Below are positions 1-64,000 of a DNA stretch of 64,000 nucleotides, piece by piece. The position numbers were made by a program, and so were the translations under genes. Source of the DNA: Pleurostoma richardsiae. Lineage: Eukaryota > Ascomycota > Sordariomycetes > Calosphaeriales > Pleurostomataceae. The notes under the pieces were generated by a model, which did not search any database, was not told the origin of the DNA, and worked only from the letters and a program-made list of their open reading frames with translations. The stretch spans positions 620,001-684,000 of the forward strand of contig JANBVO010000016.1 in the NCBI GenBank assembly GCA_030052745.1, in the 5' to 3' direction. Position 1 is the first letter of the stretch; each line of letters begins with the position of its first letter.

Positions 1-443
1 CTACTTTATATAACTAGACCGCTTTCCCACGCTTGACAAGACACGCGATACTCAAGCTCCGATGCAAAGACGCCGGCCTCCGCAGTTGCTTGGCAGGTCC
101 ACCACCTTATCTCGCCGATCGGGTCCAGCCACCGACTTCGGGGTTTTGCCGAGCATAATTTCTAATCTGAGGAACTTCTAATCCGACCGCATGCATCCCA
201 CATGGCTTATCGCTCATACTACTACGAATTTGTATTGGTCAATGTCCATGACTGAGGCTTGGTGACGGCGGTGAGCCTCAGGGGGGATCACGATGTCTAC
301 GAAAGGAAACGTGAATCTCATGTCTGTATTTTCATCCGCCGCTCTGCTTTAATTAGCGGGCCGCCTGAGATAGACACTGACTTGACGTGAACGGAAACCA
401 CAAACTTCCGCGTAACCGTACAAACGCATAGCTGTCGTAAGCT
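1..443. other. Intergenic, 3' flank of the F-box gene
   Basis: No convincing coding exon or structured RNA was found. The stretch lies downstream of the minus-strand F-box gene, which ends at 444, so it probably holds that gene's 3' UTR and terminator. A neighbouring gene beyond the window edge cannot be excluded. Confidence 0.5.
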
Positions 444-2770
444 CTAGTCGAGCTCTTCAGAAATAAGCCCCAGCATTGTGAAGCCAAACCCAACCTCTGG
501 GCGCTGTGATGTGAGTCAGTGAAGTTCAAACTATCCGATCGATAGAAGTGCGTGATAAGTGAGTGCATCTTGTAGGACTTACGTGGCTTGCGTAGACGCC
601 GGTTATCGCTGTTCCAGCAACGACAGATAGCCTCTCTGGGGGAGGATCAGGAGGGAAGGAGCCGTCGCTAGAAAAGACACAAGACCGTCCTCGGCTTGTC
701 GATAGCTGCATTTAGAACTTCAGATCTGACTCTTCGCTGTATCGAGTTGGATATGCTATATGTTGACTTACCCTGCAGGCCACCACAATTCCATAGTATC
801 TTGCCCCGTCTCCAATTAGCAGGGACTCATCATAGTAAGACTGGCACACATCGACGGCGTCGATGATTTCGCCGCCCGGGCCATCGATTGAGAAGTCGAT
901 CGTCTGGCTCGCTTCGCTTGGTTTATAGCGTCCAATCGTTTTGCATTCAGAAGACACGTCGGTGTCGTAGACGAAGTCGATGCGACATAGGCCACGATCG
1001 TAGAAGACGGATATCCTGACGAGGTGTTTGAGGTATCTCCCTCCTGGACCGCCGAAGTTGGTCCAGAACAAAGGTCTATATCCGATGTGGGAATATCGTC
1101 GGGGCCGGAATGAGCCTCCGTTGAGGCGGAGTGACGGACCCGGAATGTCAGGATACCAGACCGCTGAGTTCCTTAACTTGTCCTCATTTGTGGGCTCATG
1201 GTCCGTCAATGGTAGACATGGACGAGTTGATAAAGTAACCATCTTGCAACCCTGTGCACCATCAGCAGCGATTCGATATTGGCGGTATTAGTGAGGGCCC
1301 TAAGTCGCTTACGTCAAACTCCGCCTCCAATGCCATCATCGAGGAAGTCAGTACCAGGCGGTTCGTTCTTGGGGAGTCTCTCGGATCGCCAAGCCATCCT
1401 GATACAGTTTTTCCCTCGAAAATACATTGAATAGCTCGGATACCCCTGGAGCCGACGGCCACCCTAAAGCCATGTATGTCGGTGATGCTCAAAGACATCT
1501 GTACTGTCGATGAGTATCCTATCTTGACGGTTTTCCAATTGGTCGAGGTGAACTCCAGGCCAGCGACGTAGTCACCGTCTCCCATGGTGACAAATGAGAC
1601 AGATATATGGGACAAACTACTAGGGATAGGGATCCGCTTCGCTCTCAATGTATGGCAGCCTTCCTGGGCAAGCAAGAAGGGGCTGCGTACATCTCGGCGA
1701 CAGAGGTGTCCTCTCGCACCCAGCTCCTGAAGCCAGGGTTGGCCATCAACACCAACGAGTGGAGGCACTCCACTTCGCGAGTTCCATTGGAGATCAAGGG
1801 AGTCCCTAACGGTCTGGATACAGCTTAGGACCCGCTTTCGATTTCTCATCGCTGGGCCGGCCCTTGTATCTGCTGTTTGGCGATATAGCCAACGCCAATC
1901 TGGGACGCTTCTGTAGTGTTTGACTTCATATAGCCATGATCGTTCTAGAGTGCACCTGAACCTCGACGCCCAGAAATGTTGGTCATGAAATATCGACCAG
2001 AAGGACCGGGAAGTCAAGCGAGCATTTAGGGCATCTTGTGTAGACATAAGCGTTGCGATATCTGAGCACAGTTCTTCGGGGAGACTGGAGAAAGGATCAC
2101 CTGTGGAATTAGTTGCCATGGAGATTGATGTTCCCGGGCCTGGGGGCGGTTCTTGTGGGGTTTCCGTAAGTAGTGTGTCGAGCTCATGCGTGATATCATA
2201 TGGATTCGCGTTGAAAACAGGATGAGGTGCCTGGAAGTCTACGTCGTAGAAGCGGTCTTCCCAGGGAAAATGACCGTCGTTGTCGATGACGACGGTGCCC
2301 CCATAGTCATGTCCCCAGCTGATACTCGACGCACGCTTCGGAAACGGGATGGAAATGCAGAGCAGAAAGAGCCTCTGGTAGTCAATCCATTTTTGCTGCG
2401 AGACTGCCTCGAAAAGCGACCAGCAAGCTTCGTGGAACAGGAATCCATGCTGGTCATTGACGAAACCTTGCTTCATAGCACCGAACTGGTCCTCAAGAGG
2501 ACTATTATATCCTGCGTCGTCCCAGCGAGCGTCAGTGTCTCGTGGTGCAATGAACCGGCCCGTGCTGGCGTCATTATACAAGCCGACGCCTGTGAGAACA
2601 ATCCCTCTAACAGGTCCAGTGTGCACTACTTTACTTGAGTGAGTGGCTGGGGTTCCTCAAGGAAGAATTGACTACCTACATCCACGAAACTGATTCAGCC
2701 AGGAAACGGAATCTTGCACATCGGTGATGAGCCAGCCGCAGAGCGCGCAGCAGAAGATTTGGTCATCCAT
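444..2770 (-). CDS. Large F-box domain protein
   Basis: A probable substrate-recognition subunit of an SCF ubiquitin ligase. Exons are 2770-2680, 2625-1313, 1251-772, 705-583 and 503-444, closing in frame at 688 aa. Residues 1-30 (start MDDQIFCCALCGWLI) carry a Cys-rich N-terminal motif typical of this fungal family, followed by a conserved block beginning at Leu31 (HTGPVRGIVLTGVG). The F-box lies at about residues 208-255 (core LPEELCSDIATLM). The last exon restores the usual family ending (RPEVGFGFTMLGLIS). The C-terminal 350 residues look beta-rich and are probably the substrate-binding part, but I recognise no known repeat. The first intron was chosen because its TTG junction joins two conserved blocks. 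The substrate is unknown. It is the first of four consecutive minus-strand genes. Confidence 0.8.
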
Positions 2771-3768
2771 TTTCGCCGAAGTCCTTCAGCTTTGTGAAAG
2801 TTACAGGAGCGATTTCACTGCTGTTGAGCATGCCTGCCCGTGATAAGAGAGTAACGGCCAGGCGTAACGTTGTTCCGTCCTTGCAGCAATTGGATCTGAT
2901 AAGTAGGGGACAACGAAAGCGTCGACTTGCGTATCCCGTGACCATGGATTTATTTCTATGACAGTGGGACAGTGGGATGCAGCGGCTTGAAAGAAGTCAT
3001 AGTCCCCTATACTCTTCCAATAGAAAACAATATGATAGAACCATACCATTTAGGAGTTGCCACCATAGCAGAACTCGTAATGCCCATAGGCCTCGTTTCA
3101 AATATATGGCAAAGATATAAGGCACTTTGATATGCGCATGAGCCATCGATTCATATACCAATTAAGTCTTAGAGTGAGTGTCTGTGGTGGCGGGTGCCGA
3201 ACACACCTCAGGTCAAACCCGGACGCGTGGAGGAACTGGTATGAGTTTGTGAACGTAGCCGATTGGAGGACAACAATCGACAAGACGCGAGTTCAACTCC
3301 CGTCCGGAGAAAAACTACCTGACGCAGGCAGGTTTTTCGGCGCCGACCTCCCCTCGGATAGGCGAGGCGTGCGAGCTTTTTGCTATTTCTCCCTTCCCCC
3401 CTCTTTTTTTCTTTCATTTCTTTGCCCTGCCTCATCTTGCAAGGTTTTGCGGGTCGATGGAGGTCCAGATTAAAGGCTTCCGTATTTTCGGCTAGAATCC
3501 TGTGTGAATACTTCTAAGACTGAAATTCTGGAGAGACAGCCCTGATTCCAGATCCGGGTTCCCTGGAGAAATACCCTCCTCAAAAACCCGCATGACACCC
3601 GAAACTTCGGCTGGAAGGCTCGACAGGTGGCAAGCGCAAGACTTCACATGTCGTCGGGGTTAACAATGGATACCCACGTGAATAGGAAACCGTCCATTTA
3701 TAAAGCTGTATCTGAATTGTATGGGGGATCATCTCTGAAGGATCACAGCCCTACCGCATCTCTCCCCT
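2771..3768. other. Intergenic, F-box promoter and SDR 3' flank
   Basis: About 1 kb between the F-box start and the end of the SDR. It contains a pyrimidine-rich tract near 3388-3440. A sequence near 3260-3310 looks vaguely like tRNA A and B boxes but does not fold. No coding exon is supported. Confidence 0.5.
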
Positions 3769-4839
3769 CTAGTAGGTATTAACAGCAACTGCTAGACGAC
3801 CGCCATCCGGCATCTGGACCATCCCATTTGTGAACGAGCCTGCCCGGCTGGCAAGATACAGGATCGCCCCGGCCATCTCTTCTTCTCCACCAAACTTCCT
3901 CGCAGGGATGAACCTGGCATCATCGGGGTCCTCCTCTTCGGGGTTGCGGCTGCTAATGAGGCCTGCTGCCAGCTCGGAGGGAAACACTATTAAGGAGAGT
4001 GGATGTCAGCAGAAGTCATCAACACGCACTAACTGTCCCATCAACTGTCCCCGGATAAGGCACGGGGGCATGATGCTGGGAGAAAAGAATGAAACTCACA
4101 TCCCGGCGCCAGAATGTTTACACGAATGCCGTACGGTGCCAGCTGGCTCGCTGCATGCTTGCCCAGGTGCATAATAGCCGCCTTGCTTCCGGAGTACGCG
4201 GGAGAGGAGAAGTAGCTCCGCATGAAGGCGCTGATGCTGCTCGTGAAGACGACCTGGCTCTGGATGCTTGGTGCCTTACCGCCTTCCGTGAGCGGAGCGC
4301 CGTACCCGCCCTTCAGCGCCTCCTTGTTGCCCGCGTCCAGCAGCTCCAGGAATGCCCACATGGTGAACAGGGCGCCAGTGACGTTGACGTGGAACGCGGC
4401 GGTGAAGTCATCCATGCCCACGGAGCCGAAGAGCTTCTCGCGCAGGTCAGAGATGGACAAGGTCGGGTCGTAGGTCTTGTTTGGGCCGATGACGCCGGAG
4501 TTGGCGATGACAAGGTTGACGTAGCCTATCTCAGCGGTGATGCGGTCGACCGCCGCCTGCAGGGAGTCCTTAGAAGTGACGTCGCACTGCACGGGCACTA
4601 TGGTGGGGGAGAAGGAGGCCGCTTCCTCGAGGGCGTCGACGCGACGGCCGAGGACGTAGACTTTCTTGGCACCATTAGCGGCAAGAGCTTTGGCCATGAT
4701 CAGGCCGATGCCTGGGACCTCGTCAGCTGGGTCTTGGTGTCAATGCCGGTTGAAATTAGAATGAGACTCTACCTGATCCTCCACCGGTCACGACGGCGAC
4801 GATGCCATCGACGCGGAAGATCTTGCCGGCGTCCAACAT
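3769..4839 (-). CDS. Classical short-chain dehydrogenase/reductase (298 aa)
   Basis: An NAD(P)-dependent oxidoreductase of the classical SDR family, substrate unknown. Exons are 4839-4773, 4711-4100 and 3986-3769. The cofactor glycine motif TGGGSGIG is at residues 18-25, a variant NSG (normally NAG) at about 93-95, catalytic Ser at about 180-181, and Tyr195 and Lys199 in YSGSK. The second junction restores the family sequence APGLFPSEL. The end of the protein has the usual cofactor-loop and strand pattern (ITNG-like SFTNGMVQMPDGG). A long antisense open frame over the same region is a shadow of this GC-rich gene. No transmembrane segment is seen, so it is probably cytosolic. Confidence 0.88.
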
Positions 4840-5795
4840 GGTGTGAGCAGCAATCACGGTATTGGTTCGTTGCTTGGGAAGAAGGGATTAAAGGTTCACT
4901 TCGTCTTGGGACTGGTAAGAGCTGTTGAGAAGCATCGAGAGAGACGAGCCGCTTCATATAAAATAATTAGCTCGTAGGTCGTGCTGCCCGGTAGCATCCG
5001 CCACATGTCTCATGCGACAGCAACGTGGGGATGTCCGTCCCATCTGGGTTCGTAACAGCCGCCGCCTCTGCCAATGGCGCAGTCCTTTCGCATATGTCCG
5101 AAAACCTCGATGGACGGCACGTGAAGTTGTGCAGCGATTGCAGGCCCCTGAGTGACCGTTAACCGTAAAGTCCGATTGCTTGATTACTTATCGCTGCCAG
5201 TGCTGCCGTGCTTACATTACACTCGGCCTCTTCGCGCTCCGTTGCGCTCGCGCTCCGTCCGGGGAGCCGCACTTTTAGCACTGAATATTTCTGTAACCTC
5301 GGCGTCTCGCAAGACATTGCTGGAGCTGGAACATGGCAATTCCTCGTCTTATTGCTGTATCCAGCTTCGATAAGATTCCACTGCGCGGAATCAAGACTTG
5401 TCATGGCGGTGAAACACAATTGAAGCATCTGAAAGCTATGCATTGTCATTGACATTGTCATTGCCCGGAGACTTCTCTACATCTTCTAAGCTACCAATTT
5501 GTCGATTTCGTCCATGGCCAAGTCGAAGTTGCATTTCGTCTCGCAGGGTAAAAGTTGGGACTCCGTTCAGACGAGAGGGTCGCCGACGCTGATAAATCAC
5601 GAGCCCAGCATCGTTCTATGATCTGATGATTGATAATCCTTGAGTTCCAGCCGTGTCATTACACGAAAACGTAATGTGCCCTCAATGGTTTAGCGAACAT
5701 CGTGCCTGTATGCTAGCAATCTCTGTGATGATGCACGATGCTGCCCTTGAAAACCCCCGAGCTCTCTCCCCCTGCCTTTCCTCTGGTCCTGCCAG
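4840..5795. other. Intergenic, SDR promoter and MYND 3' flank
   Basis: No gene is supported. The stretch holds the presumed SDR promoter, a 12-bp tandem duplication at 5441-5463 (listed separately), and the 3' flank of the MYND gene. Confidence 0.5.
5441..5463. repeat. 12-bp tandem duplication
   Basis: The unit CATTGTCATTGA occurs twice in tandem, the second copy lacking its last base. It lies in non-coding DNA and has no known role. Confidence 0.7.
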
Positions 5796-7480
5796 CTAAG
5801 CCTCATCCTCCGACTCGCTGGAATCCGATTCATCATCTTGGGCATCCTGGACCTTCCCTGTTCCGGCGGTCATCTCAGCCTCTCTGAAGAGAGGAGGACC
5901 AGTGGCATCGTTCTCGAACTCGTACGGCGACGGGACATCAGCTATCATAGCCTCGAAGCCAGGGAGCTTGCACGTGCGCTTGAACCCCTTCCAGTACGCC
6001 TCAAAGCCCTTGGCATTGAACCCTCTGGCGTCGACATTGCTCAGCGCGTGATTCTTCTCCCTGTGTCGCTTGTTGATTAGCTTGCGCATCATCAGCGGGA
6101 TTGAGAGCTCTTGCGGACCTGTCAAACATGGCCTTCGTGAAACGGTTGAAGGCCACAATGTGAAGAGGGTGGAGCTGGGCTCCGCGCTCGTGCATGACAA
6201 TGACCGTGCCCATGTCGCTGGGCCGGGTAATGATGGTCTTCTTCTCGACCACATCGTCCGCTGAGTCCGCAGTACCGTCCGCCTTCTTGTTCTCCACCTG
6301 GAGCTTGGCGTGGAAGACGCTGACGAACTGGGCGCGCGGGTTGTCCATGAACTCCATGACCTCGTATCTGGCGGGGTGGACGGCCCTGACGTCGTCCTGA
6401 TTCTCAATCCAGTCCATGCAGTTGTCGTCTCTGCGGACGACCCAGCGCAGACCAAGAATGGAAGCCCAAGCAGAGATGAACTGACGAGTGGCGGCGCTCT
6501 TGCGTCGGACGATTACGGGCTGCATGTAGCCCTCATCGGCGGCGAGGTCGGGTCGGGTGCCAGCGGGAAGCTTGAAGTACTTGTATCGCTTGTAGTCGCC
6601 TGCGCAATCGATCTTCACGCCGGGAAGCGTCTCTTCGGTCGAGGGGAACGACTCGGGGTCGACGACACACTGGAAATTGCATTTTTAAGTACCAATGTTG
6701 CCGACAAGAAGAACTTGTTGGGATAGCTCGAAAAGCAGGCAGCGCGAGATGCGGGAAGATGTAAGAGCGACTAGACAGGAGGGGAGAGCTTACACTGTTC
6801 CTGAAACAAGCCTTGAAGTAGTCAACGGCGCAGCGGTAGTCGCGCATGCTAGCGTCTATCGGCTCCTGAGACAAGATGTCGTGCAAGAGTAGAGTACGGC
6901 CATCCTCCCTATGCTCATACTGGAATGCGTGGATGATGATGTCGCCGTACCAAGACCGGCCTAAACCAGGCTTCAGCATGGCTGCGACACACTGATTGAA
7001 GTCCTCTCCAACGCCTCGTTCCCAGAGTGGCACCTTGGTGTGCATGTTCAATCCATGGCCAATGCGACGATATGGGATGGCGCCATTCATGATATTGCCG
7101 GTGCCTCGCTTTCGCAGACTGAAGGTGACGGGACCGAGATGGACGACCTCCTGCTTGCTGTCCAGCCAGACAAAGACAGGCTGGGCCTGGCTAGTGGGAA
7201 GGAGAATCGCTCGATAGTGGTGGTTGGAAGGGCGCTCGAACTTGCAGAATTCGCGCCAGTTCTTGCACATTGGCTTGTGGACAGGCCAGTCCTTCTTCTG
7301 GCACTCGGGAGAGCAGTAGTTCGCCATGTTGCAGCCACTGCACTTGGATGTGCCAATCTCGTCGCAGGAGATGCAGAGGTTGTCGACGATAGTGTCATGG
7401 CCACAGCTCTCTATGAGCTCATTCACGAGACCCTGGAAGCGGCTACGCTTGTCAGAATCATCCGAATTGTCTGCGTCCAT
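5796..7480 (-). CDS. MYND zinc-finger protein (about 500 aa)
   Basis: A MYND-type zinc finger, usually a protein-protein interaction module, sits at residues 36-72. The ligands seen are Cys36, Cys39, Cys47, Cys50, Cys56, Cys60, His68 and Cys72, with the diagnostic YCSPECQKKDW. The rest has no motif I recognise; the C-terminus is acidic (DDESDSSESEDEA). Exons are 7480-6794, 6669-6119 and 6060-5796. The first intron (GTAAGC donor) is sound. The second (6118-6061, 58 nt) has an unusual GTCCGC donor but a good CTAAT branch site and ACACAG acceptor, and it restores the frame. Without it the gene would carry a one-base frameshift. Function is unknown. Confidence 0.72.
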
Positions 7481-8955
7481 CTTGCTGGTTGAGATATTGT
7501 GTCGCCCTTCTAACTATTTGGCGACGGAGACTGTGACAGAAGTCAGTGGGGTGGGACAGAAGTTGTGGCTCACAACAACGTGGAGCTCTAGGCGAAGGTG
7601 GAAATTTGCGGCAGGGAGAAGGGCACCGTAGTCAGTATGTCGAGAGGAGATTTATGAGGGTAAAGGCGCTTGGGTCGGCGACAAGAAGAATTCACCTGGG
7701 CAAGTGGAGAGGGAAGAAGGTGAGAGAGAGGTGATATTTATCTCAGATAATAGTCAAGGAAAAGACAGGCAAGCAGTATGCCGAGGAGGAGCAAGCCAGC
7801 TTTCAGCAGGATCGCTATTGACTCAAGTGTGTTCCAAAAATGTCCACGATCTTTCAACTGTCTTTGATCTTGGGATTATTGACCTTTTCTGAAGAATCAC
7901 GATGACGCTCTATTCCTCTACCTCTCCAAGGCCGCAATTAATGTAGATATCCTCAGGCACACATCACTTCCGGTCTTGTATCTTTAGCATCATATCAATG
8001 GCCTAAATGGAAATTAGTAAATCAAAACTTAAAAGGGACCAGGACCATCAAACAAAGTTACAAAAGAACAGATGCCCATCACAACCTCCATTGCTCGTTT
8101 CATAACGCTAATGTCTTGGTAATGTCGATGTACTTACAAACGGCAACCTTCCCCATTGACGCGACTGGCCGCCCGAAGACATGGACGCGACTTCAGTCAC
8201 AATAAACGGTAACAAGGACGCCTGTTTTGGCTTCAACGATCATGGGCTCTTTCTAAGCGAAAAGCAGGGCAGCCTTGCGGCGCCTCGTCCGCCACCACAA
8301 CACCTTTAACTGTCAGGGCGATACGCACACTCCCAGGCGACTCTTGCGACTCCGGGACTCTTTGCTGAGAGGCAACGAGGCCAAAATACTACCAGATTAC
8401 CAGCAGTAAGGCCGGTCATCACTGGCTCGACGTGTCCCATTTCTATTTCCACGACATCAAGATTAGACCGGCCCCAGCTGCTAGCGAAACCCGCAATAGT
8501 ATGGAAACATATGACATACTCTAGATAGATAAAGAAGAATTCAATATTACTATCCTCAGGTAACTTAATATAGATGATGGTCTTGAATACTATGGATCCT
8601 AGAGTTCTCGGTTTATCACAAAGGTTCTTGCGGCAGAAAGTAGTGTCTTTCTTTTGAATAGAGAGACGAGATAGACTTGTGCGGGTGCCAATGGGCACTA
8701 TCATGCGGTCAAGAATACTTCATGAATGTCCCTAGGGGCTCTAATTTCAGTTTCAACGAAGCTCTTTCCTCGTTATGTCGTTAGCCTTGCCCACGCCTAT
8801 TCCATAACATTACCGGAAGGGCATGCTTCCCGCAAGGTAATGAGATAGATGTCACATAGGAAACTAGAGCCTTGCTACCAGGTCCAGGGTTTCCAAAATA
8901 TATATTCCAGCCGCCGCAAGCTGCCGTAAAACGCTGTAACAAACCAGGACATTCC
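7481..8955. other. Intergenic, MYND promoter and AT-rich stretch
   Basis: No exon is supported. A 132-codon minus-strand open frame at 8306-8704 lies in an AT-rich patch, lacks recognisable motifs and was not accepted. The left part is the presumed MYND promoter and the right end is the 3' flank of the Zn2Cys6 gene. Confidence 0.45.
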
Positions 8956-11504
8956 TCATTGCCCGAAGGAACCCCACGCGCTCTGCAGCGCATCCACGAC
9001 CTTCCTGGTCGGCCACGCATGCTTCCTCTCCAGCGTGGCCATCAGCTCCACAATGGCTCCCTGCTCCCCAGGGTCCTCGAAGCACTCGCCGCACAGCGTG
9101 ATACCCACCGCGGCCGTCACCATAGTGGCCTGGCAGCGCGCGTTCCCCGACATCGCCAGCCCGCAGAGCCGCCGCGTCGACTCGCGCAGCAGCTCCTTGA
9201 GCGCGCGGTCCGACGCCGCCGACCCGAGGCCCAGCCGCGGCAGGGCTGGGCTGTGCACCGCCAGCATGATGCGCGCCAGCTCGACGTGCTGCAGCCCCAG
9301 GACCTGGCAGTCGTTGGCTAGCCAGACCAGGGGGAAGTACTGGCCCCGGGAGGGGTCGCGCTTGCGATAGTACAGGGGCCTGAAGAAGGGAGGCCGGCGC
9401 GTCTCCCAGTCGTGCTCGAACTCCTTGAGGGCGCGCCACTGCTCGAGCCGGGACCGGCTGCTGCTGCTGCCGCTGTTGGCCGGCACGGCACCGTCGCCGT
9501 CTTCGAAGCAGAATTTGACGACGTATGCGCACCAGACGATTATTCTATTCGTCCAGTCGTACTCATCGGCGTCCGTCATGTCGAACCCTGCGTGCGAGTC
9601 TCCCTCCGCCGCGAGCAAGGGGAGCCGGAACGGCCTCTTGTAGACGAGCACGGACCATATCTCCTGCCGCAGCGCAATCAGGCAGGCGGACAGCCGCAGC
9701 GACGGCATGTTTGGCGCATACAGGTTCCTGTCCCGAGGAGGGGCGTGGATGATGCTGAGCAGCCCGAAGGAGTCGTCTTGCTGGGCGCGGAAGACGGCCT
9801 GGATGGCGTTGAGGTGGGCTTCCGAATCCGAACCTGTGAAATGAGCTGCACGCCAGGGGAGATCAGCAACCGGGTTTGTGAGCGATCGGCTGGGAATATG
9901 CACTCACTATCAACCTGTTCGTAGAACCGGAGGATTGTGATGGCGACTAGCGCGTCATCACTGCAGGTATCTAAGAGGCCAGTCGAGGCATCCATGAGGT
10001 GTGATATGCAGAGGTTGTGGTAGTGAATCGCGGACTCCTCGTTCAAATCGGGGAGTGGGACACCGTCGTACTCCATGACCTGGTTAGGCGTCTCGTGGGT
10101 CCGTATCTGGGTTAGATATCGTGCAGAAGCGGTACATATGGCGTTTAGGAGGATGGGGCTGTAGACAGCGCGCTGCGGTATGACAGTGACGTAGTGTCGA
10201 TACTTGTCGGTAGTGTCAAACTGTGGGGTGTTCATCGTCCATTAGAAGTTATCCCTGACTTGTTCCAGCACGGGGACACATAATCGGACCAAGATGATGG
10301 GAGAAAAAGACCATCCGTGAGACAGGTGGCCAAGCCAGTCACGATAGGAACGGGAAGAGGTGTTGACGTACAGCTGCGGCAAGATTGTCGATAAAGCAAC
10401 GTACTAGACAGCTTTCCTGCACTCCTAGGCATGCTGCCTCACCATCCTCCTGCAGAGGAATCTGAGAGTAGGTTGCAGGATAGTGGTAGGATGACTGGGG
10501 AGTGGCGGAGAGGCCATCTGCACTCGGGTTTACCGTCTCAAAAAGCCCGGACGAAATATTGTCTGTTAGCGAACTGGACCAGATCTCGGTAGCAGTGCGG
10601 GCGGCGAAAAGCCCTGACTCGAGTGCGGTAGAGACAGGGGTATCCACCTGTGCTGAGTCTGTCGGCGTTAAAGGCTCAGGTTGAGCTATATTATCAGGCT
10701 CGGGGGAATACGTGTCGGCGGTATTGTGGCGGGCGGGATTCTGGTTCCGTAAGGCTAGGCTTCCCAAATTACTCCCTGGCAGCAGCGGTGATTCTCGGGA
10801 TGGTTCGAAAAGGTGTTGCTGGGACGACAAGGCGGGCGACTTGGAGGAAGGTTCGCCGGCCTCATACTGCTCGGTCCTCGAGAAGGATTGCAATAGTTTG
10901 GCGGCGGCTAGCCATTCGGCCTCGGTGTCGATACTGGCTCTAGGGTCGAGTTCGGAGGCATGACGACTAGGAGGGCTGAGGGCCTCTGCCGCGTCGCTAA
11001 CGACAGAAGGGGTTTTCTCTGTTTGGTTCTCTGCCCTTGCGGTCAGTTACTGAGCGTCACGAAGCCATAAGGGACGGCTAGTCGCTGATTCAATGGCGCA
11101 CCTGTCCTGCGACGGACATTCCGGTGGACTGGGGCCTGGTCGGTACTGGGGACAACATTGTCGGACATGACAAACCGCTTGAACTTCGAGTGCCTCGCCG
11201 GCCTGGTGCAAGGGATATTCGACTTGTTGCAAGCGGAGCAGGGGGTGTCACCGTCGCCTACATGTCGTAGAGGAGGGAGACCTAGTCAGCCTCTACCAAA
11301 GAAGGGAGTCTGTCTGCAGGTATTTGAGCTGGGCGGCATACACTTGAGATGCTTGTCTGTTGGCGACGATACGAACAAGACATGGTCAGCCTTCAGTGTT
11401 AAGCCTCAAGCCCCGCTGGGTCGGAACGAGTGATGAATCTGGGGTAATGGACAACCTCTGCACCCCACACAGGGGATGGTGCGCTTTTGGCGATATGGTG
11501 CCAT
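8956..11504 (-). CDS. Zn2Cys6 transcription factor, ARCA-like (689 aa)
   Basis: A nuclear regulator of the fungal-specific ARCA-like class. Exons are 11504-11456, 11356-11342 (15 nt), 11257-11102, 11018-10372, 10220-9908 and 9845-8956. Spliced, the N-terminus reads PCVGCRDKHLKCDG, then PCSACNKSNIPC, giving the six zinc-binding cysteines with correct spacing and the RDxHxKCDG signature of this subfamily. A Ser/Pro/Gln-rich linker follows, then the fungal-specific domain from about residue 290 (FIDNLAAAFDTTDKYRHYV, then ICTASARYL). The last acceptor could also be 12 nt further on; I chose the one that retains THFTGSDSE, which fits the family. It lies upstream of the sugar transporter on the same strand, but regulation of that gene is only a guess. 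Confidence 0.85.
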
Positions 11505-12477
11505 GGCTAGAGGACATAGGCGCGGCACTCCCGCCCCGGCTGACAGACTGTGCTGGGGCCTTGGACTTGGGCGAAAGAAATAGAGTAGAAAAAAGAGACG
11601 GAACGGCCCAGTTGGGAATGCGTTCGCCGGGATAAATACAAAAACCGTTGGGCGACGTCAGCGAGCACCCCGCATCTTTCCCCCACAAACCTTATCCCCG
11701 CATTACTAATGGGGGACGCTGTCACTGCCTGAGGTACCATGCCGTACCGTAGTTATCTAGTCAGTGTCCTTCAGCTGAGTAGCTCCGTTCCTTCAGACCT
11801 GGGGGAGGAGTTGGACCGTATAACCTTAAATAAGAGGAGGTATGGGCATCTGATGGGATGGTGCAGCGGTAAAGCAGGTGGAATGAGGCACCTGCTCCCA
11901 CCTGGGTTCCTCACTATCTCACACTGTAAAAACCGGCAACAACGAAGACACATTGTGTGGCGATACCCCCACGGGTCAATCCCCACAGGTGTCGACCGGA
12001 GGGCGGTTTTAGAGTAGCCCGTCCCCTCTGCGGGCGAAATTTTTGTTGGCCTTCTTTCTCTCTGCCTTTTTCCCCCCTTTCTGTTTCCTTTTTTTATCAT
12101 CGATACCCTACTGCTTCTTACGTTGTCACGGCATATTTAGAGGGGAAATAGGAGAGGACGAGACACGAATGCTCTCGCGTACCAAATGTTGTCAAGCAGA
12201 AATACCAACAGGCCCCTACCTACGGAGATACATTTACTAGAGTGCTTCCTCTATGGCACACAGCAGTCAGGGGCACGGCATAGTTCCTTAAGTTTAAAAC
12301 AAGATCCCGTCCATCTGACCACATCGCCGTCACGCAGCAACCTATTCATCGTTAACACCCGGTTCCCGGCCATCTCCAAGAAGTGGCTCGATGTACGGGA
12401 TATCTTAGGCTACTTCAAAGCCTTTACCCTATCACCACCGACATATTCACGGGAGGTATATGGCGCAGTCAGTCCCA
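11505..12477. other. Intergenic, promoter of the ARCA-like regulator
   Basis: No gene is supported. It contains a perfect inverted repeat at 11873-11896 (listed separately) and a pyrimidine-rich tract at about 12045-12100, common upstream of fungal transcription starts. The right end is the transporter 3' flank. Confidence 0.5.
11873..11896. repeat. 8-bp perfect inverted repeat
   Basis: Arms AGCAGGTG and CACCTGCT are separated by 8 nt, followed immediately by a CCCACCTGGG near-palindrome. It lies about 370 bp upstream of the ARCA-like regulator start and could be an operator or a chance hairpin. Confidence 0.5.
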
Positions 12478-14336
12478 CTAGGCCGTTGTGCGCTCCCTGG
12501 TGACGCGGTATTTTGGGTCTCTCCAGATCTCCTCCTGGATCTTCTGCCGCAATTCTTCCTCCTCCGCAGCCAGCTTGTCTCCGAACGCCGCAGAGATGGA
12601 CTCAAGCGACTTCTGCGCCGTCTCCGGTACGAGAAAGAAGGAGAAGACGCCAGCGGCGACGCAGAAGAGGCCGAAGAACAGATATGTGCCCCACTTGATC
12701 TTGATCAACATTTGCGGCACGGCCACGCCGACGATGAAGTTGGCCAGCCAGACCATGGCTGACGCAAGGCCCACGCCCTTGGCCCGCTTCGCGTTCGGGA
12801 AGACCTCAGCCGGCAGCGTCCAGGCCAGGGGGCCGTATGAGACTGCATAGCAGAGGACGTATATGTCTTCGCGCCCACGACTTCTGTTAGCAACCTGAAG
12901 TGTACTGAAATAAGGGGATTCTCGAAGACCAAACAGCCTTCCTTCCATAATATCAGAGGAGACCACAACTTACAGACTAGAGCCACGCCGAACCAGCCCA
13001 TCGCCTTGTGCGTGTCCCAGCTCCCACCGAACTTCCCTACCACGCCCGCCATGATCAGATGCGGCACAGCCATGGCAAAGCCGCCGAAGATGGAGAGTTT
13101 GCGGCGACCAATGTGGTCTAGGTACAAAAAGGTAGGGATGCCGGCAACGAGCTGGCAGATGTTGACCATACCCGACAGGATAAGTGACATATTGGAGTCC
13201 TGTCCCAGGGCCGCGAAGAAGGTCGGCGCGTAGTACACGAAAGCGTTGATGCCGGAGAACTGTTGGAAGAAGGGAATACCGAGGGCGACAGCAGTCCGCT
13301 TGATGTATTTGGGTTTGAAGAGGTCGACCCACTGCGCCAGCTCGACCACGATCGAGTCGGGGCTGCGGCCGTCGTGCTCCCGAGCCAACATCTCGTGCTG
13401 GAAGCGCACCTCGACCAAGATGCTCTTCCACTCGGCTTGCACGCGGCTGTCGGAGGCGGGCACTCGCCGCAGCTTCATCAGTGAAGACAGACTGTCAAAG
13501 TCGCGCCCGCGCATAGCGAGCCACCGCGGCGAGTAGGGGAAGAAGTGGATGCCGAGGCCGACCATGAGCGCCGGAATCATCTGCAGAAGGAAAGGCAAGC
13601 GGAAGGCCCACTCTCCTGCAATACTGCGCGTGCCATAGGTGATCCAGTAGGAGACAATCGCGCCGACGACGATGCTGATGAACTCGAGCACCAACAGTGA
13701 GCCCCTGAGATGAGGTGGTGATACCTCCGAGATGTATAACGGGGCACCCATGGCCAAAGTGCCGACGCCAACGCCACCAATAGTCCGCCCGGCGACTAGG
13801 GTGCCATAATTTGGTGCCGCGGTCTGGATGATTGCTCCGGTACAGAAGAAGACAGTGGCGACGGTAAGCGACCACTTGCGAGAGATGCGGTCGGCTAGGT
13901 AGGGGAAGAACAGACAGCCAATGAAGGCACCGAGCTCAAGCATGCCCGTCATGAAGCCGACATTGAAGCCGTAATGCGAGTGGCCCGGGGCGGTCTCGGG
14001 AAAGTGCTTATGGAACTGCTTCATGACGAGGATGATAGAGATAACACCCTGGTCTGCAACGGACAATAGCCGAGGAAGCGCGGAGGTCAGCCTGTCGGCC
14101 ACATCATGGCGATCAACGGGATGCAGAAGTGGTGATGGAAGGAAGCTGGTCTTACCATAGCCAAATGAGAAGCCACCCAACGACGCCAGCGCTGCGGCGC
14201 CAAAGACATAGGGAGAACGCAGGATGCCGCTGAGGCCCTTGTCATCATACCTGATAACATCTTCCGGAAAGCTTTGGGCGACTTCAACTTGGCTCTCCGA
14301 TGTGGTACCAGAGGCCTCTTCTTTGATCCCGACCAT
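12478..14336 (-). CDS. MFS sugar transporter (549 aa)
   Basis: A plasma-membrane hexose- or polyol-type proton symporter of the MFS sugar porter family. Exons are 14336-14156, 14053-12974 and 12866-12478. Landmarks in order: FGYDQGVIS in TM1 (created by the first splice), PLYISEVSPPHLRG after TM4, a diverged PESPR (FPYSPRWLAMRGRDFD), QQFSGINAFVYYAPTFF in TM7, the loop motif LDHIGRRK, and a final PETAQKSLE in place of PETKGxxLE. Length and about 12 hydrophobic segments are normal. The last acceptor was placed to give VYIYVLCYAVSYGP. Its promoter has CreA-type sites (14750-14788), which suggests carbon catabolite repression. It may feed the sugar-oxidising genes downstream. Confidence 0.9.
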
Positions 14337-15449
14337 TGCTGCGAGCGACACCGTCCAGTGAAGAGCAGTGAGAGAGAAAAAAGAGCCAATGTATAGAAGG
14401 AGGAAGAACGAGACTCGATATGGGTGCCTCTGCCTCTCAATCTCGGGAGAAGGTGGCTCGCTCAGATGATAGCTGGCATGCTAGTCTTTATAGACCCCTA
14501 TCAATTTCCAGGTTCTCGCCCCCTCCCATGAGACATGGCTAAGACACGGTAGTCGTGTCATCGGCAAGGCATGACTTGCTTGTCCAAGACTCCAAAGACG
14601 GGACCGGTGAGAAGAAGCAGGGGTGGAAGGGTTCCAAGAACGGGCTACGCGGGATACCGGTCTCGCCGAGTACAGGGAGCGACTACATACCACCCACACC
14701 CAGCCTGGAGTCTGCGGAGCGATTCGAGGCATGCCCACGCCTACCCCTCTTCCCCGCGGGGAAATCTTCCACTCGTAAACACCCCCACACTGGGATAGCG
14801 CTACCCGAGTTTGGCTTCCTTCGCCGAATAACTTCCATATTCGGGTGGGCAACGTGGAGTCAAACATGGGTCAAGGATTATGAAGTAAGCAAAGCATGTC
14901 TTCAAGGTGATGGATGATATTTGGCTCAAAGCCGTAACACGCGGAGTTCGGGGGCCGAGCGTTGTTACTTGGAACAATAGACTCTTCCGCTTGTCCGGAC
15001 TGACAACCGGCACGCCCATGTTCGCCACAGAAATGCACTAGGAAATAAAGACAGTGTAAGCTTGTACCATCTTGCTCTAAGCTGCTGCCCGTCTTATGCA
15101 AAGAGAACTGTACCAGCTTGCGCAATCGGCTCAGAAGCAGAAACTAGGTTTTCAAAAAATTGCAGTCACAGTCACCTACATGAACCGTAGCTATTCGTGA
15201 GCAAAATGAGAATTACACTAGGTAACTTCCCATCTGCTTCCTTCCCAGAACTAGGCTGCCCGAGTTGAAATAACGCAGCAAGTCGTAGAGTCGCTTTGAG
15301 AAACGCATACCTACTATGGTCTTTAAGCGGTGCAAGTAGGCAGCCGTTCCAAGCTGCAAGGCGGTCATTGAAGTGGTCAGACATTACGCCACATATACCT
15401 AATTGGACGGTCAATTCAATCTTGTACTACTCCTCGCTGATGTCACGCC
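14337..15449. other. Intergenic, sugar transporter promoter
   Basis: The promoter of the minus-strand transporter, with CreA-type sites at 14750-14788. Open frames up to 128 codons here have no recognisable motif. The right end abuts the P450 relic. Confidence 0.5.
14750..14788. promoter_or_regulatory. Inverted CreA-type sites upstream of the sugar transporter
   Basis: A perfect 14-bp palindrome TTCCCCGCGGGGAA at 14750-14763 holds two overlapping inverted GCGGGG sequences that match the CreA consensus SYGGRG. A third match (CCCCAC, i.e. GTGGGG) is at 14783-14788. They lie about 415-450 bp upstream of the transporter ATG. Binding is inferred from the consensus only. Confidence 0.5.
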
Positions 15450-16040
15450 TCTAGATCTTCAGCAGAATGCGTCCACATAGGATCCAACAGTCAGTCGGGG
15501 CTCGGCAGGCTGAATTCGTAACGGTGTGCCAGCGACGCTAGCACCATAACCTGCTTTCAGAGATAGGTGATGTTACGACCGACGCAGGACCGAACCGCCG
15601 CGGAGAAAGGATGAAGTACAGTTCCATTTCGCGACTGTAGGTCCGTCCACCACTCTCCGGCTTGGAGGACTTAAGGTCCAGAAGAATTGTCTCGTCTCGA
15701 TGGGAAGCGTAGATGACATGCTGACGCTCGTGTCGCCGGGGATCCACTCATCCGAAATACGCGGGCCCTCGGGCGGTGTACGCAGGGCAGCCCAGCCGAA
15801 ATGGGTCGCGTGAGATGGAGACAGTCCTCTACTTTGTCATACGAATCAATGGCCTCGTCCGACCCCCAACGGTGTCCACCTCTTTTCGGAGGTCTTCTAG
15901 ATGCTGCGGGTGTTTGACGAGCAGCATAAACTTCTGTGTGAGAGCGATTGCGGTCCGATTCTGCGTATCAGCGAAGTCTCCTTGTGTGTCAGGTACAGGT
16001 CTCGTGAGCGGAAACCTTGGGCACTGAGATAGCAGTGTTG
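15450..16040 (-). pseudogene. Decayed cytochrome P450, benzoate 4-monooxygenase-like
   Basis: The minus strand carries, in order but in shifting frames, the C-terminal half of a P450. It has an I/J-helix region (TQKFMLLVKHPQHLEDL), a K-helix side (YDKVEDCLHLT), a beta-strand motif (ISDEWIPGDTSVSM), a PERW-loop remnant (WVDGPTVAKW-like), the heme-binding loop FSAAVRSCVGRNITYL, and the terminal VLASLAHRYEFSLPSPD. Stops and indels separate these pieces, and the heme-loop Gly is Ala. The terminal block resembles fungal benzoate para-hydroxylases (CYP53-type). The N-terminal half may lie further right, up to about 16600, but I could not recognise it. It is a relic, not a gene. Confidence 0.75.
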
Positions 16041-17481
16041 TAGATCAGTGAACGGCGACAGCCATGCATGATTGGGATGCTTCCTGAGTGTAATGTGACC
16101 GATCAATAGCCTTAAGCAGATATTTCAGCCATGATGGTCGTACATGAGGAGTTTGACAAATGACTTCACGAATATGTAGAGACAGACGTGACTTACTTGT
16201 GTGAGTCCGTGTCGCTCCTGAGAACTGAGCTGTTTGCAGGAATGACATTATTTACCCATTTGATATGCTGAAGCGCATCAATTCGGTGGTAGGGCAGCTT
16301 ATAAAACGAGTGGTTATCAGCCCGCTCGCTACGGAGTACATTGATTGACTTGTCGAACCGCCGATACTCTCCTCCTGTTTCCACAGGCAATGCGGGCCCA
16401 AACCCAGTAGACCTCACACTGCACAATTGAAGTCGCACTTACCGAGTTGACGTTACTCCTTTCGCGGGGTGCCACCGTAGAGAGGGAAGAGAGGTCAGCT
16501 TCCGGAGAAGTACCGATAATATCCACAGATAACATCTCTCTGGTGGACGGACCGAGCTGAATGCCATTACAGAAGATGAACCTTGATTTAATGACAAACT
16601 CGAGAAAGCCAAAAGGGCAGTGCCCACCCTTCAGCCGTGGCGAAGGTCTTCGACCTCTTTGGCAATATCCGGCGAAAGATTTCCTGTTCCGGCTAGAAGG
16701 CCTCTCCAGGTAAACTTGTAGTATGATTCGCTGGTGTTACGTCTACCTAGGTCGACGAATCATTTCTCCACCTACTGCACCGATCCGGAAGAGTTCAATA
16801 TGTAGAATGAGAGTACGCCCGGCTACGCAATGTTTTGCCAGGGCGGAGATCGCTCTAATGATACGTCGTGACACCGACCGTCCTTGACTTCATCGTAGCT
16901 CAGTCGCGCGATGGACACTCACACCGTCTCAACAGGGTCCTGGTCATCAACTCCTCACGGATGCCGTCCAAAATGTGGCCGTCATTGCATCTTCTAATGC
17001 CTGAGGCAAGAGAAATGACGAATCTTTTCACCAAACATTGGAGATGGACTAGGCAACCACGCCCCTCAGTATATTATTGCTCTATGCACGCCTGTCTACC
17101 CCAGGTATCTAAGGTCCGAGTACAGTACTGCTCGTTTTTCCCTTATTTCTCGGCACGAGAAAGAAAGGGAGCTTCGTCGTTCCCCTGCCCGACTGGGGAA
17201 GGGAAGCTCGTAGCGTTATGGGGGTAGCGGCCGGAAATCATCTGGCCCCGGCTCCTAATTAGCAGCAATCTCTGCGATCAAGTGCTGACCACCGATAGAG
17301 GAAGAGGAGGATCCTCTATCTCAATGAAGTGCTTCCTGGAATCATCTCAGCGCAAAGGCACGACTGCCATGACTAGGTGAAGAGAATGGATCTTATTCAG
17401 AGATCTTGACAGCTCCACTGGGAGGTCCGGAGGTTCTGTAGTTTGAACAGAAAAAAATGGTTTGCAGGGTTGACTCGGATT
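16041..17481. other. Intergenic, possible rest of the P450 relic
   Basis: No intact exon is supported. Minus-strand fragments at 16190-16600 could be the degraded N-terminal half of the P450 relic, without clear motifs. A plus-strand open frame at 16868-17227 has no recognisable feature. The right end is the lactonase 3' flank. Confidence 0.4.
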
Positions 17482-18813
17482 CTATAGCCAAATAGCGTGT
17501 TTAATACCGCTTTCCAAGTTCTCGTTCAAACTAGCAACAAGAGTCCACACGTTGCCTTTCTCCCCACTGATGCCGTAGATTTCGACACCGCCACCCTCCT
17601 GTCCACTCAATACGATGTAGTTGCCGTCCTCGCTGAGGCGCATACCGCGGATAGTATCGAGATTGGTTCGCACGAATTCGATATCTTGCACTTTCCTGCC
17701 ATCATTCGAGAGCAAGATGATGGCGATAGCATCTCCTGATGGCAACTCCTTTGGCACATTCTCGAGATGGGTTTCACGCTCCGCAATGTGCCGTTCCCAT
17801 CTGTTGCTAACATACAAGACATTGGGGATATTAGGATGAATACAAAGCTCGGCGGAGTCCATCATGAATTGATGGTCGGGATGGACACTTGGAGGGATGA
17901 TGTTGGGCGCAAAGCCCTCGATGGGCTGGATGCCTTCGGCAGGACAATCTGACAAGTCGAAGGCAACAACGGTGTGTGAGAGCTCTCCGATGACATACAT
18001 GATTTTCTCTGTGAGCCGAGTTAGCTGAGTCTCTCAGGAAAAAGCAGGGGAGAGTTGGGAGACATGCCATCAGGTGTGAATTTGGCATGTCGAGAACCTG
18101 TCCCGGGGGGACACTGGAGCCAGCCACATATTTCCAGATTCATGTGAAGACGGCGAAGGATCCACACGCGGTCCGACCCCAGGTCTGGAGCATATAGCAG
18201 ACCTCGTCTGTCTTCGAGTATCTGATGTACGTGGCATTGTCGCTGTCGACCTTCGTTCGGGCCGTGCCCAACCAATTTGTAAGGGAATTCCGGCAGTAGC
18301 TCCGTTCGGGGGTCATTTGAAAGCAATAATCCGGCCTTTTCGGCGATGGAGACAGGATAGAGGGCAACCGACCCTCCCAGATACTATCCATTGTGAGCGC
18401 AGAAGTCAAAGCATGTAAGACCGTCTATTACTTACGGTGCCGAGTGCCAGAGCAGACCTGTCGTGTAGCGTGATGACTGCCCAACAAGCATGAATATCAA
18501 TGTCGAAGAGAATCTCAGCTGGCGCGCATGCTTACTTACAGTGAGCAGGTGCTCCCAGCGTTGTCTGTTGGCTCGTAATCTTGCAGGTCTTTTGCGAGTG
18601 GTCGATTTCAAAAGTGTATAAGAGGCCGGACTCGATGCCCTCGGACAGTCCAACTAGGCGATCAACGTCTCCATGCGAAGATGAGAGTTCAACCCAGGAA
18701 ACATTGAACGGCCCTGGATAATTGGCGTTAACGCCCAACACTTTTTTGTCGAGGTCAAGGGTGAGCGTAGTGAAGTCGGCCCGATCGCCAGAGACCAGAA
18801 GTCTGCGTTTCAT
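17482..18813 (-). CDS. Lactonase-family seven-bladed beta-propeller protein (385 aa)
   Basis: A member of the 6-phosphogluconolactonase/3-carboxymuconate cyclase (YbhE-type) family, which opens lactones of sugar acids or cyclic muconates. Exons are 18813-18540, 18476-18436, 18383-18068 and 18008-17482. The blades are recognisable from repeated sequences such as HGPNEGRQRQCHVHQ, LLYAPDLGSDRV, HAKFTPD, KIMYVIGELSHTVVAFDL and MRLSEDGNYIVLSGQ. The third intron has a GC donor (18067-18066) with a good GCTAAC branch site and CACAG acceptor; no GT donor keeps the frame. The gene is divergent from an aldo-keto reductase, across a promoter with two palindromes, which suggests co-regulation. No signal peptide is seen. 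The substrate is unknown. Confidence 0.82.
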
Positions 18814-19394
18814 GGCGTACAAAGCGGGCAGTTAATAGATTGATGCGAGGCCTGCAGGTGCCACTGCGGTAGGTGTGCATGGAAGCTCGTCAAATCTAAT
18901 TTGATCTGATAAGAGACAAAAGCCTAAGCAGCTTAGGCGGTCGAACGTTTGAGGTATCTACTTTAAAGCGGACCGACCAGTTAAGTGAGTGTATGCCTCC
19001 TTCTGCCGCCGATTTGCACCCGTTGACCCTGTTTTGTTTAGCTCCTCGGCCTCCGGGAAAATGACTTTCAGCTCCGGTTCCACTACCATAAGAACGATAC
19101 GACGATCCTAGGTAGCGCGTCGGACATAAGTGTGCGTTTACTAGCAAACCGGCCGGCGAGGAAAAAGAACTCCGATCTATCGGCGATTCTCCCGCGTTCC
19201 ACCACCCTGGTGCCATGGGATATGCCCGATTGAACACCCCGTACGGGGGTACCTTGGTCCTATTTGCCCGAACGACCTTACTCCTAACGAAGGCACGGGC
19301 AATTGAAATCTGCTTCCCTGCATCATCGACTTTCATCTGTCCTTTTCTGGTTTCCAATCGGAACCACGGAAGAAACCGATACTTCTCAAGCGCA
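18814..19394. promoter_or_regulatory. Divergent promoter, lactonase / aldo-keto reductase
   Basis: A 581-bp bidirectional promoter. It contains a perfect inverted repeat GCCTAAGC-A-GCTTAGGC at 18922-18938 and a perfect palindrome CCCCGTACGGGG at 19237-19248. No coding exon is seen. Confidence 0.6.
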
Positions 19395-20668
19395 ATGGCC
19401 CTGCCGACTTACTTCACACTCAACACGGGCGCTAAAATTCCGGCAGTCGGTCTGGGTCAGTGTTGATTTTTGATGCTCTCGACATTGGTAACTGCACTTA
19501 AATTGCTTACTTTGTATGCATTGCACAGGAACCTGGCAATCTAAGCCCGGCGAAGTTCGGAAGGCTGTAGCCTTTGCCCTCAGGGATGGATACCGCCACA
19601 TCGACGCGGCACTGTGAGTCAAGGCGCGGCGCCTCGTAGTAAATACAGTTTCACTGACAAGATGCAGGATATACGGTGTGTGAAACTACTTGATCGAGCG
19701 TCTATGCCGAAAATTGGGCCTAATGACGTTCATAGGCAATGAGAACGAAGTCGGTCTGGGCATCAAGGATAGCGGAGTGCCTCGCGAAGAGATCTTCCTC
19801 ACCAGCAAGCTTTGGAACACCCATCATCCCAACGTCAGGGAAGGTCTGCAGAAGACCCTTGACGCCCTGGGCACAGACTACCTTGATCTTTATGTTAGTC
19901 GCTGTGGCGCATTACCTCGCAGGGCCGGAACTGATAAATGTCATTAGCTCATCCATTGGCCAGTTCGACTGGTTCCGGTGAGCGTCCTGTTACTCCTCGC
20001 TCGATCCCCTATGAAGCTGATTGTCTATAGAACGAGACGAGCGACCTTTTTCCCGTCAACCCGGACGGTACCCGCTCCGTTGACCGATCATGGGATCAGA
20101 GTGAAACCTGGCGCCAGATGGAAGAAGTCTTCAAGTCAGGCAAGGTCAAGGCGATCGGTGTGGCTAACTGGTCGATTCCCTACCTGGAAGAGCTTCGCAA
20201 GACATGGACAGTTGTGCCTGCCGTGAATCAAGTCGAGTTGCACCCTTTCCTTCCTCAGCATGAGCTCAGAGAGTACTGCCACAAGCTCGGAATTCTACTC
20301 GAAGCGTATTCGCCTCTTGGCTCCACTGGTAAGCTCGAGTTATATCATCATCGGTGACATTCGCTGAGACTTTGATAGGGGCTCCAATCCTGTCGGATCC
20401 CGAAATTCAGCAGATTGCGGAGAAAAATGGCGTCTCGGCCGCTACGATCCTCATCAGCTACCACGTCAATAAGGGCGTCGTTGTGCTTCCCAAATCCGTT
20501 ACCGAGAAACGCATCTCCAGTAATAAGGAATTGATTTTGCTCCCGAAGGAGGATCTGGCTATTCTCGATGGCTTGGCTGCCAAAGGCAAGGCCAAGCGAT
20601 TAAATACGCCTCTGTGGGGTTTCGATCTTGGTTTTGCTGACTGGTACGGCCCTGTCAAGTCGCAGTGA
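19395..20668 (+). CDS. Aldo-keto reductase (309 aa)
   Basis: An NADPH-dependent carbonyl or aldose reductase of the AKR superfamily, close to fungal glycerol dehydrogenase/glyceraldehyde reductase types. Exons are 19395-19455, 19529-19613, 19668-19675 (8 nt), 19736-19893, 19948-19977, 20031-20328 and 20379-20668. The catalytic tetrad is complete: Asp46 (GYRHIDAA), Tyr51 (IYGNE), Lys76 (LTSKLW) and His107 (LIHWP). Further conserved parts are [33 protein letters not shown] and [10 protein letters not shown], which contacts the cofactor. The codon for Tyr51 lies inside the 8-nt microexon, so skipping or misreading it would destroy the enzyme. It is divergent from the lactonase, suggesting linked oxidation/reduction and lactone steps on a sugar. 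Confidence 0.9.
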
Positions 20669-21117
20669 GTCAATGTCGAGCCGTTCAAGTCGAGCCTGAT
20701 AGACGATCATATTTTGAAAAGTATCAATTTTCGCCATGTCAGTACCAGTCGTAGAAGTCAGGGTTGAGTTCTTTCACAGCGACGAAACCGGGATGTGCGC
20801 AAAGAATACGGAAGGCGAAGGCTTCAAGCCGAGCGGGCAAGTTTAGTTCATGTAGCCGGTAAAGACCGGTCAAGCCAAGCGAGCTGTCAAGTTATATAGG
20901 CCAGTAAGTCATGTAGTCGGTCAAGGCTGTTCCGAAAAGTGGTTGCGCCAACAAAGCTCACCAATCTTTCATACCGACCGTGATCCTGGCTAGTCTTTAC
21001 TAGAAGGGCCGCCGCGATACGCACACGTCTGTTTTGTTTAGAATGTTAAAGTCCGAAACGATGCATATAGCTATTAACATTGCATCTACATGACTACTAG
21101 AATACTATCAACGGAAT
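20669..21117. other. Intergenic between convergent genes
   Basis: 3' flanks of the aldo-keto reductase and the flavin monooxygenase. A short imperfect direct repeat (TCATGTAG followed by a CCGGT-like core) occurs near 20848 and 20908. Nothing else was seen. Confidence 0.5.
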
Positions 21118-23197
21118 TCACACCTTGTAAGGAGCCGGAGCGACGCCCTCCTTCAAAGCCTTGAGTCGCATAGCAAGCAACTTGGAATGAAAGCGAGTGT
21201 ACGGAAGGTAGCCGACCATGATCCAGAGATTGGGCACGCCGCTCTCCCGCCAAGCAGTCTTGAACTCACCCTCCTCGTCGATACCCCAGATAGGACCACA
21301 CTGATTTGCAATTTTATCACCAAGAGTGGCACGAACAGACTCGATGGTGTTGGTGAAGCCGGTTGCGAAGACGATCAAGTCGAACTCGCGCTCATGCCCA
21401 CCGCTAAGGATCACCTTGTCTTCCGTGAAGCGCTCGATGTACCCAGGTTCGACCTTAATCTTGCCGTTAATGATGTGCTCGCAGGCACCGGCATCGAAAT
21501 AGAAGCCGCCGTTCCGGGTCTGGCCCAGAGTTGAACCGCCAGTGCCACGCTGGCCGCGCCATGTTCGGAGTCCACGAGCATTGAGTGCATCAAGCAGGGG
21601 CCGGTCGAGGTCCTCAATGACTTTGGCATTGCGCCTGGACAGCTCCTCACCGGGGCCGATAGGGGTGGCAAAGAACAGGCGGTCCTGCTCCTCGAGATCA
21701 GGGCGGTTTTGCTCGGCATCAGGGGCGTAGTTGCCAATCATGCGGGGCACGGAGTGGGTGAGGGACATGATGTAGGTCGGCGACCGCTGGAGAAGGGTGA
21801 CATCGATGCCGCGGCGTGAGCAATCAAAGGCAGTGTCGAACCCAGAGGATGAGGTACCGACCACACAGACCTTCTTCCCGACGAAGTCGCGAGAGCTGTC
21901 GTGCGCGGTCGAATGGCGAATGACACCGCCCTTGAAGTTGGCCATGCCGGGAACAGCGGGGAGCATAGGGACACCGCACAGGGAGGTAGCCATGACGACC
22001 TGTTTAGGGTGTAGTGTGCGGGTCTCCGTGCCCTCCTTGTCGATTTCGACCGTCCAATTGCCCTGGTCGTCCTGGTCGGCCTTGACAATCGACGACTTGG
22101 TCCAGATATTGAGCTCAAGAGCCGAGGCGTACCACTCCATATACAGTCCCTGTTTTTGAGAGGGAGTGTACGTGGGCCAGTGCTTGGGGTAGGGGAAATA
22201 GGGCAAGTCATCGGCCCAGTGGGGGAAATGGAGCGATAGATACTCGTAACGCTTCTTCCAAACGTCGCCAATCTCTTCACTGCGCTCTATGACAAGGTTG
22301 TCCATGCCGAGAGCCTTGCATCGGGCAGCCAGCGCCAGTCCGCTAGCTGAAGCGTTAGCAGCCGCAGGGAAGGCTGAGGTTGTTTATTTCAAATACTCAC
22401 TTCTGCCCACCACCAATAATCAGAATCTCGGGGTCGGCAGCGTCAACTTCCATAGCTCTCTGCTTTTCCCAACTGACTGGACTGGTCATATGACCGTCAG
22501 CGGGGGGAATCTCGGGGAATTGCTTCAGCTTCTCGGCGACTGTGTGCATGGTGTAGATCTTCCACCCGTCCTTGGTGAGAACGGCGTTGATGACAGCCGA
22601 AGCAATAACGACCTCGGTCTCGAAAGACACCACGAATTGCAGCTGGGCATAGTCCGGGTAGGGACGGTCGACCTTGGGGGCAGGTTTGAGGAACTTGAAA
22701 TTAGTAGCCTTAGTATCCGGGAACAGGTCAGTTGCGGCCTCGAGGATTTTCTGTTTGAAGTTGAAGGTACGGTAGTCCCAGGTGAAGGAGAGCTTGTCTC
22801 TCCAGACACCTGTACAGAGAAGTCAGTTTAGTTGCTTCGGACCATTTAGGAGGAATGTCGCCCCGGACAAACAGACACAAGAGAGATAAAACTCACCATA
22901 ATCAAGGAACATGTCAGCGAAGCCCTGCGCATCCCCTTTGCCAAGAACCTCGGAGAGATGAGTCACAATGTTTTCGGCCTCCTCTTGAGCATCGCAGTCG
23001 GCGGGAATCTCGATTCCAAGAACGTCGGACGTGGGAAGCGCATGGTTGTACTTGAAGTCGTACATATAGTCATCGGCGACTGGAGGCTTCACTGCAGCCT
23101 CTAGTTTGACGTGGTCGACGCCAATCTTGTCCTTGAGACTGTTCCTGCTAGCATCGTTGTCGATGACAGACTCATGAGTGTCGATGTAAGGAGCCAT
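21118..23197 (-). CDS. Flavin-containing monooxygenase with NTF2-like N-terminal domain (644 aa)
   Basis: An FAD- and NADPH-dependent monooxygenase of the fungal FMO/YUCCA-like type. Exons are 23197-22897, 22809-22401 and 22342-21118. Residues 1 to about 215 resemble an NTF2/SnoaL-like domain (VWRDKLSFTWDYRTFNF, then TKDGWKIYTMHTV). The FAD Rossmann motif IIGGGQNGLALAARCK, created by the second splice, starts near residue 229. An NADPH motif VCVVGTSSSGFDTAFDC and the FMO signature VFATGFTNT follow. Length and order are normal for this fungal family, known for oxidising nitrogen, sulfur or ketone groups; the substrate is not predictable. It is divergent from the Zn2Cys6 regulator at 23594, which probably controls it. 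Confidence 0.88.
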
Positions 23198-23593
23198 GGC
23201 TGCTGTGAAGTCTCCGAATGTCAAGATACTGAGACGTAAGACCCCATGGTTGGCGAACGACACGACCACGCATATATTCAGGGCCCCTCGACGCTGTCCA
23301 GCCCTCAATATGTCCGATCATCTGTGCCTGGTGCGGCACGGGCATCGGATGGATGTGTCGGGTGGATGGATCGGGGATAATCTTGGTGGGGAGGGAACGG
23401 AGATATACGCGATGGTCAGTTACCTATTGGTCCACTCGTTTGTAAGCCCCACAACGAGCTGTTTCGTCCGGTCTTCCTTGATACTCCTGCTCATCCCATC
23501 TCCGGCCCCGCCCTTCTTTCGCTCGTCACTTCACATTCACGCAACGGCGAAGACCGACAAGACCGGACGAATTCATCAGATCGGACCACAATC
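23198..23593. promoter_or_regulatory. Divergent promoter, flavin monooxygenase / Zn2Cys6 regulator
   Basis: A 396-bp bidirectional promoter. It holds several CGG-containing triplets and an AACGGCGAAG sequence near 23543, similar to the motif repeated at 45250-45391. No exon is present. Confidence 0.45.
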
Positions 23594-26500
23594 ATGCACC
23601 GCCTCCGCAACGATGATGCTGACGAGGATCCGAGACCCCGCAAACAGCGAAAACCGCGGCCGTCTTACAGTTGTGCAGGTAAGGCCATCATAGGCACAGA
23701 GTAGGCAGAAGAGGAGAGGAGTGGTCGCCCGGGAGCTGACTTTGGATGGCAAACCAGAATGTCGCAGACTCAAGATGAAGTGCGATCGGCAAGGTAAGGA
23801 CCAATCTCTTACCCTACAATGAATCGTCCAAAAGCTGGAAGAGCGTTTGCAGAGCCGTGCTCAAACTGTGTCCGGCGACACCGGGTTAAATTTTGTATTG
23901 CGGCCGCGACCAGCGCAGAAGTCTCTCGGTCTGTTCCGTTCTCAGTCCTGATAGGCAGGCACATTTCAACTAAATTTGATACTGCAGTCGAGATTCCAGT
24001 GAGCATATTGAGCATGGGAATGCTGAACGAGCCCAACTCGAACATAGTCAAAACATTCCGCCTCTCCATCCTGCCCTGGACCAACAACCTATGCACCAAG
24101 GCCGTCATGGGCACCGAGGACATGAGCATAGGCATCAGAGACGCCAAGATGAACAGGCATCTCCCCTTGAAAGTGCCCGGGAAGTCATCCCAGCGCAACA
24201 GTCCACGGATCGCCCCCATCATATCCCTACACAAGGCAGCCCCGGCAACCATAACGAGCTCAACCCTCTCACCCTTCTTGCCAACGCACTCGAGCCATAC
24301 GCCTTCCCGGGCCTCTCTCCACATACTCCTGCTTCCGCACCCCCAGGTAGGATGGCTGAGCCTCTGTACAGCGTACCCAGTGGAGCTAGTGGTCCCAGCA
24401 ATTCGGGGCAGCAATCCGCCAACAATGGTCAGCAGAGCGGCTCCTATGGCACGTTGATGCTAGGTAAAAGAGGCCGATCCAAGTATCTGGGCCCGACTGC
24501 AGGCAGCGAATGGTTGAAAGAGGCAAGTCGTCTCTCGAGCTCAAAATACGGGCAACAAGCTGATCAGTATTAGTCCGAAATGCAAGACGTATCGGACACT
24601 CCATTGATGACTCGTGCCCCTTCTCCAGAACTTCACCAAGACTCTGTCCCCTCTCGGTCTAGTCTTTTGACTTCCCACACCACTCCCATAGCCTTTCCTT
24701 TAAACGCCTCACCGGCTCGCATTAGCACTCGGGATTTGCTTTCATGCCTGCCCCCGAGAGAGGAGGCGTGGACGCTGGTTGAGTCGTATTATCGTTATTG
24801 TGCTTGGCAGTGAGTGTTGTTGTAGACGAATGATCTGAGAAACGGCTGACAAGATCCAGTCATGACGTTGCTCCCAAGACGTCATTCGAAAGAACGTTTG
24901 ATCGAGTATACACGCGTGCGGAAAGCGGTTCCTCTTCTTCCCCACTAAACCCTCAGGAGATTGCGCTCGTTTTCATCATCATGGCCCAGGGAACTATGTT
25001 TAACATTGAGATGCCTGATTCGGATTCATCTGCCGAAGACTGGCTACGTCTCTCAGAACGAGCTTTGGTCAAAGGGGACTTTCTATCGAATAACACGGTC
25101 GCTGGACTGCAAACTCTGGTGAGTTTATGGAGATGACTTGCTCCTAGCTAGCCACTAATGTGTCTTAGCATCTAATGGCGCATCTGCATCTGTACGTAAA
25201 CTAGTCCGGAGCTTCTCGCGTCGCTAACTTGTGAGCAGGCAGCTGGACAAAGATCGACGCGGTGATAGTGCTTGGCCGCTATGGGGTCTAGTGATGCGTC
25301 TTATTCAAGCGGTGAGTGTCACTCTTGACGTAATGTTGCGAAAACAAGGCTGAGGAGGACCGACAGATGGGTATGCACCGGGACGGTGACCGCTGGAACT
25401 TACCGCGGGATGTTGCCGAGGAAAGACGCAAGGTATTCTGGGAATGCAATGCTGCCGACATCTTCCAGGCACATTGCTTCTCAAGGCCGTATGTGCATCC
25501 GTTCCAGCGTGTACACGGATCCGGGGACGGGACTCACACGAGACAGATGCGCTATCAATCCCGAGCATTGCGATACCGCCTTTCCCTCGGAGCCGCTCAA
25601 GCCGAACGGTGAAAAGAACTATTCAATCCTCCGGTTTGAGCTATCCCAGCTTTCTTCCGAGTGAGTGTACTTCAATCTGCAAAGAATGGGGGGGTAAGGT
25701 TTGTCGCCCAATCTAATCACGCTTCAGGATTCTCAATATGGCGATGAAGGTGCGGAAGCCAGCGTACTCCGATGTCATCGGCCTAGACGTCAGACTGTAT
25801 GTATCGCACATGACAACTTTGTGAGCACAGCTGAGACATTGTAGCTGCGAGTTTGAATGCAACATTCCCTTCTCCCTTCGTTGTCGAGCAGCGCTCTTGG
25901 CTACCCCGTCTCGCTACCCTCAGCTTGAGGCGGCAATTGAAGCATCTCCAGAACCGTCTCGGAGGTCACTGACAATATCCTTTCAAGTCTGTCAACCTTT
26001 ACTAGCAACGTCGGCGACTCTGAAGTTGGCTGACATCAACTAGCAAACAAACCTTGCGCTGAACGTTTCCGAGACGATCATCAACCTTCATCGACCCTAC
26101 TATGCGAAAGCGCTCTACGAAGCCGATCACGTCGAATCAGTCTATAAGCCTTCATTTTATACTGTGATCGAACGTTGCGCAGTAAGAACATGCTCAAGTT
26201 GTACCCAGCAACAATGACCTGAAACTTCTGGCAGATTATCATTGGCATTATCACCGACATTCACACTCGTTTTCCCGCTGTCAGCACCAGGCAATGGAAC
26301 TTCTGGGTGAGAGCGCGCTCCTCGCCGCCTAAAAGTAACAATGCTTACTTTGTCCTAGTACCACGTATTCAATTCGGCCCTATGCTTGGGGACGCTGGTG
26401 TTGCGCGATCCGGGCAATGTCATGGCCAGCTTTGTCCTCGCGCAAATCGATGCTGCCATCAGCTTATTCACCTCGTTACTTCAACACGGTGCTCGTACTC

Positions 26501-27160
26501 CACGTTACAAGCGTAATTTACAATGGCTCTTAAACCTACGCACTCGGGCGCTGTCCAAGATCTCGGAGGCATCTACTGCAGACAAGGGCGGCCCGCAGCG
26601 GGACGCGGCTTCGGACCGGCAAAGCAACAGCGGGGATGGAGACGGACAAAAAGAACACGAGGAAGATGTGGAGCTGCTCGGTTGGCGGACCAGGCTCATC
26701 GAGCGGGCGGGACAGGGTCGTCGAAAGACTATCAAGACCATTCGCCTTCCTGAAACCCCGACCGATTCTCTATTTACAGATACTGCGAGTCTGCCGCTGA
26801 ACGAAGATCACTTCCCAGATCTGATGGGAACTCCAGGCATGGCGATGCCCGGTGCGTCACTCCCTGCGGGGACTCTCGACTCGACAGACGATATTGTGAG
26901 ATGAACACCTGAGGGTTCTGATGATTATAGCTAACGCATTGCCTAGCTACACGGCTTTTGGGATCCAATTCTCCTGCAGGATGTTTTTGGGCTTACCCAA
27001 GACCAGTCAAATGTTAGTAGAGCATCCTCCCTCCTGCTCAATTTTCTTTCTTCTCTCTTAGGGAGGGCCTTCAGCCAGTTAACGAATCGTACAGCCCTAT
27101 ACTATCAATCGAACTACATGGTGGGATGACTCCTCGGATGCCACTCAAGCACGGGTTTGA
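23594..27160 (+). CDS. Zn2Cys6 transcription factor, 17 exons (about 874 aa)
   Basis: A fungal-specific nuclear regulator. The zinc cluster is built from three exons (23594-23678, 23758-23793, 23853-23920) and reads SCAECRRLKMKCDRQ, then PCSNCVRRHRVKFC. The fungal-specific domain follows, with EWLKESEMQ, LPPREEAWTLVESYYRY, MGMHRDGDRWNLP, RRKVFWECNAADIFQ, CFSRPCAINPEHCDTAFP, ALNVSETIINLHRPYY, and the terminal TTWWDDSSD. Other exons are 24004-24522, 24574-24809, 24860-25118, 25169-25191, 25239-25311, 25367-25488, 25547-25660, 25728-25796, 25845-25986, 26044-26181, 26235-26306, 26359-26895, 26947-27012 and 27095-27160. The intron at 24523-24573 has a GCAAGT donor. The intron after the zinc cluster (23921-24003) is uncertain: its acceptor would be GAG. 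It is divergent from the flavin monooxygenase. Confidence 0.82.
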
Positions 27161-27277
27161 TCAGATTTACGTTCTAATATGCACGCTATGGAAGAGTTTT
27201 CCTCGGTGCAGTTTTCCGAGTACATATGAACATAAAGTCTGAAATTTCCCATCTAGGACCAATTGTCCCAGCTTGAC

Positions 27278-28621
27278 TCAATCAGCGTTTGCCCTGGGGG
27301 TCTCCATAATAGGCAGGCCGTTGTCGTCAAAGTAGACTGGCACACCATTGCGGAACGAGTACTGCAGAGCCGTGGCAATCTTGGCCGCCTCGTAGGCGTC
27401 GTCCGGAGTGCAAGTGAGGGGCTTATCATCGAGGATGGCGGCAGCGAATTCTGCGAGATCGTTGAGAAATGACTTGTCGTAGAGAACGAATGCATCGGGA
27501 GTGGTGGTCGTCCGCACGCCGTAAGAGTCACGAACCTCGACACGGTTGATCGTTGAGTTGCCGTTGATGACAGAATGGGCCTTAGTACCACACACGCGGG
27601 TACAGCTCTCGAAGCCGTTGGTGAGGGTGCGACCCAAGTGAGAGGTGAGGACTTTGCCGTTGGCAAACTCGACCATAGCCCATCCGTTGTCGCAGTCGCC
27701 GTACTTGGCCAGATCACCATAGACAGCTTGCTGTCCCATGGCAATGACCCTGCTCACCTGCTTCTTGGGGTTGGTGAGGCCCGACTTGACATCTAGATAG
27801 TATCGGCCAATATCAATCTGTGTGTTGTGTCACTGTCAGCCAAGCTGGTTTAGCTGGAAGCCGGAAAGCGGGCAGCCTACGTCGTGGACACCCATGTCAA
27901 CAAAGATACCTCCGGACTGCGCCGAGAAGGTGACAAAGAAGCCTACAAGATGTGATCAGCAAGGCTGTCTCGGAGCAAAGACGAAATTCCCGAGGAAGTG
28001 CTCACCAGTAGGGTCCTGCTGGTCGAGGCAGGTGGTCTCGACAGCGTGGATCTCGCCCAACAAGCCGCCATCGACCATCTCCTTCGCAGCACGGTACGAA
28101 TCGTCGTCTAGACACTGGTCAATCCCACACTGAAAGCATCCAGATCACTTCACTTACATCGTCGACAGAAAGGAACCAGAAACTTAAGGTGAGGTTTGGA
28201 TTTGGACTTGGCGAGGACCTCATCGGTAGTGATGACATCCACCGAGATGGGCTTCTCACACATGACGTGCTGGGTGACTGTCAGCGCCAAACGCTCTATA
28301 TTTTAATAGAAATCGTCGATCGTTGGTAAGACGCACTAAACCCAAGTCAAGACCCATGCAGATTAGGGAAGCGTGGGTGGCAGTCGCGGTGGAAATGAGG
28401 ACAGCCTCGGCACCGCTATTTCTCATACAGTCCTCGGGATCCGCATAAAACTTGACAGATGGTGGAAGGTTGGCTGCCACCCACTCGTCGCTGCCCGGCT
28501 TTGTGTCGCAAGCGGCGACGAGCTCTATGCGAGGTTGTTGGAAAGCGAGGATGCGCGCACGAATGCCACCCAGGCGGCCGACGCCGATCAAGGCGATCTT
28601 GACACGAGGTTGAGTGACCAT
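27278..28621 (-). CDS. Gfo/Idh/MocA-family NAD(P) dehydrogenase, inositol 2-dehydrogenase-like (366 aa)
   Basis: Predicted to oxidise a polyol or sugar hydroxyl to a ketone, as in myo-inositol 2-dehydrogenase. Exons are 28621-28337, 28269-28158, 28107-28006, 27942-27881 and 27817-27278. The Rossmann motif GVGRLGGIRARIL is near residues 13-25. The EKP motif (CEKP, Lys101) and the Asp182/His186 pair in FVDMGVHDID are the expected catalytic residues, followed by IGRYYLD. The third exon's acceptor (CTAG before ACGACG) was chosen to restore RRYDDDSYRAAKE. Length is typical. The gene is divergent from gluconokinase, which supports a role in sugar or polyol breakdown. Confidence 0.88.
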
Positions 28622-29164
28622 TTTGTTGAATGTATGTATTTGTGTACGATGTCGGGTGATTGTCTGACCATGGGACGAGCCTCAAAAGGCGTTTTACTGT
28701 TCCATGGCGAGGTTTTCTAGAAACAAGTGCACCGGGCAGATCAGAGCCCGGGATTCTCGAGTGCAATTCCCAGGTCCGATTGCCCGGTGCTAGGTAGCTC
28801 ATCTAGGGAGCAGCAGGGCCGGCGTAGCCTCTCCGATGCACACGCGGATCTATGTCCGGACCGACTGCACATCGCAGACGCCGGTTCCGACTTTCTATGC
28901 CCGATCCCACTATATCCGATCCGACTTGATATGTCAGTATGTCCGATCGACCAAGTGTCTGCTGCGGCATGCCAGTGTGACAAATGAAAAACAAAAAATG
29001 CCCGTTGTGTTAGGGGAGTCAGCACGATATCATATGTGATTGAATTCGTAGATCGGCATTGATCCTGCGATGTTTGCCTTTTTGTTGTTAAGCACACCTG
29101 CGCAGACCCCCCTGCTGTTACGCCTCAAGCCAAGGTAGCGCTGTATATTCATCTTAATCTTGTC
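28622..29164. promoter_or_regulatory. Divergent promoter with repeated CCGA elements
   Basis: A 543-bp bidirectional promoter between the Gfo/Idh dehydrogenase and gluconokinase. CCGA(T/C) occurs about eight times between 28774 and 28952, often as TCCGAT or TCCGAC (28775, 28832, 28885, 28915, 28942 and neighbours). The density suggests a binding array for a regulator. Confidence 0.5.
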
Positions 29165-29791
29165 ATGACGACCCAGCCGCTCGAACTCAAGACGATTTTT
29201 GTTGTCGGTGGCCCAGCCGGCTCTGGAAAGACAACTGTTGCGACCTACCTCTCGCAAGAACTCGCAATTCCGTATCTTGAGGGAGATGACGTATGTCCTA
29301 TTCTCTTGACTTGGCCACTGCAAGGCTCGTGTTGACATGCGCAGTACCACAGCGCAGCCAACAAGGTCAAGATGGGTAGTGGCATACCACTGACCGACGG
29401 CGACCGATGGGACTGGCTCATTACCCTCCGCAACGCAGCCACGACGCAGTTACAACAGTCCAAAGCCATCATTATCACCTGCTCTTGCCTGCGACGCAGA
29501 TACCGCGATGTCTTCCGAATAGCGTCCTACAACTACCCGGCCGTGCAAGTGCATTTCATCTACCTCAAGCTTGATGAGGAGCGCCTACAAGCAAGAATCA
29601 CGGCGCGTGTGGGTCATTACATGAAGGAGAGCATGGTACGCAGCCAGATAGAAAGTCTTGAAGAGCCCGCGCAGGACGAGTTTGATGTGGTCAAGGTCGA
29701 CGTCCGGCGAGATCAGGTGGCCGTCTGCAAAGATGCCCTGGCAAGAGTCCGGGCAAAATTGAACGAGTACGAGATGTACGTAAATCGATAA
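29165..29791 (+). CDS. Gluconokinase-family P-loop kinase (190 aa)
   Basis: Predicted to phosphorylate gluconate, or a related aldonate, to the 6-phosphate using ATP, feeding the pentose phosphate pathway. Exons are 29165-29290 and 29345-29791. The Walker A motif is GGPAGSGKT at residues 15-23. The substrate motif of gluconokinases is clear: YHSAANKVKMGSGIPLTD, then GDRWDWL. A lid region with Arg residues (LQARITARVGHYM) and a C-terminal helix follow. The length is that of a normal single-domain enzyme. It is divergent from the Gfo/Idh dehydrogenase and only 20 bp from the end of the convergent SDR. Together with the lactonase nearby it suggests an oxidative sugar route. Confidence 0.9.
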
Positions 29792-29811
29792 CAAGGAACG
29801 TTATAAACGGG

Positions 29812-30660
29812 CTAGACTACCGGAATGCTCCCACCATTTGCGCTGATCTTGCTACCCGTGATCCATCTGCCATCTCTGCTGCACAGGAATCCCACCACAT
29901 GGGCTACATCATCGGGCTTGCCTAACCGCGGTATGGCTTGTTTGCCCACCCAAAAGTCTTGCAGTTCCTCCCACACCTGCGGTCCATACTGCTTCACTCC
30001 CCCTGTTTCTGTCAGACCCGTGAGCACGCTGTTCGCTGTGGTTCCAGCCATGAAGTCAAAAGCAGGATTCTTTCCGCCGAACGCATTGGCATAACAGCGA
30101 GCCATTGCTTCATTCGCTGCCTTTGTCGAGGCGTAGATGGTGACTGCAGGCTCGCAGTTGACGCTCTCGGCGCTGCTAATGAAGATGATTCTGCTTTCCC
30201 TTCGGAAGTATCGTCTCTTGACCAACTCATCCATGATCATTGCTGGTGTCCGAATATTGCATAGCAACAATCTGTCCAGTGTGGCCGCCTCGAGCTCGCC
30301 AGGGAATGTGCGATCGGTTATCGCTGCATTGTTGATAAATATATCTGTGTGGCTGTTAAATTCTCTCTCAATTGCATCCGCGATCTTTGTGTGCGCATTG
30401 GAGTCCTCCAAGGAGACGGCGTGATGAACAACCTTCGGAGGCTGGTTCTCGCAGTGTGCATAAATGCCGCTGACCTCCTCGCGCAGCTCATCGATATGCT
30501 TTCTGCCGCCTGTGGATGTAGCTAGAATTCCTGCACCACGCTTTGCAAGGTGAAGCGCAATCGCGTAACCAATGCCTCTTGTCGCTCCTGTGACAATTGC
30601 CACTTTCCCCGCGAGATCTTGCTCGCGACAATGAGGTCCCGGACTCTGATCGTCTGGCAT
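29812..30660 (-). CDS. Short-chain dehydrogenase/reductase, intronless (282 aa)
   Basis: A classical SDR. The cofactor motif TGATRGIG is at residues 24-31, INNAA (in place of NNAG) at 109-113, catalytic Ser at 162-163, and Tyr176/Lys180 in YASTK. The C-terminal loop ends in ITGSKISANGGSIPVV, typical of the family. It is a single exon, convergent with gluconokinase with only 20 bp between the stop codons, so the 3' UTRs must overlap. The substrate is unknown; by context it may act on a sugar or polyol intermediate. Confidence 0.9.
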   Translation of the reverse strand: MPDDQSPGPHCREQDLAGKVAIVTGATRGIGYAIALHLAKRGAGILATSTGGRKHIDELREEVSGIYAHCENQPPKVVHHAVSLEDSNAHTKIADAIEREFNSHTDIFINNAAITDRTFPGELEAATLDRLLLCNIRTPAMIMDELVKRRYFRRESRIIFISSAESVNCEPAVTIYASTKAANEAMARCYANAFGGKNPAFDFMAGTTANSVLTGLTETGGVKQYGPQVWEELQDFWVGKQAIPRLGKPDDVAHVVGFLCSRDGRWITGSKISANGGSIPVV

Positions 30661-32348
30661 CTCGCTCGTGACTTCTGCTTGGAAGAATGCGAGTCGGGCG
30701 TAGAATTGAGTTTGTGTTTCTTCAAGCTTAGTCGGTAAAGATAGCTTCCATAAGTATTATTCTTCATAGAACGATACAGAGCCCGACCTGGGACATCTTT
30801 TTCTACACCGTATGAGCTCTTCAAGCGGCACCGCGGGGAAAGGAGTCGAAAAGCTGGTGTCCCTGTTTCCACGCAGTGTAACTGGGCCAGGTGGACAATA
30901 CGTTATACCCGACCGGACATAAAATATCCGGCACTAGGTTACGGAATAGTTTACGGCGGATTTGTTCGTACACATTCCAGAGTACGGAGGTGGTATGCAA
31001 TGCCTGTAACTTTGCCTGTGTTACTGACCATCTGAGTACTCACCTCGGGACATGGCACGCTGGCATGGATCCGGTACGGCGGCACCAGACCGCTGAGGCT
31101 GTTCGACAGCTCGGCAATCTCATCCGCAGCCAGGCGCAGCTGACAAGGATTGCGTTTTCCGCCGCCTTCCATTGAGCCGATCCCATATCTCGGGGCCCCG
31201 AGGACGAACGGGTTGAAGTATCGGTTGTGCCCTTATGTCACAAGCGATGTGAGAATGAGAAGGAGCGCTCCTTCTACACTCAGTGGTTTTGAGAGAAGAC
31301 CCAGGATAAATAATTTGTCCAGAACCCACGTCGAAAGATGTGGTGAGACGTCCTTTCGACCAGGGCAGACGAGTGCGACGGATGCTCTCCCACCCTTAAA
31401 TCGTCTGCCACGGCGCATCTCTCCCACTGCAGTGCCCGCGTCCTTTTTATAGAAACATATATAGCTTTCGCCTCTACTTGAGCCGCGATATGGTTTTCGT
31501 CAACCCCGCGTTTCATCGTTAGGATTGAATGTTGATCTGGCCGGGCAATTGGGCTGGCAAACAAATAAGTGGCAGCAATGTCACCTTTCGGTTACGGTCG
31601 TTGGAACTCCCGGTCAGGCCTGCCACCACTGAGCCGTACCTGACCTCCACCCCCAAGTCATATAAAGAGATGGCTCAAGGGGCCAGTTCGCCGAACAAGG
31701 CCTTGGCTATGGCGGTCTAGGCCTGGACCGGCTACATGACTAGCCACATAATTGGGTACCTGTAAAAGACCGTGACCGGGCCAGCCTTCCTGTTTTAAGT
31801 TTTAGGGAACCGTATAGGGTTTATTTAGAGCTGTTTGATAATAACTCGGAAAATAATTAGTAAATTGAAACTTGGAGATCTTCTATCCTGTCCGGAGGCG
31901 GAACCGGAGGACATGCATCCCTGAGATGAAATAGGACCCCTGCTGGCTGAATAATCGTTATCATTCTAATTAATAACGTTCTGCGGGTGCATTGGCCGGT
32001 CGGAGTTAACAGTTCCACCGATTCCGGCCAGCTCACTTGTATTTAAGTTTAAAAATATAAATCAAGATATACAATTTTTAATAGTACTTAATTAATTAGT
32101 TCATCGCTTAAATAACCTGTTTTTCTTATAGTAACGTAACCCACTGCGTATATATATAAGATTACTTCAATACGAATGGGGTCAAGGTCAACCTGATAAA
32201 AAATGGAATTATTCAATAGAGTCCGCTGTCGCCTAACGTAATCACCGCTAAGCTTGAATTCTTGGGTACGTTTCGGCAACTTCAGGCTAGTCCCTCAACA
32301 AACGACAGTTGTGATGTCTACACAGCTGGGCCGCCTTTCCCACCAGAC
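30661..32348. other. Intergenic, including an AT-rich island
   Basis: Mixed composition up to about 31800, then a strongly AT-rich block at about 31800-32230 unlike the GC-rich surroundings. No open frame with recognisable motifs and no terminal repeats were found. The AT-rich block may be a mutated transposon relic or simply a spacer. Confidence 0.45.
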
Positions 32349-33978
32349 ATGCGCGCGACCCTTCGTAGGTCTTGTGACACCTGTATAAAGGCCAAGCATG
32401 GCTGCGATCTCCGGACTCCCCGGTGCTCTCGGTGCATCAAGAGAAATTCCACATGTGTCTATGCGAATGAGCCCCTAACCTCACGAACAGCGGCATCTGC
32501 CTCATCTTCGGACATACCCGGGAGTACGGCGCTTGTCGTGAAGAGTGGTGGAAAAGGCTCTCCCACAGTCATACAGGATGAACCGGTCACAGCCTGGCTT
32601 CCGGAAAGCCCGGCACTAGCCTTGAACCCAGCACACGCATTGTTCGACCCATTTGACTCATATCCTCCAACGAGGCTTTCTAGCACACATATCAACCGTC
32701 TTATCCATCACTGTAATCCTTCTGCTCTCATTAATGCATCACTCTCGAAGACCCGACTGACCTAGCTAGTCCTGTCCAGTATTGCGTTTCAGTACTACCC
32801 CCTGGACCTCAATATGGAGTCAAACCCATTTGTCGTCTCGTGGTGGCCTCGTGCTCTCGCCGATCCGGCACTATTTCACGTTTCGTTACAGACGGCATCC
32901 CTTGACGAGGAACTGCGAGCTCAGAAGGGTTTCCCGATCTCAGAGCTGCTCATGTCCGACTCGGTATCCCTGGTGAGACGAAGGATTGAAGACCCATCAT
33001 TAGCGTTCCAGGACGAGACGATGAATTCTGTAGTTACCTTGGCCGCAATCGAGGTCAGAATCCCTGCTCCTATGTGTATTAGGTTCCGCTTCTAATGCCC
33101 CGTATGAACAGCATGGCAAAGGGAATGTGGAGATCAGCAGAATGCATATTGGCGGCGTCAAACGAATGGTTACCATTAGAGGCGGGATCGAGGAGATATA
33201 TCACACAAGTCCACTCACAGCCAGAATGGTATCCTGGTGAGTGCGCCACATATGAACAGTGAAGAAGTGTCACTAAACAGCGCAATCTAGGGTATCTCTG
33301 CTTGTTACCGGAGCTCCTCAGTTTGGAGTTCAGGATGATTTCGGCTCAGGAGCTGGGATCCCTCCAACACCGCAATGGAAGCTGGCAGCGACCGGTCGAG
33401 ATTCCCAGCCAAGAAGCTCACATGACCTCGATGTCGAGCCTTCTATATACGACATCCTAGAGCGACTCCGCGGTGTATTGCACCGACAAGGACCTTCACC
33501 CTTAGCAAGCACCGAGCTACATGACTTAACATGTTTTGTCCTGCACAGACTGTTGTTATTACCTCCGTTCTCGCCTTCAAATCCGAGACGATCAGTCATT
33601 TCCGAATGCCTTCGATACGCGCTAGCGCTTTTCATGTTGCTTATACATGGGACGACGTATTACTCCCACCTGGACCTTGCAAATATCTTGGTGCAGCAGC
33701 TTCGGAGTTATCACGAGGCCTTGGCCCAGACAAACTATGAGCATGGTCCACTCAGCATCTGGATTCTCTCCGTCGGTATGGCATCTGCTATTCACCCAGC
33801 AGACTGCCAGTGGTTCATAGATCAGGCTTGCTCAGCTACCATAAATCTAGGCTTAAGAACGTGGGATGATATCCTCACATATCTAGAGGTCATTCTCTGG
33901 ATGAGGAGAGAGCAGGACAAAATCATCCAGCAAAGGTGGGAGGAGATCTTGGGCATTGTGACGAAACAGGCTCACTAG
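32349..33978 (+). CDS. Zn2Cys6 transcription factor (486 aa)
   Basis: A fungal-specific regulator of the short class with an N-terminal zinc cluster and a DUF3468-like effector region. Exons are 32349-32712, 32770-33053, 33112-33236 and 33291-33978. The cluster reads RRSCDTCIKAKHGC, then PRCSRCIKRNSTC, with all six cysteines. After the first splice, HHFLSSIAFQYYPLDL and NPFVVSWWPRALADPALFH are typical of the family. VKRMVTIRGGIEE and VSLLVTGAPQFGVQDD follow. The 57-nt first intron is divisible by three and removes an in-frame stop at 32763-32765, so the gene can be mistaken for a broken one. It lies beside the AT-rich island and its target genes are unknown. Confidence 0.85.
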
Positions 33979-34800
33979 GTCTGCCTCTTTCATCCCGCAC
34001 TCTCGGTCAAGGCAGCGAGATTCCGAGATTATGTACACGCCAACCGAAACCCACGTCGACGTTGGTCTTTCATGCAAGTTCTTTGGCACCTGATCTCACC
34101 CTATTGACCAGATATCCCTTCCACCTGTCCACAAACTCCTCTTTCTAACTCCAGCGCATTTGTGCTTAGTGGTGGCGTTGGGCACTTGGAGCAGCCCAGC
34201 ACGTCGAGCAAAACAGGTCTCAGTCGCGCGAGAGATGCTGTCCATGCCGGTCCCAAGCCATGCCCACACAACCCTGATCCCACCCCGGACTTCCCGCAGG
34301 CCCATGCACACAATGGTGATCTTGCCGGTGGATCACAGTTCGGAGTCTAAAACTAAATAGGACTAGACTCCGCACGTTGAAAGCATGCCATCAGGGATGT
34401 TCAAGATTCGGCATAGCGCGACAGGTTGGGCGCGCCTCGTCTCCCTCCGGAGTCTAGTCCCTGTTCGGTCACACAGCAGTATCATAGGAAGTCTTGGGTG
34501 AGAGAATCTTCAACTCACAGTGATGAAGCCCCGGCGTCTGTCCATCATTTCGGATAGACGGACTCGTATCAGCTCATTTCTTCCCTAGATCAGATCAAGC
34601 GCCCCCACATTCAATCCCCAATCTTGCAGTGGTTCAGAGCTCCCCTTCCCTGGTCAGCTTTTGAGATGATTGGGCCAAACAGGAAGCTGGGTGGCTCCTG
34701 GTCCTCAAGTCCTCTATTCCTATAAGAGGCTCTCGTTACCCAAACCTGTTCGACATGGCAAGCGAAGTTTCGTCTGTTTTGGGACGGCATCCTGACCAAA
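33979..34800. other. Intergenic, promoter of the CYP61-like P450
   Basis: Nothing coding is supported. The stretch contains the 3' flank of the Zn2Cys6 gene and the presumed promoter of the P450. Confidence 0.45.
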
Positions 34801-36622
34801 ATGATAGCCACAATTGTCGAACACAGTGCTGCGTTCTCTGTTGAGAACGGAAGCTATCTTGCGCTGCAAGATGCGCCGAGCCAGGTAGCCGGCGTCCTTA
34901 CCAGCTGGTTTTCTGGGTGGAGTGCTTCGCAGATCATTGTCACGGTGTTGCTAACCCTCGTTGTGTATGATCAAGGTACGCACTTGAGGCTCTTGAATTT
35001 GGCCTTGATGCTGACTCCCTCGCAGTCATGTATATCAAACGGAAAGGCTCAATCGCTGGACCTCAGCTCAAAATCCCCTTCATGGGACCTTTCATCCAAG
35101 CACTTCACCCAAAATTCGATGCTTATCTCGCCCAATGGGCCAGTGGGCCTCTCAGCTGTGTTTCTGTGTTCCACAAGTACGTGACCTTTCTGACTATCCC
35201 GCGCGCTGTTCTGGAAGGTTGCCAATGCTGACCGGGCGGCATCACAGGTTTGTTGTCCTAGCCTCGGACCGTGACATTGCACACAAAGTCTTCAAGTCAC
35301 CATCGTACGCGAGACCTTGTATAGTTCCCATTGCGGAGGATATCATGCGCCCGACATCGTGGGTCTTCCTCACAGGGAAGGTCCACGCAGAGTTTCGTCG
35401 AGGATTGACCGGCCTCTTCACCAACAAAGCGCTGAGCACATACCTCCCGATTCAGGAGAAGGTCTACGCCGCTTATTTCGCCAAATTCGTCGCGGCTACC
35501 GAAGCCAACGAGGGGAAGCCAATGGAATTCATGGGGCTCTTTAGAGAGATCAACTGCGCGCTCTCATGTCGAACTTTCTTTGGGGATTACATCTCCCAGG
35601 ACGCGGTCAAGAAGATTGCCGACGACTTTTATCTCGTGACCGCGGCTCTCGAGCTTGTCAACATTCCATTCTCCATTCATGTCCCCTTTACTAAGTGCTG
35701 GTGGGGGAAGCGCATCGCAGATGCTGTCCAAGCCGAATTCACAAAGTGTGCTGCCGCGTGCAAGGCCAACATGGCCTCCGGCGCTGAGCCGACATGCATA
35801 GTGGACCAGTGGGTTCTACATATGATGGAGTCCAAGGAATACCACGAAAAGATCGCCGCCGGGGAGGTGGGGGCTGAGAAGCCCACGAATCTCATTCGAG
35901 AGTTCACAGACGAAGAGATTGGACAGACGATGTTCACGTTCCTCTTCGCGTCCCAAGATGCATCGAGCAGTGCCACTACTTGGCTTTTCCAGATCCTCGC
36001 CCAGAGACCGGACGTCCTCGATCGCCTCCGGGAAGAGAACCTCGCCATACGTGGGGGTGACAAAGATCGACCGTTTGATCTGGCGATGTTCGAGTCGCTC
36101 ACTTATACCAACGCCGTGGTGAAAGAGCTACTCCGCTACCGTCCACCGGTCATCTTCGTGCCATATCTTGCCACGCAGGCGTTTCCGGTCACCCCAAGCT
36201 ACACTGTCCCGAAGGGCGCAATGGTTGTCCCGTCCTGCTATCCGGCACTTCATGACCCGGTCGCCTATCCCAATCCGGATGTCTTTGATCCAGACCGCTG
36301 GATCACAGGTGATGCCGAGTCCAAGACCAAGAATTGGCTCGTGTTTGGCGCTGGCGCGCACGACTGTCTTGCACGGAAGTACGTGCCACTTACCATGGCG
36401 GCCATGATCGGCAAAGCCGCACTGGAAGTCGACTGGGTGCACCATGCTACAAGCCGTTCGGAAGAGATCAGGGTGTTTGCTACGCTGTTCCCCATGGTAC
36501 GTCTCTCATTTCCTACATCCTGGTGCCAGGAAGGGTTCACCAATCGCTTCGTATGCTAATCATGTGTTAAGGATGGATGCCAGCTTACTTTCACGAAGAG
36601 GAATGGACCAACTCGACCTTGA
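34801..36622 (+). CDS. CYP61/ERG5-like cytochrome P450 (541 aa)
   Basis: Related to sterol C-22 desaturase, which acts late in ergosterol synthesis in the ER. Exons are 34801-34975, 35026-35176, 35248-36496 and 36572-36622. An N-terminal membrane anchor is at about residues 45-57 (IIVTVLLTLVVY). The I-helix LFASQDASSSATTWLFQ, the ExxR in KELLRYRPP, VPKGAMVVPS, FDPDRW and the terminal RSEEIRVFATLFPM closely follow the CYP61 pattern. The heme loop is FGAGAHDCLARKY with ligand Cys482; the usually invariant Gly two residues later is Ala484. It sits beside accessory metabolic genes, so it is probably a paralogue and not the housekeeping ERG5. Whether it still desaturates sterols is unclear. Confidence 0.85.
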
Positions 36623-36771
36623 AGGTCCAAGCTCTCAGTGATCAGCAGCCTACATGCATTCTATTGAGTTGGGTTCGACGCCTGCGGGCAGATCTGATGC
36701 GTGCTCATACGTGCCACAATGTCTCTTCCGTGCCTGGCGAGACTAACAAAGGTGTGGAGAGATAACAGCTG

Positions 36772-37524
36772 TTAAACCTTCGCGTTGGCCTGCAGGCATG
36801 AAATAATCAGACCTGTCGACATGACATCTCCAAATATAGAATAAAAGGCAGCGAGAGATGCGTTGTGCTCCTCATCGGTAGATGCGGCATTGCCATCGCT
36901 GACCATGATCGTCTTGTAGTTCAACATCATAGCATCCCGAGCCGTTGACTCGCAGCACACATTGGTGACTGTGCCGGTGATAAGCAGCGTGTCCAACCCA
37001 CGGGCCTTGAGGATATCATGCAGCTCCGACGACCCTTGAATGAAAGCGCTGAAGCGTTGTTTCTCGACTACCAGGTCCTCGGGCTTGACCTCAAGTCCAG
37101 CCCATAGTTCCCATCCTTTGCTACCGCGAGATAGAGCCCCGATACGCTTCGTAGTCCAATGCGGCAGTGACATACTATCTAGGATGGACCATTCAGAGCC
37201 ACCCTCTTCTGTCCATATCGTCTGAATCCAGACCACCTTACCGCCAGTGCGCCGTACGGCAGAAGCTAGGCGGTTGACATTTGGCACGATGTCCTGTGCT
37301 GACTTGACGAACGCGTGCGCTACCCCTTCCATCATGAAGGCATTTTGCATGTCGACCACGATCAGCGCGGTCTTAGATGGCTCGAGGTCGTCAAAGATGT
37401 GTTCCTTGCCGCGGCGTGATACCACGCGGTCAATGGACCCCTGGGGGATCGCGATATTGTGCATGTTGACTAGGATGCCACGAGGTTGCCTGAGAGAGCG
37501 CAAGACTACAGCGGGGAAGTTCAT
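36772..37524 (-). CDS. Isochorismatase-like cysteine hydrolase (250 aa)
   Basis: A single-exon hydrolase of the isochorismatase superfamily, which includes amidases acting on nicotinamide, maleamate, carbamoylsarcosine and ureidoacrylate. The catalytic triad is complete: Asp58 (ALIVVDMQNAF), Lys155 (VVEKQRFSAF) and Cys190 (TGTVTNVCCESTARDA). The TN-V-C and STARDA parts are family signatures. The length is slightly above usual because of about 40 extra N-terminal residues; an internal start at Met21 (MHNIAIPQG) is possible. It is the tail-side neighbour of the FAD monooxygenase on the same strand, and both may belong to an aromatic or heteroaromatic breakdown route (inference). An amide substrate is most likely by family. 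Confidence 0.87.
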   Translation of the reverse strand: MNFPAVVLRSLRQPRGILVNMHNIAIPQGSIDRVVSRRGKEHIFDDLEPSKTALIVVDMQNAFMMEGVAHAFVKSAQDIVPNVNRLASAVRRTGGKVVWIQTIWTEEGGSEWSILDSMSLPHWTTKRIGALSRGSKGWELWAGLEVKPEDLVVEKQRFSAFIQGSSELHDILKARGLDTLLITGTVTNVCCESTARDAMMLNYKTIMVSDGNAASTDEEHNASLAAFYSIFGDVMSTGLIISCLQANAKV

Positions 37525-37892
37525 CGAAGTCTGGTTTATTCCCTATCGCCTCCCAGATGTGGACGGAGATCCGGATTCGGAGGCGTTCGGAAGTTGGCAT
37601 CCGATCGGCGTTCATCGATCGGGCAGGCCCGAAGCACTCCGATGAAGAGGGGCTGGCTGAACATCTTTCGTTATTATAACAACAGCAATACTTTCGTGTC
37701 GTAGCAGAAGATGACCTTGAATTGCCGAGCAGCAATTGCACCTTATATGACCTTTAGCCTTGTATTGTTCAAAAGTTGAAGCTCACTAGCGGAAGAAATC
37801 ATAAAGAGTTCGAAGCAATACCTCTCCTTCCCAAGCAGATCTTCAAGTTGTCTTGCCTTTGGATTCGTCTGCCCGTAGCCGCGACTGCCTCA
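37525..37892. other. Intergenic between isochorismatase-like and FAD monooxygenase genes
   Basis: A 368-bp stretch acting as the promoter of the hydrolase and the 3' flank of the monooxygenase. No exon or notable repeat was seen. Confidence 0.5.
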
Positions 37893-39428
37893 TCACCAAT
37901 AGCCACCTGCTAGTGGAGGCACAGCTACGTCGTCCAGTGAACCAGTGACGCCCTTCCTGATATCTTCCGTCACCTTTGGGAACTGCTCTCGTGCGAAATG
38001 CAGAGGATCCCAAGGCTTCAACTTAGGGAACCGCTTTTTAGCCCAGAGCTCAGGGTCCGCCTCTATGGTGTCCCAGGGGATCTTATAGAAGGCGTCGCGG
38101 TTCACCTGCCCGCTCCTATGCACCGCGTTGGACCGGTGGTAGCGGATTCTCTGCGCTGCCTCCAGAGCCAGCTTGACGTCCCCTCCGGACTGTTCCAGGC
38201 AGTGCGCCACCGTCACCGCGTCCTCGAGAGCCTGAGACGCGCCCTGGCCCGCGGTGGGCAGGTTAGCGTGGGCGGCGTCTCCGATGAGGATCGTTCGGCC
38301 ACCTTCGCTCGTCCACTTGTCTATGGCCGGGCGGTAGACGAGCTTGAAGTCGATGGTGCGCCCGACCGGCGTCACATCGAAGAGGGCGCGGGCGTCCTTG
38401 GCAGTGAAGTAATTGACCCATTTTTCGACATGCTCTCTTTCGGCCACATTGGACCAGGACTCGGTTGACTCCTTATCGTCCTAAGAGGAAGGCAACACTG
38501 ATTAGGATCGAAATTTAACGTCCTGGGCGTGACTGCAGGGCTTACTGGATGGATGAGAACCCAGGCAATGTCTTTGCCTTGGTTCCAGACAAACAACATC
38601 ATGGAAAGATTGTCACACATCCAGAACCTGACAGTGTCTCTGTCTGAGTGGAACAGGTGCTGAAGGTCGGGATGACTTCTAGCCTCCTCGCTAGTCTTGA
38701 AGAAACTGCGAAAGACAGCCCAGCCACTTGAGTTTCCGTTTTTTTCTTCGTCGTTGAGGTGGAGGACCTGCTTCCTCGCAATGGACCGGGGCCCATCCGC
38801 GGCGATGACACAGTCGCCCCAGACAGTCTCTCCATTCGACAGAACCACACCTGCTCGATCCTCCTCTTCTTTGTACTCCACCGCGGCGACCCCGATTCTG
38901 GTGTCTTTCACCAGCGTCTTGGTGTATTCCAGGAAGATGGAGTGGATCTTACCACGGTGACCGGCGTAGGTTATGCTGTGCTCCCGCTCGTCCCGGGCCC
39001 ATGGAACGTTTGTGAGGAACTTGCCATCAAATTTGCATAGTTCCATGGCCCTGATACGACTGCAACCGCTGTCGTGTATCAGTTGGCCCACTTTACCGTC
39101 GTCCCATCTGTTAATGATGCAGCCGGCATTGGCAAAGAAGTCGAGAATGTCTGGACAGGTTAACACATGCATCTGTTAGCTGATAGGTTAATATGGCGTG
39201 CCTTGCCTGTACGCTCTGCACTGGATTGTATGCCGACAGATGAGGAACGATGAATTCCTTCACGATCCAAGGGAAGAAAAGGGTCTGCTTACCTCCTTGG
39301 TTGTTTGAGTCCGGGTACTTCTCAACGATGGTCACATCCATGCCTCGCTGAGCGCATTCAATCGCTGCACCCAGACCGCCGAAGCCAGCCCCGACAATGA
39401 TTACTTTCAGAGGTTTGCCAACTGCCAT
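37893..39428 (-). CDS. FAD-dependent aromatic hydroxylase, salicylate hydroxylase-like (442 aa)
   Basis: A class A flavoprotein monooxygenase, predicted to hydroxylate an aromatic ring using NAD(P)H and O2. Exons are 39428-39293, 39150-38546 and 38480-37893. The dinucleotide motif IIVGAGFGGLGAAIE starts at residue 10. The DG motif is CVIAADGPRSIARKQV, and the GD motif TILIGDAAHANLPTAGQGA is followed by the usual ALEDAVTVAHCL helix. Length and motif order match salicylate or 6-hydroxynicotinate monooxygenases. No membrane segment is seen. The first intron is long for this locus (142 nt). The gene is divergent from the OAH sulfhydrylase-like gene over a promoter with a CGG palindrome. Confidence 0.9.
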
Positions 39429-40139
39429 TTTGCAATGCGCGTGTGCGTGATGAGTATAATTTACTCCTTTTGGTGATGATGTCAACGTGAAGTGAGGCTG
39501 TGTGACTGACGCCGTGAAGATCACCCGGACCTGATATTTCGAAGCGCCTTAGACGGAAATCCGAACATATACATGTACAAATTGACTCTCACTCATAGTT
39601 CCAAGATCAACAGATAAGCCGGTAGCTCCCGCTTGTATCATATCCGAAGCCCCACTACAGTGTTACCAACACATGACCACAGCGGCGAATGACCGCGATG
39701 CTGCCCGGCCAAGCTGCATGACTCCCACCTCGGACAGTACTCTCACATGGCCGGCCGGAAGAGCTCTCGGCCGGATGGCTAACTAAAATTTGCACTGAAG
39801 TGGCCCCGCCGAGCTGGTGATTTGGTCTGGGCCGGCAAATCGGCCAGTCCTCCGAGATGCCCGACTAGCCCAGAAGATGTAAGGAACGGACTTTGTGACC
39901 GAATGCTAGTTGGCCGACAGTTTCAGGAGTCCGGGAGCCTAAGGTTAGTTCACTCTCTTCCGCCTAGTAGGCTTTAATCACCGCATTCATTATTTGCAAC
40001 TAAGTGCGTACTTGATCGTATGGTATCATATCTTTCGAGACTCGAACTCCAGTTGCCACACTAACACCGCAAGCATCTCCTAAGGAAATCGACATATCCA
40101 CCTCCTCGTAGCCCACAACGCTATTTCGGCGCCTTCCAC
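39429..40139. promoter_or_regulatory. Divergent promoter, FAD hydroxylase / sulfhydrylase-like gene
   Basis: A 711-bp bidirectional promoter, notably rich in CCGGCC/GGCCGG between 39700 and 39850. It contains a near-palindrome at 39751-39774 (listed separately). No exon is present. Confidence 0.55.
39751..39774. repeat. 24-bp CGG-type near-palindrome
   Basis: Arms CCGGCCG and CGGCCGG enclose a central AGAGCTCT, itself a palindrome, with a 2-nt offset. Inverted CGG triplets are the usual target of dimeric Zn2Cys6 proteins, several of which are encoded nearby. Confidence 0.5.
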
Positions 40140-41615
40140 ATGGCCACGCCGGTCATCGTCGTCGACCAACACACCGGGGTAGAGCACGTACCCAGGTTCG
40201 AAACACTCCAGGTTCACGCAGGTCAGAAGCCCGACTCGGCCACGTTGGCTCGAGGCGTCCCTATCTACCAGACGTATGTGTTCAACTTCCACAACTCAGC
40301 CCATGCTGCACGCCTTTTTGCACTGGAGGAGGAGGGCGAGATTGCTACCCGGACAGGAAACCCGACAACGGCCGTGCTAGAGCGTCGCGTCGCGGCTCTC
40401 GAGGGAGGTGTGGCGGCCATCGCGGTTTCGTCGGGCCAAGCGGCTGTGTTCATGACCATGGTGGCCCTAGCGGGCAAGGGTCAGAACATCGTGGCGACCA
40501 AGCACTATTACCACGGCGCCTACAACCAGTTCAACTTTCTGCTGCCGGAGTTTGGCATCGAATGCCGCGTGGTGGAGGAGACGGCCGAGGCGGTGCGCGC
40601 CGCCATCGATGAGCACACCAAGGCCGTCTACATCGAGACGGTCGGCCATCCCAACTTCAACGTTCCCGATATCGAGTCCATAGCCTCAGCTGCCCACACC
40701 GGCGGCGTACCTTTGGTGGTGGAGAACACGGTCGGCTGCGCCTACTTCTGCCAGCCAATAAAGCACGGCGCCGACATTATCGTTTCGAGCCTTAGCAAGT
40801 GGTTTGGCGGGCACGGCAGCTCTACGGGAGGCATAATCGTCGACTCTGGGAACTTCGACTGGGCAAGCTCTTCGCGATTCCCCCAATTCAATAAACCGTG
40901 CCCGGGGTACCACGGGCTGAACTTCTCCGAGACGTTTGGGCGGGCGGCGTTCATCAAGCGCATACATGGCCAGATCCTCCGGGATGTCGGCTCATGCCTC
41001 TCACCTTTCAACGCTCAGCAGTTCATTCTCGGCTTGGAGACGCTCAGCCTCCGGTGCGAGAGGCACGCGCAGAACACCATTGCTCTTGCCAAGTGGCTCG
41101 AAAGCCACGCAAACATAGAGTGGGTGTCATACCCGGGACTCCCAAGCCACCCGCATTACGACCTGTCGCTGAAATACCTCCCTCGAGGCGCCGGGGCGGT
41201 GCTAATGTTCGGCATCAAGGGTGGAGCCGACGCAGGAGAGCAGTTGGTCGACAACTTCAAGATGATATCGAACAACCCTGGGTGAGTAAATGCCAACGCC
41301 TCTTCTATATGAAGACTCCCCAGTTTCGTTCTTCAAAATACTATACCCAGCTGTGTCCAAGACTGCCATCTACATTGACGTGAGCGGGTCATGCTAATGC
41401 TAATAAATACTAGATATGGAGATGCAAAGACGACAGCTATGCACCCATGGTCGACCACACATAAACCTATGCTACCGCAAGAAAAAATAGACCTGGGCGT
41501 TGCTCCCGAGATGATCAGGATCTCGGTGGGCATAGAGCATATAGACGACATCGTATTTGATATCGAGCAAAGCATGCAAGCCAGTCCCGCCGTTCCAAAG
41601 CAAAGCAGTGTATAA
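40140..41615 (+). CDS. O-acetylhomoserine sulfhydrylase-like PLP enzyme (447 aa)
   Basis: A Cys/Met-metabolism PLP enzyme, closest to O-acetylhomoserine (thiol)-lyase, which makes homocysteine from O-acetylhomoserine and sulfide. Exons are 40140-41281 and 41414-41615. The N-terminus [13 protein letters not shown], the [12 protein letters not shown] motif, the phosphate-binding SSGQAA, the Schiff-base Lys220 in [13 protein letters not shown], and the last exon's [15 protein letters not shown] all fit. The pyridine-nitrogen partner in VVDNT, normally Asp, is Glu195 here (VVENT), and the region after it (GCAYFCQP) is diverged. It may therefore be a paralogue with another nucleophile or leaving group. 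It is divergent from the FAD hydroxylase. Confidence 0.88.
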
Positions 41616-42205
41616 GACAGGAGCAGGTACATAGCATGCTTATAGGCGTGGAGAAGACAGTTCGTGGTAGTTCTCTAGTCCTAATACCTTTGAGCAACTA
41701 AGAGATAAGATCTTATAAATCAGGGAAACCTCACGAGATCTAGAATGAAGACAAATGAAATAGACTGCATCGGCCCCTCCAAGCGAGAAAGGGGCGAGAT
41801 TCGATAATTTGGATATGTGAGCTACCATACCTAGCTAAGTACCATGAAGAATCAGAAGAAATATGGGACTGTTGATTTTTCTAACATGGATATTTGCATG
41901 CTCCCTTGTCGTGCCTGCGTAGAGTTTAATTTTCGAGGCTCGCTGCACAGGTCGAGCAGTGTTGTGTACGCTCTGTTCGACACACCCTGGAGAACGGGGG
42001 CAGAGTGGGAATCGCTAAGAAGGCGGGAGCTCGGCCGAATTCCCGTAGTTGCTGAAACGCTTGCGTCTGCCTAAGATGCCCAGAGCGATAGATCTACCTT
42101 AAACCCACAATTCAAGCCTATGGACGAAGGGATATCGATGTCGAAGATCTCGATATTATTCTAAAGCTCGCATATAGCTTCTAACAAAGCAGCAGATTGT
42201 ATGGG
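41616..42205. other. Intergenic between convergent genes
   Basis: 3' flanks of the sulfhydrylase-like gene and the Zn2Cys6 gene. No exon, repeat or RNA was seen. Confidence 0.5.
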
Positions 42206-44945
42206 CTAAAATATTGTGTCTAAATATGGGAGTCCTTGGTCCATCTGCAGCTCCGCGTCGTTAAACTCGGTCTCCATGGGCATGAAGCCCGAATAGTGAA
42301 TCATGTTCAATCCTCCATCATCCATATCGTAGCCATACGGAAGCTTCGGATCATGTAGGTCATCCGAAACCGGAATGACTGGTGCCGGACACAGTGACGC
42401 CTGTTCGGCAGCAGGTAGGCCGTGAGCAGGACCTTTCCCGATCAGTGTCGGGTGGGACGAGAGACCAGTGTTGTGTTCTGCTGGGACCCTAACAGGTGCA
42501 GAACGTGGCTGGGGCCTAACGCCAGCCGGTCGATCGGACGAATGTCCCCGAGGAACGAAACCAGCGCCTGCACCCTCCAAGGCTGAGGACGACGGCGACA
42601 GGTTATGTTCCCTCCGGACCCGCTTCCGGAGTGCTTCCCGCCTCGCTGCGCGAGCCTTGTCCAGCAGTCTCATGACAAGACGCCACTGCTGGGGCTTCTT
42701 ACGGTTCGCCAACAGCGATGGGTGATCCCAGCGGAGCACAATGATCTTCTCGACGGCCTTCCACGCGCGGGTCGAGTGCTTGTAGAGAGGGTCCATCTGA
42801 AGCCATACCAGGACGAGAGCCAGCGCGTGCCATTGTGTGTAAGAGCTGAAGAGCCACTGCCACAGCCGCGTCCGCGGATCTGTGCGGAGCTCGTGGCTGA
42901 TCTCGATGACCTCGACGGCTACGAGGAATAATCGCTCGCGCTCTTGGTCTGGGCTTCTGCACTTCTCATGCTGTTGTAGAGGGTTGCACCCATGCAGCCG
43001 GATTTTGTGGAAGAGCACGCGAGCAAGCATGACGGTCACCCACTGAAGGGGATTCATTGGCGAGCAGTCTCCGAGAAACCGGCCCCTGAACTGTGTTTCG
43101 CACGCGTCCACCCATGCCGCTCGCTCAGTTGGACTGAGACATGCGTAGCTCTTGCCCGTGCTTCCACAAAGTCTCCTCGAGTCCGATATGCAGCGATACA
43201 TGTTAGTGATTACGCACCGAACGAGAGTGAAGGTCATTTCGGTCCAGCCCGTCTTCTCCGGCGGGTATTCTACCATAGCCGGATCCAGCTGCGCCTCGTC
43301 AAGGTTCCGAGGTAGCTGGGTGTCAAAGCTGCTGGTCTCTAAGCTGAGTGGTGGAAATCATAATCAGCCTGTTGTCCGTAATGGACGTCTACGGTAATAC
43401 GATGTCACTACTCACACGTTGTATTCGCCCGAGTAATCTTCGGCCGACGGAGCGTCGAGGATGGCAATCTGCCACCAGAGGCGTCGGCGCATCTCCATCT
43501 CGAACTTTGAAAGCCCGAATAGGCTGCCCTCGCGATGGAGGCCGAAGTTTTGAGCCAGACGCATTGCCACGCCAGACAAATTCCAGGACAGACGAGGGTT
43601 GTGATGTCGCAGGAAGGCAAGGTAGAGAGTGAGCGCTTGCAGCGGCCGGATGTCTCCCGTATGTAGAAGCATGGCTTTCTCAAACAGTGTCTCCAGCCCT
43701 CTGCGGATACGCAGCAGGACTGACGCCTGGCTCTCGCGGAAAATTGCGAAACACTCTTCACCGGTGAGACTTGTCACAGCGCCGTAATATATGGAGAGAT
43801 GAACGCAACCGGTGCCATCCGGCAGGTTCGAAAGGTCCAGGGCCCCAAGAAACTCGGCCTCAGATGAGGGCAAGTGGAAGAGCTTGGTCAGGGGCTCCAC
43901 TCTGTCCTTGTATACCTGCCATAGTTGAGCCTTTTGCTCGGACGAAAGACGCAACAGCTTCTCGTTACTCGGGCCAACAAGCGCATAGCGGGTTTTTAAG
44001 AACTGGCCGCCGCTCCCAAACTCGGAGGGTGGGTTTATGGAGGATACCGATTCGTGGTCAAGAGCAGCATGACACCCGACGTCATCTTCGCCATCCGAGA
44101 TTGACTCGTCACTAAACTGGACCTCGAGACATGGGAGCTTGATGTTAGCCTTGACAGTGGACGAGATAGGGCTATGAGAGGGGCCGTAAAGGAGTTCAAG
44201 TTACCTCTGTGCTGACAATATCCCAGAACCACGCCCGCACGTAAGTGTCCCTGCCATGTTCGTTGACGAGCCTCCCTTGGCCCTCGCGATGAGTGAACGG
44301 TAGGCTGATATTTCCCCTCGACGAGCGGTCTGTGGTATATTGATCGGCCGATGACATACTGGTGTGGACCGTATGGCTAATGGGGCAAGCATCGGCTATC
44401 GTCGCGACCTGTTCGTCCTCCGTGGTTCCGACAATCTTATCACCTCCTGGCTGGTGGTGAACAGGAGAGTGGCGAGACTCTGGAACATTCTCGGAGACCT
44501 TGGTAGGTAAGGTCGAAGCGCTCTGCGGCTCGATATTTCGTACTGCTCTTTCAAGTCTCTGCAGCATGTCTATGAGCTGTGGCGTCACTGCTATCTGCCC
44601 GCCACTGGGCAGGGTGTCGGGGAATTCACATTCACTTCCGATCTTGACGCAGTTATGGCAGGGCTTTTGCTTGTCGCATTTGACCTTTCTTCTGCTGCAG
44701 GTTAGGCACGACCGACGCTTCCGACCCAACCCTGTCGGCAGGGCCCGAGTCAGCGTAGAGCTGGGGGCTGCAGAGGTGGAAGGTGGACCAGCAGAAGAAT
44801 GAGGCGGCGGCGGCGGCGGCAACAGCATTTGTGGTGCCTGCTGCTGCTGCTGTTGATGCGGCTGTCGGAAAGGAGAATCATGATTCTGGGTGTTCCCTGC
44901 TGGCAAATCACCGCCTAAGAAATGACTTGGAATCACTTCACTCAT
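42206..44945 (-). CDS. Zn2Cys6 transcription factor, paralogue 1 of a pair (866 aa)
   Basis: A large fungal-specific regulator. Exons are 44945-44205, 44137-43416 and 43343-42206. Poly-Gln and poly-Pro stretches (residues about 32-53) precede the zinc cluster RRSCLTCSRRKVKCDKQ, then PCHNCVKIGSEC, with a short LQRLERAV helix after it. The fungal-specific domain has YYGAVTSLTGEECF, LSWNLSGVAMRLAQNFGLH, RRRLWWQIAILDAPSAEDYS and EYPPEKTGWTEMTFTLVRC. It is closely related to the gene at 48990: the motifs YVRAWFWDIVSTE and DAPSAEDYS recur and two intron positions match. I started at Met 44945; upstream in-frame codons lack an ATG. It is divergent from the beta-lactamase-fold gene. Confidence 0.87.
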
Positions 44946-45509
44946 CGTCCACTTAGGAAGACCATTGCCTGAGGAAGCTGGGGATCTCGTTTTCCGAAAG
45001 CCTAGGTTGACAACAGCCGGAGACAATGGTAGCTCAGGGAAAATAGGAAAGAACTTTCCAGTTTACAGCTAGAGATGCGCCTTGATCCAAAAGCATAACA
45101 GCGCAATACTGGGTTCTACCAAATGCAGCGGTAGGCTTCGCATCCCAAGATGGAAGCAGCCTGGGCTAGCTAGCTAATTATCGGCCGAGGTCCCGAAGGC
45201 CCGCCTTCTCCTTCACCCCTTAGCCCGCCTACGAATCCAATTACTTCAAGAAACGGCGAAACGGCGAAACTTTACTGGCCAGAAATGTCTGCATGGTCGG
45301 AAACACGATAGAACGGCGAGTGTGATTCCTAATATCTAGCATCTACCTAGGTACTACCTATAGCCGAGTCAGGCGGCTGTCTCGCCGTTTCCCTCATCCG
45401 GGAAGGGCTTGCTCCCCGATAACGACGAATCCCGGCTTGGTATACCAGCCCCATAAGCTGGACTCTTACTCTCAGTATCAGCGTCAAGGCAAAAACTGGC
45501 TAACATACA
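44946..45509. promoter_or_regulatory. Divergent promoter, Zn2Cys6 paralogue 1 / beta-lactamase-fold gene
   Basis: A 564-bp bidirectional promoter with four copies of a GAAACGGCGA-like element between 45250 and 45391 (listed separately). No exon is present. Confidence 0.6.
45250..45391. promoter_or_regulatory. Four GAA(A)CGGCGA elements, candidate operator array
   Basis: GAAACGGC is tandemly repeated at 45250-45270, GAACGGCGAG is at 45311-45320, and CTCGCCGTTTC, the reverse complement, is at 45381-45391. The shared CGG core and the position in a divergent promoter next to a Zn2Cys6 gene suggest a binding site, possibly autoregulatory. Confidence 0.5.
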
Positions 45510-46885
45510 ATGTATACCGGATTCGAAGCCACTCAAGACACCTTCACTCAAGATTGGGTCAATGGCCTGCCGGGGGTCGTGCTTGCAGTTACCAATAAGG
45601 ATGGTTCGTCATATACCCGTACAACACATGCGAAGTCTCCTGCTTATCATAAGCTAACGAGTTAATGAATGTTCAAAACAAAAGGTATCGTCTACTCCCG
45701 AGCAGCAGGCAGGGAAAAGCAGGATGCAGAACCGCCGATAAGCCTAGACAGCACGTTCTGGGCTTTCTCCTGTACCAAGCTCCTGACTACTATCTGCGCA
45801 CTGCAATGTGTCGAGAGGCGTCTGATAAGGCTTGACGACGAGGTCGGCGGAGTTCTACCCGAGCTGGCAGAATGCAGCATTATCTCCCCAAAGCCCGACG
45901 GATCATTCAGTCTAGCACCGGCCAAGAATAAGATCACCCTGCGTCACCTGCTCACACACACGAGTGGCCTGTCTTACGACGCCATGCACCCCGTGCTGAT
46001 GGCCTGGCGGCGGTCTCGAGGAGAGATGGCGCTCGTGATGAGTGGTAGGCTCAACGAAGCGTATTCGCTGCCACTGCTGTTCGAGCCTGGGACCAGCTGG
46101 GTTTACGGCTGCGGCATTGACTGGGCGGGGGTGCTCGTTGAGAGGCTCAGCGGCAATATGAGACTAGCGGACTACATGGCGGAAAACTTGTTCAAGCCCC
46201 TTGGGATGAAGAGCTCAACATTTCACTTGTCCGAGAGACTGGATGTCCAGCAGCGGCTGTCCCAGATGTGGGCACGGACTGAATCGGGCATCTTGAAACC
46301 AATCCCAGGCCCTTACCCAGCAGATGCCCGTGACGATAGCGGCGGGATGGGACTGGTCACGAGCACGGTGGACTTTATGGAAGTGTTAAGGGACCTCCTG
46401 CGTGACAGTCCACTGCTGCTTGAGGAGAAAACCGTTAGCGAGATGCTCACAGCCCAGTTCGACGTCGGCAGTCCTCAGTACGAAGGTTTGGTTTCTCAAG
46501 AGGTGCGTTGTCAACCCACTGGCTGAAGCGCTCTCGTGGTTGTCTAGGTACCATTCACTTATGGGGGTTTCCTTGGCCTCCTTGCGTCAGTGCTGTGCTT
46601 TCTGACGTTGCTTTCTCCCTCTAGGCCCTGCACAAGCAGCTGACTGGAGATGCAAGCGGAGCGCCAGCCGTGGCCTTCGGCCTCGGAGGGCTGGTAGTGA
46701 TGGAGGACGTACCCAACTTACCATCCGGGACGCTCACCTGGAACGGGATGCCCAACATAGGATGGTTTGTGAACCGAGACCGAGACTTGGCGGCTATCTA
46801 TATGAGCCAGGTGCTTCCCGCATCAGATCCTCAAAGTGTGAAGTTGCTCGGTGACTTTTGGAGGGATGTTTTGCGGCCGACATGA
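45510..46885 (+). CDS. Beta-lactamase-fold serine hydrolase/acyltransferase, LovD-like (390 aa)
   Basis: A class C beta-lactamase-fold enzyme. Fungal members include the acyltransferase LovD and esterases in biosynthetic clusters. Exons are 45510-45603, 45685-46502 and 46625-46885. The nucleophile motif SxxK is Ser60-Cys-Thr-Lys63 (FWAFSCTKLLTT). The activating Tyr is probably Tyr172 in SWVYGCGIDW, the position expected in LovD-type proteins. LRHLLTHTSGLSYD and the C-terminal GLGGLVVMED with WFVNRDRDLAAIYM complete the pattern. No signal peptide is seen, so it is probably intracellular, consistent with acyl transfer rather than antibiotic defence. It lies between two paralogous regulators. 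Confidence 0.88.
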
Positions 46886-47271
46886 GTGATGCTAGGCAAA
46901 GGATATCGCGAGAGTAAAGAGCCTATCAGGCCCGTTCTCTTTGACCTAAGGGTCGGAGGGTTTTGGTCTTTTTTTCTTCAACAATCCATATCAAGATTAA
47001 AGGCAATTCTCATAACACTGAGTGCAGGTTTCATTGATTATAGGCTCTCTTCCTACGGATGACATCCCACTTCAAATAACTTCCGCGCCATGTCAGAAAA
47101 AGGGTTAAAACTTCGGATCCCCAATGATAAAATTAGTTCTGCGGTAGCTCGTTTGCAGCGTCGAACTCTTGCTCGGATTTTACTCCGTGGGCCTTTATGC
47201 CTTTCTCTGCAACTCTGAATCCGAGAGCTCTATCTCTAAAATGTGCGCCCCAGGCCATTGAAACCGTCGGC
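46886..47271. other. Intergenic between convergent genes
   Basis: 3' flanks of the beta-lactamase-fold gene and the YciI gene. A minus-strand open frame at 47133-47336 overlaps the YciI stop in another frame and is a shadow. Confidence 0.5.
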
Positions 47272-47876
47272 TTATACGGGGGTCCTCTTGGGACGAAAAA
47301 AGGGATAGATCTGTGCGTTGCTGATGTCCCAAACATGTGCCTTTACCAGGGGGTCGTCTTGTAGGCGCGCGAGCACTTCCTCTCTGGTGCCGGCCCAGAC
47401 TAGCATAGCACTGCCTGTGATACGGGGCGGCTCTCCGGTAGCGAAAGGCTGTTCAAGAGTGGCGCCTGGTGAGAGTCAAAACGATCCCTATGTCAGCAAT
47501 GCCGATTCCTTTTGGAAATAACTTAGAAGCTAGGCAATCTGATGATTGAACTTTGCGGCAAACATGTGACATACCTCCAAGAACCCAGAAGTCCGGGGGA
47601 TCCGACTCTATCCGCTCCTTATGCTGGCTAGGAGAAGCCTTGTCAGGCTAGAGAGGGACAAGAGGAGAAAGGCATCACATCAACCTACCCGAACGCGTCA
47701 TTTCTACGAGCAGCGGAACCCGGAAGGTCTGGAACGTAAATAAGCCATTCAGACTTCTGCTGTTCGGGCTGTTGCGGGCTCGTCATAGGATCAAAGCAAG
47801 ATAGGGAGCAGCACGAGGGCGGCAGCGAAGGGATACTTCGGCTATGAAGCAGACTCGTCGGATTGCAATTCCTCAT
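47272..47876 (-). CDS. YciI/YCII-related small protein (144 aa)
   Basis: A small ferredoxin-like-fold protein of the YCII family (dimeric alpha+beta barrel; often linked to aromatic or lactone catabolism; biochemistry mostly unknown). Exons are 47876-47689, 47627-47575 and 47465-47272, joining in frame. Spliced, it reads EWLIYVPDLPGSAARR, DFWVLGGATLEQPF, ITGSAMLVWAGTREEVLARL and the family ending VWDISNAQIYPFF. The acceptor at 47628 was chosen because it alone keeps the frame, with CCTGAC as branch site. The start could be Met1 or an internal Met at about residue 31 (MTSPQQPEQQ), where the conserved domain begins; the longer form would have a Ser-rich leader. It is convergent with the beta-lactamase-fold gene. 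Confidence 0.8.
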
Positions 47877-48989
47877 ATGTATTTTATGGCAGTGAGAAGG
47901 AGATCGGCCTTTTGAGTAAATTACGAGGCTCTGATGACACCATTACCACAGCTTCTACGGAAGAACTGTGATGTCGCTGTATCCGAGGATGCTCTCGATA
48001 GCGTCGGGGAACGCGGCCGAGGCACACCTCAAAGTTGTCCAGCTCTTTCAAACTCCCGCTCAACGACGGGGTCATCCCAGCTCTCTCGACTTTCAAGCGG
48101 CAAAGTGTCAATTCCACTCACTTTGAGGCGTCCAGCTCAACACCTACCAAGACTTTCCTACGTACGCCAACCTGAATGCACAGGGCTCCAAGGCCGCATT
48201 CGTTGCCATTTATCTGTTCCGCTTTTCGGTAACAACGCAGTCTAGCGCGACCAGGGCCTTCTCTGCCCTTATAATAGGGGAGCGTCACGCTAAGGTAGTA
48301 GTCGCTAACTAGATGGTTCTTCTATAACTTAGCGTTCAGAACGGAGGTCCCCTCACTTTATCTCATAGCTATTGCCGTCGCACTGACTGTTGATTGGATC
48401 GATCTTATGTTGTCGGGGTGCCTTGCTTAGCCCTGGATCTGATCTACTGCCTGATATTTTATGGCCTATGAGACTGCTGGCCAGCCAACATCCGTCAAAA
48501 AAGAGGATTTCTCTCCGACCAAGACGACGACGACGACGGAGGTTGTGCCGCTTCTGTGAACGCAATGAGACCTCGAGACAGCAGCGAGGGAAACCACCGG
48601 TCTAGAGTACCTTGTCCCTGTTGTCGCATCGTTTGAACAATCTTTAGATAGCGCCCTTTGGGAACCCCAAGCTGAGGCACAGCGCCCTGGCGGGATGCCA
48701 CGGCTACTCCACCCTTATCAGCATCCTGTTGGCACCCCTCTTGTGACTGTCTCTCCGGCTATTCCTCTGTTATCTCCAGTGCTGCCTCCCCGCGACTCGC
48801 GCTTCCGCCGGGGTCCTTTCACTTTGCCCATCCTGAGCAGGCTTACGATCTGTGGTCATTGTCGCGCCTGAATTATCTCGGCATCTGAACCTTTCATTCT
48901 CTCTCCATCGTCTACAGCCCGCAGTTGCGTTGTCCGCGCCTTGATCGCGACTGATTGCTCAATCCAAACACGGTCCCACTCCGAGCACG
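47877..48989. other. Intergenic, divergent promoter of YciI gene and Zn2Cys6 paralogue 2
   Basis: 1.1 kb without a supported exon. Short open frames here show no conserved motif. It contains a CGA-rich run at about 48520-48540. Confidence 0.45.
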
Positions 48990-51876
48990 ATGGAATCGCA
49001 GGATTGCCCTCAGTCTCGCGCCCCTGGAGAAAAGGCAGCGGATTCCATAACATCGTCCTGGAACCGCGAACCGCTGCTGGTCGGTGCGGATGCTCAGCAG
49101 CAACGGCCAGCTCCTCGCCGAGTCTGTGCCGCTTGTCGCCGACGCAAGGTGGGATGCGATAAGAAGCAGCCCTGCCAGAACTGCAAAAAGTCAAACAGCG
49201 AGTGCGTCTATCCCCCCGATGGCAAGTCGGCCGCACAGCAGGTGGACCCCGAGCTGTGGGAGCATCTACGGCGGCTGGAGCCCATGTTCAAGTCTCTTGT
49301 CGACCGCATCGACCAGCATGGCTCCCTCTTCAACCCTCCCTCGCCATCCGTAACCTCTTCCACTGCGTCGGCTGCCCCACAAGCCCGGCGGCCCCCGCCC
49401 GTCTCCTCGCAGGAGGGACGCGGGCGTCCACCCCCAGCCCCTGTACCCCCGACTCCTCCGCATTCTGTTGACTCGTCGTCGACTATTCCCCATGGAGGTG
49501 GCCTTCAAGCTCCAGTTGCGGAAGCACATACCGATCACGACACGGACATCGCGCTCCCCGTTGGTGACTCATCTGTTGCCCGAGCGCCTTCGAGGGCGCA
49601 ATTGCAACAGCGATCACCTCGCCGTGGCGGTGCGGCCCCTGCCCCGGCCCCTGCAGCTTCGCCGCCGGTACTCCTAAAGGCATCCGCGGCGACTCCGCCG
49701 GCATGGTCGCCGTATGGCGCCACCGCCGGGAAGTTGGTGAGGGACAATGGCCGGCGGAGATACGTCAACGGCATGTTCTGGGAAACATTGCACTCTGAGG
49801 TACACTTATATCACCTATGCTCACACTTTACGTTTTGAACATTACTGCACTGGAATAGGTGTCGCTTACATATCATTGGATAGAACAACGACTCCGATTC
49901 GGGCGAAGGAGTCGACACAGATGATGACGACCTGGAGGATCACGACGCTCAGCCATGCTCTTCACGGCCAGTCCAGTCTTCGTTTCTCTATTCGCTCCTT
50001 TTCGAGGCCTGCGCCGTCCGAAGGGGCGGTGACTTGGCAGCATTCCACCCCCCGCCGCATCACCGCTTCCGGGCGTGGCAGCTGTTCAAAGAAAACGTCC
50101 ACCCCGTTGTTACTGTGCTCCATGTCCCTTCCGTCGAGCCGGTACTGATGGAGTACATGGGCAGGGAGGACGTGTCGTCCAATAGCATCCCCGCGCCCCT
50201 CGAAGCTCTCATGTTCGTCGTCTACTTCGGCGCTGCCATCAGTCTCACCCAGGACGACTGCGAGAGTCAGTTCGGCTGCCCGCAATCCGAGCTGCTAGCC
50301 CGCCTTCGGGCTGGGATAGACGAGGCCCTGGCCGCGGCCGGGCTCATGGACACGGACGACATGCTGACGCTGCAGACCTTTGTCATTTACCTAGCGTTGC
50401 TGCGCTCGCACGATCCCACATCTTCTTGGAACCTGACCGGTTTGGCAGCAAGGCTCGCCCAATCCCTGGGGATGCACCGGGACGGAAGCAACTTCGCACT
50501 GCCACCGTTTGACGCAGAACTGAGGCGGCGGCTATGGTGGACGATCTGCATCCTAGATGCGCCCGCGTCCGAGGACTATTCCTGCTCTCCAAGTCTGTAA
50601 GTCCAAATCGTGACGACGTGATCCACCCAATCGTCGATCCGTTTTCTGTCCAAACAACTCCTAGTCATCTCTAACATTGCATTAGCCTGGAGCTGAGCAG
50701 CTTTGACGCAAGACTCCCGCTGAACATCAACGATGCGGACTTGCATCCAAATCTGACTGAATATCCGCCGGAGCGTAGAGGCCTGACGGACATGTCTTTC
50801 ACTGTTGCTCGGTGCTGGGTCTCGGATCTGTGGCGGACGATGATCGACACTCGCAGAACTGACCCGACTACGGGCAAGAGTTTCAGGTCCATGACGGTTG
50901 CCGAGAAAGAGCGCTGGGTCGACACGCAAAGAGATAGAATCAGGGAGAAGGTGTCTGGTGGAAATCAAGCGTCCGGAGAGCCGCTTCAGTGTGTAAGTCA
51001 AACCCCCCTTAACAACCCTTCTGAAGCCACGCCCCCGAGCTTCTCAGCTAATGTCGATAGCTGATCGACGCCTTCATCGGAACCATCTTCTGCAACCTCC
51101 AGCTCTTCATCCACAACCCCCTTGCCCAGCAGGGAACGGCCCCGTCAAGCGAGGAGCAGAGGAGACGCGTCTTCCGCGAGGCCATCGACTGCATGGTGCA
51201 CTCGTACCGGCTGCGGACCGACCCCCGGGCCGCGAGGTGGTCGTGGCTGACGCGGTGCTACAACGAGTGGCACGCCCTGGCCGTCGTGCTCGCGGAGCTG
51301 TGCGACCGGCCGCTGGCGAAGGATGCCGACCGCGCGTGGCGCGTGGTCGAGCAGAACGCCGTGCTCCGCTGGGAGTCGGCCGTCAGCCACCGCCGGCTGC
51401 ACCAGTGGCGGTCTGTCATGAGGACGATCGAGAGGGCGCGCAGGAGGAGGAGGAAGGAGCTCGGCCGCCGGCATGCGCAGTTGTCTGCGCCTGGTGGTAT
51501 AGCTCGTCCAGCTTTATTATCGTCCAGGTCTGGCTCTGGCCGGAGCCCGCCCTTGTTTCGAGAGCAACCCGCCCACCGAGACCAAGAACATAGTCGCGGC
51601 GGCGGCAAAAGCCGTGCACAAAGCGTCTCGGTTCATAATATTACCACTAACATGGTTAGCAGAGACAACGGAAGCGGCGAAGGAGCTGGCATGGGTCAAC
51701 CACAAGGCGACCATTATCAGGACGCCGGCACCGCTAGTAGTTGGGATCATGATGCGTTCAGCTTTGGCAATTTCGTGGACTCGGAGATGCTTGTTGATCC
51801 GCAGATGTTCAGTCCAACCCATATGGAAGCACTGCTTAGCATGCAGAGAGAAGAGCCGGCAAATGCACATGGTTGA
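48990..51876 (+). CDS. Zn2Cys6 transcription factor, paralogue 2 of a pair (881 aa)
   Basis: A large fungal-specific regulator. Exons are 48990-49799, 49884-50596, 50686-50992 and 51061-51876. The zinc cluster is RRVCAACRRRKVGCDKK, then PCQNCKKSNSEC, at about residues 44-72. A long Pro/Ala/Ser-rich linker follows, then YVNGMFWETLHSE, an acidic block (DTDDDDLEDHD), VVYFGAAISLTQDDCE, SSWNLTGLAARLAQSLGMH, RRRLWWTICILDAPASEDYS and EYPPERRGLTDMSFTVARC. It is a clear paralogue of the gene at 42206-44945, in opposite orientation. The first two introns are at the same positions and phases; a third intron (50993-51060) is absent from the other copy. Targets may include the catabolic genes to its right. 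Confidence 0.87.
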
Positions 51877-52139
51877 TGGTCTGGGGTAATCTGTGTGGGT
51901 GAGTAGGAAAAGGACAAGAAACGAATGGTGTGCGACTGGGCCACTGAAGTTGCGCTTATCACCTTTCGGTCTACGGTTCGTAGGTATATCGATGCCACGG
52001 CAAACAAAACCCTGCCCTTTGTGCTTATGAATCGAAGAGGACGGTAGCGGGATGCGTACATCACTTATACGGCGACGATAGATACGGATGCTCTCGGAAG
52101 ACGGAAGAATCCTGCTCAATCTTCTCACGAAACAGAATC

Positions 52140-54056
52140 TCAGCTCCGAGGCTTGCCTACTAACCGGCTTTCGTCGATGCGAAACATGGCAACGAGCGCC
52201 TCCCTCGCCTTCTCCATGTTCAGCCCCTGCTGTCTCTGCTGGATAGCGCGCTGGCTCTCCAGCAGCTTATCCCCGACTGCCGACCAGTCAAGCTCCCCGC
52301 CGCCCGCCTCGCCGTCCACGGCCACCGGGCAGAGCCTACCGCCCTTCTTGCGCCAGACGCCGTCGACCATGACGGCCTCGACATCGCGCACGTCGCTGTG
52401 GCGCACCACGGCCGTCAGCGGGTCCGACTCGGCGACGCAGCTCATCCCGGGGCTGGCCGCAGCGTCGAAGACGACCAGGTCCGCCAGCTTGCCCTCCTTG
52501 ATCGACCCGATGCTGTCACCCAGCAGCACCGCCCGCGCCCCGCCGATGGTGGCCGCGTTGAACGCCTCCCGCGTGCCGCCCCTGAGCTCGCGGTGTATCC
52601 GCCGCGGGGCACCGGCGCCGCTGCCGTTGTCTGTCTCGGCAACGGCCACGCGCAGGCGGGCCAGCTGCACTGCGGAGCGCACCTGCGACAGGATAGAAGA
52701 CGTGTTGTTCGTGTGACAGTCAACACCGAGGGTAGTGATAATGCCTGGTGTGAAGGCCAGCGGCCAGGAGAAGCCCATCTGCGCCTCCGTGTCAGGGGTG
52801 CTAGAGACAGGGACCTGCGTCTCGGCGAGCTTGGCCACCTCGCTGGCATCTAGGCCAGTGGCGTGGGAGACGAGTATGTCACTAGGGGAGCGGATGAGGC
52901 CGTAGGCGGCAAGCGTGTGGATGAGCGGGTTTGCGCCTGCACGAAGGACACGCCGTGTCAGCTTGGATAGCCACGTTTACCAGCACCGCCGTTTCCCTGG
53001 AGCGCGAGGTCGGGCTTACCTAGCGTCGGGTTCTTTGCGTAGTGGCTCGTGAAGAGCTTGACGCCGGCTTCCCGCAGCGCCGTGAAGACGCCCACGACGG
53101 CCTCCTTGGGCAGGAACCAGTAGTCGAAGCCGAATCCGATGTGGACCCTGCCATTTCCATACGGCTGCCCTCCGGCCAGTTTGAATAGATGGGCCATGCT
53201 TGACTGCGGCATTATGTCATGCGATAGCTCGCAAGTTTTCGAGTCCCACCTGTCGAAGTAGGGAGCGTGGGAGTAGGCGAAGATTGAGCGGATGCCCGAC
53301 GCGACGGTTGCTGCAAGGGCACGATCGGCTGCGGACCCTGAATGTCAGCAGGAGGGAAATCAACATTCCTCTGCCTATCGGCTTTTCGGTACAATCATGA
53401 ATCGGGGTTTTAAGGTGAGGTAGATGAAATGACGGGGTGAGAAGGCGGTACCTACCGTGATCATCAGACTGGTTCCCATGAGCATGGTCGAGGACGAAGG
53501 TAGTACCGGCGTCGATTGCCTCCAAGGCTCCGCCTAATTGACCCCAGTACATGTCTTCGGGGGTATAAACATGGCTCTGCCAGAAGCCTAGGGGTAGTCA
53601 GTACGAGCACCCAAGAAATTGCCGTTTGGGGAGCCATTCTGGGCAAACTCGGCAGGTGTTGTCCGCGTCAGTGTGAATAAGATGACGAAAACACCGCTAG
53701 ACTATACGCGACGGAGGGGGTTACTAGAGGGGTAAAGGCAAAGACGTACCAGTCGGGATGTAATCGAAGATGGATTGGTCCGCATGGCGACCCTTGAGCT
53801 GTGTCTGCCATAGGTGGTGATGGGTATCGACGAATCCCGGGCTGATAATCTTGCCGGCACAGTCGACCAACTCGGCCCCGTGTGGAGCGACAATACCTTT
53901 GCCCACCTTGGCTATGCGGTTGGCCTGGACAAGAATGTCGGTGTTCCTCAGGGTCTGGACACGGTCTTTGTCATCGTGGACGAGCAGTGTGCCGCCCTTG
54001 AGGAGGATGGCACGAGCTGCAGTAGCTGCCGCTGCCGCTGCCGCTGCTGTTGACAT
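52140..54056 (-). CDS. Amidohydrolase, TRZ/ATZ-like metal-dependent hydrolase (514 aa)
   Basis: Member of the amidohydrolase superfamily branch that includes guanine deaminase, S-adenosylhomocysteine deaminase and s-triazine chlorohydrolases. These hydrolyse C-N or C-Cl bonds on heteroaromatic rings with one bound metal. Exons are 54056-53750, 53587-53456, 53328-53020 and 52936-52140. The metal motif HxH is His79/His81 in GFVDTHHHLW. Further probable ligands lie in LFTSHYAKN, ILVSHATGL and TLGVDCHTNN. The C-terminal composite domain has GSIKEGKLADLVVFD. The N-terminus starts with a run of Ala, probably of no importance. It lies next to the FAH-family gene on the same strand, 408 bp apart, and may deaminate or dechlorinate an upstream intermediate. 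Confidence 0.87.
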
Positions 54057-54464
54057 GATGGTGGGCAGAGAATCGAGAACTCCCTACTGTGTCTGACTAG
54101 GCGACTGAGTAGCTCTGTTCCTAAGCTGCAGCGTCTCCAGTAGCGCTGTGCTGGTGAAGCTGATAAACGATACAAAGACAGCATAGAGAACCGTGGACAA
54201 TCCCCTTGAGGGAGCTCGGGCGAATACGCGGGGACTGGACGGCCGCTTGTGACGGCCCCCCTGCCCGCGAGTGCGGAGATTGACGGCCGAGACCCCGAAG
54301 CCTCGGCAACTTGGCATCGGCCACACCGGCCGAGCATCCGCCTACACCTGGCCCTTGGTTCCATCTAATCCGCATCTCACTACCAACGAAGTTTTGCACG
54401 ACACGTTTCATTGCATTGTTCTACTGTGGGCCCCACAGCCCTCCAAAGGGGGTTTGCGTAGCTT
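54057..54464. promoter_or_regulatory. Intergenic, amidohydrolase promoter
   Basis: A 408-bp stretch between the amidohydrolase start and the FAH-family stop. It holds the presumed promoter of the former. No distinct repeat or exon was seen. Confidence 0.45.
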
Positions 54465-55473
54465 CTAGTTATCCTTGCTGAAGACCATACGGTTCTTGAT
54501 GCTACCGAAACCCCGGATCGTTACTTCGACAACATCCCCGTCCTTCAAGCAGCCACCTGAGTGCCAGCCCACACCCTCCGGCGTCCCCGTCATTATCAGC
54601 GTCCCGCGCCGGAGGGTGCGGCCGCGCGAGGCAAATGCGATAAGCTGTCTGCAAGACCAGATCATCTGGTAGGTGTTGGAACTCTGCCGCAGTTCTCCGT
54701 TCACCCTGGTCGTCAAATCCAGGATCTGCGGATCTGGCACCAGCCTGGGTGACACTAGATACGGACCCGTCGGTCCAAAGTGGTCAAAGGACTTTGCGTA
54801 GCCCATCTGATAGCCCGACATGTCGACGGCGTGCAAATTCCGCGCCGACACGTCGTTGCTGATGGTGTAGCCCAGCACATAGTCCAGCGCATCCTCCTCG
54901 CTAATATCATAGCCGTCCTTCCCTATGACAATGCCCAGTTCACCTTCGTAATCCAGAAGCTCCTGTGCGTCCGGGTGTATCTTTATGTCGTCCAGTGGCC
55001 CCGTCAGCCGATCAGGTGGCGTCGCAAAGAGGACTGGTTTCTTCGGGGGGCTAAACTATTGGCGGTCACAAGGGACAAGTCAGTCCGTAGAAGACGACGC
55101 GTAGAAGTCTCCCCTATAGAATGCACTGGGCTCACCTTCGTCTCGTTGGCATGCGACTTGTAATTCACCCCCGCACAGAGAATTATCGGTGTGCTCGGCA
55201 ATGGACATATGATCTAGCAACGGCATGTCCTTCAGTTTCAATGTGTCCATTCTCCCCTGGGCCTACACATGTTTGAATTGACACGGTGGGAGGGTTGCAT
55301 ACCTTAGCTACTTGAGCTGTTTCAGGTAATGTATGGAGGGCACTGCTCAGGAGTCCAGCGACGACATGTACTGTCTTGCCGACCAAATCGTCAACCGGGA
55401 CGTCGTCTTCCACATTGCCATACCGCTCCACTCCATTCACGTCAATAAACCTTATGAGCCTATCAAATGACAT
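54465..55473 (-). CDS. Fumarylacetoacetate hydrolase-family protein (279 aa)
   Basis: An FAH-superfamily enzyme. Relatives cleave C-C bonds, decarboxylate or hydrate 2-oxo acids made by aromatic ring cleavage. Exons are 55473-55303, 55213-55136 and 55055-54465. The N-terminal part (RLIRFIDVNGVERYG) leads to the core LPSTPIILCAGVNYKSHANE. The metal-binding region is LLDYEGELGIVIGK and the rest has LGYTISNDVSARN, FDHFGPTGPYLV, and the terminal TGTPEGVGWHSGGCLKDGD. The length matches 2-hydroxyhepta-2,4-diene-1,7-dioate isomerase or acylpyruvase types. It is divergent from the extradiol dioxygenase, the classic pairing of ring cleavage and its follow-up step in bacterial meta pathways. Confidence 0.9.
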
Positions 55474-55977
55474 GTTGCTTCTAAAAGACCCCAAGTGCGA
55501 TGAAGATAAATGAGAACAGACTGGAAGATTACCAAAAGGAGTATTACCTCGTTCGTGGACAACACACATATATCGGATCGACAACGGCGCTTTGCGTTGA
55601 TTTCCTTCGAGCATGATCCTCTGGTAACCTCGGATTTCTTCTCCGTGTACATCGTAGCACGCGAGCCTGCACGTATGACAGAGGTCTCGGCTCCGGATTC
55701 CGCACCCTACCATCCGGTGCTGAGGGATTACCCCCGTAACGGAGGCGACCTCTAGCCGGGAACATCACCGTAGTGTTGCTCAACTGCCGAGGAGCCTGCT
55801 TGCACTACTATTGCGTTCCATTATGGCCCCTCACGGCTCCAGCCGATCACATAGACGAGTAAATAAGACGGAGGCGGTCAAGTGTCTCCAGAACCAACTC
55901 ATCCCACGGCATTTCTGCGATAGAAACAATATCGTGTTCCTGCTCGAGAATCTTCAGAGCCATCGCTAGCTGGAGGT
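55474..55977. promoter_or_regulatory. Divergent promoter, FAH hydrolase / extradiol dioxygenase
   Basis: A 504-bp bidirectional promoter shared by the two ring-cleavage genes. It contains several CGG triplets and a short CCGT-A-ACGG inverted repeat at 55734-55742. Confidence 0.5.
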
Positions 55978-57174
55978 ATGTCGTCTTCCTTGACAGAGGA
56001 CAGTCGCATCTTACTTGACCGGCTCTCTCATTGCCGGTACGGCCACCCTGATCTCGCAAGCGTGAAGAAGTTCTACGTCGATTTTGGCCTAGTGCCAGTG
56101 CTCGAAAAAGAAGACAAGATATACTTTCGCGGATTCGGGGAGGATCAGTTCTGCTACGTGGCCGAGAAGACCTATGATGGCAAGCGAAAATTCAAGGGCG
56201 GCGCATGGATCGTGCAGTCCATGGCCGAGCTGGAAAAGGCGGCCAAGCTGCCAGGCTCTACACCGATCCACGATCACGACGGCCCCGGGGGTGGGAAGGT
56301 TGTCATTATGAAGGATTGTCTGGGCGAGGAAATCACTCTCATCTACGGCCAGCAAGACCGCGTGCCTGACGCCAGGGAGGTGCCCAAGCCCGTCCAGTGG
56401 AACACATGGGACGACAAGAGGCGTCTCGGAGAGTTCCAGCGGCCCGATAAGGATGTTCCATCCAAAGTTCACAAACTAGGACACTACGGATTTGAGGTGA
56501 ACGTCAACCAGCTCCCTCTGGTCTACGACTGGTACGCCGAGACATTCAATATGAAGAAGACAGATTGCCTCTACCATACCGCCAGTGGTAAAACGGTGAT
56601 GATATTCATCCATCTCGACAAAGGCAAAGATTTTGTGGACCATCACGTTAGTGAATGCCTCGTGGATATAAGCACGTCCGATGGATGAGCTGACAAGCCG
56701 CCAGAACATCTTCATCGCTGGAGGTCCTGAAGTCGAAGAAGGTGCCATCAAGGCTCACCATAGCAGCTTCGAGGTGGACGACATTGACAGCCAGCTCGTC
56801 GGACACCACTACATGATTCGCCAACGCCATGTCAATGTCTTCGGAGTCGGGCGACATGTGCTCGGGAGCCAAATCTTTGATTATTGGTAAGTACCGGCGG
56901 AAATCCGTCGGTCAACCAGCATCGCCAACAGACATAGATGGATTGAAACTGACAAGCCGTGCCCTTAATCTCCAGGTTCGACCCGTCAGGGTTTGTAGTG
57001 GAGCACTATGTCGACGGGGACCTGGTGAATGAGGATTCTCCTAGCGGCAACGAGCCAGCCGTTGCTGCGACGGTCTCGAGCTGGGGTCCTGAGATCCCGA
57101 GGGCGTTCTTCACCAAGAGACCCGAGGATCTGCCCGGTCTCAAGGAGGTCCCGAGTATTCCCTTAGAAGTCTGA
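55978..57174 (+). CDS. VOC-family extradiol-type dioxygenase (349 aa)
   Basis: A two-domain vicinal-oxygen-chelate protein resembling catechol 2,3-dioxygenase, which opens catechols next to the hydroxyls. Exons are 55978-56646, 56705-56886 and 56976-57174. The first VOC half covers residues about 15-130; the second, about 163-300, is the catalytic one. It has a likely Fe(II) triad: His169 (KLGHYGFEV), His241 or His242 (KAHHSSFEVDDID) and Glu293 (FVVEHYVDG). GxDPSG-like FDPSGFVVEHY also fits. The last 45 residues form a family-typical tail (SWGPEIPRAFF). It is divergent from the FAH-family gene and followed by an SDR. Metal, substrate and cleavage mode cannot be read from sequence. Confidence 0.87.
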
Positions 57175-57713
57175 GCTCTACTTGTCCGGCGACAATAATG
57201 TCCTTTCGCGTGGATTACGGTCGCTACTTGGTGCAGTGTAACGTGCATATGATCCTCGAGCTTCTATCCCTTAGCCTATATGCGGAACTCATTATACAAG
57301 AAAGTGGAATGAGATCTTCCCACTGAATTATTGAAACTGAGAACCCTCGTCTGTGCAACTTTTCCGGAATAGTTCCTACAGAATAAAATCAAGTAAAGAT
57401 AGTGTACGGTCAACGAGGCCGTATCTCGGGCACTAGGCCGAGTATCTTTGTCCACGTTGAGAGCGCCTCGGCACTTCGGAGGAAACGCTGTGGAGAGCTT
57501 TCCGGAGTTGACCGCGCCGGCTTCAGCATCTTACACTTCAAAGACAACGTCTCTCGATTCCTGTTATAACCGTTCCGATCTCCTGTTTTAGTGGCATCAT
57601 CCTGCAAGCAACAAAAGAATAGAAAGTGACTAAAGGCTTCAACTCAGGTATCCAAGTACCGTCGTAGCCCTCGAGAACGCTGCTTCACACAGGGTTTCTC
57701 AACACATTACGCC
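57175..57713. other. Intergenic, SDR promoter
   Basis: A 539-bp stretch between the tandem dioxygenase and SDR genes. It holds the 3' flank of the former and the promoter of the latter. No exon or notable repeat was seen. Confidence 0.5.
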
Positions 57714-58562
57714 ATGCCCAATCTAGTGGAATCCCAGGCTCTGCAACGACCATCCCACGCTACATCTACAATGGCTGGCCGGACGGCCGTCATCTCAGGC
57801 TCATCCAAAGGTATCGGAGCAGGCATCGCCCTCGAGCTCTCCAACCGCGGTGCCAACATCGTGCTGAACTACCCCAATCCGTCCACGGAAGCTGAGTGCC
57901 ATGCCGTCGGCTGCCAACTGGTAACCCCATGGATCGCCGTGTGCGCCGACCTCACCAGCGACGACGGACCGGCCGAGCTGATCCGCCGCGCCGTAGAGCG
58001 CTTCGGACACATCGACATCCTCGTCAGCAACGCTGGCTACGTGCCCATCGCACCGACGTGGGACTCTACCTTTCTAGCCGATTTCGAAGCCGCCGCGCGG
58101 CTCAACGTGCGGGGCTGCCTCGCGCTGGTGCAGGCTGCGCTGCCGCACCTGACGCCGTACACACCGGGATCGGAGCCATCGGGCGCGGTGGGTGGATCTC
58201 GGATCGTGCTGGTCGGGTCGGCGGCGTCGCGGAACCCGAAGGCTAACCAGGGCGCCTATGCGGCCACCAAAGGGGCACTGGACGCGATCCTGCGCGTCTG
58301 GGCCCTCGAACTGCCTCCACGGTACGGATGTACCGTCAACCTAGTGGCCCCAGGGCCAGTGCGGACAGACACGTTTCTGGACCGGTTCAACGATGAGCAG
58401 TGGGAGCATGTGAGCGGCCTGCTGAGCCAGGAGACGCCGGTGGAGGGGTATGCAGCGGCAGTGGAGGACGTGGCATGGGCGGTGGCGTTCCTTGCGGAGG
58501 AGAGGTCACGCTTCATTAACGGGTTGTATATGGTTGTGTCAGGCGGGTCGACGATGACCTAG
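57714..58562 (+). CDS. Short-chain dehydrogenase/reductase, intronless (282 aa)
   Basis: A classical SDR. The cofactor motif SGSSKGIGAGI starts at residue 28, NAG is at 106-108 (LVSNAGYVP), and catalytic Ser169, Tyr182 and Lys186 lie in VGSAAS and AYAATKGAL. The substrate-side motif NLVAPGPVRTDTF and the terminal INGLYMVVSGG are standard. An alternative start at Met20 (MAGRTAVISGS) would remove a 19-residue leader. It is single-exon and GC-rich. By position it may oxidise or reduce an alcohol or dihydrodiol in the same route as the adjacent dioxygenase; a dihydrodiol dehydrogenase role is only speculation. Confidence 0.9.
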   Translation: MPNLVESQALQRPSHATSTMAGRTAVISGSSKGIGAGIALELSNRGANIVLNYPNPSTEAECHAVGCQLVTPWIAVCADLTSDDGPAELIRRAVERFGHIDILVSNAGYVPIAPTWDSTFLADFEAAARLNVRGCLALVQAALPHLTPYTPGSEPSGAVGGSRIVLVGSAASRNPKANQGAYAATKGALDAILRVWALELPPRYGCTVNLVAPGPVRTDTFLDRFNDEQWEHVSGLLSQETPVEGYAAAVEDVAWAVAFLAEERSRFINGLYMVVSGGSTMT

Positions 58563-58840
58563 GAGCGCTCTCTATCATTGCTATAGGACCCCGACGTTTT
58601 CACTCATCAGTACTACTCCAGACATCTAACATATACTGCGAATATATCAGACGTTATATTGACGAGCAGTGTAGTAATGCCACAATGCGTCTATATGCTT
58701 CTCTATAGAGAACTGGATGGGAACGACCAGAGATTCCAGGCAGAGTTGACCGGGCAGTTTCCAGCAATTGCCAGGGCAGTGGGAAGCATCTATGTTTACT
58801 GCCATGCACAAGAGACTGCGTAGCAAGGTGTAGGCGTGCA

Positions 58841-60983
58841 TCAATTGGACATAGCAAGAGGTGCTCCCCTGCTGCAAAACATGATTTCCCACTCGGGATC
58901 AGGAATGACCTGCTTCAAATTAGCCTACACAATGTCCTCTGAGATATGGAAACAGGATGGGATTAGACCGATAGCAGGGAACCGGGCGCGCCTCCACTTA
59001 CCAGTCCTTCGAATTCAATATTCTTGGGTCTTCCACCTCCGATGATAGGAAGTCGGACATCGTACCGCGTGATGAATTCGATGAGCAGCAACTTCAGTGC
59101 CACTTCAGCAATGTAGCGCCCCGGGCACGCGTGCCTGCCGTAGCCCCAGGTCAAGTCCTTCTTGCCAACAGTAACCATCTGATAACTGTTCCTCATACCC
59201 TCGCGCTCGGTCCGCAGCCGGTGATAGCGGAAGCCGTCAAAGGTCTGGGGATTCTCGAAAAGTCCCTCGTCCATGTTGATGGCGCCCGTCGGGAGGACGA
59301 TGCGTGCACCTTTGGGAACGCGCATCCCGTTGGACAGGGTGAGTTCCGACACTGCCTTACGCTGGAAGCTGGCTATTTCTCCGAATTAGACTCAGCAAAT
59401 AAGAAAGGCATTGCGGGTATGAAAGTGGAATGTTCGCCCTTACTCAGATCCGGTGGGTTTAGCCGCTGCGTCTCCTTGATAAAGCTGTCCAGCTTGAGCA
59501 TCTCTGAGAGCGCTTGTCGGCTGATGTGTCCATTTCCCTTTGCGAGTTTCTCTTCTATTTCTTGTCGTAGCTCTGAGATGTATTCGGGATAAGTTGCCAT
59601 GTCCATGAGGCACTGCGTCACAGTGGCGGCCATGGATTGGATAGCGGCAACGATGAGATTGATCTGTGTGATTGTGTGTGCCTCGGCATCCTCGGCGCCC
59701 ATATCGCTCTCGGCGAGCCAGTCCAGAAGCGACGGCGGATTGTCGAGGTGCTTGTCTCCATTTGTCCTTCTCTTTCTCAGCGTTTCGGCCACCATGGACT
59801 TGGCCTCGTCGAAGTGCCGGAGCATCGTTTGCCGCCCGTTGCGATTGACAAAGGGATAAACGACTGGGCGGAGTACATGAGGCCACTTCTTCAACGTCTC
59901 GGTCCACAGAACGGCTGAATTCACATGCTGCGTTGAGATGTCCAGCCAGTGATCGTTTTCTGCCGCTTCAGCACTGTGGAAGATCCTTGCCGAGACGCGT
60001 GACACCAGACGCATTATATGAGGATAGGGCTTGATGGCGGTGAAATCTGTTGTTCAGGTGACCATTCAGTACGATCAACTCCTTTCTTAAAATCGATGAA
60101 CTCCTAGGATTTGAATATCTAATGATGCGGATAGTTGCTAACTCACCTTGATAATCATCGAGCGGCCAGTGGTCGCGAGCCACCTGTTGGATGACCGGGA
60201 CATACTGCGCTATCATATCAAGTTAGCAACTTGTTGAACGAAAAAGGCTGCAGGCTTTTCGCTTTATGTGCGTATACTCACGGAGGCTCGGGTTAAGCTT
60301 CTTGTTGACAATGTTAATTTCAATCTCCTTAAGGTTCCCAACTTTGGTGTATTTCTTGAAACTAAACTGCGTCGTAGGAAACCACAGTTAGGCGGCTAGT
60401 CACTCTAGGCCATGATACGATAGCACATTACCTCCTCTTCAAGAAAGGCACTGAAGCTCAAGCTTTTCTGTCCTCCAAGACCATCTAGGAGGCCTAGCGG
60501 GATTACAATGTTGGTTCCTAAATCCAAGTCAGCTCAACCTCCTTGCCAAAGGTGAACTATACATTCGGGTGATAAATGCAAAGACATTCAACAGGAGATT
60601 GCTCGGGACTCACCTTCCGTTGTTGTAAGACCAAACACTTGGCTCCCGAACTGGCCAATTTGCACATAATCAGTACCGCTGCTAATGATGCAGGTGATCG
60701 GAGAAAAGGGAGGTGTCAGGCTCAACTGCACCTTCTTGTAACCATTCATGAGCAGTTCCCGAGTGTTCCTCATGTAGATATCCTGTCTTTTCTTCTTATT
60801 TGGGATTTCTTCCTCCATCGCGATCGGCATTTTAGGCATCGAGTCCGGAAACAAAAAAGGCCAAGCAAGCAGCAACGCCAAACCAAGGGCCCCAAGACCG
60901 GCCCAGCCTGTCACGGTAACTGCATTCTGCTGAAATTTGGCCCTGAGAAGCGGGTAGTAGACATCGAACTGCGAAGCCGACAT
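58841..60983 (-). CDS. Cytochrome P450, ent-kaurene oxidase-like type (553 aa)
   Basis: An ER-bound monooxygenase of the fungal class with a GYGRHACPGRYIAEVALK heme loop, as in ent-kaurene oxidase and indole-diterpene P450s. Exons are 60983-60614, 60517-60432, 60366-60282, 60209-60147, 60046-59444, 59372-59002 and 58924-58841. The membrane anchor is at about residues 25-47 (GWAGLGALGLALLLAWPF). The ExxR is in FIKETQRLNPP. Spliced exons give LTSFQRKAVSELTLSNGMRVPKG in two parts. The I-helix reads LIVAAIQSMAATVTQ, lacking the usual acid-Thr oxygen-activating pair. The region around residues 70-105 fits the family less well, and a further intron there is possible. It is divergent from the next P450. 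Confidence 0.82.
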
Positions 60984-61659
60984 GACTATCACATACGGAC
61001 TTGAGGTGCGTCGGCAGTGGTGTAATTGCTTGGTCCTGAACTACGGATGCCTCGATTTAAACTAAGGAACGAGAGTCTCCGCAGTGTCCAGCTCGCACCA
61101 CGTCTACGAATCTAGGAGCTTACTACGCCATACAAAAAGCTAATACGATACTATGGAGGACTTGGTTCTCTCGGTCGCACATGGTATCCTGTAGCCTGAA
61201 GCTGCCGGCGCTGGCGCCGTGCACGAACTCCGGGATCACGGGAATTTCGGCCGAGCATCAAGCCAAGGCCAATAACCTCACCGTCAGTGGCGTTGGTAGA
61301 TCCGGTGTATCTTGACTGCATGCCCGAAAAGGGATCTTCCGATCAACCTTCACCGATAAGCCTTGTATCTTTTATCAAAACGGGAATAGAGGCGACCAAT
61401 CCGGCTTTGGTAGGACATGGAATCGCTCCCTAGGTTGAACAGACATCATCAGTAACTCCAGCCCCGTAGCAACCGAATACTCGAGCGGTCCTCTCCCCCA
61501 CTCCCGAAGAGGCCTGTTAATCCAGGATTCAAGCCGAGTCGTAACAAACAGTGATACTACTTGATATCTGCCTGCACTCTTGCAAAGTTTTCCGGCATCG
61601 AAACGGTGTCGATCTCGTCACAATCACGACCATCGCCAGACACCAATTGTCAGGACACA
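60984..61659. promoter_or_regulatory. Divergent promoter between two P450 genes
   Basis: A 676-bp bidirectional promoter with a perfect inverted repeat CGGCGC-TG-GCGCCG at 61206-61219. No exon is supported; in-frame non-ATG codons continue upstream of 61660. Confidence 0.55.
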
Positions 61660-63475
61660 ATGATCTCCTTCTGGCTACCCATCATTGGGGCAGCGGCTCT
61701 TATCATTTTTGGCATCGGTTGGATTTTGGTAGACTATGCCCGAGTGCTTCGCCTCCGGAATCGTATGCCTCCTGGGCCATTTCCACTGCCCCTGTTTGGC
61801 AACATCTTCCAGATTCCCCCGGTCAGGCAGTGGGAGAAGTTTGAGGAATGGTCATTAGAATACGCCGATCCGGTGATTACGATATGGGACGGACATACTC
61901 CCGTCATCATCTGCAATGACGCCTGGTCCATGTCTGAGCTTTGCGACAAGCGAGCCAACATCTACTCGTCCAGGGCCGTCAAAACCCTGACCGGCAAGGT
62001 CTTCGGCCTCAACAAGTTCAACCAGGCGGGACTTGCATATGGAGAACAATGGCGTCTGCACCGCCGGTTAACTGTAAGCCGTCACGTCGGCGACCCTTGC
62101 TTTCATTCTGGCTTGGTTTGCTAACATTATTCCGTGTTGACTGCAGCACTCTGCCGCCAACGCTCAGGTCGTCCAAACGTATCGCTCGTTTCAAGCAAAC
62201 GAGGCAAAGCTTCTGATTGCCAGCTGCCTCGACGAGCCGGACAGGTTCGTCGACAATGCCTTGCGCTTCACCGTCTCCATCGTATCAGTCATTGCCTGGG
62301 GCCGACGCATCGACGGGGATAACGACAACGTGCTCAAAGTTGCCCAAGCCTTCGTCGGCAGCGCAAACCTTGGTTTCCCGGGCAAGACGTACACTGAAGC
62401 CATTCCCATCCTTGCCGATATGCCCAGTTGGCTCAACCCGCTGCCGCAGCAGCTGAGGCAGCTAGCCACTACATCTAACAAATACTTCTATGCTCTGTCC
62501 CTCGAGGGAGCAGGCGGGACGCAAGACAATTTTGCCAAGCGCCTGCTGCGTGAGAAAGACGAACATGGCCTCTCCAAGGTTGAGATAGCCAACTTGACCG
62601 GTAATTTCATTGGTGCTGGAGTCGACACCACAACCAGCACAGTTCTTAGCTTCATCCTAGCCATGTGCCTCAACCAGGACGTCCAGACTAAGGCCCATGA
62701 GGAGATTGATCGCGTTGTCGGCCAGGCCCGCTATCCGGACTGGTCCGACGAGGAGAAACTGCCATACGTCGGTGCCATCGTCAACGAGACGCTTCGCTGG
62801 CGGCCGGCTTTTTGCCTTGGTGGCCCGCCGCACGCTCCCACTGAGGACGACGTCTACCGTGGGCGCCTCATCCCCAAGGGTACCGCAGTTATCGGCAATC
62901 TGTACTCTATTTCCCGGAACCCACGCGAGTACCCGGAGCCTCAACGGTTCATGCCGGAGCGCTTCCTTGATGAGTTCCCGCGCCCAGCGTATCCGAACAA
63001 GAGGGGCCACAACACGTTCGGGTGGGGCCGGCGCGTGTGCAGTGGTGAGGCTCTGGCGCAGCAGAGCCTGTACTTCACTATCGCATCGCTTCTTTGGGCA
63101 TTCCATATCCGCCCGGGTCTTGATGAACAGGTAAGCCATGAGTGTCTCCCGCCGAACTTCATTTACCATGACGAACACTCGAGGCTGAAAGCCCCGACAA
63201 TTTCCGGATCAGAAACTGACGAGTTGATTAAACTGATACAGGGACGAGAAGTCCATCTCGATGCAAACGCCTACACTACCACCCAAGTGAGCAGGCCAAA
63301 ACCCTTCAAGGTGCGGTTTCTGCCCAGGAGTGAAGGTATCACGAATCTGCTGCGAGAGGCTGCTCGGCACGCCCGCGAGGATTTGCGCGTCTATGATTCA
63401 GAGACCAATGTCACCTACGAGAGTGCCCAGTCCGTGTCGTTGGACATGCCAACTGCCACAGTTGAGAAGCACTAA
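61660..63475 (+). CDS. Cytochrome P450, group I class E (543 aa)
   Basis: An ER-anchored P450 of the CYP2-like fungal group that includes O-methylsterigmatocystin oxidoreductase. Exons are 61660-62073, 62147-63130 and 63242-63475. The anchor is at residues about 2-24 (WLPIIGAAALIIFGIGWIL), followed by the Pro-rich hinge RMPPGPFPLPLFGN. I-helix GAGVDTTTST, ExxR in NETLRWRP, PERF and heme loop FGWGRRVCSGEALAQQ are all intact. The intron at 63131-63241 (111 nt) has no stop and keeps frame. I infer it because its removal joins LDEQ to GREVHLDANAY as in homologues and it has GTAAGC and ACAG ends. The tail after residue 500 is longer than usual. Confidence 0.88.
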
Positions 63476-64000
63476 AAGGCCTTCTCTCTAGCGAGGATAT
63501 GATATTGAATGAGTCATAGAGACGAACGGTGTGCGAGCAGATTCCTATTCAGATCGCATAGGCGCGGGTGGAAGGAAAATAGATCGTCAACATAACCTGT
63601 CAGTCTGTGTCTAATCATGCATCCCTGAGTAGAATGCCCTCCCAGCCCCTGGGGCTTTCCTGGCATGTAGATAGGTGTCCCGAAATTACTGATACAAGCA
63701 ATGAGCTCTCTCTTTCCTGAGAAGTCACAAGGCCAATAAATTATCTGCTTTCTTTATCTGAACTTCAAGTGACTTCCTTAGTTCATTCTATTTCAGCAGG
63801 TCTAAAAACTTTATCACCTATCACAGTAGATGAACGTGCATAACTTGCGACCGCTCATCAAGAATCAGTGTCTCTTTGTCGTTTTATGTTATATACGAGA
63901 ACCTAATCCAAATGAGATGTATTCTCGGGGGAATAAGTACACTAGGGTCTAACTCTCATCCGGATGGTTACCAAGCAAGACCCTCAATACCGCCATTTGA
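63476..64000. other. 3' flank of the last P450, to window end
   Basis: AT-richer, non-coding sequence. No exon, repeat or RNA was recognised. It presumably holds the P450's terminator. Confidence 0.5.

Follow-up and report, generated by a model that had tools for sequence, protein, structure and literature searches.

We describe a pair of neighbouring genes in the fungus Pleurostoma richardsiae whose products, a protein of the VOC fold and a hydrolase of the FAH superfamily, probably form the core of a meta-cleavage module, with trimming enzymes acting upstream and a Zn2Cys6 factor in control. This reading is carried by the family assignments, the catalytic residues and the recurrent linkage of the two genes, as established by sequence comparison and structural modelling. 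A bacterial-style meta-cleavage pair in a fungus offers a testable case of a route that is still incompletely worked out in fungi.

Gene content of the locus

The window analysed here is a stretch of 64,000 nucleotides, and coordinates refer to its first letter as position 1. An earlier note had grouped an amidohydrolase, an FAH hydrolase, an extradiol-type dioxygenase, an SDR and two P450s into one cluster, and the grouping holds in that every gene was found in its place, each with its Pfam family above the cut-off in a profile search of the spliced proteins. The six gene models, with exon boundaries that we set from the DNA alone, have GT-AG introns and zero internal stops. The features of the locus are as follows.

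48990-51876, plus strand: Zn2Cys6-type transcription factor (named by eye from its Cys6 motif), 860 aa, putative regulator of the cluster
52140-54056, minus strand: amidohydrolase-superfamily protein, 517 aa, spliced model of 4 exons
54465-55473, minus strand: FAH-superfamily hydrolase, 279 aa, 3 exons (54465-55055, 55136-55213, 55303-55473)
55474-55977, no strand: divergent FAH/VOC intergenic region, 504 bp
55978-57174, plus strand: predicted VOC-fold type I extradiol dioxygenase, 349 aa, 3 exons (55978-56646, 56705-56886, 56976-57174)
57714-58562, plus strand: SDR, 282 aa, 1 exon, motifs GSSKGIG and YAATK
58841-60983, minus strand: P450A, 548 aa, 7 exons, heme motif WGYGRHACPG
61660-63475, plus strand: P450B, 543 aa, 3 exons, heme motif FGWGRRVCSG
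63968-65365, minus strand: Rieske oxygenase, 397 aa, possible cluster member (63968-64000, its 3' end, lies in the window)
65987-68548, right of the window: MFS-like transporter (named by eye)

The Pfam scores are 77 bits for Amidohydro_1 (PF01979), 221 for FAA_hydrolase (PF01557), 139 for adh_short_C2, and 137 and 233 for p450. The gene list of the earlier note ends early at the right edge, where the Rieske oxygenase (matches to PF00355 and PF00848; closest PDB entry carnitine monooxygenase 6y8j) and then the MFS-like transporter follow, while the Zn2Cys6-type factor lies at the left; by eye, the wider window is likewise rich in oxidoreductases and transporters.

The predicted dioxygenase

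The VOC protein matches the broad Glyoxalase/dioxygenase family PF00903 at 24.4 bits, barely above the cut-off of 20.6, and its scores for the named extradiol families of NCBIfam are far below cut-off (HpaD 39.4 bits, cut-off 321; catechol_2_3 32 bits), which is a point against the reading that we prefer. The protein does have the two-domain VOC fold of type I extradiol dioxygenases. Its metal triad, a 2-His-1-Glu site in the C-terminal VOC domain (H169, H242, E293), is invariant in 30 of 30 aligned rows and aligns with HPCD; the same holds for the second-sphere residues H223, H274 and Y283, which align with HPCD His200, His248 (as we presume it to be numbered) and Tyr257. The protein folded was a bacterial VOC relative, through which the fold evidence for the fungal protein comes, and its best structural matches are mostly extradiol enzymes, aligned over nearly the full length. 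By both sequence and fold the closest solved structure is 3b59 from Novosphingobium aromaticivorans, at 21-22% identity to the modelled relative; its label as a glyoxalase comes from the deposition only.

At the column of HPCD R243, which we take to be the residue binding the substrate carboxylate, the window protein carries F269 and 3b59 a Trp, in one of the two alignments that leave out five of the 27 bacterial VOC rows (L035, L036, L042 and the two from L020). Homoprotocatechuate was rejected as the default substrate because the family scores lie far below cut-off and this Arg is missing.

The FAH hydrolase and its linkage to the VOC gene

In the FAH protein the E-x-E metal site (E120, E122) and K171 are invariant in six of six aligned rows. 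Its closest PDB match is HpcE (1gtt), and it reaches 155 bits against the HpaG C-terminal model, whose cut-off is 276. The fungal genome (39.4 Mb) contains three VOC genes and 25 FAH matches, which we merged into at least 15 gene places. For at least two of these three VOC genes to have an FAH gene no more than 6.5 kb away by chance, the probability is P ~ 7e-5, computed with 15 FAH places, which is a lower bound on their number.

The second VOC/FAH locus of the genome, on contig C24, also contains an SDR, a TF-like gene and an FAD monooxygenase. The two loci have in common only the VOC gene, the FAH gene, an SDR and a TF-like gene; nothing at C24 matches the amidohydrolase, the P450s or the Rieske protein (E 1e-4), which weighs against a cluster comprising the whole set. 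Two further observations count against the preferred reading, namely that no FAH match lies on C104, the contig of the fungus's third VOC gene, and that FAH was not found at 12 of the 23 bacterial VOC loci. Some of these FAH-less loci may be cut off, since ten of the 12 span less than 16.5 kb. The FAH density used for the bacterial comparison comes from the genomes of seven of the 23 loci, picked for a nearby FAH gene, so that the expected value is biased upward.

Near the bacterial VOC/FAH pairs lie AMP-ligase, FMO, hydrolase or ABC-transporter-like genes (the transporter by eye). At loci L020 and L027 the VOC gene next to FAH is a second copy; it falls on a different tree branch from the copy through which the locus was retrieved. 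The placement of L022 and L037 with the fungal VOC group is weak (87/77), with a warning of long branches there from the tree tool; the partial L042 was omitted from this tree. In Paraburkholderia (L020) the gene after the VOC gene encodes a molybdenum enzyme, and the first domain of this enzyme matches PF21423, the pyrogallol hydroxytransferase-like family. By NCBIfam the enzyme is nearest to S/N-oxide reductases, and the hint at a trihydroxybenzene is therefore given little weight.

Taken with the active-site residues and the fold of the bacterial relative, this recurrent linkage supports the earlier proposal that an extradiol-type dioxygenase (predicted) and an FAH hydrolase form a pair. 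The Eurotiomycetes, suggested in the earlier note for a synteny search, may be the wrong class to look in: a Tps1 fragment from this genome has its best score with 6jbi, a Magnaporthe structure, at 459 bits, the next match reaching 422.

The amidohydrolase

The earlier note had read the amidohydrolase as a hint at an aromatic amine or a heteroaromatic substrate. Deaminases of the 8-oxoguanine, SAH and AtzB type need the Glu of an H-x-x-E motif. The window protein scores 245 bits against the PRK08204-like model, below its cut-off of 391, and in the alignment it has the metal ligands but carries HYAK on strand 5 where deaminases carry H-x-x-E. The same site reads HQGG in five bacterial relatives, HAVG in an own-genome paralog (L049) and HCAE in a distant own-genome homologue (L053). 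We consequently rejected the amidohydrolase as a pointer to an aromatic amine, and the hint is not sustained for a heteroaromatic either. The bacterial relatives, at 31-33% identity, come from five of 398 genomes with a match at E 1e-40 (the genomes of the phylum to which the Paraburkholderia of L020 belongs), and they show no pathway context because only ~4.3 kb of DNA is available for each, which is too short. Membership of the amidohydrolase in the pathway is uncertain.

Intergenic dyads

The claim that the FAH and VOC genes have a common promoter agrees with the single divergent 504-bp region that separates them. This region contains CGG-N8-CCG at 55757-55770 and CGG-N9-CCG at 55631-55645 and 55688-55702. 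In a post hoc test, each dyad was present in five of the six cluster intergenic regions, against 0.87 (N8) and 0.84 (N9) expected; of 4000 shuffles, none equalled this count for N8 and one did for N9, and 1% did so for any of 44 palindromic dyads.

Proposed mechanism and alternatives

From these comparisons we infer the following for the activity of the enzymes, their substrate, the role of the FAH protein, co-regulation and the membership of the other genes. The P450s, perhaps with the Rieske enzyme, and the SDR would cut a larger aromatic compound down to a cleavable diol. The VOC enzyme would hold a divalent metal via H169, H242 and E293 and open a catechol- or trihydroxybenzene-type ring beside the hydroxyls and not between them, with H223, H274 and Y283 in acid-base roles as in homoprotocatechuate 2,3-dioxygenase. 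The FAH enzyme may then act on the oxo-hydroxy-dienoate product by C-C hydrolysis or by isomerisation/decarboxylation, like HpcE or DntG, and the neighbouring Zn2Cys6 factor would turn the genes on.

It is quite possible that the functional unit comprises only the FAH and VOC genes with the transcription factor, and that the amidohydrolase, SDR, P450s and Rieske protein are unrelated neighbours in a catabolic-rich region. The recurrence of the pair at C24 with other partners and the abundance of oxidoreductases and transporters in the wider window fit such an arrangement, whereas the post hoc dyads in five of six intergenic regions speak for a larger unit. We regard it as unlikely that the pair is part of a cluster for secondary metabolism or detoxification, in which a specialised product or plant toxin would have its ring opened by the dioxygenase and be tailored by the P450s and SDR, without the carbon being used for growth. 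A cluster of this kind would fit the two P450s, the SDR and the Zn2Cys6-type factor, and the passages available from PMC8896014 name detoxification short of full metabolism as one of their two scenarios for the extradiol enzymes of fungi; on the other hand, no PKS, NRPS or terpene synthase was seen in the window or in the 28 kb that follow it (models scanned by eye), and the genes near the bacterial pairs are of the AMP-ligase, FMO, hydrolase or ABC-transporter-like kinds.

That the VOC protein is another member of its superfamily (a glyoxalase, isomerase or metal-dependent thiol transferase) and does not cleave rings appears very improbable. The marginal match to PF00903 alone and the deposition of 3b59 as a glyoxalase would suit such a protein, but its two domains, three metal ligands and three second-sphere residues, and the dominance of extradiol enzymes among the nearly full-length structural matches, argue for a dioxygenase.

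Relation to known systems

Under the preferred reading, a meta-cleavage module, the nearest bacterial counterpart is HpaD/HPCD with HpcE/HpaG, which likewise combines a two-domain VOC extradiol dioxygenase with an FAH enzyme, with six identical active-site residues and HpcE as the closest FAH structure; in contrast, the window proteins fall short of the HpaD and HpaG cut-offs, and F269 replaces R243. DntD (trihydroxytoluene oxygenase) and DntG of the 2,4-dinitrotoluene pathway, presumably a VOC and an FAH protein, resemble the pair by description, as an extradiol dioxygenase with an FAH enzyme acting on a trihydroxylated ring, but the window pair has a fungal host, introns and other neighbours. 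Gentisate dioxygenases are cupins, and none of that type was found among the 10 window-region proteins in the Pfam scan (the MFS transporter and the transcription factor were outside it). The accessible parts of two Scedosporium papers mention a gene annotated 'trihydroxytoluene oxygenase' (PMC5716253) and a gentisate cluster of MFS, P450, dioxygenase, monooxygenase, FAH and Zn2Cys6 factor genes (PMC8283699). Its make-up is near-identical to that of the locus described here, which has an FAH enzyme, P450s, a ring-cleaving dioxygenase (predicted), an MFS transporter and a Zn2Cys6 factor (the last two by eye), but the window dioxygenase is of the VOC fold (PF00903).

No description of a fungal VOC-type extradiol enzyme was recognised in the open-licence literature searched. 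According to a partial text, A. niger with 17 ring-cleavage genes deleted, picked by PF00775, PF02900 and/or PF04444, still grew on gallic acid; a survey restricted to these families would miss VOC-type enzymes, whose fold lies outside that selection. A tentative idea is that fungi may have a clade of VOC-type extradiol dioxygenases to themselves, duplicated and bacterial in origin; with the linked FAH enzyme these would carry the meta-cleavage of di- or trihydroxybenzenes to completion, and part of the leftover ring opening in deletion strains could be theirs. Gallate may well not be the substrate, since a 2025 review, in the part available, gives another route in A. nidulans, with PhyA and a DUF3500 protein as putative dioxygenase (PMC12388069); gallate as a stand-alone answer to the A. 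niger puzzle was accordingly dropped and kept only within the idea of a fungal clade. The window supplies a pair of enzymes that has a paralogous pair elsewhere in the genome and counterparts in bacteria, which makes the question approachable with two purified proteins.

The CDO3-type fungal extradiol dioxygenase is LigB-like (IPR004183), unlike the VOC protein of the window, and the available portion of its study reports a single extradiol gene along with a putative aldehyde dehydrogenase, with the rest of a meta-cleavage pathway not found (PMC8896014). Ortho cleavage, named earlier as the usual fungal route, may stand as the usual one but is too strong as an exclusive rule, as fungal gentisate cleavage is called extradiol in passages of PMC8283699.

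Gene content and layout of the cluster

The fungal genome (39.4 Mb, 136 contigs) carries spliced, intron-rich genes of fungal type in the window, which we modeled with a purpose-built small gene finder followed by splice-site correction for the genes of interest. The gene grouping proposed in the earlier note is real: all six genes are intact and each scores above its Pfam cut-off, the VOC protein (the extradiol-type dioxygenase) barely so. The VOC protein and its FAH partner, whose divergent start codons are separated by 504 bp, are strongly supported as a predicted meta-cleavage module. The window corresponds to C45:620001-684000, and contig C45 ends ~29 kb past it.

48990-51876: Zn2Cys6-type factor, left of the cluster (family by eye)
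52140-63475, left to right: amidohydrolase (-), FAH hydrolase (-), VOC protein (+), SDR (+), P450A (-), P450B (+)
63968-65365: Rieske oxygenase, reaching beyond the right window edge
65987-68548: MFS-like transporter, beyond the right window edge (by eye)

The nearest sequence match to the cluster FAH is HpcE (1gtt, E 3e-52), and residues E120, E122 and K171 are kept in 6/6 aligned rows; its family scores do not point to any one reaction. The amidohydrolase falls in a PRK08204-like group (245 bits vs a cut-off of 391) and has the HxH, two more His and the Asp. At the position of H-x-x-E, a deaminase motif, it carries H-Y-A-K instead, and consequently the hint at an aromatic amine made in the earlier note is weak. 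The Rieske protein is closest to carnitine monooxygenase and GbcA, which are quaternary-amine enzymes, so that a ring-hydroxylating role is not implied.

Linkage of VOC and FAH genes

A genome-wide search matched three VOC genes and gave 25 FAH matches, merged by hand into 15 gene places (a lower bound). A second VOC/FAH locus spans C24:652178-660739 on another contig:

C24:652178-653254: FAH gene, 35-42% identical to the cluster FAH across two aligned parts
C24:657517-658568: VOC gene, ~4.3 kb from the FAH gene

Between the two sit an SDR gene and another judged by eye to be TF-like, and an FAD_binding_3 monooxygenase lies on the far side of the VOC gene; the amidohydrolase, P450s and Rieske protein had no match at this locus (E 1e-4). 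The contig of the third VOC gene, C104, has no FAH match. The probability that at least two of three VOC genes lie near an FAH gene by chance is ~7e-5. Intradiol genes (PF00775) of the same genome gave 10 matches, which reduce by hand merging to 7 places; a single one of these is on C45, ~486 kb away.

Among 23 bacterial loci with VOC relatives, 11 contain an FAH gene, always on the VOC strand and at five loci (L020, L022, L027, L037 and L040) within 150 bp of the VOC gene, compared to 0.7 expected in 300 kb of locus DNA (based on 92 FAH matches in 38.2 Mb, from seven genomes among those with FAH-bearing loci). FAH was not seen at the other 12, for 10 of which the DNA covered is below 16.5 kb. 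At L020 and L027 the FAH gene adjoins a second VOC copy, which belongs to another tree branch. The three fungal VOC proteins cluster as one group (support 100/99) in a 29-row tree, and L022 and L037 stand next to this group with weak support (87/77), at a point where the tree tool warns of long branches meeting. Bacterial descent of the fungal group is only a reading of these sequences because the sampled fungi are limited to this one.

Two bacterial loci deserve separate mention. At L022 (Caulobacterales) an FMO gene (9138-10937) comes directly after the FAH-VOC pair, and its product is 33% identical to an FMO-type protein of the window (21118-23197), encoded ~33 kb from the window VOC gene. 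At L020 (Paraburkholderia; 7959-12877) two genes come after a VOC gene in the same orientation: one for a large molybdopterin oxidoreductase, whose first domain is pyrogallol-hydroxytransferase-like (PF21423), and one for an iron-sulfur subunit.

Shared motifs in intergenic regions

We scanned six hand-picked intergenic regions of the cluster (3.35 kb) for dyads, choosing the motif post hoc and using a simple null. CGG-N8-CCG and CGG-N9-CCG each occur in 5/6 regions (0.87 and 0.84 expected), a count reached in 4000 shuffles 0 times and once, respectively, and by any of 44 palindromic dyads in 1% of shuffles. Totals over 92 kb are 54 and 46; at that density the 3.35 kb should contain ~2.0 and 1.7 sites, compared to 6 and 7 observed. 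The dyads hint that the cluster genes may be co-regulated.

Comparison with reported fungal pathways

Intradiol cleavage alone is described for fungi in PMC10512348, where deletion of 17 ring-cleavage genes, whose selection did not involve a VOC model, left growth on gallic acid unimpaired. PMC12388069 calls extradiol enzymes "less common in fungi" and puts forward a DUF3500 protein for the gallate route, and the sole extradiol gene reported in PMC8896014 is LigB-like. A "trihydroxytoluene oxygenase" is listed in Scedosporium (PMC5716253), and thus such a gene has been annotated previously. Benzoxazolinone-induced Fusarium clusters include FAH or amidohydrolase genes, the single "aromatic ring-opening dioxygenase" falling outside them, and the word glyoxalase is absent from the text of that source (PMC10512309). 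The nearest fungal layout found is the gentisate cluster of PMC8283699 (MFS, P450, dioxygenase, monooxygenase, FAH and Zn2Cys6 factor), a source that terms gentisate cleavage extradiol. Our cluster represents predicted bacterial-type chemistry within a fungal layout resembling that gentisate cluster.

Neighboring genes

A PLP-dependent Cys/Met-metabolism-like enzyme (40140-41615, by eye) lies amid catabolic genes of the window. At 36772-39428 an isochorismatase-family hydrolase adjoins an FAD_binding_3 monooxygenase on the same strand, a layout known from pyridine/nicotinate-type catabolism. The P450 gene at 34801-36559 (Pfam p450) resembles the sterol C-22 desaturase ERG5/CYP61 and is possibly an extra ERG5/CYP61-like copy outside sterol synthesis. 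A gene for a fungal phosphonoacetate hydrolase (PhnA) lies beyond the window at C45:703589-704958 (window-extended 83589-84958; TIGR02335, 512 bits vs a cut-off of 408), where the longer model of the gene finder is a run-on. An ornithine-cyclodeaminase-like gene and a gene that by eye is transporter-like are located near it, and this neighborhood is possibly a phosphonate-use cluster.
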